A stretch of 64,000 nt of DNA, from assembly GCF_018446385.1 (NCBI RefSeq), contig NC_055987.1, positions 4,051,705-4,115,704 of the forward strand, read 5' to 3'. The first letter of the stretch is position 1. Every line of letters starts with the position of its first letter. The stretch comes from Zingiber officinale. Its lineage: Eukaryota; Streptophyta; Magnoliopsida; Zingiberales; Zingiberaceae. Positions 1 to 64,000 of the stretch are shown here, piece after piece. Below the pieces are notes generated by a model. That model was given only the letters and a program-made list of their open reading frames with translations, was not told the origin of the DNA and searched no databases. The position numbers and the translations under genes are program-made.

Positions 1-1560
1 TTAGAATACATATATTCTAATTCTTTTATTCATTACTCTTTGCCAAGATGCTGCATCTTTATCTTGGAGTGCTTCATCATATGACCGGAGATCAGGTTCA
101 TGTCCTCCAGGGATCGAGTCCAAAAACTCTCCCAAAACATGAACCTATTTAGGTTGCATAACAACCCTCCCACTACAACAAGACACTTTCTGTAATTGTG
201 TATCAATTTGTGATACGTGTTGCAGTTTTCTTGTGGTATCTCATCTTGTACAGTTGGTACTAGGTTAGACATGTCCTTTATTATTTCCTTAAGAACAAAT
301 TTACTTATGAGCACGTAGTTCATTATATAGTCCTTTTCTAAAAATCGGTCATTGATGCTAACAATGACCTTCGATTTTAAGACTATAAACCTACTTTTGT
401 TTATCTAGGATAACTTACAAACAAGTGAACTCCTATCCAACTTATCATTGTCTCTCTTTAACATATGTGCTGGATTACCCGAATCCGAATATGCTTCAAA
501 ATAGGTTTTCACCTATTCAGCAATTCTATATGAGTAGAGAGTTCTAACTTGGAAGGTACTATGTTCACTTTCGTTATCAGAGTTTATCCTTAAAACAAAT
601 TTGGTAATTTTCTGAATAACTCATCATCTATCTAATTATTTCATAAGAGTCCTTTACCTTCTTTCTACTACACCATTCTGTTGGGATGTACCAGGTGCAG
701 TTAGTTGGGGTTGAAATCCAACTACTGATAAGTGACTCCTAAAATCTCTCAAGAGGTACTTGCCACTATGATCTTCCATAGTGACTTTGTACTTTAACAT
801 TTCTCCGCATCAACCTTGTACTCTTTGAACTAATCAAAGTACTTAGTCTTGCGGTACATTAAGTAAATTTATTTGTATCTTGAATAGTTGTCTATAAAAT
901 AGACAAAATATTCAATACTACCTCTTGTCTGGATAGTCATAGGATCACACAAATCAGAATGAACCGATTTCAACATATCTTTGACTCCATACCCCTTGGA
1001 CTTAAAAGCTTCTTGGTTATTTTCCTTCCAAGTAAGACTCGCAGGTTGGAAATATTTTCACTACCAATGAACCCAAAAGTTCATTAGCTACCAATGAATC
1101 CTACTCAAGTATAACCTAGCTTTTAGATGCCAAAGATATAATTGGTTCATTTCCGAAGGTTGCTTTTCTTAAAATTAGAAGATGTGTTACTAATTTCCAT
1201 TTGTTGCATCGTGGGAGTTATTGGATTATAAATTGTCAACCATCATACCAGAATAGATAACTTCCCTATTTTTCTTGATAACAACTTTGTTATCAAAATA
1301 GACACAATATCTATAATAGTTTAGAAACTGAAATCGGGTTCTTTCTAAACTTGCGTAAAGACAATTACTTAAAATCCATATTTTATTCTTATCAAAGGAT
1401 AAACATCTCCCACTGCAATAGCTACCACTTTTACAGTAGTGCCCATGTGGACGGTGATTTACCTTTCATTTAGTTGTCGGGTTTCCTGGAACCCTGCAAT
1501 GAATTGCAGACATGATTAATGGCATCTTGTATCTACCCTCCAGGTTCTGGTAGATAACAC
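1..1560 (-). pseudogene. Copia pol fragment (PR, integrase, start of RT), broken
   Basis: Read on the minus strand, the region near 1490-1540 encodes a protease-like HVCNSLQG stretch. About 700-1050 holds integrase-core fragments of the DYSRY and TPQQNG type, and the first 60 bases correspond to the ASWQRAMNEE-like start of the RT domain. Many stops and frameshifts interrupt every frame, so no polyprotein can be made. The same order appears in the second copy at 43880-45450, where RT and RNase H follow. Family assignment rests on these motifs and the Angela-type LTR. Confidence 0.7.
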
Positions 1561-1959
1561 CACTAGACATGTTTCAACTAATGAATTAAATACACCTAAA
1601 TTGTTCTTAGTTCTAAGAAGACAGTCTACCTTAATATCCAAGTCCTATTTCCAATCATTACAATTGGGACTACTAAGTCTTTTTCTATAGTATGACTACT
1701 AGGGATTCACAAACATCCTAAGAATCACAAAAATATTTGGTCAAGATCAACTCCTTAAAATCTCCATAAATTTTGCGTATACAAAATCGAAGAGGAGATT
1801 TTATTCATTAATTTTATTATCTCGTCAACTTTACTTTATGACGAATAAAATTAATAGTTGATCTTTCTTTGATCAAATATTTGGTCAAAACTCTTTGAAT
1901 TTAAAATAACATTGATTCCTCAAACAATATTATTTAAATTCACCAACACCTCAAACACC

Positions 1960-2200
1960 GTGAATTTTGCATGCCACGTTAGCGTGGACGTATACAAATT
2001 CATCATTTGTAAGAGGAGGGTTTTACCCATTAACTATCTTGTCAACGTATCTTTATGACAAATAAAATTATCTCAAACACCGTTAATTTTGTATGCCACG
2101 TTAGTGTGGACGTATACAAAATCAATCATTTGTAAGAGGGGTTTTAACCCTTTAATTTTATTATCTTGTCAACCTAGTTTTATGACAAATTAATAGTTGG
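1960..2200 (-). repeat. Tandem ~125-bp leader repeats with hairpin core
   Basis: Two well-preserved units (cores near 1965-2000 and 2085-2120) and a decayed third near 1775 contain GCCACGTTAGTGTGG flanked by TTTTGTAT and ATACAAAA, which can fold into a stem-loop. They lie where a copia element should carry gag. The same three units are present in copy 2. Confidence 0.7.
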
Positions 2201-3077
2201 TTTCATTTGGTCACACAAATAATAGCAGTGACTCCGATGGGGAGGATACTATTAGATGTGTCTAAGTGTATACCATTACTTGACACTAAGTCCATTAATA
2301 AGATTATGCCCCTTCCGTTGGGAAAGATCACACGCTCTTAATTAACTTCCTATAGTCATCCAAAAATGGAAGTCTGTTCTAGTGATCCATAAACAAGCTC
2401 ATCCGTTATGGAGGAAGGCACTCAGAGCCAACGCGCAAGCTTGTTTGCATCACTTACAAACCAGTAATGGAGACCATGAGATTTATTTAAAAATCCCTCT
2501 CCCACTTAGTTATTTATAAACGAGGAATTTTAACTATGCTAGTCTACTAAACTTGTAAACTAACATGCACACACAACACAATATAAAAGTAATAAATAGA
2601 AAATCTAATTTTCAACTATTATGACTTTTATCTCTAGTCGTCCTCCGTGTGTTGTCATCCCAAGCTGCTGCCATATTTGGCCACCGCCACCGGGTCTAGC
2701 TGTCGCATCCATCTTACTCCTTGTTCCGCTGCGCCTCTGGTCCTTAGAAGGTTCCACGCTTTGCAAGATTCGATCCGCGACATAAATAGAATTTTACAAT
2801 TTTGATCCTATATTCCATAAAAGGAATGTACATGTATCTAGATCAAAAATAAAATCCTAATAAAACTAAATCCCTTCTGTATTTTATAATACAATCATGC
2901 ACACACATATAAATGCCCTTGACATGTCCAAGGGTCCAATCACACACATAAAACTATAAGCCATAATAGTTGGATCCTGCATCCACAAAGTTAGCACATC
3001 CTACTATTATCCTGCCTAAATTATGTATGACATGTGCATAATTAAACTAATACCAAATACACAGAGGCAAAACCCTA

Positions 3078-3089
3078 GCTCTGATACCA
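3078..3089 (-). other. Primer binding site of Angela copy 1
   Basis: The minus strand reads TGGTATCAGAGC, the classical initiator tRNA-Met primer site of plant copia elements, two bases inside the LTR boundary. It fixes the element's orientation. Confidence 0.9.
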
Positions 3090-3091
3090 AT

Positions 3092-5667
3092 TGTTGGTTG
3101 CTACTCGGAAAACCTAGAGGTTCCACTGTACAAAAATTTTGTACAAAGGTCTGAACCTTTTCCTAGCTACCATGTGTTCTTTTAAATTAAATTTTGGATC
3201 GCCTGCGGAACTTAACACGTTTGATCCAAAACTTAATCTATTTGTTCTTTTAGGTTTTGACTTGGATCTCCTGCGGAACTTAACACGTTCAACCCAAATC
3301 ACCTTAAGTTATTAATTCCATTAAATATTAATTTCCATAATTGGTTCCCAGTACTGACGTGGCGAGGCACACGGCCTTCTTGGATATGGGAGCAACCACC
3401 ACCGACTAGACAAAACCTTTTATAGAAAGCTAATATTTAATTTCCTAAAATAACTTTAGGTTAACCAAAAAGAACAATCAAATCACAAGGAAAAGGAAAA
3501 GAAAAAACAAAAGAACACAACATCGAAAAACATATTCGAAATTCTAGAATCGTAAGCCTCTTGTATTTGGTATTATTTCCATAAATAACTAGTATGATGC
3601 GGAAAGAAAAATTACTAGTTATACCTTGTAGAAAAACCTCTTGATCTTCTACCGTATTCCTCTTCTAACCTCGGACGTTGTGTGGGCAACGATCTTCCGA
3701 GATGAGAAACCACCAAGCACCTTCTTCTTCTCCTAGCTAGGTTCGGCCAACACAAAGAAGCTTCACCAAGGACGAAGAACAAAACACCAACCAAGCTCCA
3801 AGGGATACAAGCTTTCTCTCCTTCTTCTTCTTCTTCTCCAAGTAGTATCCGGCCACCACAAGAACTCCAAGCAAGAGATAAGTTTCGGCCACCACAAAAG
3901 AGGAAGAAAGGAAGAGGATGGCCAGCCACAATAATTTTCTTCAAGGATGAATAATTTCGGCCACCACCAATGCTCCAAGGGATGCTAGAGATGAGACTTG
4001 CTTTCTCTCCTTCTTCTCCTTCCTTGATCCGGCCACAAACAAAAGCTCCACCAAGAAGATAGGTTTCGGCCAACAAGAGGAGAAGAGAGAAAGGAAGACC
4101 ACCACACCAAGGAAAAGAGGGAGAAAATAATAGAGGTTGTTCACCATGAAGGCACCCCTACCCCTTCTTTTATATTCCTTGGCTTTGGCAAATAAGGAAA
4201 TTTATTTATAATAAATTTTCCTAAACTTTCCTTGACAACAATTAATTAATAAAAATTAAATAAATTTTCCTAATTAATTGTATGTGGCCGGCCACCTCAT
4301 GTAGAGCAAATAGGATAATTTTAATCAACAATTAAAACTTCCTTATTTGTCTTTGGAAATTTTAAAAAATAAAATTTCCTTTTAAAATCCCTTCATGGTT
4401 GATAAAAAGAAATTTCTATAATTTTAATTTTCAACATGTGAATAATTTTCAAAGAGAAAAAATAAAATATCTTTCCAATCTACAAATAAGGAAAGAGATC
4501 TAATCTCTTTCTTTTAATCTTTTGTAGATCTTTTAAAGAGAGATATTTTAATTTTAATTCTCTGTAATAAATTATATCTTCCACATAATAAAAATTAAAA
4601 TTAAAATTCTTTTTAATTTAATGGGGCCGACCACCTAAGCTTGGGTTCAAGCTAGGGCCGGCCACTTAGTCGGCCCTAGCTTGAACCAAAAGCTAGCTTG
4701 GCCGGCCCCTTTCTCATGGGTATGAAGGTGGGTATAGGTGGGTATAGTACTCTATAAATAAGAGGCTACGATAGGGACCGAGAGGAGGAATTGGTTTTGG
4801 TCTCCCGATAAAATTAAGCATCCCGTGTTCGCCCCGAACACAACTTAATTTTATCAATAATAATTCATTCCACTAGAGAACTATTATTGAACTACCGCAC
4901 CAATCCCAAATTACATTTTTGGGCTCCTTCTTATTATGAGTGTGTTAGTCTCCCTGTGTTTAAGATATCGAATGTCCACTAATTAAGTGAGTTACTGACA
5001 ACTCATTTAATTAATATCTAAGTCCAAGAGTAGTACCACTCAACCTTATTATCATGTCGGACTAAGTCCACCTGCAGGGTTTAACATGACAATCCTTATG
5101 AGCTCCTCTTGAGGACATTATCAACCTAGTATCTCTAGGACACAGTTTCCTTTTATAATCAACAACACACACTATAAGTGATACCATTTCCCAACTTATC
5201 GGGCTTATTGATTTATCGAACTAAATCTCACCCATTGATAAATTAAAGAAATAAATATCAAATATATGCGCTTGTTATTATATTAGGATTAAGAGCACAC
5301 ACTTCCATAATAACCGAGGTCTTTGTTTCTTTATAAAGTCAGTATAAAAGAAACGACCTCAAATGGTCCTACTCAATACACTCTGAGTGTACTAGTGTAA
5401 TTATACAGTCAAGATAAACTGATACCTAATTACACTACGACCTTCCAATGGTTTGTTCCTTTCCATTATGGTCGTGAGCTACTGTTTATAATTTATAAGA
5501 TACTGATAACATGATCCTCTGTGTGTGACACCACACACCATGTTATCTACAATATAAATTAATTGAACAACTACATTTATCATAAATGTAGACATTTGAC
5601 CAATGTGATTCTTATTTCTAGATAAATGTTTATACCAAAAGCTAGGCTTTTAGTATACACTCTAACA
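3092..5667 (-). repeat. 5' LTR of Angela copy 1
   Basis: The LTR is 2576 bp and bounded by TGTTGG and TAACA on the plus strand (TGTTAG...CCAACA in element sense). It aligns along its length with 39868-42424 and with the split LTR of copy 2. A long inverted repeat around 4636-4710 pairs GGGCCGGCC-containing arms. A 62-codon frame (3114-3302, minus) is present in all three LTR copies, but this follows from LTR similarity and is not evidence of a gene. Confidence 0.9.
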
Positions 5668-5929
5668 CTAACATCCCAGTTAGGACTTTCCCACTGCCTG
5701 GCTTCACTCACCAGGACTTTCCAACTGCCTAACATCCCAGTTAGGACTTTCCACTCGTGCCAAGCTCCCTGCTTGGACTTCTCCAGTGCCAAATCTCCAT
5801 ACTTGGACTTTTTCCCGAATCAGGTCAACCAAGTCAACCTAGATTAGTAATTAATCTGAGTTAAATATCTGATACAAACTTAAATCAGTGTCAACAGCAA
5901 AACAACATCCAGGTCAGACTGTATCAACA
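5668..5929 (-). repeat. LTR fragment of an older copia-type element, host of copy 1
   Basis: The sequence has repeated CCAGTTAGGACTTTCC / GCCTGGACTT-type modules and ends TATCAACA, a plausible LTR end (TGTTGATA in minus sense). Similar 'GGACTTC...GCC' modules occur in the solo LTR at 39100-39300. Angela copy 1 ends exactly at its left border, so this fragment is the older insertion site. Confidence 0.45.
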
Positions 5930-7439
5930 CTTATTCGGTTTAAGCTCGATCAGAGCATCACTCTATTGTTCTTTTGGTAAGGCTAATCAACCTATCAGTT
6001 AGGTTATCACTAACTAAGATTTTTCTTGTTTTATGCAATGGATGTTTTCTTTGAGGCCGTAGCCACCGAGCGTCTTCAATTGAATGAGAATAATCTACTC
6101 CGACAAGAGCAAATACTTCTAGACGAGCGAGCTCAACAGCCGGTTGACCCTTCTGACGGAGCGTCTAGTAGCCGAGCAGTCGAATCGAATGACCTGGCCA
6201 CGCAGGAAGAAGTATCGGTAGATCCTCTCCCAGTCTCCGACGATTCTCCATCTGTTGAGGTGGAGATGATAACTAGCACTTTTATCTATTATTTTGGCTC
6301 TTATACTTGACACTTTTACCTTGTCGTATGCTTAATTTCACATTTATATTATATTTTACGAGTAGGAATTTATTTTGGACTTAATCATGAATTTTCCTAA
6401 ATCTTGGTATTATTTTATGATTTTGTAGGGAATTAAAGAAGAATCATGAACTAGAATCGAGCCAAATTGAATCTGACTTGATTTGGAGGCCAAATGGAGG
6501 AGATCAAATTGAATCAATATGAACCATTGATTCCAATCTAGAGTGATCTTATTCCTTCACTCGGATCTAATCATCCAGCCCTCCATCCAGATTTGTAGCT
6601 ACGTGGATCATCAGATTTAAAGGGCAAGCCAACCTCAATTTACTCTCAAGAGATCCGAACCGCTCATCTCAAGATCGGACGTTCAAGTGTTCATCCATCT
6701 ACCTTACACTCACGGACGGTCCAAATTGAAAGAGAAAATCCTGCCTTTTAATTCTTCCGCGGATGCACAGTGCTACTTGGCTCGGGACATTTCTCTGCTC
6801 GCGTTTCTTCTCCCCTACACGCCCGACTCCCCCAAATCCCTTCTCGCGACTTCTTCCAATCCGGCGACGGCAGCGACGGCGACGACCTCTGTTGAGCGGC
6901 TACGTTATCTTCTCAGTGTCCTCTGCCAGCGGAGTGGTTTTGCTTCAAGCGGCGAGGTCCCAGCAATTCTATTTCAAGCGGTGACGACGGGGAGAACAAG
7001 CCCTAGTGACCGGAGTGGTTCTTCTCCGGTGAGGTCTTCCCCTCTCCGTCCCTACCTCTGGCGAAGCTCCCTGCCGACGTGATTGCGAATGCAAGGAGAT
7101 CTCAACAGAGGACGCCGGCTTCATTCTTCTTCTCCGGTGAGCTTGTTCTGAACCCTACTGACTGTTGCGGAGGATTTTCTGTGGACGGGGTTCCGAAAGC
7201 AGAAGTCTCCTCCATCTCAGTGCACATTCCAACTCCGGCAAAAGCATTTCAAATTCCGGCAGAGCAGTGAGCACCTTCTTCTTGATTCCAGCCATTCATC
7301 TTCTCCAGTGATCTTCTTCTCAAACTTCATCACTGAGTGTTGCTGTGGCTTCTGTGGACGGCGTTGCGAATGCTGGCATGATCCCAGCAACTTCAGACTT
7401 CAATTCTGTTAAGTAATATGGAGAACAATACTAAAAAGA
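5930..7439. other. Intergenic; possible LTR/leader of a degenerate Athila-like element
   Basis: No gene was recognised. The stretch contains a short open frame (6026-6310) of acidic composition with no known motif. A moderately GC-rich block follows (6750-7380) whose frames are rich in Ser and Pro. Because a plus-strand Athila-like gag remnant follows at 7440, this may be the 5' LTR and leader of that element. I could not find matching LTR ends, so this is inference. Confidence 0.3.
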
Positions 7440-8150
7440 CTCGCAGAGAGCTTTGAGCACCAGACTTATCAGATGATTCTTTTTGCATCAGATATTTTGA
7501 TTTGAAAGCAGACTTTGAGTTATGGCAGATTATTCATTTATTACCGAAGTTTCATGGACTATCTGATGAAAATCCCAATAGATATATACAAAAATTGGAT
7601 ATGGTATGTTCTTCATGGAACCCACATGGTGTATCAGGAGATGATGTTAGACTTAGAGCATTTTCATTCTAACTGGTGGATTTAGTAAAAGATTGGTTGT
7701 ATTGTCTCCCACCCGACTCTATCACCAGCTGGATTGAGATGAAGAAATTATTTCTGGCGACGTTCTTTCCTGCTTCTAGGATTGTAGCTATTCGGAGGAG
7801 TATTTGTGGAGTCCAATAATTCATAGGAGAACAATTTCAACAATATTGGGAAAGATTTAAAGGACTTGTTGCTAGTTTCCCTCAGCACTAAATAAGTGAT
7901 CAGTTACTGATTATATACTTCTATGAGGGATTGCTTCCCATGAACAGGAGTATGGTTGATGCAGCTAGTGGAGGAGCTCTAGTTAACAAAACATCTACTC
8001 AGGTCAGAGAATTTATTGATATTATAGTTGTAAATTGTCAGCAGTATGAGACTAGATCTATGATTGCAAAAGATATTTATTCTTTTGCCGGTGTATTCTC
8101 GATCAGGATCCAGTATCAGCTACCTGGTCCTCAGTATTATTAGACTCATC
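7440..8150 (+). pseudogene. Athila-like Ty3/gypsy gag remnant
   Basis: Plus-strand translation gives FELKADFELWQIIHLLPKF, then LVDLVKDWLYCLPPDSIT with W..MKKLFLATFFPAS, then FQQYWERFKGLVASFPQH, then YEGLLPMNRSMVDAASGGAL. This order (DRAKEWL.SLPP.SI..W, F...FFP, WERFK.L...CPHH, FY.GL....+..IDAA.GG) is the Retrotrans_gag pattern of Athila elements (family knowledge). Several in-frame stops (near 7670, 7820, 7890) destroy it. Only the C-terminal part (7931-8143) remains open. No matching pol was found downstream, so the element is either cut by the hAT insertion or deleted. Confidence 0.72.
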
Positions 8151-9284
8151 AACAGGTATAATTCAATTGCAGGATTCACGTATGGGAACACATAACAAGG
8201 GACTTTTGAGTAACTCCAGTTTTATCAGCCTTACTTTCAGCACCATCAGCCTGAGCAACATTTTACGGAGTAGTCACAACAATCTTGGCAACAATAAGAA
8301 ATACAGTTCCAGGAAAAAACACATTCATCAACACAGTTACAATTGTTATTAGATCAACTTACTCCATCAATTTCTGAGGAGATGAATTGTAGAGTTTGTG
8401 ATATTTCTGACTTTGATTTTGCTACTCTATATGACTCTTCTAATTTTTTATATTGTGATGTTATAGTTGATTCTGATAATATTTTTGTTGATGATATTGT
8501 TGTTCCAGATATTCTTGATGTTGCAGGTGTTTTGATGTTGGAATTGTAGGGGAGGCCCAAGAATCGTTACCACCTGAGCTAGTTGAGTCTGCAGTTGTAC
8601 TTAGTGACGGTGGAATTGTAGGGGAGATCTAAGAATCACTTCCGTTGATTGTACCTGATCTAGAGCTAGTTCTTTTACCTATTCAAAAGAATACCGCATT
8701 CACTGTTCTAGAGCTTCTAGGTACTTTTCAGTATGGTAAGGTGGATATTTCTTTAGAATTCTTAGAAAAGTCCATGGAGGTAATTGTTCTAATTCTATTG
8801 AATGTGACATATCTTTTGATTCTTGCTTTGTTGATATTGATATTATTTCTAGTTCATCTCACATAATATATGTGCAGGAATTGCATCTTCTTTTTAGTGC
8901 ACAAGATTTCTACAGACATTTCATTTGCAGTCAATCACGCAAGGATGCATTCTACCACTTGAAGAAAGCCCTAACACTTTATGCAATAATGAAGTTTCTG
9001 AAGTGGGCACTCCAATTGAACTATTTTTGACCACCAGAGAAAATTTTTGAGAAGACGATAGCGAAGGGAGTGACTCTCACTTCGCCTGCAATTGAATTAT
9101 ACCCTCACTTCCAATTATCTATCGATTGCTTCAAGCACAAACCAGGTTTTATTGCTCTTTTACTATTATTTTCACTACTTGTCTTTATTACATTGCTACT
9201 TGCTAGCTTTGTTGCTAGTTTTGTGTGTTTTATTTTTACACTTGAAATTTGTATTACAAGCATATTTTCAAAGAAATATCTATC
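8151..9284. other. Unassigned repeat-derived region
   Basis: The stretch contains short frames but no recognisable gene. One plus-strand frame (8343-8549) encodes an acidic Asp/Ile/Val-rich peptide, followed by two near copies of GGTGGAATTGTAGGGGAG at about 8530 and 8610. It could be distal Athila sequence or the leader of the hAT element that follows. I see no LTR or TIR boundary. Confidence 0.3.
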
Positions 9285-11905
9285 TAGGAGTTAGAAAAGA
9301 AACAAAAGAAAAAGAGTAGAAGAGATTATTAAAACTCAGAAAGGTGCTCTTCATAAATTTTTTAAAACTAGCTCTTTAATTGAAGATTCAATTGATAAAT
9401 TACAAGAATAAAATCAAGAACTAAATGATTATACAATAGATGAGCAACAACTAAGTAATCAAGAAGAACTAAATGATTATGCAACAATTGAGTAATCAAG
9501 AAGAACTTAATAATCATACAATCAATGAGCAGAAAGAATTGATAGAAAATGATGACAATAATCATGCAATGAATGAGTAAGAAGAATTGAAAGAACATGA
9601 TGATAATGATTTGAATATAGAAGTTGATAATATAATTGAGAATGAAAATAAGTTAGAGAAAACTGGTCATGTTTTGGATATATAAGATCCAAGATCTTGG
9701 GATAACATTGATAATAAAACACGAGATCTTTTGGTAGAGAAAGTTCCTATAAGAGAAAGTAATCTTAAGTTCACTGTAGATGAGCTATCGAGACATTTTC
9801 ATATTCTTATTACACAAGAAAATTACCAAATGGAGAGAATCAAGATAGAAAATGGCTTGTATACTCGAAAGATGCAAACAAAGTATATTATTTTTGTTGC
9901 AAATTGTTTAAATCAGTGAAAAATAAAAGTTTGCTGGCAAATGAAGGTCTGAATGAATGGAAACGTTTAAGTGATAGACTTAGACAATGGTATTGAGCAT
10001 ATTACTAACATGAGAACTTGGATTGATTTGGAAATTAGATTGAAAAAGAATGAAACAATTGACAAAGAGATCCAAGTGCAAATTAAGAAAGAGAAAGAAC
10101 ATTGGAAACTTGGCTAGGATTATTTCTGTTGTGAAATGTCTTGCTAAACGTAATTTGGCTTTTCGCGGAGATAATGAAAAAATTTACCAAACTAGTAATG
10201 GTAACTTTTTAGGGTTACTTGAATTAATTGCAGAATTTGATTTGGTAATGCAAGAGCATTTTAGACGCATTCAAAATAATGAGATCCATTATCATTACCT
10301 TAGTCATAAGATTCAAAATGAGTTGATTTTTATATTAGATTCTAAAGTCAGAAGTACTATAATTGAAAAAAATGAAAGAGGCAAAATATTTTTCAGTAAT
10401 ACTTGATTGTACTTCAGATGCAAGTCACCATGAGCAAATTACTTTGATAATTAGATGTGTGGATGTCTTAACTTGTCCTATAAAGGTAAATGAGTATTTT
10501 ATAGAGTTTTTAAAAGTGGATGATACATCTAGATTAGGACTTTTTAATGAATTACAATATATTTTAGAAACCCTTGGACTTGATATTGATAATGTGAGCG
10601 AGCAAGGTTATGATAATGGTTCTAATATGAAAGGTAAAAATCAAGGTGTACAAAAGAGATTTCTTGAAATAAATCCAAGAGCATTTTATATGTCATGTGC
10701 TTGTCATTCTCTTAATTTAACAATTTATGATATGACAAATTCTTGTGTTAAGGCTGTGTCATTTTTTGGAGTTGTGCATCGCATGTATACTTTATTTGCT
10801 AGTTCTACAGAAAGGTGGAAGATTTTATAAGATCATGTTCATCAATTAACTCTAAAGTCATTGTCAACAACAAGATGGGAAAGTCATGTTAATAGTATCA
10901 CAGCCATAATAACTCAACCAAATGAGATAAGAGAAGCTTTATATGAATTATCGAAAGTTAGTGAAGATGCTAAGACTAGGAGTGAGGCTGAATCTTTAGT
11001 AATACATGAACTTGAAAATTTTAAAATTTTGTTGGGTATGACTATATGGTATAACATTTAGAAAAAAAATTAAATTGATTAGTAAAAAGTTGTAATCTAA
11101 AGATATGCAAATTGATATTGCAATAAAGATTTTGAGATGATTGATTTCTTATTTTGAAAGATATAGGGAGGAAGGTTTCCAATTTGCTATGACATTAGTG
11201 AAAGAGATTGCATTTAAAATAGAAATTGATCCTATTTTTCCTCAAAAACGTACAACTCATAGAAAGAAACAATTTAATGAAAATTATCATGAAAAGATTT
11301 CACAATCTGTTGAGGAATCTTTTAGGATTAATTATTTTATTATTGTCGTTGATATTGCTATTTCCTCTTTAAAAAGTAGATTTGAACAATTAGAAATCTT
11401 TGAAAATATTTTTGGTTTTCTATTGAATCCTAAAAAGTTTCTTTCAATGAATGATAATAGATTGTATGAGTGTTGTGATAATCTTAAAGTTGCTCTAAAA
11501 TATAATGACAAGTTTGATATTGATGCTGATGATTTATTTTCTGAATTATAAGTGCTACAAATGTGTTTACCAATAGAAACAAAGTCAGCTTTTGAAGTTC
11601 TTGAGTTTGTAAAAGTATTATATTATTTTCCTAATATTTTCATTACTTATAGAGTTTTGTTAACTATACACATTACTGTAGCATCAGTAGAAAGAAGTTT
11701 TTCTAAACTAAAATTGATAAAATCGTACTTGCGTTCAACTATGTCTCAAGAAATATTAAATGGCTTGGTAATTTTATGCATTGAAAATGAGATCTTAGAA
11801 AACTTGATTTGGAAGAGTTTATTGATGATTTTGCTTCCTAAAATGCTAGAAGATTTAGATTTTTTCAATGATTATTTGATACTTGTTTTGTTTTTGTATT
11901 TGTAG
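9285..11905 (+). pseudogene. hAT-superfamily transposase, TTF-zinc-finger (ZMYM1-like) type, broken
   Basis: Broken plus-strand frames give the domain order of plant TTF/ZMYM1-like hAT transposases. A basic start (KRKRVEEIIKTQKGAL..FF) is at about 9300. An acidic Asn/Glu-rich linker made of imperfect repeats spans 9400-9660. A TTF-type zinc-finger region ends [12 protein letters not shown] (about 9860-9910). The DUF4371/RNase-H core has [36 protein letters not shown] and TTRWESH (10360-10900). The C-terminal hAT dimerisation part has TVASVERSFSKLKLIK (11680-11800). At least five stops or frameshifts (for example near 9918, 10380, 10828 and 11550) prevent expression. The encoded enzyme would cut and paste hAT DNA, but this copy is dead. 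Confidence 0.85.
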
Positions 11906-12105
11906 CGACTGCACTTTTTGGAGAAACTTAGGAAATATATTTTGTATGGTGTTGTATTTTTTAGAGAATCTTGAGAAATATATTTTGTATGAAGTTCATC
12001 ATATTTTAAATAAAATATATTATTTTTTAAATTTTATTATTAAACTCTATTCAAATTATATATTAGTAAAAAAAATTATAGGATTTATTTTTCTCTTTTT
12101 GCCGA

Positions 12106-12133
12106 GGACTCTCAAAAGTTAGGGTCAGTCCTG
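12106..12133. repeat. Candidate right terminal inverted repeat of the hAT element
   Basis: The sequence GGACTCTCAAAAGTTAGGG...CAGTCCTG, read inward, begins CAGGACTGACCC, the CAGG-type end expected of hAT elements 200 bp after the transposase. I could not find the matching left end or an 8-bp duplication of the following CTTGGACG, so the call is tentative. Confidence 0.35.
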
Positions 12134-14214
12134 CTTGGACGACAAGTTAGAATGACAGGTTTGGCAGCTTTGAGTCTCATCATAGTTATAGCAACAAATA
12201 ATTCAGAGGCCAAGAGTCTTGTGCATGGTTCTCGAGATGGATTCTGAAAGAAAAGGCATTTTAAGTTATTACACATTTAAAAAAAATATACCCTTTGGTT
12301 AATTTTAAAATACGAAAGTGTCTTTAAATACCCATAACTTGTGTCAGTATAAATTTATTTCCGATACATTTCTAAACCAATTTATTTGTTTCAACTCCCT
12401 AACCTTGCAAAATTATCATATTGCCTGCGTTTGGATTTAAAACGCATAATTGTTCCTTTCTCTCCCAATGTCTGACACATCACTTCGCAACTTCAAACCA
12501 ATGTACTCCTTCGCAACTTCAAAATTTGACGATGTACTCCGCCTCTGCAAATCCAAACCATCAACGACACACTTCTCGGCTTCATCTCTAAACCATCTCC
12601 ATTGACATTGAAAGCAAAAATCAGAGAGACGGCAGAACCTGACTAAATCATCTTATACTCTTGAATCATCGATAAGTAAAATTTGTGTGTCCTAGATTTC
12701 GGCTAATTTATTATTCCTCTACGAAAAATTGAAGCGTTAGTTCATGGGTGTTTTCGATTTTGTGAGATTGAGGTTAAATAAAATTAAGTTTAGGTGTCTG
12801 TATTCTAATTTTATGAATAAGTTTGTATTACATCTTCTCTAATTCAGGAAATGTTAGATATATGTAAATTTTATAGTGATTATCAATAAACTGAGTAATG
12901 CCTCAATTTAAGCTCTTTGATGTCCAAAATATGTAGCGTTATATTTTAGAATATGAATGGATAAATTATTATAATTATTAGTATTGTTCATTCTACTAGC
13001 TCAAATAAAATTATTTTTATATTTGAATTGTATATTATAAGTGCATTTGTATTTTATCGTTTTCAATTGAAGAATTGAAAGATATAGGTTAGTTTTGAGT
13101 ATTTATTATCAATAAATTGAATAATATACTCAATTTAAGTATTTTGATGTCTAAAATATTTAGAGTTTGCATTTTAGAGTGCAAGGTGGTTTGGCTAGAT
13201 GGGTTAATTAGGTTGGTTGGACTGAATTTAACATATAATTTAATAGAATATCACATAATTTTTTATTTATATTGTAATTTATTTATTCAAACATTTAATA
13301 AGCAGATTCATATATTTCATAAGCATGTGAATTCTAAGATTTCTTAAACACATTAATATAATTTCTTGTATTATAAAAAAATAATAAAAGTAATAAAAAC
13401 TCAAATTAAAAACATACTCCTTTTTAGATTGGTTCTGGTTTGCAAAATTAATAGAGTCAAATATTTTTTCCCTTTAATTCAAGATCTCAAATAATATACA
13501 CAAATCTCATTTCATCTATTAAGTAAGCCGAGAAATTTGCCCGTCCTTTTGAAAGAAAATAAACAAAGTAAGAAAGACAAGAAATCAAACCTAAAAAATT
13601 AATTCTATTAGTAGATGTTAATCGCTTTTAAGGAATGAAAAGAAAAAAAAAAAAGTTCTCTATGGATTTACCAGAATGATTAAAATGCGAGAAATTAAAT
13701 AGAACCAATTTTCACTGTTATATGATTTTTTTAAAAAAATTATGAATTCCAAGACAATAAACTTGAGTCGGATGCTCTTTTGCCTCTTGACCCTTATCTT
13801 TATATATTAATTTAGAATAATTTTATCTCCCAAGAATATGAATGGGATCACCTCTATTATGCAGCCCTTATGAACTAGCAGAAATGGTTAGTGGTGTTAA
13901 CATAGATAAGCCTACAGTCGATTCCCAGTAGATGCGAAAGCTCCATGGCTTACTTAACCCACCCCCCTACATGCACTATTATTATAGGATGAAATTCTCA
14001 TGATTTACTTATCTATATCTAGTTGGGAGATCAGTGATACTAGACCTTTTGTGATGAGCATTGTCAACGTTTACCAAGCAAATGAATAGAATGATGCAAA
14101 TTTCAAGTACCAATTTGAGCAAAATCAAGAGATCTTTCAAACTCATCGTTATGCTCTAAACAATGTTTATAAGAATATAACAACAATAATATATTTTTAC
14201 CACAAATATTAGAG
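12134..14214. other. AT-rich intergenic region
   Basis: No gene was recognised; frames are short and AT-biased. At 13875-13990 the phrases ATGGTTAGTGGT and CAGTCGATTCCC, about 30 bases apart, resemble A and B boxes of a tRNA-derived SINE, but no ends were found. Confidence 0.4.
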
Positions 14215-14225
14215 GTCGCAATAGG

Positions 14226-14604
14226 AGAGCAGGTCTCCTACACTATTTTTTTTATGATCCAAGAGTTGGACTACTCATATTTACGGTCGGATCGTGATCG
14301 CGATCCGGTCACAATTGATTGCGATCTCTTCCTAGGTTCATCATCCGGACCAGGTTATAGTTTGGTTCGGAACGGACGGCCGGAGGCCGTCCGGAGGACA
14401 TTGGTGGTGGATAAGTGGCCAAGTTACTGGGGTCTCCTCCGGATGGCCTCCGGCACCCACTCCGAATCAAACTATAACCTGGTGGGACGGTAAATCCAGA
14501 AAGGGATCGCAACCAATTGCGATCGGATCGCGACCATAATCTAACCACAAATATGAGTGGTTCATCTCCTGGATCATAAAAAATGATCCAAGAAATCTTA
14601 GCTC
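14226..14604. mobile_element. Foldback MITE (Mutator-like), 379 bp, flanked by 11-bp direct repeat
   Basis: The two halves are inverted copies. ATGATCCAAGAGTTGG, ACTCATATTT, GCGATC-rich blocks and CCAGGTTATAGTTTGG on the left are matched in reverse order on the right (CAAACTATAACCTGG at 14467-14482, AAATATGAGTGG at 14549-14560, GGATCATAAAAAATGATCC at 14570-14588). The GC-rich centre GGCCGGAGGCCGTCCGG is itself palindromic. GTCGCAATAGG occurs in direct orientation at 14215-14225 and 14605-14615. An 11-bp or contained 9-bp duplication fits Mutator-type insertion. There is no coding capacity. A transcript would form a long hairpin. Confidence 0.7.
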
Positions 14605-14615
14605 GTCGCAATAGG

Positions 14616-15723
14616 TCAAGAGCTATTGGACCATTATAGATAAATAAAGTGTTTATGAAACAATACTCGCAATCAATTAATTTGTTTTGACATGTTTATA
14701 CAAAGAGTTAAGTTTACTTATAACACTAATATGTGTATCAACTGTGAAAGGATTATTTGATAGTGTATTTGAAACTTGTTGAGCGTGTAACTCAAATGGG
14801 TCAATTTTGATTGACTTAACGTGGCCAACATGGTTGGATTATGTTTGATAGCTCAAAAGTTTATAATTAACTCGTATTGTAGAAATATATGCAACCAAAA
14901 AAATTATAATGCAATTAATCCCGCCCTCATCGGGACAATCCGGTGCACACAACTCAGTCAATAGGATTCAGGACATAATTTATTGTTCACATTGAGATAT
15001 AAAGATATGTGTTATATAAATTTATAATGAAACCAAAACTGAATCCCAAACTTACATATATAAAAGAAAAAAATATCCATCTTACACACATAAGAAAAAT
15101 CTCCTACAAAGATTAAGTTTTCTTATTAAAAATAATTAATATATTGAAACCATGAATATTACAAAGAAGTTATTATTCTCACGTATCTTTATTTTTTTTA
15201 AACAAACGGTAAGTAAAGATCTCTCACAAAGCTTAGGAGTTGAGAATTAAGATTAAGCAGAAAGTTCAGCCTAATTATTAAATAAGTTCAACATTTAAAT
15301 AAAAAACTACAAATTCGGTAATAATAGTTACAATATATTGGAATGTCAAGATGACAAATTAATATGTCATAATACTTATTTAACAATTTCACACAGATCA
15401 GTGAAAACTAAAGAAATACACACGGATGAACACAATAGCAAATTTTGCTCCCATAGTAGGAAGCGATTCTGAAGAGTCATATATCACGAAGCTAGCACTT
15501 GAATATTATTATCATCAAACTCTAACAGATGCTTTTACTGCTTGTCTTATGCATAGTATGCCCTTGAAAAATCATATCCTTGTTGTGATAATAATTAATT
15601 GAAGTATTGAACCGTCCCAGTTCTCATTTCAATTCCAATCTTGCCTTCATAAGCTAACCGTGTAAATTACATGCAATACAAGAGACAAATAAAGAATGAG
15701 CAACAATGTAAAAATGCTAATTA
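14616..15723. other. Intergenic, 3' side of the NLR gene
   Basis: AT-rich sequence without a recognisable gene or element. It probably holds the 3' UTR and terminator of the minus-strand NLR gene. If the possible donor at 15924 is used, a 3' exon could also lie here, but I cannot place one. Confidence 0.4.
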
Positions 15724-18700
15724 TCAAATATCTAAAAAATAGCAAAGACATTTCGGAGCTTGGACAAAAGAAAAAAAATTGTGTGGCAAAAAAAAGTTGA
15801 TGATGAATCGTATATATATAATGACGTGAAAAGAGATTTGAGGATTAACTAACAATACGAAAGAAGGAGTGCAATAATAAAAGCTCTCTGTACATGGAAA
15901 TAAACGGGCGTCAAGGCTACTTACTCTCCTCATCACTCTTTCCATGTAGAACCTTTCCGACTGCTCCTCCAGCGTTGGATGTACTTTGCCAATGCAAATG
16001 AAAACATCTAGTGACATGGGAAGCCCATCCTCTGGCATCGCTTGAATCTGTGGACAGTTACATATTTCTAGTGCTTTGAGAAAGGGAGAAAGTCTTATCT
16101 CTGGCAGTGATTGGAGCTGTGGACAGTCACACATCTCCAATTTTTCTAAGAGGGGAAAGTTATGCAGCAGCTCTGTTGGCAGGGATTGTAGTTTCTTACA
16201 ATAACGGAAGCTTAGAGATGTAACAGCAGTGAGGCTTTGCATCAATATGGCATCCTCAAATATCACCTCCTCAGAACATGATTCAATTTCAAGTTCTTTG
16301 ATGAATGACAGTGAGTTTCTCAGAGGAAACATTTTAAGCAGAGCAGTGTTGTCCACACATAATTTACGCAGAGATGACAAGCCCCCTGCTTGCTCATCTT
16401 CTACATCCAACTGAACTAGCATAGGACATCTTACGATCTTCAATTTCTCGAGGGATTTAAGGAGTCCTAGGCACTCCATCCGTCTCAACTCATCACAGTT
16501 AGAGATGTACAAATATTGCAGTTCTACCAATTGAACGAGAGGAATAGACGCTATACGTGGGCAATGCCTTATGGTCAATCGAGTAACTAAACGAAGGTTG
16601 GGCAAGCAATCAGGCAAAAGTTTTGAATATTCGCCACAGTTGTCCAATTCTAATACCTTGATTGAGGGCGGTAGATGGCAGCTACCTTCCTCGTCATCTT
16701 CCGTTTTGTTATTTAATATGAGACTGGGACAGTTTGTTATTGCCAATATTTCTAGGGAAGGAGGGAAGGGAGGTAATCTGTTTAGTTTGGGACAATCTCT
16801 GGCACAAAGTTCACGCATGCAGGGAAATAGATCTTTACCCTCAGTCCAAGACCACTCCTCTAATGCCGGCAAATCGTACAACTCAAGCATTTCCAATTTG
16901 GGAAAACACTTGCCTTCAAATTCATGACTCAGTTGTTTCAAAGCAGGCATGCTGACCATGCGAAGTTCAATCAGATGCAAACGTTGACCAATAAATGGCA
17001 GAACGTCATCCCATCCCTTGCAATTTACCAAGTCAAGTGTTTCCAAATTGGATAGAACTTTTGGCATCAACCAACTAGGCGACCTACCTCCATTGTACCC
17101 TCTAATTGTCAATATTTTGAGTGATTCGTGTGGCTGCAGACCTTCAATTACTTCCTCTTCCAACTTGGCATCCTTCTCATCATTCCATTGCAGCACCAAT
17201 TCTTTTAGATGGACTTTGTTCTTTAACTCAGCATGCTGTGCTTCTGTGCCATCGACCACATTCTCAAGATTTTGAATATGAAGTGTTCCATGAAGCTGGG
17301 TCATATCCTTTAGTTGTTCAAGCTTGAGTCCGTCATCCTCTTGAACACTAAATGTTGGCAATTCTTGAAGATTAGTTAATCTTCGTACATCCTTCATCAT
17401 CACCAAAAACATGTCATTTGCATCAATGCATCTCAAATTGACCAACTTACTCAATTCTTGTGGTATGTACTCTAGTTTAGAACAACCTTTTACCTTCAGT
17501 GTTTGCAAATTATAAAGGTAGGATAGTAAGTCAGGCAAAATTTTAATTTCAGAATTCCATGATATATCAAGGTAACGGAGGTGAATCAATTTACCAATAT
17601 GTTCAGATAACTCCTGCAAGGAACACCAACTTACATCCAAAACACGAATGCTTCTTAGTTTTTCAAAGAGGCTATCGGGAGATGATTTTTTTCTCAACAT
17701 CAAGGTGTGCAACTTGTCGTATCCAGAGAAATCCAATGGCAATTTTCCTCCTACTCGTAGATGCCGAATCGTGGAAAGCATCTTTGTTTGTCTGTTATTT
17801 TCAATCCTACATGTCTCTTCCGTAGAAATCATCTCAGCTAAATCATGTATAAGGTCATGCATCACGAATTCACCAAATTGCAATTCTTGAAAGAAAGACC
17901 GGTTAATAAACTCAAGAAAATAGTCGCTTCCAACATCTTCCATCCTCTTTGTGTTATTATCTTCGATGAAGCCTTCGGCCATCCACATTTGAACCAATTT
18001 GTCTTTATCGAATAGGTAGTCTTTAGGAAACAATGAGCAAAAAGTAAAGCACTGTTTCAGATTTTCATTAAGATATTGATAACTTAAATGCAGGGCTGGC
18101 ATAATGTCATCTTCATCTTGTTTTATTTTCCATATGTCGCTCTTCATTATGGTGTCCCAGTGTTGCTGGCACAAATCTGATTGCAGAACACTGCCGAGTG
18201 TCTTTGCGGCTAATGGTGAGCCCTTCAACTTGCCAGCAATATTTCTACCAATGTCTTTTAGCTCTGGATAGTCTTCAGGGTCGAGTGTACCAAATGAGCA
18301 TTTCTTGAACAATTGCCAAAAGGCATCTTCGTCTAAACCATGGAGCAAAATTGGTTCCACCAAGCTAACCATTTTTGAAACTTTCATATCTCGAGTCGTA
18401 ACAATGATTTTGCTACCATGAGCTCCAACTTTAAGTAGTGCACATAATTTATGCCAGATACTCTTATTATCGCTCCACATGTCGTCAAGAACAAGCAGAA
18501 ATTTCTTATTCGCAATATGCTCATGGAGTAGTTTTTGAAGAGGTTCTAACCCCATGTTATCATATTGTTTTTGTGGAGTTACTGACTGTATTATAGATTT
18601 AGCGAGTCCTTGCACAGTGAAATTGTCAGACACACAGACCCAAATCTTGAGGTGAAAATGAACCTGAACTCTGTTGTGTTTGTGCGCATACTGAGCAAGA

Positions 18701-19404
18701 GTAGTCTTTCCGGCCCCTCCTATCCCGACAATGGGCAAGACCGAAAAAGCATCGTTGACAAATGCCGATGCAGGTTCCACCTGATTAGCTGACCCCAACA
18801 ACCAGTCCACCACTTGATTCAGTTCTTTGTCTCTGCCAAACAATATGTCCGTCACCGGGGAAGAGCATGATTCTCGAGCCTGAAACTTCACCTCAGGTCG
18901 CTTCCTTCTATCATTTGGTGGTAACACATTCATGATGCTCTTCATACGATTAGCAATTTTCTCCAGCCTTCCTTGCATCTTCCTCACTCTAGCTCTCGTA
19001 TCATCTTCCTCCAAGGAATGAGAAGAACCCAATAACTTTTTTTTAGCAGCATAGAACATGTTTGAAAGGCCACTGGAGCCAGTTGCTAACTTGTCCTCTT
19101 CTTCACCTTTGATCTTCTGCCTGAGGACATGATATTGGAACTCATCTATCAAGTCCTCAGCATCATAAGCAGCATCCTTGAGTTCCTGTATCAATGTCTT
19201 CCATTTGGTGTCGTTGCACCCACTACTCTGTACCTCGTCAAGGATGATTTGAATCTCCAGCAGCGATGGGTGCAGATTTTCCATGTCCTCAGCGAAACCC
19301 CGGCGTTCGGCAAACAGTTGGATGGATTTATCGCTGGCCTTATCGATCAAGGTCTGGATGAAGGCCTGCGCGAACCATCCCCCCACTGTTAGTGCGACCG
19401 CCAT
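15724..19404 (-). CDS. CC-NB-LRR (CNL) disease-resistance-type protein
   Basis: An uninterrupted frame of 1226 codons encodes an intracellular immune receptor that would sense pathogen effectors and trigger defence through its nucleotide-switch domain. Visible domains are: N-terminal coiled coil (Rx_N-like, about 1-130) with YDAEDLIDEF; NB-ARC with P-loop GIGGAGKTT (227-235), kinase-2 LLVLDDMW (303-310), RNBS-B KIIVTTRD (332-339), GSPLAA (395-400, GLPL motif), RNBS-D CFTFCSLFP (452-460) and MHDL (515-518); then an LRR region to about residue 1150. All switch motifs look functional. I chose the ATG at 19404 because MAVALTVGGWFAQA is the usual CNL start. An upstream in-frame ATG (19518) lies inside a probable 5' UTR intron. 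The last ~65 residues are unlike an LRR and hydrophobic. A GTAAGT at 15924 could be a donor removing them. No TIR domain is present, as expected in monocots. Confidence 0.93.
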   Translation of the reverse strand: MAVALTVGGWFAQAFIQTLIDKASDKSIQLFAERRGFAEDMENLHPSLLEIQIILDEVQSSGCNDTKWKTLIQELKDAAYDAEDLIDEFQYHVLRQKIKGEEEDKLATGSSGLSNMFYAAKKKLLGSSHSLEEDDTRARVRKMQGRLEKIANRMKSIMNVLPPNDRRKRPEVKFQARESCSSPVTDILFGRDKELNQVVDWLLGSANQVEPASAFVNDAFSVLPIVGIGGAGKTTLAQYAHKHNRVQVHFHLKIWVCVSDNFTVQGLAKSIIQSVTPQKQYDNMGLEPLQKLLHEHIANKKFLLVLDDMWSDNKSIWHKLCALLKVGAHGSKIIVTTRDMKVSKMVSLVEPILLHGLDEDAFWQLFKKCSFGTLDPEDYPELKDIGRNIAGKLKGSPLAAKTLGSVLQSDLCQQHWDTIMKSDIWKIKQDEDDIMPALHLSYQYLNENLKQCFTFCSLFPKDYLFDKDKLVQMWMAEGFIEDNNTKRMEDVGSDYFLEFINRSFFQELQFGEFVMHDLIHDLAEMISTEETCRIENNRQTKMLSTIRHLRVGGKLPLDFSGYDKLHTLMLRKKSSPDSLFEKLRSIRVLDVSWCSLQELSEHIGKLIHLRYLDISWNSEIKILPDLLSYLYNLQTLKVKGCSKLEYIPQELSKLVNLRCIDANDMFLVMMKDVRRLTNLQELPTFSVQEDDGLKLEQLKDMTQLHGTLHIQNLENVVDGTEAQHAELKNKVHLKELVLQWNDEKDAKLEEEVIEGLQPHESLKILTIRGYNGGRSPSWLMPKVLSNLETLDLVNCKGWDDVLPFIGQRLHLIELRMVSMPALKQLSHEFEGKCFPKLEMLELYDLPALEEWSWTEGKDLFPCMRELCARDCPKLNRLPPFPPSLEILAITNCPSLILNNKTEDDEEGSCHLPPSIKVLELDNCGEYSKLLPDCLPNLRLVTRLTIRHCPRIASIPLVQLVELQYLYISNCDELRRMECLGLLKSLEKLKIVRCPMLVQLDVEDEQAGGLSSLRKLCVDNTALLKMFPLRNSLSFIKELEIESCSEEVIFEDAILMQSLTAVTSLSFRYCKKLQSLPTELLHNFPLLEKLEMCDCPQLQSLPEIRLSPFLKALEICNCPQIQAMPEDGLPMSLDVFICIGKVHPTLEEQSERFYMERVMRRVSSLDARLFPCTESFYYCTPSFVLLVNPQISFHVIIYIRFIINFFLPHNFFSFVQAPKCLCYFLDI

Positions 19405-19472
19405 CTGACCGCAGAAGAGAGCAGCGGCAGATCCTGTTTTTTTTTTTCTCTCAGATCTGCAAGCCAAAAGAG

Positions 19473-19610
19473 CTGCAAAAACAAAACAAAGACAGTAGTA
19501 ATCAAGCGCCAACGCCATGTAGTAGATCGAACTATTGATTTGATTGATGACAAATTACAAGGATTAATATATATAGCAAAGTAATATATATGTATAAGAG
19601 ATTTGATTAC
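19473..19610 (-). other. Probable 5' UTR intron of the NLR gene
   Basis: On the minus strand the donor GGAG|GTAATC (19610) and acceptor TTTTTGCAG (ending 19473), preceded by a T-rich tract, frame a 138-base intron upstream of the chosen start codon. Splicing would remove the upstream in-frame ATG at 19518. Inferred from sequence signals only. Confidence 0.5.
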
Positions 19611-19648
19611 CTCCAAATAAAGTGGATCTAGAGGTGATCGTTGAATGT

Positions 19649-19806
19649 GCGATGCTTCTGCAAACTACAGAATACTCTCAGGAAGCAAATCTTGCTAAAC
19701 GGAAATTGCAGATCAAAGCAAAGTTGGGCGATGGTTCTGCAAACCACCGAATACTCTCCGGAAGCAAATATTGCTAAAAGGAAGTTGGAGATCAAAGTCA
19801 AACTGT
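19649..19806. repeat. 79-bp tandem duplication in NLR leader/promoter
   Basis: Two adjacent units starting GCGATG(C/G)TTCTGCAAAC (19649 and 19728) are about 85-90% identical by eye. They lie just upstream of the probable 5' UTR intron donor, so they fall in the leader or core promoter of the minus-strand NLR gene. Confidence 0.75.
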
Positions 19807-21072
19807 AGACTTTCGTGTTTTCAGTTCAGCAGAAGCTGACTCCGCCAGGATTAATTAAAAATATTTAATATAATTAAAAAATGAATCTATAATGCTTCAT
19901 TCAATTCAACTAAACTCTCTCCCCTTCAATTATTTTTAATGAAATCTTACTAATCAAACATTAATTAAGACTATTTAATTTATAATTATATAGATAAATA
20001 TATCTATCTAGACTATTAAATTTATTAATCTCTCTTGCATTCTTTTTTACCGTCTCACTTTTAGATGCAGAAGTTCATCTGGACCATTAAATTTATCAAT
20101 TCTGATTCATTTTTTACCTCGCTTCTTAGTGTATTTTTTTCAACTTATGTATTTATTTATTTATCGAAGCTGACTAAATAAAAGTTAATTAAAAGTAGTT
20201 AATTTGTACAACAATACGATGAGTTAATATGCCCCAACAAGTATTGAGTAAGTTCACACATATACTTCACACCGATGACACAATTTTTAATGTCTTTTGT
20301 TTTTTTGCAACTTATGTTTTTTTAAAATGAATTCTTGATCATCTATGTCATCAGTTTTTTTTAAAAAAAAAAATAAAAAAATATTTTATTAGTAATTTAA
20401 AATCTGACATACTATTTATGATTCATGGAGTAGAGTAATATATTTTTAAAATAAGATATAAATCACATGGCCCATGATGCACATCGCTAGTAATATAGTG
20501 AATTAAGATAGTGCCACGTGCACAGCTGGCATAATACGATGTTGACATCTTCCAAGAGATTTATAAAATTAAAAAATTTTAATAAAAATATTTAAACTGT
20601 TATAGTGGTGAGATTTAAAATTTATAATTTAAGAACAGTATTAAAAATTTAAACACATTTGTTTTTTCTTCTAAAGATTGAACTTGTAGTTAATAATAAA
20701 ATAATGTACATTGTGATTTGTAATTTATAAGATAACGTAAAAAGATATATAATTTGTAACAAATTCATGAAAATTATAAAGAGATTTTTTCATTAGAATT
20801 TGAATAATAAATTTACTTTCGATGTGACTTATAAAAAAAATTATTTAGAGATTTAATCATTACCGATGCCCTTGAGATAGTGGATTAGATAACGTGCATG
20901 ATTTCGTGTGCCAAAAACATAAGAACGTGCGTAGATTTGCGCCCTAGTCAAATTTAACAACTTATCCTTCAACTAACACCAACTGCTTATTATAACATCA
21001 CAAACCCATTATAACGCTATTAAATAGCTAGAATTTAACCGGCTAAAATATATCTTATAATTTATCGTTAAA

Positions 21073-21136
<64 letters not shown>

Positions 21137-21833
21137 TACTATTTTATTAAAAATCTTCTTCTTTATTAACTAGTGAAATCTAAAATGTATTTACGTCATG
21201 TCCTTTTTTCTATTCACATTAAAAATAATTCCAAGATTTATTAATAATTCCACAAGCGAAACAATTAGTGATCTAGAGTTCGAGACTCAGTTATAGTGTA
21301 TTATTATGAATTTTTTTCATCATTAATTTTCTCTTATTGTTTTATATAAAAAAAATATATAATTCTCTTTAGCCCCCCATATATTAGAATTGACAACACT
21401 ATGATCAAATAAACTTCTATAAATATTTTAGGCAGACTATGTTAAAAAATATATTTTTCTTAATTTTTTTTTATTAAGACAAATATAATATTAAATTAAA
21501 ATAATTTTTTGCATAGGGAAACCCGTTAAGGTAGTTTGGTTTGACGAATTTTACTCAAATAATTAATTCTTGATTTATAAGGGTGACATTAAAAAGTTCA
21601 AACAATTCAGATTTTTAAAACCCCAAATAATTTATATATTATTATATTACACACGCAACACGTATACACGATCACACTAGTATATATTATAATTTAATTC
21701 TAGCGAGTTAGAATTTAACCAGTTAAAATATATCTTATAATTAAATTTTGATCAAATAGATTTATCGTTATTAAATTTCAAAGTGAAAATTTTGGCTAAC
21801 ATTAATTTTTTAATCAAATCGGAATATTTAAGG
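19807..21833. other. AT-rich region with duplicated segments
   Basis: No gene was recognised. Segments at 19860-20080 and 20330-20460 recur in similar order at 23140-23420 and 24640-24775, and pieces near 20930-21030 recur at 31600-31690. This shows old segmental copying around the NLR locus. A possible B-box (GTTCGAGACTC) at about 21280 has no clear A-box partner. Confidence 0.5.
21078..21134. repeat. (TA)n microsatellite
   Basis: An uninterrupted run of about 28 TA units. Such runs are usually length-polymorphic. Confidence 0.95.
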
Positions 21834-23050
21834 GGCGTTTGGTATGAGCATGAGAATGAGAATCGGAATGAGAATCATTGTATTGTGGAATGGGAATGGG
21901 TATGAGCATGGATATCACTTTTAAAAATAATGTTTGGTTAGTTGCATACTTTCTATCGGAATAAATAAATATTTTCATTTTTTACCCTTAAAGGAAAATA
22001 AGAGAAAAAAATTAGATATGAGAGAAAGATGAATGTGAGAGAAAAATATGATGAAAGAGAATGATGAGAGAGAAAGTATGATGTGAGAGAAAATGTGACG
22101 AGAAAGAATGAAAAGAGAGAAAGTGTGATGAGAGAAAATGAGAAAAGAGAGTGTGATAGAAGAGAGCATGATGAGAGATAAAATATGATGCGAGAGAAAT
22201 TATGATGGGAGAGGATGAAGAGATAGAAAATGTAATGAGAAAAAATGAGGGAAGAGAGAGTGTGTGATGAGAGAGAAAGTATGATGAGAGAGAAAGTGTG
22301 ATGAGAAAAAAAGAGACCAGTGAGTGTGATGGGAAAGATAATGAGAGAGAAAATAAGATGAGAGAGAAAGTGTGTTGAGGAAAAAAAAGGAGGGAGTGTG
22401 ACAAGAGGGATTGAGGAGAGATAAAGTGTGATGAGAGTGAAAGTGTGATGAGAAAAAAAAAAGAGAAAAGAGAGTGTGATGGGAGAGATTGAGGAGAGAG
22501 AAAGTATGATGAGAGAGAAAATATGATGAAAAAAGAAGGAAGAGAGTGTGATGGAAGAGATTGAGGAGAGAAAAAGTATGATGAGAGAGAAAATATGATG
22601 AAAAAAGAAGGAAGAGAGTGTGATGGAAGAGATTGAGGAGAGAGAAAGTATGATCAGAGAGAAAGTGTAATGAGAAAAAAGAGAAAGAGAGTGTGATAGG
22701 AGAGAGAAAGTGTGTGATAAAATGATAAGAGAGAAAATATGATAAGAGAGAACAAGAAGAGAAGTGATATGAAGAAAAAAATAAATAAATAAATTTTGAT
22801 ATTTGATATTAAGAGAGAAAATTTTAGTTTTAGGTCAAGGGTATTTTTGGAATAAGAGAATATTTTGATTGATGAAAATAGGGTAATGACTCATTGAAGT
22901 GGAGGTACATGGGAATGAGTTGTTACCCAATTTCAAGGATTTATTCCCTTATTTTTATTCCTATTCTTATAATCTAAATATTAACAATGACAATTAATGA
23001 TTCTCATTTTCATTCCTTACTCCTATTCCCGTAAACCAAACGTTCCCTTA
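21834..23050. mobile_element. TIR element (Tourist/Harbinger-like) carrying a purine-rich minisatellite
   Basis: The left end AGGGGCGTTTGGTATGAG and the right end (inverted) AGGGAACGTTTGGTTTACG form terminal inverted repeats. The subterminal parts also match in reverse (GAGAATGAGAATC against GATTCTCATTTTCATTCC). TTA flanks both sides, fitting the 3-bp duplication of PIF/Harbinger MITEs. The interior is 800 bp of GAGAGAAAGTGTGATGA-type repeats and encodes no transposase. Superfamily assignment is an inference from the ends. Confidence 0.6.
22010..22790. repeat. Purine-rich minisatellite with 72-bp higher-order unit
   Basis: The plus strand is nearly all A/G with interspersed T, built of GAGAGAAAGTGTGATGAGA-like words. 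From 22470 the unit becomes a regular 72-bp repeat (starts 22470, 22542, 22614). Long open frames on the minus strand (Ser/His/Phe-rich) are artefacts of the repeat. Confidence 0.9.
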
Positions 23051-23713
23051 TTCTCGCTTTCCTTCATCCACGCTTTCCTTCATCCAGTCAATTTGCCTAA
23101 TACGAAGTTGGCACGTCCTCGTTTTCATTTAGTGGAAGCTGAATCGATTAAATAAAAATAGTTTATTATGCAGCTTTTAAAAATATTTTATCCAGCAGGT
23201 TGTTCTAGACAAATTCAATAAGTATTAATTCTCTCTCCTTCAATTTTTTTATTTTTTTATGAAATCTTACTAATCAAATATTAATTAAGACTATTTAATT
23301 TATAATTACATCGATAAATAGATCTATTTGGATCATTCAATTCATTAATCTCTCTTACATTCTGTTTTTACGACTCACTTTTATAAGCAGAATTAAGTTT
23401 ATCTGGACTATTAAATTTATCAATTCATTTTTTGACTCGCTTTTTAGTGTATTTTTTTAGCTTATTTATTTGTAGAAGCTTATTAATAGAGTTTTGAGAT
23501 AGTTTTTATATTTAATTCTGATAGAGATTAATTTAAAATTAATGAGAAGCTAAAGTATAGAATATTTATAAATAGAAATTAAAAATTAATACAAAGTAAA
23601 ATTGGAGTATTTGATGAATAATTACTTCTAAATTTTATTTTTAATTAAATGATAATAATATCTTTAAACTATATAAATTAATTTTTTTAATCATCTAAAT
23701 ATAATTTTGATGA

Positions 23714-23872
23714 AGGGGAGCCTTGCAGCAACAGTAAAATTGTTATCATGTGATTAAAAAGGTCACGGGTTTAAATCTTGGAAATAATCTCTTGTAAAAA
23801 GCAAGCTAAGGTTGCGTATGATGGATTCTTCCCCGGGATCCCGGAGTTTCATATACCGGGCTGCCCTTGTTA
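23714..23872 (+). mobile_element. Au-type SINE
   Basis: The phrases GGGGAGCCTTG, GGTCACGGGTTTAAATCTTGG, AATCTCTTGTAAAAAGC, AAGGTTGCGTA, CTTCCCCGGGATCCCG and CCGGGCTGCCCTT occur in the order and spacing of the widespread plant Au SINE, a tRNA-derived, LINE-mobilised element (recognised from memory of the family). TATAATTTTGAT (from 23700) and TATAATTATGAT (from 23875) flank it as an imperfect 12-bp target duplication. The B-box has decayed to GGGTTTAAATC. Confidence 0.85.
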
Positions 23873-24590
23873 TGTATAATTATGATTATATTTTAAATAT
23901 TGTATCAAAATTAAATTTTTTATAATGAAAAGTTATATAAAATTAATAAAAATAAAAATAAAAATGATAAAATTTATATAAATACATAAAAATATGTATA
24001 AAACATTCTAGAAATACAAATTATAAAAAAATATAAAATATTATTTTAAAAATAAAAATTACAGAAATATGGTGGCAATTATGTAAAATAATAATTCATT
24101 AAAGTCAAAAACGTGGTGACAATTATGTAAAATGTGATGGTAGTTTAATGAGTTGTTCATGTTTGTTTATTTAATTAATCATGTGTATATTGAACGAAAA
24201 TAAATAATTTCTTACAAAATTGAACATCAAACTGTATAATTATGATTATATTTTAAATATTGTATCAAAATTAATTTTTTTATAATGAAAAGTTATATAA
24301 AATTAATAAAAATAAAAATAAAAAATGATAAAATTTATATAAATACATAAAAATATGTATAAAACATTCTAAAAAATAAATTATATAAAAATATAAAATA
24401 TTATTTTAAAAATAAATATTACAAAAATATGGTGACAATTATGTAAAATAATAACTTATTAAAGATAAAAATATGGTGGCAATTATGTAAAATGTGGTGA
24501 TAATTTAATTAGTTATTCAAATTTATTTATTAATTGTTCACAACCATTTAATTCATTTATAATCCTATTGAATAAGCAATAGGATGAGTT
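23873..24590. repeat. Tandem duplication, period about 360 bp
   Basis: Two adjacent units begin TGTATAATTATGATTATAT (23873 and 24233). They stay closely similar through the AAATATGGTG(G/A)CAATTATGTAAAATG blocks, which themselves repeat within each unit. The sequence is AT-rich and noncoding. The first unit starts at the SINE border. Confidence 0.85.
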
Positions 24591-25046
24591 AATGTACCGC
24601 AGTATAAGTTCACACGTATACTATCGAAAATTAAAGAAATAAAAGGAATTCTTAATCACTTATGTCATCAGTTCTTTTTTTAAAAAAATATATTAAAAAA
24701 ATATTTTATTAGTAATTTAGAATCTGAAATACTCTTTATGTTTCACAAGTAGAATAATATATTTTTAAAATAAAGTAGCCGTGGTGAAATATGATACAAT
24801 AACTCAATATAAAAATAATCTTCACTTCAAATTGCAACCAAAATTTCTATCGCCACCGTCAAATTTCATGTGCTAACACATGCCTCAATAAGCTTCACAA
24901 TCCGGCTCTAACTGAATCGGATTGTTCTAACTAGGGATGAGCAGTTTTAAATTGATGAACCTGCTCATATTAATCTAAATTAAACTTAAAAAATAAACGC
25001 ATCAAATAAAGAATTGGATGTAGGATTCTGCGCGCTCTCAGGATGG
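24591..25046. other. AT-rich intergenic, with segments shared with 20.3 kb and 31.3 kb
   Basis: 24640-24775 resembles 20320-20460, and 24840-24910 (CAAATTTCATGTGCTAA, CACAATCCGGCTC) resembles 31280-31360. No gene was seen. Confidence 0.5.
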
Positions 25047-25055
25047 TCTAATGAC
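25030..25055 (+). repeat. SINE-like fragment, 5' part with A-box, split by MITE and Pack-MULE
   Basis: GGATGGTCTAATGAC here and TAGTACATGAGGTATTG...GATTCGAATCTCGG at 30258-30300 join into a tRNA-like unit with A-box (TGGTCTAATGA) and B-box (ATTCGAATC) at normal distance. Each box departs from consensus by one base. The identification is moderate. Confidence 0.45.
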
Positions 25056-25228
25056 GAGGGCAGATTATCTGGACCGTAAAAAGTGATCCAAGGGATGATC
25101 CCTTGACTTGGATTAGTTTAAGGGATGGTCCCCATTCATAAAATAAATGGGGACCATTCATCCCCATCAATCCAGATCAAGGGATCATCCTCTGGACCGC
25201 TTTTTGCGGTCTAGAGAATCTGGGCTGG
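25056..25228. mobile_element. Mutator-type MITE abutting the Pack-MULE
   Basis: A 173-bp foldback. GGGCAGATTATCTGGACCG with GTGATCCAAGGGATGATCCCTT on the left matches GCCCAGATTCTCTAGACCG with GGTCCAGAGGATGATCCCTT on the inverted right. TCTAATGAC flanks it on both sides (25047-25055, 25229-25237). Its ends resemble those of the adjacent 5-kb MULE (GGGGCCGATCTTCTGG), so both probably use the same transposase. Confidence 0.7.
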
Positions 25229-25237
25229 TCTAATGAC

Positions 25238-25905
25238 GGGGCCGATCTTCTGGTCCAAAAATCCCTGGTCCCCTCCTGGACCACATTCCTCATATAAAAC
25301 CCTCTCTCACGCACGAAGCACGTGCACGCGGCAACGCACAGAAAAACAAGCCCTAGCCTCTTCCTCTCGTCGCCTCCCTCCAGCGAGCCCTGTCCCACCT
25401 CCCTCCGACGTTCCAGCCCCCGGCGACCTCCCTCCCACGGCCTCCAGCAAGCCCCGTCCCCCCTCCCTCCCGCGGCGACCTCCAACGACCTCAGCGTCTC
25501 CTCCCTCCAGCGAGCCCTGTCCCCCCTCCCTTCGACGTTCCAGCCCTCGGCGACCTCCCTCCCACGGCCTCCGGCGCCCGCGGCGAACTCCAACGGTCTC
25601 AGCGTCGCCTCCCTCCCTCCAGCGCCGTCTCCAGCGCCCGCGGCGACCTCCAGCGGCCTCAGCGTCGCCTTCCTCCCTCCAGCGCCACTTCAGCGACCTC
25701 CAGCGTTCACGGCGACCTCCAGCGGCCACCTCCCCGCGACCTCCAGCGTCCGCAACGACCTCCAGCGGCCCCCTCCCTGCGACCTCCCTCCCGCAGCCTC
25801 CAACGACCTCCCTCTCGCTGCCTCCAGCGACCTACAGCCGCCTCCGTCCCGTGGCCTCCAGCGACTTCCCTCACCTCCAGCCGTCTCCCTCCCTGGATTA
25901 GGTAA
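25238..25905 (+). repeat. Left TIR of the Pack-MULE, GC-rich with inward TATA box
   Basis: The outer 130 bp carries CATATAAAA at 25291-25299 and then a GC-rich leader of CCTCCAGCGACC-type modules. The inverted copy is at the right end. Open frames in this block (Pro/Ser/Arg-rich) look like composition artefacts. A TTAG|GTAATAG donor-like site at 25901/25902 marks the inner edge, pointing towards the invertase exons. Confidence 0.88.
25291..25299 (+). promoter_or_regulatory. TATA box in left TIR
   Basis: CATATAAAA followed by a GC-rich leader, facing the captured invertase exons. The same box occurs inverted in the right TIR (30185-30193). MULE TIRs often act as promoters, and activity here is inferred. 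Confidence 0.5.
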
Positions 25906-26525
25906 TAGTTGTTGAAAATTTCTCATATCAGTTAGTTGAAAACCTGAATTTTATTTGCTTGGAACATTATTTAGTAGCAGCAATAATTCTATTTCTCCTC
26001 TTGAGATCCAAGTAAGTGTATCTTTCCTTCTTTTTTTTTTTTTTTTTTGATGAATATTCAATATCCTTAAGGCATTTAGTCTAGTAATACGGGTTCTATT
26101 TTTGCCATCTCAGATACTTGTTCTCTTCCAACTGATGATGACAAATCACCATGCATGAATTAATTGGCTAATCCCTGTCCTTTTGATAAAAATAGTTAAA
26201 TGCTTCCCATAAGTAATTTATTTTCAGGGGTTAAAAGATATGCTTGCACCGAACAGAGATTAAGTTAAGAAGCTGGATTACTAATTGATAGCTGGAATTT
26301 CAATACAAGGCCAATAAGATAGTCCAAAGATGAGAACCGTATAAACTATGCCTTTTAAACCTCAATGACATTAATGCATTCAAGTAATGAAATGAATCTG
26401 TTTTATTTAGTTCAATTTTAGTATTGGTTAAAGTGATTTGTAATTTTGGAATCTGAGCGAGACAGATAGCTGATTCTGTTGATGTTTATTTATGTAACAA
26501 TGCATATTTGGTAATTTTCATACAG

Positions 26526-27868
26526 GCTTTATTCTACTGTGCTTTGCGTTGCTCGCGTGAGATGATTGCCTCTGATGATGGATCCAGGAGCTTGCTGCTT
26601 GCTGTTAATAGAAGGCTCACTGCACTATCATTCCATATCAGAGTACTTTTGGGTTGACATGAAGAAGATCAATGAGATTTATCGCTACAAGACTGAAGAA
26701 TACTCCCAAGGTGCTACTAACAAATTCAACATCTATCCGGAGCAAATTCCTAGTTGGCTAGTTGATTGGATTCCTGAAAAAGGTGGCTACTTGATTGGGA
26801 ACCTTCAGCCAGCTCACATGAATTTCTGGTTCTTCTCACTGGGTAATCTATGGGCTATCACTTCATCTTTACCCACTCCGAGACAAGCCGAGGAGATTCT
26901 GAACCTGATGGAGAAAAAATGGAAGGATTTCATTGGAATATACCTCTGAAGATATGTTATCCTGCGTTAGAATATGAAGAATGGCACATAATTACTGGAA
27001 GTGATCCGAAAAATGCGTAAGTAAAAAACCCAACATAGCCTTCTGTTTAATGAGAATCTCATCTTCATGGCTTAGAACTTGAATCAGTTTTCTATCATCT
27101 TTCACCAATATGATATATTGATGATGCTAGTGATATGAAATGCTACTAGTTATTCTAAAAGCAAAAGTAATAAGCCACCATAAACTCAAAAGTTCTCTTT
27201 GATGATTGTCATAATTGCTAAGTATCTTGATCTAATAACACTCGATAATTTGTGAATCATATTTCCGTCATTCTTTACTAATATGACAAATTGTTGATGT
27301 TAGTGATACCAAATATCACTTGTTATTCTAAAAGCATAGGCAACAGGTATCCATAAAAGTTATCTTTGATGATTGTTGTAGTTGCTTAGTTTCTTGATCT
27401 AATAGCACTATATATTTTGCAGGCCTTAGTCATATCATAATGGTGGACCATGACCTACCCTACTATGGCAGGTATTATAAGTGTTCATCGATAGTTCTCT
27501 AACACTATTACTTCCAATCGTGTTACTAAATGAGTTGCCTTTGTGATTTTCTAGTTCACATTGGCTTGCATCAAGATGGGCCGGCCTGAATTAGCTCGTA
27601 AAGCTGTCTCAGTAGCTGAGAAAAGGCTTTCGAATGATCAATGGCCTGAATACTATGACACCCTGACCGCAAGATTCATCAGTAATCAATCACGATTGTA
27701 TCAAACATGGACAATTGCTGGGTTTCTGGCATCAAAGTTGCTACCGGAGAATCCAGAAATGGCATCCATATTCACATTTGAGGAAGATATGGAACTACTG
27801 GAAGGCTGTGCCTACAGTCCGACAAATCATCCTCGTGCCAAATGCTCATGACGCGTTCCAAAAGCGTA
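26526..27868 (+). pseudogene. Captured fragment of an alkaline/neutral invertase gene (GH100)
   Basis: Neutral invertases split sucrose into glucose and fructose in cytosol or organelles. Three exons with GT..AG borders remain: 26526-27016, 27423-27471 and 27555-27868. They encode the C-terminal part: [109 protein letters not shown] and [14 protein letters not shown]. The fragment is dead. A 2-bp loss near 26640 and a 1-bp loss near 26938 shift the frame. Both Trp codons around SYHNGG are stops (TAG, TGA). The frame ends at a TGA at 27849, 19 bases before a later TAG. The N-terminal half of the enzyme is missing. Intron sequence upstream (25910-26525) was captured with it. Confidence 0.9.
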
Positions 27869-28850
27869 GGTCCTCGTATAACTTGTTGAAGATACGCAAC
27901 CATTCTTTGATGCTTGTACTATATATAAAAAAAAGGAAAACCATAGATGGAAGAGGGATCCACCTCCACACAACATTGTTTCCTCATTGAGGTATGCTCT
28001 TTTTTTTGTTGAGCTACCATGATGGTGACTGTGTATCAGTGATGTGTAAAAGATTTGGCCTTTGTAACAAAAAATATGTATGTTTTGATGACACATTGAT
28101 TCATATAACTTTTTTTTTTATGTTCATGTTGATCCATATTTTGTATAGAAAGGAATTTTTGTAATTAACACCCAGCAACCTTGAAAGAATATTTATTATT
28201 TTATATGTAATCAAAATGCAAATTATACTTTATAGCTCAGATAAGTTCTGTAGGCGATTCACAAAATAAATCAATGCAAATTTCATAATAACGATCCTTA
28301 TTAGTCGCCAAATTGCGAACTTAAGTTGAGTGCAGTGCAAAAAAAAAAAAAAAACAAAGACCCTTATGAAATGAAGTTTTGGGCTTCATTGAATCATTGA
28401 AAGAAATAGAACAATGGGAAATGGAACACAATCTTAATGACTTGAATATCTTATTTGGGATTTCCAAGTAGAATGCTACAAGAAAATTCTTGGTGAAATA
28501 AATTACAAACTCAGATGAGTTAATTTCATATAAATTTGCTGTAAATAATTGACATACACTGCCTCAAGCATAAGCAACCCATGTATTAAGAAGAAAATAA
28601 TAGTTAGGGATGATCCAAGGACTTTTCCTTCAATATTTAGGCTTCAAAATTAGTCTCATCATTCTCCATCACTAGATCAACATCCATTATATCTCGACAG
28701 CCAAAGAGCTAGCAGCTTGGGAGTAGGTCAGAGACCAAGCAACTGTTCTTGGTGCCCGTCCTGCATATCCACAAATTTTTTTTAAAAAAAATCTGCATTA
28801 GCAATCTAAGAAAGGGTAAACTTCAGTCAGTCAATACTCTATAGTCAGGA
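27869..28850. other. Pack-MULE interior, probable invertase 3' flank
   Basis: 27869-28150 is probably the 3' UTR captured with the invertase exons. Beyond it I see AT-rich sequence without a recognisable gene. A minus-strand AG-type acceptor-like site near 28766 precedes a short open stretch that I cannot identify. Confidence 0.4.
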
Positions 28851-29590
28851 GTATGGAACCTGATCAGCGTGAGAAACAAAGTCAACTCTTCTCTGACTTC
28901 TTACTTGATCCGATATCTCCTGTGTGCTTGCTTTATCTTTAAAAAAAAATACGTTCATTTTTTGTCTTGAACCCAGTTGGTGCTTAGTTCTCTTTCTTCT
29001 TTGCACAATGATAGTTGGATCTGAAAGACAACAGAAAATGAAAATGTGTAGAAGTGGATGCACTTAATCCAACTGAAAACTCAATAAATTCATCTAACAG
29101 ACATTGTCCCCAAACCTGGTCATAGGGGAAAAAAACAAGATGTCGTGACACACTTAAAAATGTTCTCCAGATTTCATAACTTCTACGCTAAATGCACTGC
29201 CAGTTTACATGTCAATAACATCTACACATATGACAGTAGAATGAATGCAAACCCACAAGTAACTGAATAACATAACCAAATATATATTACTAACAAAGTA
29301 TGACCATTAGAAGTACAATTGACAGGATTTTATGCAAGTTAAAAATGAAGAATTGGTGAAGCTTAGCTTAGGCAGCAAAAGGGTTGTATGTAAGAAAAGA
29401 ATAAATGAATTGCAAATAACACGAAATTCTAGAATTAAGAACAATCCACACATAAAAATGGAGATGACTGGAATATTTGAGAAGATGTAGAGGACCAACC
29501 TTTGACAGAGATCTTCAAAGATCAAGATCCGTTCCAAATGCACAACACCGCTTGCATTGCTTAAATAATCTTCAAATTGCTCTGTCCACA
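28850..29590 (-). pseudogene. Second captured gene fragment, unidentified
   Basis: On the minus strand, next to the right TIR, about 90 bases encode TEQFEDYLSNASGVVHLER followed by ILIFEDLCQR and a donor-like CAAAG|GTTGG (29500/29499). An acceptor-like T-rich CTTTCAG ends at 29021, followed by a Lys/Arg/Gln-rich open stretch to about 28855. Codon-like composition and splice signals suggest a piece of a host gene unrelated to the invertase, but the two parts do not join in one obvious frame and I do not recognise the protein. It could also be chance. Confidence 0.4.
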
Positions 29591-30248
29591 CGGTGCCAAG
29601 GACGGAGGTCGCTGGAATCGAATTCGAGGGAGGCGACTGGAGAGGGCGCTGGAGGGAGGCCGCAGGCGACGAGGGAGGCCGGCGCTGGAGGGAGGGAGGC
29701 GACGCTGGAGTTGGAAGATGCTAGGGCTTTTTTTGTGCGTTGGCGTGTGCAGGAGGGCGGCGCTGGAGAGTGGTGACGAGGGAGGCCGGCGCTGGAGACG
29801 GCGCTGCAGGGAGGGAGGCAACGCTGAGGCCGCTGGAGGTCACCGCGGGCACTGGAGGGAGGGAGGCGACACTGAGACCGCTGGAGTTCGCCGTGGGCGC
29901 CGGAGGCCGTGGGAGGGAGGTCGTCGGGGGATGGAACGTCGGAGGGAGGGGGGACAGGGCTCGCTGGAGGGAGGCAACGAGGGAGGCGACGCTGAGGTCG
30001 TTGGAGGTCGCCGCGGGAGGGAGGGGGGACGGGGCTTGCTTGAGGTCGTGGGAGGGAGGTCGCCGGGGCTGGAACGTCGGAGGGAGGGGAGACAGGGCTC
30101 GCTGGAGGTAGGCGACGAGAGGAAGAGGCTAGGGCTTGTTTTTTTTTGTGCGTTGCCGCGTGCACGTGCGTGCGTGAGAGAGGATTTTATATGAGGAATG
30201 TGGTTCAGGAGGGGACCAGGGATTTCTGGTCCAGAAGATTCGGCCCCG
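29590..30248 (-). repeat. Right TIR of the Pack-MULE
   Basis: This is the inverted copy of 25238-25905, closely matching over the outer 250 bp (CTCATATAAAA, CTCTCACGCACG, ACGTGCACGCGGCAACGCAC). The inner GC-rich modules are more rearranged. It carries an inward TATA box at 30185-30193 facing the second captured fragment. Confidence 0.88.
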
Positions 30249-30340
30249 TCTAATGACTAGTACATGAGGTATTGTCTGAGATTCGAATCTCGGTAAAATC
30301 AAGATAAATACCTTCCTTATATATTAGTATTCCAAATACT
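30249..30340 (+). repeat. SINE-like fragment, 3' part with B-box
   Basis: This is the continuation of the unit interrupted at 25055. It begins with the duplicated TCTAATGAC, then CATGAGGTATTGTCTGAGATTCGAATCTCGG. Without the two DNA transposons the A-box to B-box spacing is about 32 bases. Confidence 0.45.
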
Positions 30341-31847
30341 AGCTAGTAACCGTCCGTGATTTACCTTTTGACACTATGCCATCACGTAGGATTCTGATAT
30401 TATATTACATGATCTAGTAGAGTCAGATATTTTTTTTACCCTAATAATCGAACCAAACTCAATCTGCGATCACCCCTAATCAAAAAAATATCGCTGCTAC
30501 ATATTATAACAGTCACTGTCGATTAACTGCTACAACATGTAATAAATAATGTCTATTCTCATTTTAAAATATTTTTATTTTTTTATTATATTTATATTTT
30601 ATATTTTATATTTTATTTGATATAGAATTAAATATTCAAATAACTGACAAACCGTAAGATATCTGATACATAAGAACCGTCGAATATAAAGTCGAATATA
30701 TGATGCTGATATTATATTATCTAATCTAATAGGACTGGATAATTTTTTATCCTAATAACTGAATCAATTCGATTCATGATCATCTCTAGTTCAAACGCAC
30801 GGCACATGATTGCACCTCACCACCAGTAAAGCCCCACGTGACACGGATAAAAGGATATTTAATAGTCAAAAATCTTTTATTTTTTTAATATATCATATTA
30901 ATAATATAAAAATTCATTAAACATTAAATTGATGATTAAAATTCTAAATAAATTTTATTATGACCTAATTCATGTATATTATCTTAATTTCGAGAAGAAA
31001 AATTACAAATCTAAAACTTGACACAATTTTTAATGTCTTTTTTTTCAACTTATATAAAGTGTTTTTCAAAAGGAATTCTTGATTGCCTGACATCAGTTTT
31101 TTTAAAATATGCTTCATAGACAGCAACGTGGCATAGAATACAACTCAATATAAAAATAAGATAGTACTAAATGATCAAAATTTAATTATATATATATATA
31201 TATATATTACAATTTATTTTAGCCGGTCAAATTCTGAACAATAAAATTTACTTATAAAAATAATTTTCACTTTCAATTGCAACCAAAATTTCCATCCCCA
31301 TTGATAGCATCAAATTTCATGTGCTAAGACATGCCCCAACAAACTTCACAATCCGGCTCCAACACATGGCCCCTTGAGTGCACGTCCCCAGTAAGGCCCC
31401 ATGTGATACGGAGAAGAGCACCTTTAATAGTCAGAACTTTATTTATTTATTTATTTACAATTTTAATATATTACATTAATAATTTAAAAATTTATTAAAA
31501 CATTAAAATTCTAAATGATACGATTCCATATATAATTTTACGTTGTATTCGAGAACGTGGGTTCGTGTGCAACGAACATGAGAACGTGCATTGGTTCAGG
31601 AGCTAATCAGATTTTGTACATTTTCAATTTTGCCCCTTCAACGAACAACAACTTCTTATTATAACGTTATAACGCATTAAAAATCAGATGAAATTTCAAA
31701 GGGCGAAGTGAAAAATTTTACTAGCATTAATTTTTCTAATCAAATCGGAATATTTATTCTCGCTTCCCTTAATCTCACGTTACCTCCAATTTGACTAGAA
31801 GGTCGTTGGGATTCAATTAAAGCTGCACACTTCTGTCATTATATTCA
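30341..31847. other. AT-rich intergenic with diverged copies of 20-25 kb segments
   Basis: No gene was seen. 31020-31110 resembles 20270-20345, 31250-31365 resembles 24820-24910, and 31550-31690 resembles 20880-21030. A short (TA)n lies at about 31187-31206. Confidence 0.5.
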
Positions 31848-32073
31848 GAGGGTGTTTGATTAATGAATTTGGAAATGAGAGAATGGAATGATAATAAAAT
31901 ATAGTGTTTAGATTGTGGGTTTGAGAATCATATTTTGGGAATGATTATCATATTTATGGTAATCAACCAAATCCATATAACTTGATCGGTTTCATTTCCA
32001 TTCTTATTCTCATTCCACCCTACTATCAAACTCATACTCATAATCATTCTCATCATTTAACCAAACACCCTCT
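31848..32073. mobile_element. Tourist-like MITE
   Basis: Ends GAGGGTGTTTGATTAATGA and, inverted, GAGGGTGTTTGGTTAAATGA. The interior is rich in GAATGAGAATG/CATTCTCATTC complementary words. About 226 bp and noncoding. The flanking 3-bp duplication is not clear. Confidence 0.6.
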
Positions 32074-32160
32074 CCAATTGGCACGTGACAATAATTTTTT
32101 TTTTGACGCGTTTTAATTTAATTGGAAGCTGATTCAGCTTGATTAATAAAAAGTATTAAA

Positions 32161-32436
32161 GAGGGTTTGATTTATATTTTTTATATTATTTTTTAATTTT
32201 ATTTTTTTTTAGAAAATAAAAAATATGTTTGGGTTGTATTTTTTAAGTTTGTTTTCTAAAAAGAGAGGGCAAAAAGTATAGAAAATCATTTTAATTTTTT
32301 TTAAAAAAAAAATTAGGATTTTTTAAAAATAAAAATGAAAAAGAGAGAGCAAAAAGTATAGAAAATCATTTTTATTTTTTTAAAAAAAATTAGGATTTTT
32401 TAAAAATAAAAATGAAAATATAAATAAACCAAAAGC
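32161..32436. mobile_element. MITE-like AT-rich element with internal 78-bp duplication
   Basis: GGTTTGATTTATATTTT (from 32164) and AAAATATAAATAAACC (to 32430) are inverted ends. Inside, AGAGGGCAAAAAGTATAGAA (about 32265) and AGAGAGCAAAAAGTATAGAA (about 32343) start two nearly identical 78-bp direct units. Confidence 0.5.
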
Positions 32437-33119
32437 TCCGTTAATTACCCAGCTGTTAAAAGTATTTGATGCAGTAGGTTCTTCTCGACCATTCAATAAG
32501 CATTAATCAAAAACATTTATTTTATATAATTACAAAGATAAATATTTAATTTGTGTAACACTCTTTTTTTCCCAAAACCAAACATTTTATAATGAAAACA
32601 AAAGGACGTCATTTTAAGATGTTGGATTAATTAAAAATTGTCCTCGGCTACTGCCCTATAGAAAAGTCTCAAAGTTATAATCTCTAATTATTATATATTT
32701 ATAAGATTTATTTTAAATATGATACTTAATTAAGATATTAGACTTCTAGACGGTCTAAAATTAGTACCTTTGATCTATCTTAACAATCCATGAAAAATTT
32801 AAATAGGATTAAATCAATTGTCTTATATTCAACATTAACTGTTCCAATATTTTTTGGATTAATTAAAAATAACATACCAATTTAAAGGGAAAAAAATTTT
32901 AGCAGTTGTGATAGAATGCGTAAATTAATAAAATACTTATTTTCATTAAGAAAAGCACATTAGTTAAATTTTTTGATATTATTTATTATAGAATAATTAT
33001 TATTAGAAAATATTTATTTATTTCCTATTTTATATGTTTTCTTATTTTACGTATTTTACTATTTTATACTTGTAATAGTATTTATATATCGTATATTATC
33101 ATTAATAAAATAAATGAAT
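32437..33119. other. AT-rich intergenic; right part may be a short copia LTR
   Basis: No gene was seen. The last 150 bases end ATAAAATGAATTTTATCGTCA just before a primer-site-like sequence, so they may be the LTR end of the copia remnant that follows. Confidence 0.35.
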
Positions 33120-33995
33120 TTTATCGTCAACATGATATCAAAGTGCTAATCTTAACATCAACTTTTTTTTTTCTTTTCTCCTCAAGCCCTAAACGCCGCC
33201 CATAATATCCACCAACCACCTTCTACCATGGCTACTGCCAATGACATCACTCGTCGGATATCTCTCATAAATGCTCATGATTCATCTTCTGCCCTTGTGG
33301 TTCTCAACGTTAATGCTTAGGCACCGTTGAAATTTACCATCTTCAATTACTCTGCCTAGCACTTGTAGTTCACGTCTCTTCTATTCTGATGACTTACTGG
33401 ATTTGTTGATGGCTTACGTCCCTGTCTCCCTACACAGATAACGCCTATAGGCACCACGCTCCCTCAGGCGAATCCTGATCATATTCTTTGGCTCTGTCAG
33501 GATCAACTTCTCCTCAATGCTATTATATGTTCGATATCCAAATGGGGCACGCAACTAAAGGATGTTGAGCTTCTGAGTTGCTCGCTATGAGCACTTCCCG
33601 ATTTACCCTGGTGGTCGGTGAGAAACTTCCGTGAGGTTGGGCCGCTCACCCCAGACTCGACGTTACCCAGCTTGGTTAATCATTTTTTTATTATAGGTTC
33701 GATGCCTCCTACTCTTGTGCAATTTATTTCTTCATCAACTTCATCTAAAGACATGTGACAGATACTAGAGGAACCTACACTGCTCCCTCACGTGACAGGA
33801 TTATAACTCATCATCAAATTCTTGCCATCTCTTACCAGGGTAATAGATCTATCACTGATTATATGCAAGACATCAAATGAAACATTGATGTGCTTATGAA
33901 TGTCAAAGTTAACTTTGATGAACTCTCCATTCGTGTCCTGAATGGTCTTAGCCAAGACTACTGCAATATCTCACATGTTCTGCAATTTCGAATAA
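33120..33995 (+). pseudogene. Copia (Ale/Retrofit-like) primer site and gag remnant
   Basis: ATGATATCAAAGTGCTAATC (about 33129) resembles a decayed TGGTATCAGAGC primer site. The frames that follow contain FTSLL..., LTGFVDGLRPCLP, DQLLLNAIICSIS and, in another frame, a VLNGLSQDY-like end. This is the UBN2/gag order of Ale-type copia elements (family knowledge). Many stops are present. The remnant ends abruptly against CACTA sequence at about 33990. Confidence 0.6.
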
Positions 33996-36900
33996 CCTCA
34001 ATTAAATTATAGTTTGGATGTATTCTGATACCTGTTCTTGGGGTAGGATTATACCATGAATATTTGAATAACACACACCATTTTATAGATAATGTAGGAT
34101 ATTCAACCTCAACAATTTCCTCAAGTCTACTATAGTAATCAAACTGAGTGTTATTGTTGTTCATAGATCTTTGACGTAAATACCTAAATTATAGGTTAAT
34201 CTACGTGAATCTCGTTGTGCCATGTGGAATTTGAGGCCATTAACATAATAACCATAATAGGCCTTTATTTTATAGAGGGGTCTTGATGCAAGATTTATTA
34301 TCTTATTATCTTACACATTTGATATTCTATGGTCTTTTACCTATAAAAATAGTAAACATTAGGACACTTCTTAATACACATGAACTTAAAATTTTGATAA
34401 ATTCTCTAAATTACATATATTTAAAACTATAATGCAAATTCAGCTTCTAACTTTTTAACTATCTCACTTGCACCCATTGATGAATTTTGTAGATATAGTT
34501 GATGTTCGTACAAGTTGGAAAAGAAGGTAATTTTAAGATAATTGGGATATCAAGTAAAATAATTAAACAGAGGATAAATGTTTGATTAGAGAAGTCAACT
34601 TACTTTAGGTATGGTTTGACCTCTTCACAGTTTAAGAGTATGTATGTGCTTGCAGCATGATATTCTTCTTGGGTTAACCATCTAGAAAGCGATGCACCCA
34701 TTAACTTATAAGGAAACTTGAAAATAGAAAGTATCGATAGGTCTATTAGCTGAGAAACATCATCAGAATTTTTAGGATACTAGGATGTCTTGTTTGCATA
34801 CTATCAACAAAATAATAGGAGCAGAAAAAAATGCTTCTTCAACCAGATAAGCATTATATATTAACCCCTCAACTCTTACTTTGTTACAAACATTATTCTT
34901 TAATTCCCTCAAAAATCATTTGAATGCATACATCCATCTATATTGCACAGGACCTGCTATTTGTACATCGTATGATAAATGTACTGATAAATGTTCCATT
35001 AAATCAGATAAATTGGGTGGAAACATACATTCCAGTTTATATAATATGAGAGAAATGTATGTTTTTAGTTGAAACATATCATCCATCATAATACACATCA
35101 TTGTCAAATCTCTAACAAATAGATTCAATTTTGCGAGTGTTTGCCAAATATTATAAGAAAGTAAATCATAGAAATCTACTGGAATAAGTCTTTGCATGAA
35201 TACATGACAGTCATGACTCTTCATTCCAAACATCTTTATCCTATTCGTATCCATGCATCGAGCCATATTTAAAACATACTTATCTGGAAATTTGATTTCT
35301 TTCAACCAATTATATAAAGTTTGCTTACCATCTTTGTCCAATATATAACAATCTTTTAGAAATCTATTGATTGTTTAATTCTAATGCAACTCTAGTCTGT
35401 TGACTAGTTCTTTTAATTTCTCACATGATTTTTACAGTGTCTTTAGTTCTTCTAGGCACATTCATCATAGTGTTGAAGATATTATCAAAGAAAATTTTCT
35501 CAATATGCATAACATCTAAATTATATCGAATAAGTAGATACTTCCAATATGTCAACTCCAAAAAATACTTCTTTTCTTCCAACCTAACTTACACATCCTA
35601 ACAATGTATTTATAACTTATCGGAACTAAGTTAAAATACTGGTAGAAATTCATAATTATCTATTTGTTCAATAATTTCTTCACCTGAAGCATGGACTGTC
35701 GAGGAGGTTTTTTTATTACAATATTTTTTAGGATTTTTTTTATTTCTCCTGAAAGGGTAATCAATATGTAAAAATTTACGATGATTATCAAACCAAGATA
35801 TCTTTCCACTACAAGGTAATGAAAATACATCAGAATCTGTCATACAGTGTGGGTATGCTAATGTACCAGTTGTGCTCTATCTCAATAATATTGAATATGC
35901 TAGAAAATCACTAATCGTCCATAGGCAGCATGCAATCTACAATTAGTTTTACTTGCAACATCATAAGTAACCGACCCTACATTCCATAGTTCATTCAATC
36001 GGCAATTAAAGGTTGTAAGAAAACATCAATCTTCTCTTTGGGATTGGTTGGATAAAAAATTAGCACGGTAAAAAAATATAAATTCATCTTTCATGAACAT
36101 CCATAGTGGTAAATTATACGGTGTTAATATAACTGGCTAAGATGAATATTGTTGTCCCGATTGACCAAATGACTGAAATCTGTCTACGAAGAGTTTCAAT
36201 CTGACATTACGCGGTTCCATTGAAAAGGAGGGAAATACAGTATCAAGATATTTCCATACAGGAGAATCACAAGGATGACACATAATACCTCCTTCGTGCT
36301 TATGTTCACGATGTCACATTATGTGGCAAGTTGTAGCAAGAGATGCATACAAGTGTTGAAGTCTAGCAGTTAAAGGAAAGTAATACATCACTTTCCAAGC
36401 AATATTTTTCCTTTTCTTCCTTAGTATGTGAGTACGATGATTATAACGAGGGTGAGTATAGATTTTGCATTCACTCAAATCATTGTCTTCATTCCAAAAT
36501 ATCATGCAGTTGTTTATATAATAATCAATCTTCTCTATATGCAAACCTAAATCTTTAATCAATTTTTTATACTGTAAAAACTATCAGTCATTATGTTATC
36601 AGTAGGAAGCAACTCTGATATCGATTGACATATGTCATCATAACATCTTTCTGAAAAATAACAGTAGCTGATAGTTGAGAATGACCAGAGGGAATGTCTT
36701 CCCACACTTCTATTTCACTATCTTTTAACATTTCATATAGTTGTTGATCTTCAGGTGTTGATATTTCATCTATATTGGAGTAATCAACTGTAATATTTAT
36801 TACATCGTGAACCATTGATTGCATTGGAACATCATAAGATGATGATTCATGTACAGTAAAAGTTATACTAGATGATGAATCACCAGAAGGCTCAATTGGT

Positions 36901-37110
36901 TCATACAAATAAGGTTATCTGTGATAGTACCAATTGTAATAATTTAGCACAAAACTATTTCTATATATATGTACTTTCATGGTATCCACATCACGGAAGA
37001 CTCTATTTCTACATTTTGAATGATTACATGAATACCATAACTCAACATCATTTATACATTTTGGATAACTCTTAGAAAATACATTGTCAATCATTCATAC
37101 ATTCATTCAG
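33990..37110 (-). pseudogene. CACTA (En/Spm) TNP2-like transposase, broken
   Basis: Minus-strand frames give the domain order of plant TNP2. A transposase-associated domain has CNHSKCRN and MKVHIYRNSFVLNYYNWYYH (36910-37100). Transposase_21 fragments include PLTARLQHLYASL, CHPCDSPVWKYLD and RFQSFGQSGQQYS (36100-36560). DUF4218 has MKSHDCHVFMQRLIP and EHLSVHLSYDVQIAGPVQYR (34920-35240). DUF4216 has YYSRLEEIVEVEYP, WYNPTPRTG and IHPNYNLIEV (34000-34160). Stops and frameshifts occur throughout, so no enzyme is made. TNP2 would cut at CACTA ends. The right end of the element is recognisable at 39814, and the left end is lost next to the copia remnant. Confidence 0.85.
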
Positions 37111-38148
37111 TAATAAAATCATCTCTAATAAATTCATTTTCTAATCAATTATACATCCAAGATTTGTTCATATACATTGTCACCTAATAAAAATATAATT
37201 TAAAACACTATTAAACTTGTACAATTTGATTTAAGCTTAAGTACAACAATCAAATATAAAATAGGAATTAAGGAAACTTTAGTTCTTTCAGATGATACTA
37301 CAAATTCTTGTCCATTTGAAATTTCAATAGAACACTTGTCCTAGGTTGCTCGCACTTAGTTACACCCATTACACAAGCATGTGCATCTCCAAATTAGTTA
37401 ATATGCCGAGAACTATGTAACTTAATCACTTAACATGTTTAATACTCATATTATTAAAATCAAGATGTCAACTATCTAAAGCATAAATTTACACAAGCAT
37501 AACAATTACCATAAAGCATAACAATTATCATAAAACATATATGTACTATTAACCTACAAATCACCATCAAGATGTCAACTATTTAATATAGAATATATGT
37601 AAATGTATTGTTTAAGAAATTATACCTAAAGAGAGTAGTCTAATAAAAAAAGAGTAGCAGATGCAATACACTACAAAATAAAAAACAAAAATACCTAAAA
37701 TTTAACAGAAACAATCACAACAAAAAAATATAATTAAAATTAGTTAGAAATTTAGCAAAATGTTGATAATCGTACAAGCTCCCAACTGCGAGCTAGAGGC
37801 CGAGCATGCAGCCAACTATATCTAACAGGTGGTGGTCGGCCACGCGACCAGTCGCATCCAACAGGTGGTAGCTAACCACACTGCTAATAGTTGGTGGCCA
37901 ACAGCCTGGCAGCCAACAGCTGGCAACCAACAACTGGCGGTTGAACATGTGTAAAGTTGTTGGACACACTACTAGCACGCGACTGGCGGTCGGATATACC
38001 GTCAACCGTGTGCTAGTGAACTACACAACCGCCAACACGCGGCTGGCTGGCAGAAACGCCACCACGCTTGGCAGCATGTACACCGGCAGGCGCTAAAGAC
38101 TAGGAAAAGAGGTAAAAAAAATGAGGGAAGAAGATTTCCTAGAGAAAA
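37111..38148 (-). other. CACTA 5' region upstream of TNP2
   Basis: AT-rich (37111-37740), then a GC-richer block with repeated GGTGGTCGGCCAC / CAACAGCTGGCAACC words (37780-38100). It lies between the transposase gene and the element's terminal repeats and continues beyond the solo LTR at 39453. No coding gene was recognised. Confidence 0.45.
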
Positions 38149-39452
38149 TGTTGGATCGAGATGTGCTAGAGGAGGGGGTGAATAACACTCGCGACTTCGT
38201 GCTTGTTTAAATACTTTCAAGAGATAAGACAATGGAATAAAGAAAGACAGAAACAATGCAATCGTGAACACACCATGATTTACTTCGTTCGGAGCCTATG
38301 ACAACTCTTACTCCTAGGCTCGCATGTGAGAGTGCTTTCGATGGTCAATCACTAATTGAATGGAAAATTACAAGTACAATTTCAACTTAAGTACATGCAA
38401 TTAAAATGTAAACAATACCAACAACTTGAAGAATCAAAGCTTTAGCATCAGTCATCGTCAGAGCAGCTTTCGGGTGTCGTAGAAGCTTTTCATAGCAGGG
38501 CACAGAAGCATAAGATGCTTAGAATGTTGTTCTTGTGCCACTGGTCAAAGCCTTCTTTTATAGCCCATTCTGAGTGCCTAGAGCACCTCCTGGGTGCCTG
38601 GACTGTGCTGATGTGGCGTGCTCTGTTTGAACCTTGATCTCAAAAATTATCTACCTTCGGGCGCCCAGACCAACCCCAGGTGCCCAGACCACCCCGGGCA
38701 CCCAGACCACCCCCGAGCGCCCGAACCGTGACATAGGCCTATCCAATCAATGCGCTCTAGCTTGGCAAACAGATCAAACTTTAGCGGTCCAGGTGCCTAG
38801 AGCACTTCCAGGTGTCCAGACTGCCAAGGCGCCTGGCCAGGCACCTTGCCAGGGCGCCCCTTTGTTGAGGCATCCCGGGCGGCTGGACCATCATTTTTCT
38901 AGCTTCCACTTTTTGCAAAACAAGGTTAGTCCAGACAATAATATTTAAAGAAAGACAAGTTTTGACAACCTTTGGATTGTTCGATCTTGATTTTGAATTT
39001 TGCTGAAACTCTAGGTTGGACCGACATATACTGTTTCCTCTTCAAGGAACGCATCTTCATCTACTCCTCTTAGGAGAAATTACCTTTTGCCAGATTAATC
39101 CTCCAGACTATCTGGACTTTTGCTCAATGTTTGAGACTTCAGGACTTCATGCCAGATGTCCGCTCCATGACCTGTCCAGTATTCCACCTGGTGTCCACGA
39201 TCCCTTGGATTTTCACTTGGAATCCTCGACTCTAGGATTTTGGCCAAAGTCCTCGACCCACCAAGACTTCGTTCAGTCCCCCGGACCAAGACTTCATTTC
39301 CTAACCATAGTTAAGACTTTCCTTTGTCTAAAATCACTTAGTACTTTCCTGCACACTTAGTTTAACTTGATAGATCACAAGACAACTTAATTTTGAACCC
39401 TTTGATATTATCAAAACACAGGTTCGATCGTCTGGTGCTCCCTGCACCAACA
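38149..39452 (-). mobile_element. Solo LTR of a copia-type element inserted in the CACTA element
   Basis: In minus sense it runs TGTTGGTGCAGGGAGCACCA to CTCGATCCAACA, 1304 bp, without PBS, PPT or internal region on either side. The flanks are GAAAA (38144-38148) and GGAAA (39453-39457), a 5-bp duplication with one mismatch. Inside (38655-38735) lies a GC-rich minisatellite of GGCGCCCAGACC-like words. Solo LTRs arise by recombination between the two LTRs of a full element. Confidence 0.75.
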
Positions 39453-39814
39453 GGAAACACTGCCGGAGAGAAGTCACACTACCGAAGATGAGTCATGTTG
39501 CCGGAGAGGAAAGAAGGGCACGGGTGCCCTAATAATTTTGAGATTCCCGACAGAATCCTATTTCCGTCAGGAATTCCTGACAAAATCCTATTTCCATTGG
39601 GAATTCCTAATATAATCCTATTTTTGTAGGTAATTACTAACAGAATATAGAATTCTATCAGTAATTCCTGATGAAAATAGGATTCCATCGGGAATCCTGA
39701 AAAAAAATTTGATTTTTGATGAAAGTTGATTTCCATTGGTAATATCGAATAAATACTGATGGAATAATATTTCATCAGTATATTCCATCAGTAAACTAGG
39801 AAATTTTTGTAGTG
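39453..39814 (-). repeat. Right terminal region of the CACTA element
   Basis: Read inward from 39814 it begins CACTACAAAAATTTCC, followed by many short subterminal words such as CTGATGGAATA, CCATCAGTA and GGAATTCCTGA in both orientations. This is typical of CACTA transposase-binding ends. The 3 bases outside are ACC. The partner end was not found. Confidence 0.75.
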
Positions 39815-39867
39815 ACCATTGATCTTATCTAAAAGCTAACTAGATGAGCGGTCGGTGAGCTGGTTCA

Positions 39868-42424
39868 TGTTGGTTGCTACTCGGAAAACCTAGAGGTTCC
39901 ACTGTACAAAAATTTTGTACAAAGGTCTGAACCTTTTCCTAGCTACCATGTGTTCTTTTAAATTAAATTTTGGATCGCCTGCGGAACTTAACACGTTTGA
40001 TCCAAAACTTAATCTATTTGTTCTTTTAGGTTTTGACTTGGATCTCCTGCGGAACTTAACACGTTCGACCCAAATCACCTTAAGTTATTAATTCCATTAA
40101 ATATTAATTTCCATAATTGGTTCCCAGTACTGACGTGGCGAGGCACACGACCTTCTTGGATATGGGAGCAACCACCACCGACTAGACAAAACCTTTTATA
40201 GAAAGCTAATACTTAATTTCCTAAAATAACTTTAGGTTAACCGAAAAGAACAATCAAATCACAAGGAAAAGAAAAACAAAAGAACACTATATCGAAAACG
40301 AATTCGAAACTCTAGAATCATATGCCTCTTGTATTTAGTATTATTTCCATAAATAACTAGCATGATGCGGAAAGGAAAAATTACTAGTTATACCTTCTAA
40401 AAGACCTCTTGATCTTCTACCGTATTCCTCTTCTAACCTCGGACGTTGTGTGGGCAACGATCTTCCGAGATGAGAACCACCAAGCACCTTCTTCTTCTTT
40501 GCAAGTTTCGGCCACCACAATTCTCCAAGAGAAGTAGAGGTCCGGCCACCACCACCAAGCTCCAAGGGATGCAAGAAACAAAACCACCTTTCTCTCCTTC
40601 TTCTCCTAGCTAGAACCGGCCACCATCAAGAGCTCCAAGAGATGTTGCCGCCGGCCATAAGAAGAAGAGAAGAGGAAGAAGCTAGGGCCGGCCACCAAGG
40701 AGGAAAAGAGAGGAGAAGAATAATAGAGTTGATCACCCATGAAGGCACCTCTACCCCCTCTTTTATAATCCTTGGTCTTGGCAAATAAGGAAATTTAATT
40801 AAAAACTTCCTTAATTCTTTTGCCATGAAAAAGAAAAATTTATTTAATTAAAAATAATTATCCTCTTCTCAATATACATGGTCGGCCACCATCAAGCTAT
40901 AAACAAGGAGAATTTTAATTAATTAAAACTTCCTAATTTGTCTCCAGAAATTTATAAAAAATTTCTCCAATAATTTTCCCTTCATGGTGGTTAATAAAAA
41001 GGAAATTTTATAAATTAAAATTCTTCTTTTAAACATGTGGATAATTTCCAAAAGGAAAGTTATCTCTTAAAAATTAAAATCTCTTTTCAATCTACAAATA
41101 AGGAAAGATATCAAATCTTTTCTTAATCTTTTGTAGAAACTAATAAAAGAGAATATTTAATTTTTAAACTTCTCTTTTAAATTATTATCATGGTTAAAAA
41201 GAAAATTTTTTCTTAAAAATAAAATCTCCTTTCAATCTACAAATAAGGAAAGATTTCAAATCTTTTCTTAATCTTTTGTAGAAAGCTTTTAAAAGGAAAG
41301 ATTTAATTTTTAAACTCTCTTTTAAAACTATGATATCCACATAAGAAATAATTTTAATAAAAAATCCTTTTTAATATGATGTGGCCGGCCACCTAAGCTT
41401 GGGCTTCAAGCTATTGGCCGGCCACCTTAGCCCTAAGCTTGAGCTTCAAGCTTAGCTTGGTCGGCCCCTATTGGTTGAGTAAGAAGGTGGGTATGTGGTG
41501 GGTATAAATCTCTATATACAAGAGGCTACGATAGGGCCCGAGAGGAGGAATTGGTTTTGGTCCGATAAAATTAAGCATCCCGTGCTCGCTCGAACACACA
41601 ACTTAATTTTATCAATAATAATTCATTCCACTAGAGAACTATTATTGAACTACCGCACCAATCCCAAATTACATTTTGGGCTCCTTCTTATCATGAGTGT
41701 GTTAGTCTCCCTGTGTTTAAGATATCGAATGTCCACTAATTAAGTGAGTTACTGACAACTCATTTAATTAATATCTTAGTCCAAGAGTAGTACCACTCAA
41801 CCTTATCATCATGTCGGACTAGGTCCACCTGCAGGGTTTAACATGACAATCCTTATGAGCTCCTCTTGAGGACATTATCAACCTATTATCTCTAGGACAC
41901 AGTTTCCTTCTATAATCAACAACACACACTATAAGTGATACCATTTCCCAACTTATCGGGCTTATTGATTCATCGAACTAAATCTCACCCATTGATAAAT
42001 TAAAGAAATAAATATCAAATATATGTGCTTATTTTTATATTAGGATTAAGAGCACACACTTCCATAATAACCGAGGTCTTTGTTTCTTTATAAAATCAGT
42101 ATAAAAGAAACGACCTCAAATGGTCCTACTCAATACACTCTAAGTGTATTAGTGTAATTATACAGTCAAGATAAACTGATACCTAATTACACTACGACCT
42201 TCTAATGGTTTGTTCCTTTCCATTTTGGTCGTGAGCTACTGTTTATAATTTATAAGGTACTGATAACATGATCCTCTGTGTGTGACACCACACACCATGT
42301 TATCTACAATATAAATTAATTGAACAATTACATTTATCATAAATGTAGACATTTGACCAATGTGATTCTTATTACTAGATAAATGTTTATACCAAAAGCT
42401 AGGCTTTTAGTATACACCCTAACA
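39868..42424 (-). repeat. 3' LTR of Angela copy 2
   Basis: 2557 bp, TG...CA bounded. A purine-rich PPT lies immediately inside (AGTGGGAGAT in minus sense, 42425-42434). It is uninterrupted at the site where the other LTR carries the Tat element (CAAGGGATGCAAG at about 40563). Confidence 0.92.
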
Positions 42425-45400
42425 ATCTCCCACTTATACTAAAAGACTAAGCTGCCATATCTGCTGCCATACATCTGATTCCTGACCCTTCAACGTGTCC
42501 ATCAAAAGCTCTTGCCTTAAGGACCTCGGTGGAAGGATCTATAGGTCATCACCTGATGCAATCTAGGCAGCAACAACTTCTCCTCGTTTATACGATTTCT
42601 CGTATTGGGTGGTACTTGCGCTCTATTGTGTTTACTTGCCTTTATAGACTTATGGTTTCTTCGAGTTTGCTACTGCACCAACATTATTACAATAAATTGT
42701 AATAATCTTTGGACAAACCAGAAATCATATCTAAGTTTATCTTGAGATTATTGAGTCATTCAGCTTTTATAGCTACCTCAGAGGCTTGCCATATACTAAG
42801 CTTCTATGGTGGAGTTTAGAAAAACACCTATGCTTATCACTCTTCCATAGTTATGACTTTACCTCCTAAAGTAAACACAAAACCCCGAGGTTGACTTATT
42901 ATTGTCCCTATCCGATTGGAAGTCAAAATCCATGCAACCCACAAGGACTAAATTAACTGCCTTGTAAGCTAGCATATAATCTCTAGTGCCTCTAAGGTAC
43001 TACAATATATGCTTTACTGCAGTCCACTGTCCTTGTCTAGGCTTACTTTGATATCTGCTAACTATGCCTTTGGCAAAACAGATTTCTGATCTCGTACATA
43101 GCATACATTAGGCTTCTAACAGCCGTAGCATAAAAAACTGCCTTTATTTCCTTTATCTCCTTTGATGTCTACAGAGACATATCTTTAGATAAAGTTACTC
43201 CATCCTGAAAAGGTAAGAAACCTTTCTTGGAGTTTTGTATGCTTAAAACGAACAAGGATTTTTCCGATGTATGAAGCTTGGGGTAAGTAAAATATTCTTT
43301 TCTTGCGATCCCTTATTACTTTGATCTCAAGAATATATACATTCTCCCAAGTCCTTTATATCGAATTGTTTGGACAACCATACCCTTACTTCTGACAACA
43401 TTTTGATATTGTTTCCAACTACCAAAAATGTTATCTAAGTATAGTACAAAAATACCACCACGTTTCCATCACATCTTTTGTATACACAAGACTTATCCAG
43501 TTACTAAATAAATCCATAGATCTGGATTACTTTGATAAACCGAATGTTCCAAGACCTTGAAGCTTTGCCTCAGTCCATAGACTGATTGAGCTTACACAAG
43601 ATGCTCTTAGCCCTTTGCAATGAACCCTTCTGGTTGCTTTATATGGATGCTTTCTTCAAAACTTCCATTAAGGAATGCTGTCTTGACATCCTCTTGCCAA
43701 ATAGATAAAAGAATCCGGATAGACTTAAGCATGACTACCAGTGAAAAAGTTTCCTTTTTCATCAAGCCTTGCTTTGAAAGTTACTACCTTCCTGTCTATC
43801 CCTCTTTTCCTATTATAGACCTTTTTATACCCAACGGCTTTTACACCATTTGGTGATTCTACAAGCTTCCAGATTTTATTAGAATACATATATTCTAATT
43901 CTTTTATTCATTACTCTTTGCCAAGATGCTGCATCTTTATCTTAGAGTGTTTCGTCATATGTCCGGAGATCAGGTTCATGTCCTCCAGGGATCGAGTCCA
44001 AAAACTCTCCCAAAACATGAATCTTTTTAGGTTGCCTAACAACCCTCCCACTACGACAAGGCACTTTCTGCAATTGTGTATCATTTGTGATACGTGTTGC
44101 AGTTTCCTTGTGGTATCTCATCTTGTACAGTTGGTACTAGATTAGACATGCCTTTTATTATTTCCTTAAGAACAAATTTTCTTATAGGCACATGGTTTAT
44201 TACATAGTCATTTTCTAAAAATCGGTCATTGATGCTAACAATGACCTTCTGATTTTTAAGACTATAAACCTACTTTCATTTCACTAGGATAACCCACAAA
44301 CAAGTGAATTCCTGTCCAACTTATCATTGTCTCTCTTCTGCATATGTGCTGGACTACCCGAATCCGAATATGCTTCGAAATAGGCTTATGCCTATTCAGC
44401 AATTCTATATGAGTAGAGAGTTCTGACTTTAGAAGGTACTATATTCACTCCTGTTTCCAGAGTATATCCTTAAAATGATAACTCATCAATCTACTTATTT
44501 CCATAAGAGTCCTATACCTTCCTTTTCCTACACCATTCTGTTGGGGTGTACCAGGTGCAGTTAGTTGGGATTGAATCCCTACTTCTGATAAATGACTCCT
44601 AAATTCTCCCAAGAGGTACTTGCCACTACGATCTTACCGTAGTGTCTTGATACTTTTACTTTGCCGTTTCTCCACATCAGCCTCGTATTCTTTGAACTAA
44701 TCAAAGCACTTAGACTTGCGGCACATCAAGTAAATATATCCGTATCTCAAATAGTTGTCTATAAAATAGATGAAATATTTGAAACAACCTCTTGCATGGA
44801 TGCTCATAGGATCACACAAATCAGAATGAACTAATTCCAATATATCTTTGATTCCTTACCCCTTAGACTTAAAAGCTTCTTGGTTATTTTTCCTTCCAAG
44901 TAAGACTCGTAGGTTGGAAAGATTTCCACTACTAATGAACCCAAAAGTTCATCAGCTACCAATGAATCCTACTTGAGTTAATATAACCTAGCCTTAGAAG
45001 CCAAAGATATAATTGGTTCATTTTCGAAGGTTACTTTCTCTTAAAGTTAGAAGATGTGTTACTAATTTCCATTTGTTGCGTCATGGGAGTTATTGGATTA
45101 TAAATTGTCAACCAACATACCAGAATAGATAACTTGTCTATTTTTCTTGATAACAACTTTGTTATCAAAATAGACACAATATCTATTCTATAATAGTTTA
45201 GAAACTGAAATCAGGTTCTTTCTAAACTTAGTATGTAAAGACAATTCCTAATAATCCAAATTTTATTCCTATTAGAGAATAAACCTCTCCCACTACAACA
45301 GCTGCTACTTTTGCAGTAGTGCCCATGTGGACGGTGTTTTTTATTTTCATTTAGTTGTCGGGTTTCCTGGAACCCTGCAATGAATTGCAGACATGATCAG

Positions 45401-45450
45401 TGGCTCCCATATCTACACACCAGGTACCGGTAGATAACTCCACTAAACAT
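42425..45450 (-). pseudogene. Copia pol remnant (PR-IN-RT-RH), broken
   Basis: Minus-strand frames give PR with VDMGATDHVCNSLQGS (about 45370-45420; the usual DSGA triad is DMGA). Integrase pieces follow at 44500-45100. RT has DVKTAFLNG and a damaged LYLDN instead of YVDD (43400-43700). An RNase H piece has SDRDNNKSTSGF-like sequence (42840-42930). Order PR-IN-RT-RH is that of Ty1/copia. Every domain is broken by stops. Confidence 0.75.
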
Positions 45451-46984
45451 GTATCAACTAATGAATAAAATACACCTATATTGTTCTTAGTTCTAAGAGG
45501 ACAGTCTACCTTAATGTCCAAATTCTATTTCCAATCACATATAATTGGGACCACTAAGTCTATCCTAAAGTATATCAGCTAGGGATTGACCATCTTCTTA
45601 AGAATCACAAAAATATTTGGTTAAGACCAACTCCTTAAAAATCCCCATGAATTTTGTATGCCACGTTAGTGTGGACGTATACAAATTCAAAGAGGAAATT
45701 TTATCATTTAATTTTATTATCTCGTCAACCTTACTTTATGACGAATAAAATTAATAGTTGGTCTATCTTTAATCAAATATTTGGTCAAGACTCAAAATTT
45801 AAAATAATATTGATTCCTCTAACAATACTATTTAAATTTACCAACACCTCAAAACACCGTGAATTTTGCATGCCACGTTAGTGTGGACGTATACAAAATC
45901 AACATTTGTAAGAGGAGGGTTTTACCCATTAACTATCTTGTCAACGTAACTTTATGACAAATAAAATTATCTCAAACACCGTTAATTTTGTATGCCACGT
46001 TAGTGTGGACGTATACAAAATCAATCATTTGTAAGAGGGGTTTTAACCCTTTAATTTTATTATCTTGTCAACCTAGTTTTATGACAAATTAATAGTTGGT
46101 TTCATTTGGTCACACAAATAATAGCAGTGACTCCGATGGGGAGGATACTATTAGATGTGTCTAAGTGTATACCATTACTTGACACTAAGTCCATTAATAA
46201 GATTATGCCCCTTCCGTTGGGGAAGATCACACGCTCTTAATTAACTTCCTATAGTCATCCAAAAATGGAAGTCTATTCTAGTGATCCGCAAACAAGCTCA
46301 TCCGTTATGGAGGAAGACACTCAGAGCCAACGCGCAAGCTTGTTTGCATCACTTACAAACCAGTAATGGAGACCATGGGATTTACTTAAAAATCCCTCTC
46401 CCACTTAGTTATTTATTAATGAGGAATTTTAACTATGCTAGCCTACTAAAACTTGTAAACTAACATGCACACACAGCACAATATAAAAGCAATAAATAGA
46501 AAATCTAATTTTCAACTATTATGACTTTTATCTCTAGTTGTCCTCCGTGTGTTGTCATCCCAAGCTGCTGCCATATTTGACCACCGCCACCGGGTTTAGC
46601 TGTCGCATCCATCTTGCTCCTTGTTCCGCTGCGCCTCTGGTCCTTAGAAGGTTCCACGCTTTGCAAGATTCGATCCGCGACATAAATAGAATTTTACAAT
46701 TTTGATCCTATATTCCATAAATGGAATGTACATGTATCTAGATCAAAAATAAAATCCTAATAAAACTAAATACAGCTCCTGCTGTATTTTATAATACAAT
46801 CATGCACACACATATAAATGCCCTTGACATGTCCAAGGGTCCAATCACATACATAAAACTATAATCCATAATAGTTGGATCCTGCATTCACAAAGTTAGC
46901 ACATCCTACTATTATCCTGCCTAAATTATGTATGACATGTGCATAATTAAACTAATACCAAATACACAGAGGCAAAACCCTAGC
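45451..46984 (-). other. Non-coding leader replacing gag in Angela copy 2
   Basis: Between the PBS and PR, where gag should lie, there is no frame with gag motifs or a CCHC knuckle. Three ~125-210-bp spaced repeats with the GCCACGTTAGTGTGG hairpin core are at about 45655, 45870 and 45995. A PPT-like AAGTGGGAGAGGG occurs in minus sense at about 46395-46410. The same layout is in copy 1. Confidence 0.6.
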
Positions 46985-46994
46985 TCTGATACCA
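46985..46994 (-). other. Primer binding site of Angela copy 2
   Basis: Minus strand TGGTATCAGAGC, directly inside the 5' LTR boundary, as in copy 1. Confidence 0.88.
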
Positions 46995-46996
46995 AT

Positions 46997-47700
46997 TGTT
47001 GGTTGCTACTCGGAAAACCTAGAGGTTCCACTGTACAAAAATTTTGTACAAAGGTCTGAACCTTTTCCTAGCTACCATGTGTTCTTTTAAATTAAATTTT
47101 GGATCGCCTGCGGAACTTAACACGTTTGATCCAAAACTTAATCTATTTGTTCTTTTAGGTTTTGACTTGGATCTCCTGCGGAACTTAACACGTTCGACCC
47201 AAATCACCTTAAGTTATTAATTCCATTAAATATTAATTTCCATAATTGGTTCCCAGTACTGACGTGGCGAGGCACACGGCCTTCTTGGATATGGGAGCAA
47301 CCACCACCGACTAGACAAAACATTTTATAGAAAGCTAATACTTAATTTCCTAAAATAACTTTAGGTTAACCGAAAAGAACAATCAAATCACAAGGAAAAG
47401 AAAAACAAAAGAACACTATATCGAAAACGAATTCGAAACTCTAGAATCATATGCCTCTTGTATTTAGTATTATTTCCATAAATAACTAGCATGATGCGGA
47501 AAGGAAAAATTACTAGTTATACCTTCTAAAAGACCTCTTGATCTTCTACCGTATTCCTCTTCTAACCTCGGACGTTGTGTGGGCAACGATCTTCCGAGAT
47601 GAGAACCACCAAGCACCTTCTTCTTCTTTGCAAGTTTCGGCCACCACAATTCTCCAAGAGAAGTAGAGGTCCGGCCACCACCACCAAGCTCCAAGGGATG
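46997..47700 (-). repeat. 5' LTR of Angela copy 2, left part
   Basis: Matches 39868-40572 with only two differences seen by eye (for example CACACGG versus CACACGA). It ends in GGATG, the target duplicated by the Tat insertion. Confidence 0.92.
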
Positions 47701-48578
47701 TGATCCTGTCCGAACCAGAAGTCAATAGACGCTGGGCACGTGGCGCTCCAAGGCTCGCTGATGTAGGTCTCCAACTAGTGTCGAGATGCTCCGGCTATCC
47801 TGCACAGAAGTCGAGCCGGGAAGGGGATTCCCAGCGACGACCCTCCGACGCTCAAGTCAGGTAAATCACGATGAACAAGGTGGCTCCAGAAGTCTCAGAG
47901 TACATACCCGAAAATCCCTTGTCGATGAAACCTGAGGTTCTTTATATAGAGCTGTGAAAGGTTTGGGCACGCGTACCAAGGTGCATAAGTGTCCCCTGTC
48001 CTATCCTAGGTATGCGGCTGTCAGAAAGCTTACCTGTCCTTTCCTAGGTACGCGGCTGTCAGAAAGTTTACCTGACCCATATCGCTACAGTCAAAGCATG
48101 CCCTCGATGGGACAGCAGAATCCCCTGTCACAAGATTTGGAGCATGACACACACGTGAAACCTACAGGTTGTCAGAGAAAGAAATCCTCTGGCCCTTTCC
48201 TTTGCTCCAAACTTGTAGTCCGAGCGGAAAGATACCTAAACATCCGACCGGACATCCGCAGTGGTTTACTTGTGCTTTGTGGAGACTAACAAACAGGGGT
48301 GCTTTATGACTGTGATCGGTCAAAAGGTCAGCTCGGTCCATGACCTTTTTAACTGAGCGTCGGAACCCCGATTTGACAGGGTGCCTACCAACTATAAGTG
48401 CAAACCGGCCGGACCCTTCCGGGTACTCGATTCCATCGGCCGGCCGGCAGTCCAGTCGGACCGGCCATCTATGGCCGTCCGTCCGGTCGGACCACACTCT
48501 CCTCTGGGTGGGCGGCTGTTCCGGTGACTTCCACTTGGCGTTGACTTTGCAGGGGGGCCCGCTCTTACTACCGGATCA
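47701..48578 (-). repeat. 3' LTR of the Tat element
   Basis: 878 bp, ending TACCGGATCA. A purine-rich PPT lies directly inside (GAAGGGAAGGCAAG in minus sense, 48579-48592). Relative to the other LTR it keeps a 7-base CCCAGCG segment near 47830. Confidence 0.93.
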
Positions 48579-48941
48579 CTTGCCTTCCCTTCAAGTCTAG
48601 TCGAAGGAGGCGATAGTCCGATCGATGGACTGTGAGTCTAGCCGAACGGCTCTTCCATGCTAATCTTCTCCGCCCGGTCAGCGGCAGAGGTATCCTTGAA
48701 TGAATCAATGATGGCTTTCGCCGGATCTCCTTGCGTTCTGCGCCAATCTTCGACATCAATGTCGATCATACCTTCATTAAATGCTCCGAATGATTGACTG
48801 CCACGTGGAGCAATGCCATCAGAGTACGGAGGCGGTTGCATGATATTTTGATGTGACCGAAGCAATTCGAAATAAACGGCTAGATGTATGCATTGATTCC
48901 CGTGACCTGGATCCGACGGTGGAGGCCGACCGGCCCTCACC

Positions 48942-48949
48942 CTATAAAT
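48942..48949 (+). promoter_or_regulatory. TATA box of the antisense gene
   Basis: CTATAAAT with a C/T-rich leader downstream, 257 bases before the first ATG of the antisense gene. It faces right, opposite to gag-pol. Confidence 0.6.
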
Positions 48950-49205
48950 TCTTCGTTTCCTTCTCGCCTTCACACGCCTCTGTTACCTCTACTGTTGCTC
49001 TCTGCGCTGTGGAGCTCCGGCGATCTTGTTGCTGCCTTCTGACGCTCTCCGGCGCCTTTCCTCGATTCATCTCCCCTCAGTAAGGTTTTAGGTCTCTCCT
49101 CCTTCCTTTCCGGTATCTAATCCGTATTTCTTCCCCTAGCTCGAGTCTTTGAAATTCCATTCCTTCGTCTTTGGAACTTCCTTTTTGATTTCTTCTGCCC
49201 CGATC

Positions 49206-51320
49206 ATGGCCAGTTCTTCTCATCCCGAAGAACAATCCTTAGGCCCATGGTATACTACCATGCGATCTCGTTTCGAACAACGGGATTTTGATATTTTGGC
49301 TGACAATTTCGAAATCCCCGAGGATATCGAAGTTCGCCTAGCTGGTCCTGCCGCTCGGCCACACAGACCGCCGCGCGGTGGTTTCTGTGTCTTTCGCGAC
49401 CAATTTACCGCCGGTCTGCGGTTCCCCGTCCATCCTTTTATAGCAGACGTCTGCAATTATTTTGGCGTGCCGCTCGGAAGTTTAGTACCAAACACCTTCC
49501 GTCTCCTCTGCGGCGTTGTCGCTTTGTTCAAGATTCACAACATTCCCCTCCGACCGGAGGTCTTCTTTTATTTCTATTATCCTAAGCAAGCCGAGTCGGG
49601 CACCTTTATGTTCCAAGCTCGGCCCGGTTTGGTCTTCTTCAATAAACTACCCACTTCCAATAAACATTGGAAGGACTATTATTTCTACCTCCGCCTGCCT
49701 TCCGAACCCAATGGCAAGTCGGCTACCTCCCTCCCGAATCAAGAAATTCAAGACCCGACCGGACTATCTTCACGCCGCAAATGTACTAGCCGGTCTACGG
49801 CTTGACATCAACAAGCTTCTTCACGAGGGAGTGATGTACATTTTTGGGCTGAGTCCTATACGGACCCCACTTCCAACCGGCTTCGGTAAGAACTTTGCTT
49901 TGGCACTTGCTTTAATTGCTAACTGATTTCTTTTTCTCTTCCTGCAGCTGACATCGTCATGGACTCGGTGATGGCCGGCGTTCTAAAGAGAAAGGCAGCG
50001 GCGCTGGAGGCCGTGGCAGCCAAGGAAATGAAGGTGCTGGGTATTCAGCCGGTCGGTTCTCACGAAGGAGAAAGCGGCACCCAGGCTGAATCGGCCGCTC
50101 AGGCCTCTCAACAGCAGGTGGACAGCGGAGCTACCCCCTCCAGGGAACCAACGGCCCCCGAGGAAGGGTCCGTTCGGGAGGAGGATCAGCCACTGCAAAA
50201 GAGACGCCGAGTGGAGACCCCGCTACGCTCGGCTACCTCCGCGGTCCAACCCTCTGACCGGGCCACCTCTTCTGACTGGGACGAGCTGACTGCTCCGGTC
50301 GAGGCCACTCCGGTCGACACTCTCCCCCCCGCTCGCCGTTCAGTCCAACGTTCGGCCATCCATTCGCGGTCTTCTGCGCCAGCTTCTGATCCCGGTCGGG
50401 CGATCCCTGGTCACGGCCGCACCATACGGGTTACTCTTCATCTTCCGACTGAAGAGTTGCTGCCAGAAGCTGACCGGACGACCGTGCCCGAGCACACTGT
50501 TACTTTGAAAGGGCCCCTCGCCGAGATGTGGGCCGACGCTCGGGCGCGCGTAGCACTGATCCCTCTCCAGAACTTAGCCAACAGCCACATGCAAGCGGCT
50601 ACGGGGGTAAGTTCTTCGCTGTTTTTTGTTGTTTTTTTTTTTTTTTTTTTTTTGTTTTACCTAAAATATTTCCGCTCGGCTTCTAACAACTGCGCCTTCT
50701 CGTTTCAGAGGTGGGTGGAAGAGATAGCAGTTTCCAACCGTCTGGCTATGGCGGACGAGGAGATAAGGCAACTGCGGGCAGGTGGTCCCAGCTTACTGGC
50801 CTTCCTACGGAGCTTCCAGTTCCGAGAGTCCGGCGGCGAAGAAAACAGTGATCAAGAACTCAAATCCCAGTCGGAAAAGAGAGAGACAGAGAGATAAAGA
50901 GACACAGGAAAAACACGGCCATCTCCGATCTGGAGAAGAAGAACGTGGAGGCCCGGGGCCTGGAGTTGAAGATAAAGGAGCCGATGGAGCGACTCGACCG
51001 GGAGAAGGCGGCCGCTCGGCCGACGCGGAGGAGATTGAGAATCTGAATGAGGCCCGACAAGCTCCCGGGCAACCTTCAAGGAATACCGGGATGCCGAGCC
51101 GAGCCGAGTCGCCGCTCTCCGACAAAGTTACATCCGATCGCCCGAGTTCTCGGAGAAAATTTGCGAGCGGATGTACTCGGCTTTCGACCTGGCAATTACG
51201 GCCACTATGACCTATCTGAAGTCGAAGGGCCTTCTTCCGGAGTCCACCAATATTCCAGCCGGCGATCAAGTGGAGCTCCTGAGCAACATTCCGAGGGACC
51301 TCTACGACTACATCGAGTAA
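49206..51320 (+). pseudogene. Antisense gene of the Tat element (gypsy-type transposon domain, PF04195-like), three exons
   Basis: The first exon (ATG 49206, MASSSHPEEQ) encodes the plant 'putative gypsy type transposon' domain: RFPVHPFIADVCNYFGVPLG, LVPNTFRLLCG, RPGLVFFNKLP and WKDYYFYLR. Clean introns lie at 49886-49947 (G|GTAAG..TGCAG) and 50607-50708 (GTAAG..TTTCAG), and the reading phase is kept across both. Exon 2 is low-complexity with a basic KRRRVETP patch. Exon 3 begins RWVEEIAVSNRLAMADEEIR and continues as coiled-coil-like sequence to CERMYSAFDLAIT and LLSNIPRDLYDYIE with a stop at 51320. Frameshifts near 49725 and in 50880-51060 break it. Tat elements such as Grande are known to carry an antisense gene here. 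Its function is unknown. Confidence 0.8.
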
Positions 51321-51639
51321 TTTTTGTAATTTCGCCACTCGGCTGAACATGAACCTTTTTGTACTTAGGCCACTCGACCTAAGGTTCTAATTTTAATGAA
51401 ATGCTTTCCTTTCGTGTACTCTATCTTTTTGCACTGTTCCCTGGCTAACACTTGTACGGTCCGCTCGTCTTCTATCACATCATACCTCGGGCATTCGAGG
51501 TGCATTCTTCCAGAATGAAGTGTTTTCCCCAGCTCTTCCGTCCGGCCGCATATCAATCTGGGCTGTTAGCCAGAATCGCTCGCTATAAGCCGATCCGAAC
51601 CTTTTATACCTCGAGTCCGATCGGAAAATAGCTTCGGTC

Positions 51640-52265
51640 TGACAATCGGCGGGGAATACGAATAATCGCAGTGTCGACGATATTCCGCTCGGATTATTTA
51701 TAGACGCCGGCTCGTCTCTTGATTTTTAACGACGGTGCTCGTCGGCGCGGATATTTATAGCCGGTCGGCGCGGCTCTCGATCTTTAACGACGGAGCTCGT
51801 CGGTATTCCGCTCGGAGGGTTTATAGACGCCGGCTCGTCTCTTGATTTTTAACGACGGTGCTCGTCGGCGCGGATATTTATAGCCGGTCGGCGCGGCTCT
51901 CGGGCTTTAACGCCGGAGGTCGTCGGTATTCCGCTCGGGGTTATAGACGGCGGCTCGGCTCTGGATTTTTAACGACGGTGCTCGTCGGCGCGGATATTTA
52001 TAGCCGGTCGGCGGCTCTCGATCTTTAACGGCGGAGCTCGTCGGTATTCCGCTCGGAGGGTATAGACGCCGGCTCGTCTCTTGATTTTAACGACGGTGCT
52101 CGTCGGCGCGGATATTTATAGCCGGTCGGTGCTCTCGATCTTTAACGACGGAGCTCGTCGGTATTCCGCTCGGAGGGTTTATAGACGCCGGCTCGTCTCT
52201 TGATTTTTAACGACGGTGCTCGTCGGCGCGGATATTTATAGCCGGTCGGCGCGGCTCTAAGGTTT
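51640..52265. repeat. ~120-bp tandem array of dimeric units in the Tat element
   Basis: Five units start GACG(C/G)CGGCTCG at 51703, 51826, 51946, 52065 and 52184 (spacing 123, 120, 119, 119). Each consists of two diverged ~60-bp halves. Both contain TTTAACGACGG(T/A)GCTCGTCGG, ending in GATATTTATAGCCGG or in GGGTTTATAGACGCCGG. The array lies between the ends of pol and the antisense gene. Such 3' arrays of Tat/Ogre elements are a known source of satellites. Confidence 0.9.
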
Positions 52266-52679
52266 AACGTCTGGGCTAGACGGCCGTCAAGGCTAATTTT
52301 GACACTTCCGTTCGGAGTTGCTCTTCGCCTTTCCCCCAGCTTGGATAATGCCCTCCTGGCCGCACGGCTCAGATCTACTTCATCGAGTATTTTGGCTCGG
52401 ATAATATACCTCCGTTCGAAGGGTACGGGGCCTCGATCTTCGAGCGTTCGGCTTGACCAATTTAATTCCGGGCGCGGGTTATTTGCTTACAAGTCTAACC
52501 ACATAAACCTCCCGGACGGCTCGGAGGCCTTCGATGATAATGCCTTATATTCGCTCCTTTGACTTTTCATCTCGCATTTCAAGTATTTAGTCGAAAATGA
52601 AATACACGGTGATTTAGATACACCTTTCACCCCGCCCGGTAAGGCCGGAGGTGGTTCGCGCTCCACGGTCTATCTGCCG

Positions 52680-55600
52680 TCCGTCCTCATCCTCCAGATA
52701 ATCTCCCGAGCGGAGCTTCTCGATGATTTTGAAAGGGCTGCCCATGGCGCTTCAAGCTTGCCGACGTCGCTTGACTTTCTTCCAGACGAGATCGCCGACT
52801 TGGAACGATCTGGGAATTCCGTCGGTTGTAGTTTTGCTTCATCCGTGACGGTATCAGCCGAACGGACGCCTTTGCCCTCTCCTCTTCTACCAAGTCCACT
52901 CTATGTTTCTTCGTTCGGTGTTGTCATCATCATAGTTCCGGATCCTGGCCGACTCACTTCGACCGGTATGACAGCCTCACCGCCATATACCAAATGGAAC
53001 GGTGTGACTCCGTCCCTTCTTTTGGCGTCGTTCGGATAGCCCACAAGACGCTCGGCACCTCGTCCGGCCAACTCCTCCTAAACGGTCGCGCAGAATGCGA
53101 AGAATTTTCCGGTTGGCGACTTCAGCTGACCGTTGCTCGAGGATAGGCCACGGATGTGAAATGTTGCTCAATCTCGTAGCTTTGGCACCAATCCTCCAAC
53201 ATCTTCCCCGTGCCGCCCGTTGTCGGACACCAATCGGCGAGGGATGCCGAACCGACAAATGATGTGTTGCCAAATGAATTTTTAACCATTTGCTCGGTGA
53301 TCTTGCAGCGGCTCGGCCTCCACCCACTTGGAGAAATAGTCTACCGCCACTAGTAAAATTTCCTCTGCCCGATCGCCATCGGAAATGGACCTACAATATC
53401 CATTCCCCACCGATCGAACGGACATGAGATGGTTGATGCCTTCATCTCCTCTGCCGGTCGGTGGGAGAAGTTGTGATACTTCGCATGAAAGGCATGTAGA
53501 TATTGTAAAGTTGGCCAAAAGTATCCGGCCAAAAGGATCTTCTTGGCTAACGAGCGTCCGCCCGGATGACCTCCACATGATCCTTGATGTACTTCCTGGA
53601 GGATGTAAGCTGAGTCTTCCGAGCTTACACATTTTAGCAGAGGACGCGAGAAAGCTTTCTTGTAAAGCTGATCTCCGATGAGTGTAAACCCTTCTGAGGA
53701 GCCGGGCTGCATATTCATCGGATGGTGTGGTGCCCGAACGGAGGAATTCCATAATAGGTGTCCTCCAGTCACTTGGAAACGCGAGGCCTTGCATCCGGTC
53801 GACATGCGCCACCATCAGCGTTTTTTCAATTGGCTGCTGAATGGCGATCGGCGTTATTGAGCTCGCGAGTTTGGCCAACTCATCGGCCGCCTGGTTCTCC
53901 GTTCGGGGAATCTTCTGAATAAGCACCTCTCGGAAAGTAGCTTTGAGTTCCTCAAAGGCCTCAGCGTAGAGTTTAAGCCGAACACAGTTGATTTCAAAGG
54001 TGCCGGAAAGTTGCTGAGCGGCCAACTGTGAATCCGAATAGAGAGTTACCCGACCGGCCCCCACATGTCGTGCCGCCTGTAATCCAGCTATAAGGGCCTC
54101 ATACTCTGCCTCATTGTTGGTGGCCTTGTAGTCCAGCCGGACAGATAGGTACATCTTTTCTTCTTGCGGTGAGATAAGTAATATCCCAATCCCGCTTCCG
54201 AGTCGAGTGGAAGACCCATCCACATATATCTTCCACAGAACTTCCGGCTCGGGCCTCTGCACTTCGGTCACAAAATCAGCCAAGGATTGGGCTTTAATCG
54301 CCGAGCGGGGCTGGTACTGGATGTCAAACTCGCTTAATTCTGTCGTCCACTTGATAAGCCGTCCGGACGCTTCTGGATTCAACAGGACTCTTCCGAGTGG
54401 ACTGTTCGTCCGGACAATGATTGTGTGGGCCAAGAAATACGGTCGAAGGCGCCGAGCGGCTAGAACCAATGCAAAGGCCAACTTCTCGAGCCCGGTGTAG
54501 CGAGATTCAGCATCTCGCCCTCACAAGTGCTGAGCCTACAGCATGTTCAGTTGACGACAAATACATATACAGTGACTCACCTCCGATCGGCTTGGCCAGT
54601 ACAGGCAGGGAATTCAGATATGTTTTCAACTCTTCAAATGCTCGGTCACACTCTTCGTTCCACTGGAACTTAGTAGCCTGCGTAGGATCTTGAAGAATGG
54701 CAGGCTCCGGTCGGCGGTTTTGGAGATGAATCGACAAAGCGGTTATCCGACCGGTCAACCGTTGCACTTCCCTTGTGTTTCGGGAGGAAGCATGTCTTGC
54801 GAGCTTTCACCTTGTTGGGATTTGCTTCATCCCCGCTCGGTCACTATATACCCCAAGAAACGCCCTCCTTTAGCTCTGAACAGGCATTTCTGGGGATTTC
54901 GCTTGACTCTATATTTGCGCAATGTTCGGAAGGTTTCTTCCATATCCTTGAAAAGATCGGCCGCTCGGACGGATTTGATAAGAATGTCGTCCACGTAAAC
55001 TTCCAGGTTCCGCCCGATCTGCTCCTTGAATACCTTGTTCATCAAGCGCTGATAGGTGGCCCCGGCATTCTTCAATCCGAACGGCATCACATTGTAGCAA
55101 TATGTGCCGTCGGACGTTACGAAGCTCACCTTTTCTTGATCTTCGCGGGCGAGCGGTACCTGGTGATAGCCCTGGTAGGCGTCGAGCATGCAAATTAACT
55201 CACAGCCGGCCGTAGAGTCCACCAGCTGATCTATCCGGGGCAGAGGATAAAAATCTTTGGGACATGCTTTGTTTAAGTCCCGAAAGTCAATGCAAACTCG
55301 CCACTTGCCGCCCGGCTTGGAGACCAATACCACGTTGGCTAGCCAGCTCGGGAACTGCACCTCGCGTATGTGGCCGGCCTCCAGAAGTTTCTCTACTTCC
55401 GCCCGGATTATGGCATTCTGCTCGGCGCTAAAATCTCTTTTTTTCTGCTTCACTGGCCGAGCGTCAGGTCGGACATGCAACTCATGTTGCGCTAGGCTCG
55501 GCGAAATTCCGGGCAACTCGTGTGTCGACCAAACAAAGACATCATGATTTTGCTGGAGGCATTGGATCAGCTTCTTCTTCTGTTTTTCCTCTAGATCCGA

Positions 55601-56130
55601 GGCGATGAAAGTGGTGGCCTCCGATCGGGTCGGATGGATCTGAACTTCCTCCTTTTCATCATAAATTAAAGCAGGAGGTTTCTCGGTTATGGCGTGTACC
55701 TCGATTCGGGGGGCCTTCCGAGCGGAAGAAGCTTCTGCTCGGATCATCTCTATATAGCATCGCCGAGCTGCTAGTTGATCTCCACGCACTTCTCCCCGGG
55801 AAATTTTATCTTTGGTGGAAGGTTGAGACAACCGCTCGGAATTACGCCGTCCCAAAATGACGCGTTGTAGGATGAGGAGAGTCAACCACCACAGTTTGTT
55901 GTCTGGTCCTCTGGCTCTTCTCCCGGTGTGGCCGGATTTGTCCGGTGAACTTCATTGCCCGTAAACCGTAGAGCGGGGTCGTCATGGGCATCAGCTCGAT
56001 CAATTTGATCGAACGCCTTCTTGAATAGTATGTTGACCGAGCTCCTGTCAACAAATATGCGGTGAATGGTGTAATTTGCTATTACCGCTTTAATGAGCGG
56101 TAGCGTCGTGGGTACTTCTACTCCTTCCAA
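52680..56130 (-). pseudogene. Tat pol remnant (PR, RT, RNase H, aRNase H, integrase)
   Basis: PR (56130-55885) reads IFVDRSSVNILF, so the catalytic D-S/T-G triad is lost. RT (55600-54800) is open and complete, with WRVCIDFRDLNKACPKD, LDAYQGYHQVPL, MPFGLKNAGATYQRLMN and YVDDIL. The connection/RNase H part (54767-54507) is in another frame. The archaeal-type RNase H (54290-53860) keeps its four acidic residues (VDGSS, EAEYEA, SDSQL, ADELA). Integrase begins HQGSCGGHPG, GYFWPTL and has WGMDIVGPFP and DYFSKWVEA (53700-53290), then breaks at 53282. Its distal part is shifted (53327-52680). Without an active protease and integrase the copy cannot move alone. Confidence 0.9.
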
Positions 56131-56172
56131 GTCTCGGGCCGAAAGTGATTTCGGTCCACTTGCCGCTCTTGG

Positions 56173-57557
56173 CTACTGACCGTATGGATCTGCGCCGACG
56201 CCTGCCTTTCTTGCTCGGTTGGAGTCTCCTCCGGTCGGCCCACCAGCAATAACGTTGATTTCGCCCCGAGAAGTATTGCTCCTGTTTTCTTCCTCCCGAG
56301 TGGATGGTCGGGACCGTTCCCTGGACGTCCGGCGACTCTCCTGTCTTGGGGATCTATGCCGATCGGACGTATGGTGATGTCGCCTCTCTATGCGGGTCCG
56401 GTCGGCTTCCTGGGTCCTTTGCCTCGTGTTGAGGGGAGGAGACCGTCGTTCGGCTCTCCGGGGAACAGGATTGGACACAAAGGGAAGGCTTCGGCAATCC
56501 CTCGTGTTGTGCGTATCCGTTTGGTGGAATTTGCAGAACATTGGGGTCCACCTCTTCTTTGACTTGGGCCGAGCGGCAGCCACTTCTTGTACGTGCGATC
56601 TGGTGTGGGGAGATCGAATTGCTTCAGCCCTTGGTCCTTTAGGTGGTTGCTGAGCGGAGTGCTGCTTCCGCTCGGCATGAACAAGTGCACGCTCGGTTGG
56701 AGCTTCTTTTTTCCGAGCGGCTTGCGCTTCTTCCACGTTTATGTATTCGTTGGCCCGATGTAGCATGTGATCATAGTCTCGGGGCGGCTTTCGGATGAGC
56801 GACCTGAAGAAGTCCCCATCAACAAGGCCTTGTGTGAAGGCGTTCATCATCGTTTCCGATGTGGCTGTTGGGATGTCCATCGCCACTTGGTTGAATCGCT
56901 GGATGTAAGCTCGAAGCGATTCCTTTGGCTCTTGTTTGATGGCGAACAAGCTAACGCTTGTTTTCTGATAACGCCGACTGCTGGCGAAGTGGTGGAGGAA
57001 GGCCGTTCGGAAGTCCTTGAAGCTTGTGATGGATCCGTCCGGCAGCCTACGGAACCACCGCTGAGCCGATCCCGAGAGCGTGGTAAGGAAGACTCGGCAC
57101 TTCACTCCATCAGTGTATTGGTGGAGCGTGGCGGTATTATCAAACTTACCCAAATGATCATCCGGGTCCGTTGTTCCATTATACTCGCCGATCGTAGGGG
57201 GCACGTAGTGCTTGGGCAGAGGATCTCGCAGAATGGCTTCCGAAAATTGGCGGTTGGTCCGCTCGGGAGATGAGTCCGTCCGGGGGGCTTTCCCTTTTCT
57301 GTCATCCCGCCTTGGCATTTCGTCTGAAGAGGAGCCTCTATCTCTCCGAGTTGGTGCTGCTTCAGGGGTGCGAAGAATGCGACGGTGGCTGGAGGTGCTT
57401 CCGCTCGGCCCCCCGACGCGGACGTTGCTTGTTGCTCCGCCCGCTCGGCGGATGCTTTTTGCTTTTGCTCAACGAGTTTGGCGGCCCTTATCTCGACCAG
57501 AGCGTCGAGTTCCTCCCTTGAAAGCGTCACCGTGTGCTGTCGTCCAGCCTCGTCCAT
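56173..57557 (-). pseudogene. Tat gag, one frameshift
   Basis: The reading begins at the ATG at 57557 (MDEAGRQHTVTLSREELD), with a Gln/Glu/Ala-rich helix. It changes frame near 57310 and then continues open to 56173 as a typical Retrotrans_gag domain: YNGTTDPDDHLGKF, LTTLSGSAQRWFRRLPDGSI, FRTAFLHHFASSR, IKQEPKESLRAYIQRF and AFTQGLVDGDFFRSL. A C-x2-H-type knuckle (CKFHQTDTHNTRDC) and an Arg/Ser-rich tail follow. It would form the capsid and bind the RNA. A single frameshift near the N-terminus separates it from an intact frame. Confidence 0.9.
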
Positions 57558-57584
57558 TGTCTATGCTCGGATGCAGGAGCGTTC

Positions 57585-57600
57585 CCACAGACGGCGCCAA
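57585..57600 (-). other. Primer binding site of the Tat element
   Basis: Minus-strand TTGGCGCCGTCTGTGGG, two bases inside the 5' LTR. TGGCGCCGTCTGTGGGAA is the usual primer site of many plant Tat-type elements (family knowledge). Confidence 0.8.
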
Positions 57601-57602
57601 TT

Positions 57603-58484
57603 TGATCCTGTCCGAACCAGAAGTCAATAGACGCTGGGCACGTGGCGCTCCAAGGCTCGCTGATGTAGGTCTCCAACTAGTGTCGAGATGCTCCGGCTAT
57701 CCTGCACAGAAGTCGAGCCGGGAAGGGGATTCACGACCCTCCGACGCTCAAGTCGGGTAAATCACGATGAACAAGGTGGCTCCAGAAGTCTCAGAGTACA
57801 TACCCGAAAATCCCTTGTCGATGAAACCTGAGGTTCTTTATATAGAGCTGTGAAAGGTTTGGGCACGCGTACCAAGGTGCATAAGTGTCCCCTGTCCTAT
57901 CCTAGGTATGCGGCTGTCAGAAAGCTTACCTGTCCTTTCCTAGGTACGCGGCTGTCAGAAAGTTTACCTGACCCATATCGCTATAGCCAAAGCATGCCCT
58001 CGATGGGACAGCAGCAACCCCTGTCACAAGATTTGGAGCATGCAACACACGTGAAACCTACAGGTTTGAAGAGAAGAAATCCTCCGGCCCTTTCCTTTGC
58101 TCCAAACTTGTAGTCCGAGCGGAAAGATACCTAAACATCCGACCGGACATCCGCAGTGGTTTACTTGTGCTTTGTGGAGACTAACAAACAGGGGTGCTTT
58201 ATGACTGTGATCGGTCAAAAGGTCAGCTCGGTCCATGACCTTTTTAACTGAGCGTCGGAACCCCGATTTGACAGGGTGCCTACCAACTATAAGTGCAAAC
58301 CGGCCGGACCCTTCCGGGTACTCGATTCCATCGGCCGGCCGGCCGGAAGTCCAGTCGGACCGGCCATCTATGGCCGTCCGTCCGGTCGGACCACACTCTC
58401 CTCTGGGTGGGCGGCTGCTCCGGTGACTTCCACTTGGCGTTGACTTTGCAAGAGAAGGGGGGGCCCGCTCTTACTACCGGATCA
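57603..58484 (-). repeat. 5' LTR of the Tat element
   Basis: 882 bp. It aligns end to end with 47701-48578. Differences include loss of CCCAGCG, an extra GGCC in the GGCCGGCC run near 58332, and an extra AGAGAA near 58451. Confidence 0.93.
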
Positions 58485-60315
58485 GGATGCAAGAAACAAA
58501 ATCACCTTTCTCTCCTTCTTCTCCTAGCTAGAACCGGCCACCATCAAGAGCTCCAAGAGATGTTGCCGCCGGCCATAAGAAGAAGAGAAGAGGAAGAAGC
58601 TAGGGCCGGCCACCAAGGAGGAAAAGAGAGGAGAAGAATAATAGAGTTGATCACCCATGAAGGCACCTCTACCCCCTCTTTTATAATCCTTGGTCTTGGC
58701 AAATAAGGAAATTTAATTAAAAACTTCCTTAATTCTTTTACCATGAAAAAGAAAAATTTATTTAATTAAAAAAAATTTTCCTCTTCTCAATATACATGGC
58801 CGGCCACCATCAAGCTATAAACAAGGAGAATTTTAATTAATTAAAACTTCCTAATTTGTCTCCAGAAATTTATAAAAAATTTCTCCAATAATTTTCCCTT
58901 CATGGTGGTTAATAAAAAGGAAATTTTATAAATTAAAATTCTTCTTTTAAACATGTGGATAATTTCCAAAAGGAAAGTTATCTCTTAAAAATTAAAATCT
59001 CTTTTCAATCTACAAATAAGGAAAGATATCAAATCTTTTCTTAATCTTTTGTAGAAACTAATAAAAGAGAATATTTAATTTTAAACTCTCTTTAAATTAT
59101 TATCATGGTTAAAAGAAAATTTTTCTTAAAATAAAATCTCCTTTCAATCTACAAATAAGGAAAGATTTCAAATCTTTTCTTAATCTTTTAGAAAGCTTTT
59201 AAAAGGAAAGATTTAATTTTAAACTCTCTTTTAAAACTATGATATCCACATAAGAAATAATTTTAATAAAAATCCTTTTAATATGATGTGGCCGACTAAG
59301 GCCAACCTTTAGGCTTGGCCGGCCCTAAGCTTGAGCTTCAAGCTTAGCTTGGCCGACCCCTATTGGTTGGGTAAGAAGGTGGGTATGTGGTGGGTATAAA
59401 TCTCTATATACAAGAGGCTACGATAGGGACCGAGAGGAGGAATTGGTTTTGGTCTCCGATAAAATTAAGCATCCCGTGCTGCCCGAACACACAACTTAAT
59501 TTTATCAATAATAATTCATTCCACTAGAGAACTATTATTGAACTACGCACCAATCCCAAATTACATTTTGGGCTCCTTCTTATCATGAGTGTGTTAGTCT
59601 CCCTGTTTAAGATATCGAATGTCCACTAATTAAGTGAGTTATTGACAACTCATTTAATTAATATCTTAGTCCAAGAGTAGTACCACTCAACCTTATCATC
59701 ATGTCGGACTAGGTCCACTGCGCAGGGTTTAACATGACAATCCTTATGAGCTCCTCTTGAGGACATTATCAACCTATTATCTCTAGGACACAGTTTCCTT
59801 CTATAATCAACAACACACACTATAAGTGATACCATTTCCCAACTTATCGGGCTTATTGATTCATCGAACTAAATCTCACCCATTGATAAATTAAAGAAAT
59901 AAATATCAAATATATGTGCTTGTTTTTATATTAGGATTAAGAGCACACACTTCCATAATAACCGAGGTCTTTGTTTCTTTATAAAATCAGTATAAAAGAA
60001 ACGACCTCAAATGGTCCTACTCAATACACTCTAAGTGTATTAGTGTAATTATACAGTCAAGATAAACTGATACCTAATTACACTACGACCTTCTAATGGT
60101 TTGTTCCTTTCCATTTTGGTCGTGAGCTACTGTTTATAATTTATAAGGTACTGATAACATGATCCTCTGTGTGTGACACCACACACCATGTTATCTACAA
60201 TATAAATTAATTGAACAACTACATTTATCATAAATGTAGACATTTGACCAATGTGATTCTTATTACTAGATAAATATTTATACCAAAAGCTAGGCTTTTA
60301 GTATACACCCTAACA
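58485..60315 (-). repeat. 5' LTR of Angela copy 2, right part
   Basis: Starts with the second GGATG, continues the LTR and ends TAACA. Compared with 40568-42424 it has several one-base losses in homopolymer runs and a rearranged GGCCGGCC block near 59290. It is followed by the GTTCA duplication. Confidence 0.92.
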
Positions 60316-61088
60316 GTTCAAATATTGACGGAGAAAAGACCTTGAGTTGGCAATCGCAAACCTACTCACACCATAGACAGAGCCAACATGAAAGTTAGAG
60401 AGAGAACCAAGGAGGGATTCCTAGTGCAGGCACTCTGACGGTCAAGTCAAAATAGTAGCTATGTAAAAATGGAGAAGAAGATGAACAGTATAATAGTAAA
60501 TATTGATGCATGTACATGAGTGTGCATAAGCGTACCTAGCTAATTGAAAGAACACCTTTTTATACCGTCTCTCATAACCTCTATAATGATGAGATGAAAG
60601 AGAATGTTTGGTGTCAAAATATGTCAGGTCATAGAGAATGTATAGCAGCCTTTCTCTAAGTAGAGGAAGGTTTCATTGCTTGTATATGCCAGAGCAGTTG
60701 AATATTCTCTAGTGAGTAGCTGTTATTTCCTGATGGGTTATTATGATCCTCTGACAAGACTGCCTTTTAGAGGGAGTCTGGCCGATTATGGGGCCGACTG
60801 GGTGTATGCTGGGAATCTTGCCCATGAGAAGTGGGGGGGGGGGGGGGGGGGGGGTGGGCCCTACAGGTCCGACTAGCACTAGAGTCGACCGACTGTATGC
60901 TAGGATCCTTGCCTATGAGGGGTGGGGAGCTAAGCCTCGTTGGTCTGACTGGTTCAAGCCAATTCGGATGTATGATGGGGGCCTTGCCCATGAGAAGTGG
61001 AGAGTTGAGTCTCGTAAGTCCGACTGGCTCTGGAGAGGACCGAGTGTATGCTGAGAGCCTTGCCCATAAGAAGTGGGGAGTTGAGCCC
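60316..61088. repeat. LTR-like remnant with 76-bp tandem repeats and a G22 run
   Basis: The left part (AAGGAGGGATTCC...CTCTGACGGTCAAGTCA) resembles the AAGGGGATTCCC...CTCCGACGCTCAAGTCA block of the Tat LTR, suggesting a distant gypsy LTR. From 60803 four units share TGTATG(C/A)T and CCTTGCCCATGAGAAGTGG (starts 60803, 60894, 60969, 61045). The first is stretched by a run of 22 G at 60833-60854. No coding gene; frames here are repeat artefacts. Confidence 0.6.
60833..60854 (+). repeat. Homopolymer run of 22 G
   Basis: An uninterrupted G tract inside the first 76-bp unit. It could form a G-quadruplex or be a sequencing-length error. Confidence 0.9.
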
Positions 61089-62045
61089 TGTAATGCAAGT
61101 ACCCTAGGGTTTTGATGTGATTAACTAAGTCAAGTTAGACTCTGCATATTTTGATGTCTTCCGTTTGAGTGTGCAAGGACTTAGAAATGCAAGAAGTTGA
61201 GCAGAAGATGTGGAGTACAAGAAGGATGACATGGGATCAAGTCGACGGGTTCGGTGCATTCGTGGGACAAGAAGCTGCGGAAGAGTACACCAATGGAGTG
61301 AGAAGAATGCGTGCGACACATTCGAGGGACAAGAAGCCGAAATGAAAGACTGCTCAAGGAGAAGGTCAGAGTTGGGTTATGGTGAGCTCAACTCTGGAAG
61401 GTCAGAGGATCACCCAAGTGAAGAAGTCAATGACTGGAGAAGGCGCTAGATGGTCAGCTTGTGGCTGACCGATCTGGGTGCCCGGACCAACTAGTCTAGG
61501 GTGTGTCATCATAGTGGATCACTTTTCGGGTCCACATCAGCAACGGTTAGGGTGCCCAAACATGGTCTAGGCGCCCGGACATGAAAAATTCTATCTTTTA
61601 GCCATCGTGAAACCATTGCATAGAGATAGACTTTGTCATGCTGGAGGTGCCTAGATCACCATCCAGGTGCCCGGAGTCCGCCATGTCAGCAATTGAAAGA
61701 CTTGACCAGAGCACTATAAAAGAGCCTTGGTTTAGCTAGTTTAGGACAACACTTTTTGTACTTTCATTTCCAAACCTGATACTTTCTTTTTTGTTCTTCA
61801 ACACATATATGAAGCTTCTCCGCCTCCAAGGATTCACTTGTAAAAGGAGATAGTAGTGAACTTGCATTGTCTAAAAGTAGTAATTTCTGATTGTAAACCA
61901 AGTAAACCCGGCTGTCTGATACCTTCATTTTATTTCGTTTTAATTTATTTAAGCGTTTGTCTAATTTAAGTCAAAAGATCGAGAAGGGTAACTTTGTTAT
62001 TTCAAGCAATTCACCTCCCTCTTGCTAACCGCACTGGGACCAACA
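61089..62045 (+). repeat. 5' LTR of the SIRE-like copia element
   Basis: 957 bp, from TGTAATGCAAGTACCCTAGG to GGGACCAACA. It contains GGTGCCCGGACC-type minisatellite words (61480-61690) like the solo LTR at 38149, and a TATA box. The left boundary is inferred from the TG and the usual AGTACCCTAGGG start. Confidence 0.65.
61709..61718 (+). promoter_or_regulatory. LTR TATA box
   Basis: ACTATAAAAG, about 330 bases before the LTR end, followed by GAGCCTTGG. It is the probable promoter of the element's transcript. Confidence 0.6.
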
Positions 62046-62094
62046 ATTAGTATCAGAACAAGGATACTTCATAAGAACTAACCGTTAACCGAAG

Positions 62095-63242
62095 CATACA
62101 AAACTTAGTCGAACCAAGCATCTACCCATCTAAGTTCGAGGGGGAGTTCGCAACATGGAAAAAGAAAATGGAGGTATTTTTCAAAATAGATTTTAATTTA
62201 TTATTAATAATGAAATATGATTTTGTAGAACCTAAAGATCAGCAAGGAGTCCATAAAGAAGAATACCTGTGGACAAAAAAGGAGCAAGCCGACTTCGTGA
62301 TAAACGAAAAAATAGAATTCCATCCGCTAAGTGTTCTACCACCATAAGAAGTCAACCAGAATGGAGTCTACGAGTTAGACAAAGAGCTCTGGAAGAAGTT
62401 CCTGGAGTTATACGAAGGGACCTCGAAGGTGAAACTCGAAAGATGGGATTTGCTCTGAAACCAACTTAGCAACCTCCGAATGGAAGAAGGTGAAATAATC
62501 GCACATCTACACTTAAGGATCAAGGAGATGATCACCGAACTCACGAATCTCGAAGAAATGGTAACAAACCAAGATTCGTTAATGTAAGCTTTAAATGCAT
62601 TTCCTAGAACACCCGTGTGGGCATCCATAGTTGACTCCTTTTGCATCTCTAAGGACCTCGAGGTGAGCATATTAGAAAATTTATTTTCTAATTTTGAACT
62701 TCATGAATCGAGATGTGAAGGTTTAAGAAATAAAGAAGAAAAGATGGCTTAAAACCTAGTATTGAGAGCTAACCAGAAAGGTGAACTAGATTCAGACACA
62801 TCACTCGACGAAGGCGAAACTGTATTTGTTGTAAGAAAGTTCAGTAAATTCCTTAAGTCTAACAAGTATAACAAGTCGCAGGCTAAAAAACTTCCACGAA
62901 GCAAACAAAAGGTGCAGTGCTATAACTGCTAAGAAGAAGGGTATATAAGGATAACTGTCCAAAACTAAAGAAGAAAGACAAGAGACTAACCCGGATGAAA
63001 CATAAAAACCTAAAGGCGACGTGAGACAAATTGTCGTCATCAAAGTCAGAAATTATATTGAAACCTATGCCAGACTTGCACTGATGGCAAGTCACCAAGC
63101 AGACGACGAAACAAGCTCATCCAAAATAAGCATTGAGAGCATCGACGAAGGGGGAGCCGCTTTAAAGGGAAGCAGCAATGAAGGGAGAGCGTTGGATAAT
63201 GAGATCGATAAGGTAAGTGAGGTACGATCTACATCCCGATAA
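62095..63242 (+). pseudogene. SIRE-like copia gag, broken
   Basis: Plus-strand frames read YPSKFEGEFATWKKKMEVFF, ELWKKFLELYEGTSKVKLER, RMEEGEIIAHLHLRIKEMIT and then a knuckle CYNC*EEGYIR with a stop and His changed to Tyr. This is the DUF4219/UBN2 plus CCHC order of copia gag (family knowledge). At least six stops or shifts are present. The last part (63021-63242) stays open but acidic and unlike gag. Confidence 0.7.
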
Positions 63243-64000
63243 ATTATACAAATTTGTTAAAATACTTTCAAAAAATTATTGTCAATTAGAAATAGAAAAT
63301 AAAAAAAATAAAAAATAGAAAATTTAGAATTAAAAGTTATTTTAGTAAAATCATGTCCACAAGAAGAATTGGATAAAGTCAAAAATAAAAATGACAAAAA
63401 GAGTTATTGAAAAAGAATGATGCATGCTTAACTTAAATTCTTTTCAAAATTCCAATTTTAGAAATGGCAGGCTTCATTGGTATTTTAGATATCATAAGAA
63501 TTAAATTGTAAAGGTAACATAAAAATATATTCCTAGAAAATATCTTGTTAATCCATTATGTAGGAATATATATTGGATTCCAAAATTATGTCTACTTTAA
63601 ATTCCTTTTAAATTTAATTGATTTACTAGATTGGAATTGTTTTACTTAGAAAAATATTTTGTGTACAAAATTATTATTAGTATTTTTTGTTTAAGAGTTT
63701 TTATAGTTACAAGACAACAAATTCTCTGATAGAATAAGTAATTTCAAAAATTTTTGACCATTAATTAATTTTCTATGATTTTTTATCAACATGTTAATTT
63801 TTAATATAAAAAATTCTCAAAAACTCAATCTTCAAAAATTTATTTTTTTCTATTGATATAGTTGTTGGTGCAGCAACGTGGCTGGTGAGAGGGCGCAACG
63901 TCTGTAAATAAAAAAAATATTCCCTTTTAAAACCAAGATTAGTAGCAATATCAAATTAAAATAAACTGAAATTAACAACTAATTAAAAAGAAAAGAGGCA
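63243..64000. other. AT-rich sequence, no gene seen
   Basis: Short frames only. Probably decayed internal sequence of the copia element and its flank. Confidence 0.4.

Follow-up and report, generated by a model that had tools for sequence, protein, structure and literature searches.

The closest described relatives of the element reported here are the Pack-MULEs of rice, 481 of 1337 of which are multicopy according to passages of PMC8277862, where Pack-MULEs are also said to favour the capture of GC-rich regions. As portrayed there, the rice multicopy elements share with the ginger element terminal inverted repeats (TIRs), a distinct target duplication at each copy, captured genomic DNA and a source on another chromosome, but the ginger element captured an AT-rich (35% GC) 3′ half of a gene together with its flank. 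A rice Pack-MULE presented in passages of PMC4663468 likewise holds a fragment of a sucrose-metabolism gene, although that fragment derives from UDP-glucose pyrophosphorylase (UDPGP) and the one in ginger from a GH100 invertase. For MULEs with tandem TIRs, passages of PMC3310237 report an inner TIR without a flanking duplication, by which nested insertion was excluded, and for rice MITE clusters, as cited in PMC5907723, MITE insertions are targeted to members of their own family or of different ones, some of the insertions being adjacent, although insertion into existing elements is commoner than adjacent insertion. The titles and abstract openings of the papers listed for Pack-MULE with invertase, or for ginger with Pack-MULE, do not describe the present element, and the word ‘Mutator’ is absent from the main text of the ginger paper.

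The window, by which we mean the whole stretch of 64,000 nucleotides of ginger DNA that was analysed, contains at 25238–30247 a Mutator-like element with GC-rich TIRs and a target duplication, and this element is a Pack-MULE carrying the 3′ half of a GH100 gene, introns included. A terminus-against-terminus alignment pairs 458 bp of its ends at 88% identity, and its 10-bp duplication falls within the 8–11 bp range for MULEs. The first-pass annotation had recognised both the inverted ends and the flanking duplication, but had put the former at about 660 bp, the excess being poorly pairing GC-rich sub-terminal sequence, and the latter at 9 bp: TCTAATGAC lies at 25229–25237 and 30249–30257, and one base more gives the 10-bp GTCTAATGAC at 25228–25237 and 30248–30257. 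The features in order are as follows.

25046–25055, no strand: GTCTAATGAC copy 1, left of the MITE
25056–25227, plus strand: Mutator-type MITE, arms 25053–25114 and 25169–25230, 81% complementary
25228–25237, no strand: GTCTAATGAC copy 2, common to the MITE right end and the Pack-MULE left end
25238–25695, plus strand: left TIR, 69% GC
25696–25901, plus strand: sub-terminal leader, GC-rich, 76% in alignment with L057, a FAR1-domain MULE
25902–25994, plus strand: interior MULE sequence retained at the border of the capture, in the window and L010
25996–26011, plus strand: invertase exon 3 tail (..LEIQ) and splice donor GTAAGT, from comparison with the donor
26526–27016, plus strand: invertase exon 4, two frameshifting deletions private to the window copy
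27423–27471, plus strand: invertase exon 5, stops TGG to TAG and TGG to TGA
27555–27881, plus strand: invertase exon 6, early stop at 27849–27851
27882–29499, no strand: donor-locus DNA, 3′ UTR and intergenic, captured
29500–29588, minus strand: exon-like piece captured from the neighbour downstream of the donor, borders read by eye
29589–29789, minus strand: right MULE sub-terminal sequence
29790–30247, minus strand: right TIR, 67% GC
30248–30257, no strand: GTCTAATGAC copy 3, right of the Pack-MULE

Four translated pieces of the element match PF12899, the best at E 2.4e-44, and follow one another in the expected order; comparison with the donor gene shows three whole exons and, ahead of them, the last 16 nt of a fourth together with its splice donor; the three exons in order had been noted before, the captured tail had not. 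The invertase gene was looked for beyond the TIRs and does not continue there. A Pfam profile search gave no match for the exon-like piece at 29500–29588, and none for an ORF in the TIR region or a 37-aa minus-strand piece, the two internal ORFs scanned besides the invertase pieces. A search of plasmids with the fragment returned two bacterial GH100 genes.

Alignment, as the first-pass annotation had advised, led to the parent locus, an invertase gene at C14:120.65 Mb (L047). This gene is intact: joined at their GT..AG borders, its six exons give 628 codons closed by a single stop, and its protein matches PF12899 over positions 1–435 (E 2.7e-221) and the solved CINV1 6ttj (1.8e-187). The captured DNA, which makes up 25996–29588 of the window element, is one contiguous 3.5-kb stretch collinear with positions 2554–6082 of the donor locus (93.6% identical, 96% without gaps), where it lies without these TIRs and where homology to a paralogous invertase goes on upstream of it; the element's internal host gene sequence thus has its source outside any MULE. 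The paralogues at C11:104.57 and C12:113.60 Mb, which are only 79–80% identical, were rejected as parents. Matches 12–20 kb downstream on C11 had been considered as remnants of an ancestral compact locus, a notion that was dropped as unnecessary because the whole stretch is contiguous at the C14 donor. No allele of the donor was found among the best 40 of 50 candidate matches, and the donor may therefore belong to a region that is specific to one haplotype or missing from the assembly.

Perhaps the most revealing sequence lies at the capture borders. The leader, which ends at a possible splice donor (GATTAG/GTAATAG), and a further ~95 bp up to the capture border are shared with L057, where a FAR1 domain (PF03101, E 7.3e-16) is found just inside a TIR of the window element's family. 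Since sequence of a FAR1-domain MULE survives at the left border, the interior of such an element was probably replaced by the captured DNA. The sequence at 25902–25994, of which the five copies other than the window element and L010 retain only the last ~10 bp, recurs elsewhere in the genome, in some places beside related TIRs, and on the right the first ~32 bp of 29589–29789 recur at five other places (94–97%), three of them inside TIR pairs. The analysed part of L057, one TIR and one FAR1 exon, shows no catalytic domain; 11.5 kb off, at C2:130681316, is a TIR-like start that faces it.

Both TIRs are present in at least seven copies, the window element and six more, which are spread over several chromosomes and have the same two capture borders. 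Gap-free identity over 3.5 kb is 96.1–96.6% between copies and donor, and 97.8–99.5% among the copies. The first-pass annotation had asked whether the TIRs recur between 9-bp duplications, and they do in the six further copies, perfectly (9/9) in five and at 7/9 in L012. At the five insertion sites compared, a set that leaves out the window site and L013, the other haplotype has in every case an empty site, although the L011 comparison extends only about 40 bp across the junction, ~145 bp of different sequence stand next to the site in the L010 partner, and the comparison for L009 is not clean, its partner lacking the MITE as well and carrying ~230 bp of different sequence. No allele of the window site turned up on C1, the best match there (81%) lying inside a local repeat cluster. 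Amplification most likely took place during or after the divergence of ginger's two haplotypes.

It might be argued that the captured DNA, being collinear with its source, is a segmental duplication or a retro-copy that came to lie between repeats by chance. We consider this exceedingly improbable. A retro-copy is excluded because the introns and the 3′ flank were retained, and the duplications that differ from locus to locus (9–10 bp and perfect at six of the seven, 7/9 at the seventh), together with the five empty sites, show transposition after a capture that left a single pair of borders. Very probably, then, the element of cultivated ginger is a non-autonomous Pack-MULE that arose when a FAR1-domain MULE took in 3.5 kb of invertase 3′ half and flank, and that was later amplified; the donor locus, the one pair of capture borders, the target duplications, the five empty partner sites and neutral decay all back this reading. 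The parent locus, the further copies with target duplications and the empty sites likewise uphold the original call of an intron-containing GH100 fragment in a Pack-MULE. We propose the following course of events. A contiguous 3.5-kb copy of the invertase 3′ half and its downstream flank would have replaced the interior of a FAR1-domain MULE, with gap repair or template switching at C14 as the probable route, and the product may then have been mobilised in trans by a FAR1-type transposase to give at least seven copies.

The captured DNA decays neutrally and has no protein function now. Frameshifts or stops interrupt exons 4–6 in all seven copies, some lesions being common to subgroups and none to all seven, and the GH100 domain is incomplete, its interrupted pieces spanning, with gaps, profile positions 188–435 of 435. 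Sites variable among the copies number 45/887 in exons, 37/991 in introns and 66/1651 downstream, and fixed differences between copies and donor 26/887, 23/991 and 43/1651 respectively; the variable exon sites fall 14/19/12 at codon positions 1/2/3, without enrichment at position 3. With exons diverging at the pace of introns and each copy interrupted by stops or frameshifts, no working enzyme remains. We nevertheless considered a chimeric gene, in which a TIR promoter and leader exon spliced to exons 4–6 would express a functional truncated invertase-like protein, as the possible splice donor of the MULE leader and the captured exon's own splice sites, kept in the window, might allow. This is very unlikely: apart from the lesions and the rates of change, on which together with the ORF lengths a functional truncated protein was rejected, in the three copies whose exons are all definable (window, L013 and L014) the leader is without an ATG and the longest ORFs are 124–141 aa, and the fragment begins at the end of exon 3, so that the N-terminal part of GH100 (profile 1–187 of 435) is absent.

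The suggestion in the first-pass annotation that the element could affect sucrose metabolism finds no support in copies that are all broken and whose exons change at the intron rate, and the element is itself most likely inert for sugar metabolism. Were the copies transcribed, the likeliest remaining effect would be small RNA matching the donor gene. That antisense or inverted transcripts do in this way dampen the donor invertase is, in our judgement, unlikely: the copies are 96.1–96.6% identical to the donor over 3.5 kb, and G>A or C>T make up 75 of 148 within-copy changes, as would be expected of methylated, silenced DNA, but the same bias is expected for any silenced transposon and the invertase part does not lie within the element's inverted repeats.

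The element adjoins a MITE with a similar terminus (GATTATCTGGACC against GATCTTCTGGTCC in the Pack-MULE), in the order duplication–MITE–duplication–MULE–duplication with three copies of one duplication. Three of the seven Pack-MULE copies lie 3–10 bp from the same end of such a MITE, one of these MITEs being partial, and the spacings are 10, 10, 8 and 3 bp, that is, 8–10 bp in three of four cases. Exact matches to the right-end motif of the MITE number 34 in 3.09 Gb, a lower bound that does not include L009's own MITE end. The search with the L009 flank and MITE gave 486 first-look candidates, of which the best 40 were scored. A genome search for the adjacency pattern found three matches, one of them not previously known, and none in controls run backwards or shifted by 200 bp. 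The MITE relative at L013 has a 9-bp duplication of its own (CCCGTCCCC), and the complete MITE at L009 matches that of the window at 87% identity and the one at L013 at 84%, against about 98% for the Pack-MULEs; since the divergence is unequal, MITE and Pack-MULE moved separately, and joint movement, which the separate duplications also contradict, was rejected.

We tentatively propose, at somewhat less than even weight, that this MULE family targets the outer edge of a related MITE. In this speculative model the transposase complex would bind the terminal repeat of the MITE, through a shared core (GATCYTCTGGACC), and insert at its border, so that the MITE's own target duplication is duplicated again and a non-nested tandem results. 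That the adjacency reflects chance or a shared hot spot instead, with no targeting, is rather unlikely, for with uniform placement the probability of at least three adjacent copies in seven is ~3e-12 even with 3400 MITEs, and the spacing, 8–10 bp in three of four cases, the scarcity of motif matches, the empty controls and the separate movement of the two elements all count against it. On the other side, the copies concerned are three of seven, one with a partial MITE, the adjacency pattern was devised after the window and L009 were known, the MITE number is a lower bound, and a shared preference for open chromatin could give part of the excess. Chance does not, then, explain the adjacency, which may represent a new targeting habit, with the caveat of small numbers. 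If MITE-edge targeting holds, the landing sites of some MULEs would follow a simple rule of sequence, neat non-nested tandems of transposons would be accounted for, and the ends of sibling elements would serve as landing pads for gene-carrying ones.

While the Pack-MULE kind is itself known, the C14 donor, the seven copies with the same borders, their neutral decay, the FAR1-domain MULE border and the MITE adjacency are new. A single diploid genome displays the donor, the one capture, an intermediate with retained MULE leader, the amplified copies and the empty sites on the partner chromosomes, and the order of events in the birth of a Pack-MULE can therefore be read directly. Insertion of a MULE at MITE edges does not appear in the titles, abstract openings and passages of the literature searched. 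Like the MULEs with tandem TIRs, as passages of PMC3310237 describe them, the ginger locus has, at one end, a pair of related terminal repeats one after the other; unlike in those, a duplication also marks the inner boundary, and what adjoins there is a distinct MITE that has diverged further. The SaTar MULE arrays of guayule and rice, in passages of PMC5907723, are likewise neighbouring, non-nested MULE-type elements, but have microsatellite joints where the ginger elements are joined by one copy of the target site. Finally, in contrast to the rice MITE clusters of the same passages, what lies at the MITE edge in ginger is a 5-kb gene-carrying MULE.

The inverted ends of the Pack-MULE in the window, a Mutator-like element at 25238-30247, are 88% identical over 473-474 alignment columns (458 bp), with a GC content of 69% and 67% against 35% in the captured part. 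Among six translated pieces of the window, all four invertase pieces match Glyco_hydro_100, and the remaining two gave no Pfam match. The window occupies C2:4051705-4115704; the genome spans 3.09 Gb in 211 contigs, of which C1/C2, C3/C4, C11/C12 and C13/C14 behave as haplotype pairs in genome matches.

The genome was queried with window 25900-28000, and the best 40 of 50 candidates were scored. Among these, eight places match at 95-100% and two at 80% with introns included, and other GH100 genes give weaker, exon-only matches. Seven of these eight are enclosed by the TIRs. The eighth, L047 at C14:120.65 Mb, is without these TIRs, and its likeness to a paralogous invertase extends upstream past the captured segment. 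This donor is a complete and probably functional gene, because its six exons with GT..AG borders give 628 codons with a single final stop, and the protein covers GH100 profile positions 1-435 (E 2.7e-221) and matches the solved CINV1 structure 6ttj (E 1.8e-187). The captured stretch is contiguous, L047 2554-6082 corresponding to window 25996-29588, and comprises 16 nt of exon 3, exons 4-6, introns, the 3' flank and, on the opposite strand, a piece of the donor's neighbour that resembles an exon and had no Pfam match. In captured intron 4, a direct repeat at 27080-27419 is imperfect (75-85%) and has a spacing of 167-173 bp; the donor has it too, and the paralogue shows it weakly. A further stretch, C14:119467642-119468101, matches window 29131-29588 at 93% and lies 1.2 Mb from the donor locus; it is perhaps a duplicate of the neighbour gene.

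Judging by their sequences, the seven Pack-MULE copies trace to one capture event. The left and right capture borders are identical in all seven, the copies are, without gaps, 96.1-96.6% identical to the donor and 97.8-99.5% identical to one another, and the tree contains an L012/L013/L014 group and an L009/L011 group (support 0.996 each). Using a rate of 5.5e-9 per site per year, calculated from the Ks of 0.7 at 63.57 million years in the part of PMC8342452 drawn on here, the capture would date to about 3 million years ago and the spread to about 2 to 0.5 million years ago; at 1.3e-8 both ages fall by more than half. L012, on C1, is without the segment that corresponds to window 28559-28666. 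The C9 locus L015 (C9:145489899-145496145) is a partial derivative with window 29313-29806 and one TIR, and about 0.9 kb past the end of that TIR stands an ORF with RKP_N and SPRY domains.

Target duplications of the seven Pack-MULE copies
Window copy, 25228-25237 and 30248-30257: GTCTAATGAC
L009: CTGACAAGG
L010: CCCTATCCC
L011: GAGATTTAG
L012: ATTTTATGT/ATTTTAAAT, imperfect (7/9)
L013: GGGCTCCCC
L014: GATTCTCAG

At all five sites examined among the seven copies (L009, L010, L011, L012, L014), the partner haplotype is without the element. The joined flanks form one unbroken stretch on the partner for L012 (C2:145.88 Mb, 96%) and L014 (C12:143.47 Mb, 93%), and for L011 a match on C13 spans the junction by about 40 bp. 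By alignment, a single copy of the duplication is present on C4 for L010, where about 145 bp of different sequence adjoins it, and on C13 for L011. At the L009 partner site on C12 both MITE and Pack-MULE are missing, and about 230 bp of different sequence is present instead. For the window site, the C1 partner allele was looked for and not found. Two tRNA-Lys(CTT) genes, at L010 6685-6757 and 6909-6981 (minus strand), lie at most 420 bp from the C3 copy.

Every copy carries lesions in exons 4-6, some private and some common to subgroups, such as one insertion and two deletions common to L012, L013 and L014. None is common to all seven, so the ancestral reading frame was probably still open, with the copies decaying after their spread. 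Variable sites among copies amount to 5.1% in exons, 3.7% in introns and 4.0% downstream (14, 19 and 12 exon sites at codon positions 1, 2 and 3), and sites fixed between copies and donor to 2.9%, 2.3% and 2.6%, respectively. We read the captured invertase part as having no protein function. G>A or C>T accounts for 75 of 148 changes, as would be expected for methylated DNA.

A likely progenitor type is indicated by L057 (C2:130.69 Mb): behind its family TIR come a leader, a stretch of about 95 bp that recurs in the window copy and L010, and a FAR1 DNA-binding domain (PF03101, E 7.3e-16). At the left border L057 reads ..AATAATTCTATTTT and then ACC, the Pack-MULE ..AATAATTCTATTT and then CTCCTCTTGAG, and the donor ACA and then TCCTCTTGAG. 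By this comparison, donor DNA probably took the place of the inner part of a FAR1-type MULE, whose own leader was retained. Gap filling or template switching, capture models set out in the consulted part of PMC8277862, would fit the retained leader. In the other five copies only AATTCTATTT is left of the 95-bp stretch, behind a different GC-rich sequence, which we read as a later change. A TIR-like start at C2:130681316 faces the L057 TIR from 11.5 kb away (the L057 sequence itself covers C2:130688000 onward), making C2:130681316-130692819, with FAR1 inside the right one of two facing starts, a candidate larger MULE of the family. Other family TIR pairs contain different host pieces, namely a short-chain dehydrogenase in L051 and L060 and a KIP1 domain in L051 (all by Pfam), and similar ORFs, judged by eye, in L052 and L055; gene capture has thus occurred repeatedly in this family.

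Directly left of the window Pack-MULE is a 172-bp MITE with inverted arms and the same 10-bp duplication at each side. In 293 kb of loci, many overlapping, the only relatives stand next to L009 (87%) and L013 (84%), both times on the side seen in the window and oriented alike with respect to the invertase. The full relative at L013 lies 120 bp from the Pack-MULE and has its own 9-bp duplication, CCCGTCCCC, by which we class it as Mutator-type. The L013 Pack-MULE is abutted by a second, partial copy of the MITE right half (46-bp match, the rest by eye); since the Pack-MULE duplication overlaps its last bases, the MITE end is older than the insertion there. At L013 1381-1500, next to this copy on C4, the MITE right half and a short piece of flank each occur twice, the result of an old tandem duplication where the element inserted. 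The MITE end lies 1 base from the start of the Pack-MULE duplication in the window and 2 bases in L009. The typed MITE end GATCCTCTGGACC is identical to GATCTTCTGGACC at 12 of 13 positions, but the window MITE's own left end shares only an 8-bp local match with the typed TIR start.

A genome pattern of the MITE end GATCTGGGCT, 0-20 bp and the TIR start gave two matches. A looser pattern that also allowed the MITE's other end gave three, the window, L009 and C4:147.77 Mb (gaps of 10, 10 and 8 bp), none of them at that other end; a backwards control and a 200-220 bp gap each gave none. L013 (3 bp gap) falls outside the pattern. The TIR start alone has 177 + 106 matches, an exact-match lower bound in which sites with five Gs are counted twice, and the MITE-end motif at least 34 exact matches, L009's end not included. 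At C4:147.77 Mb only the MITE end aligned to the window MITE, and the rest looks by eye like a diverged relative. Under uniform placement the chance of three in seven is about 3e-12, even with 3400 MITEs. Counting against a targeting of MITE edges are the four of seven copies that adjoin no MITE, the absence of a MITE at all seven right ends, and the design of the patterns after the first cases were already known.

Other features of the window
15727-19554, minus strand: unbroken 1276-aa frame with Rx_N, NB-ARC, winged-helix and LRR domains, classed from these as a CC-NB-LRR gene; its 5' side is towards the Pack-MULE, 5.7 kb away
24510-25046: matches confined to 3.1-4.6 Mb of C1 and C2, plus one weak C14 match, which suggests part of a local repeat cluster
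10363-10827, plus strand, and 34919-35374, minus strand: fragments with DUF4371 and DUF4218 domains, presumably remains of other DNA transposons
53285-57468, minus strand: long reading frames, retrotransposon-polyprotein-like by eye

For the insertion of a gene-carrying MULE at a MITE edge, no counterpart was found in the literature searched. The portion of PMC5907723 consulted speaks of MITEs being targeted to MITEs, and the tandem-TIR MULEs described in the available part of PMC3310237 are without an inner duplication, whereas the ginger MITE/Pack-MULE boundary has one. According to the sections of PMC8277862 used here, multicopy elements are a common form of Pack-MULE in rice (481 of 1337), with a different duplication for each copy as in ginger, and an excerpt of PMC4663468 reports a UDPGP piece inside a rice Pack-MULE. 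On these comparisons, the ginger invertase Pack-MULE is an ordinary kind of element in a new place.
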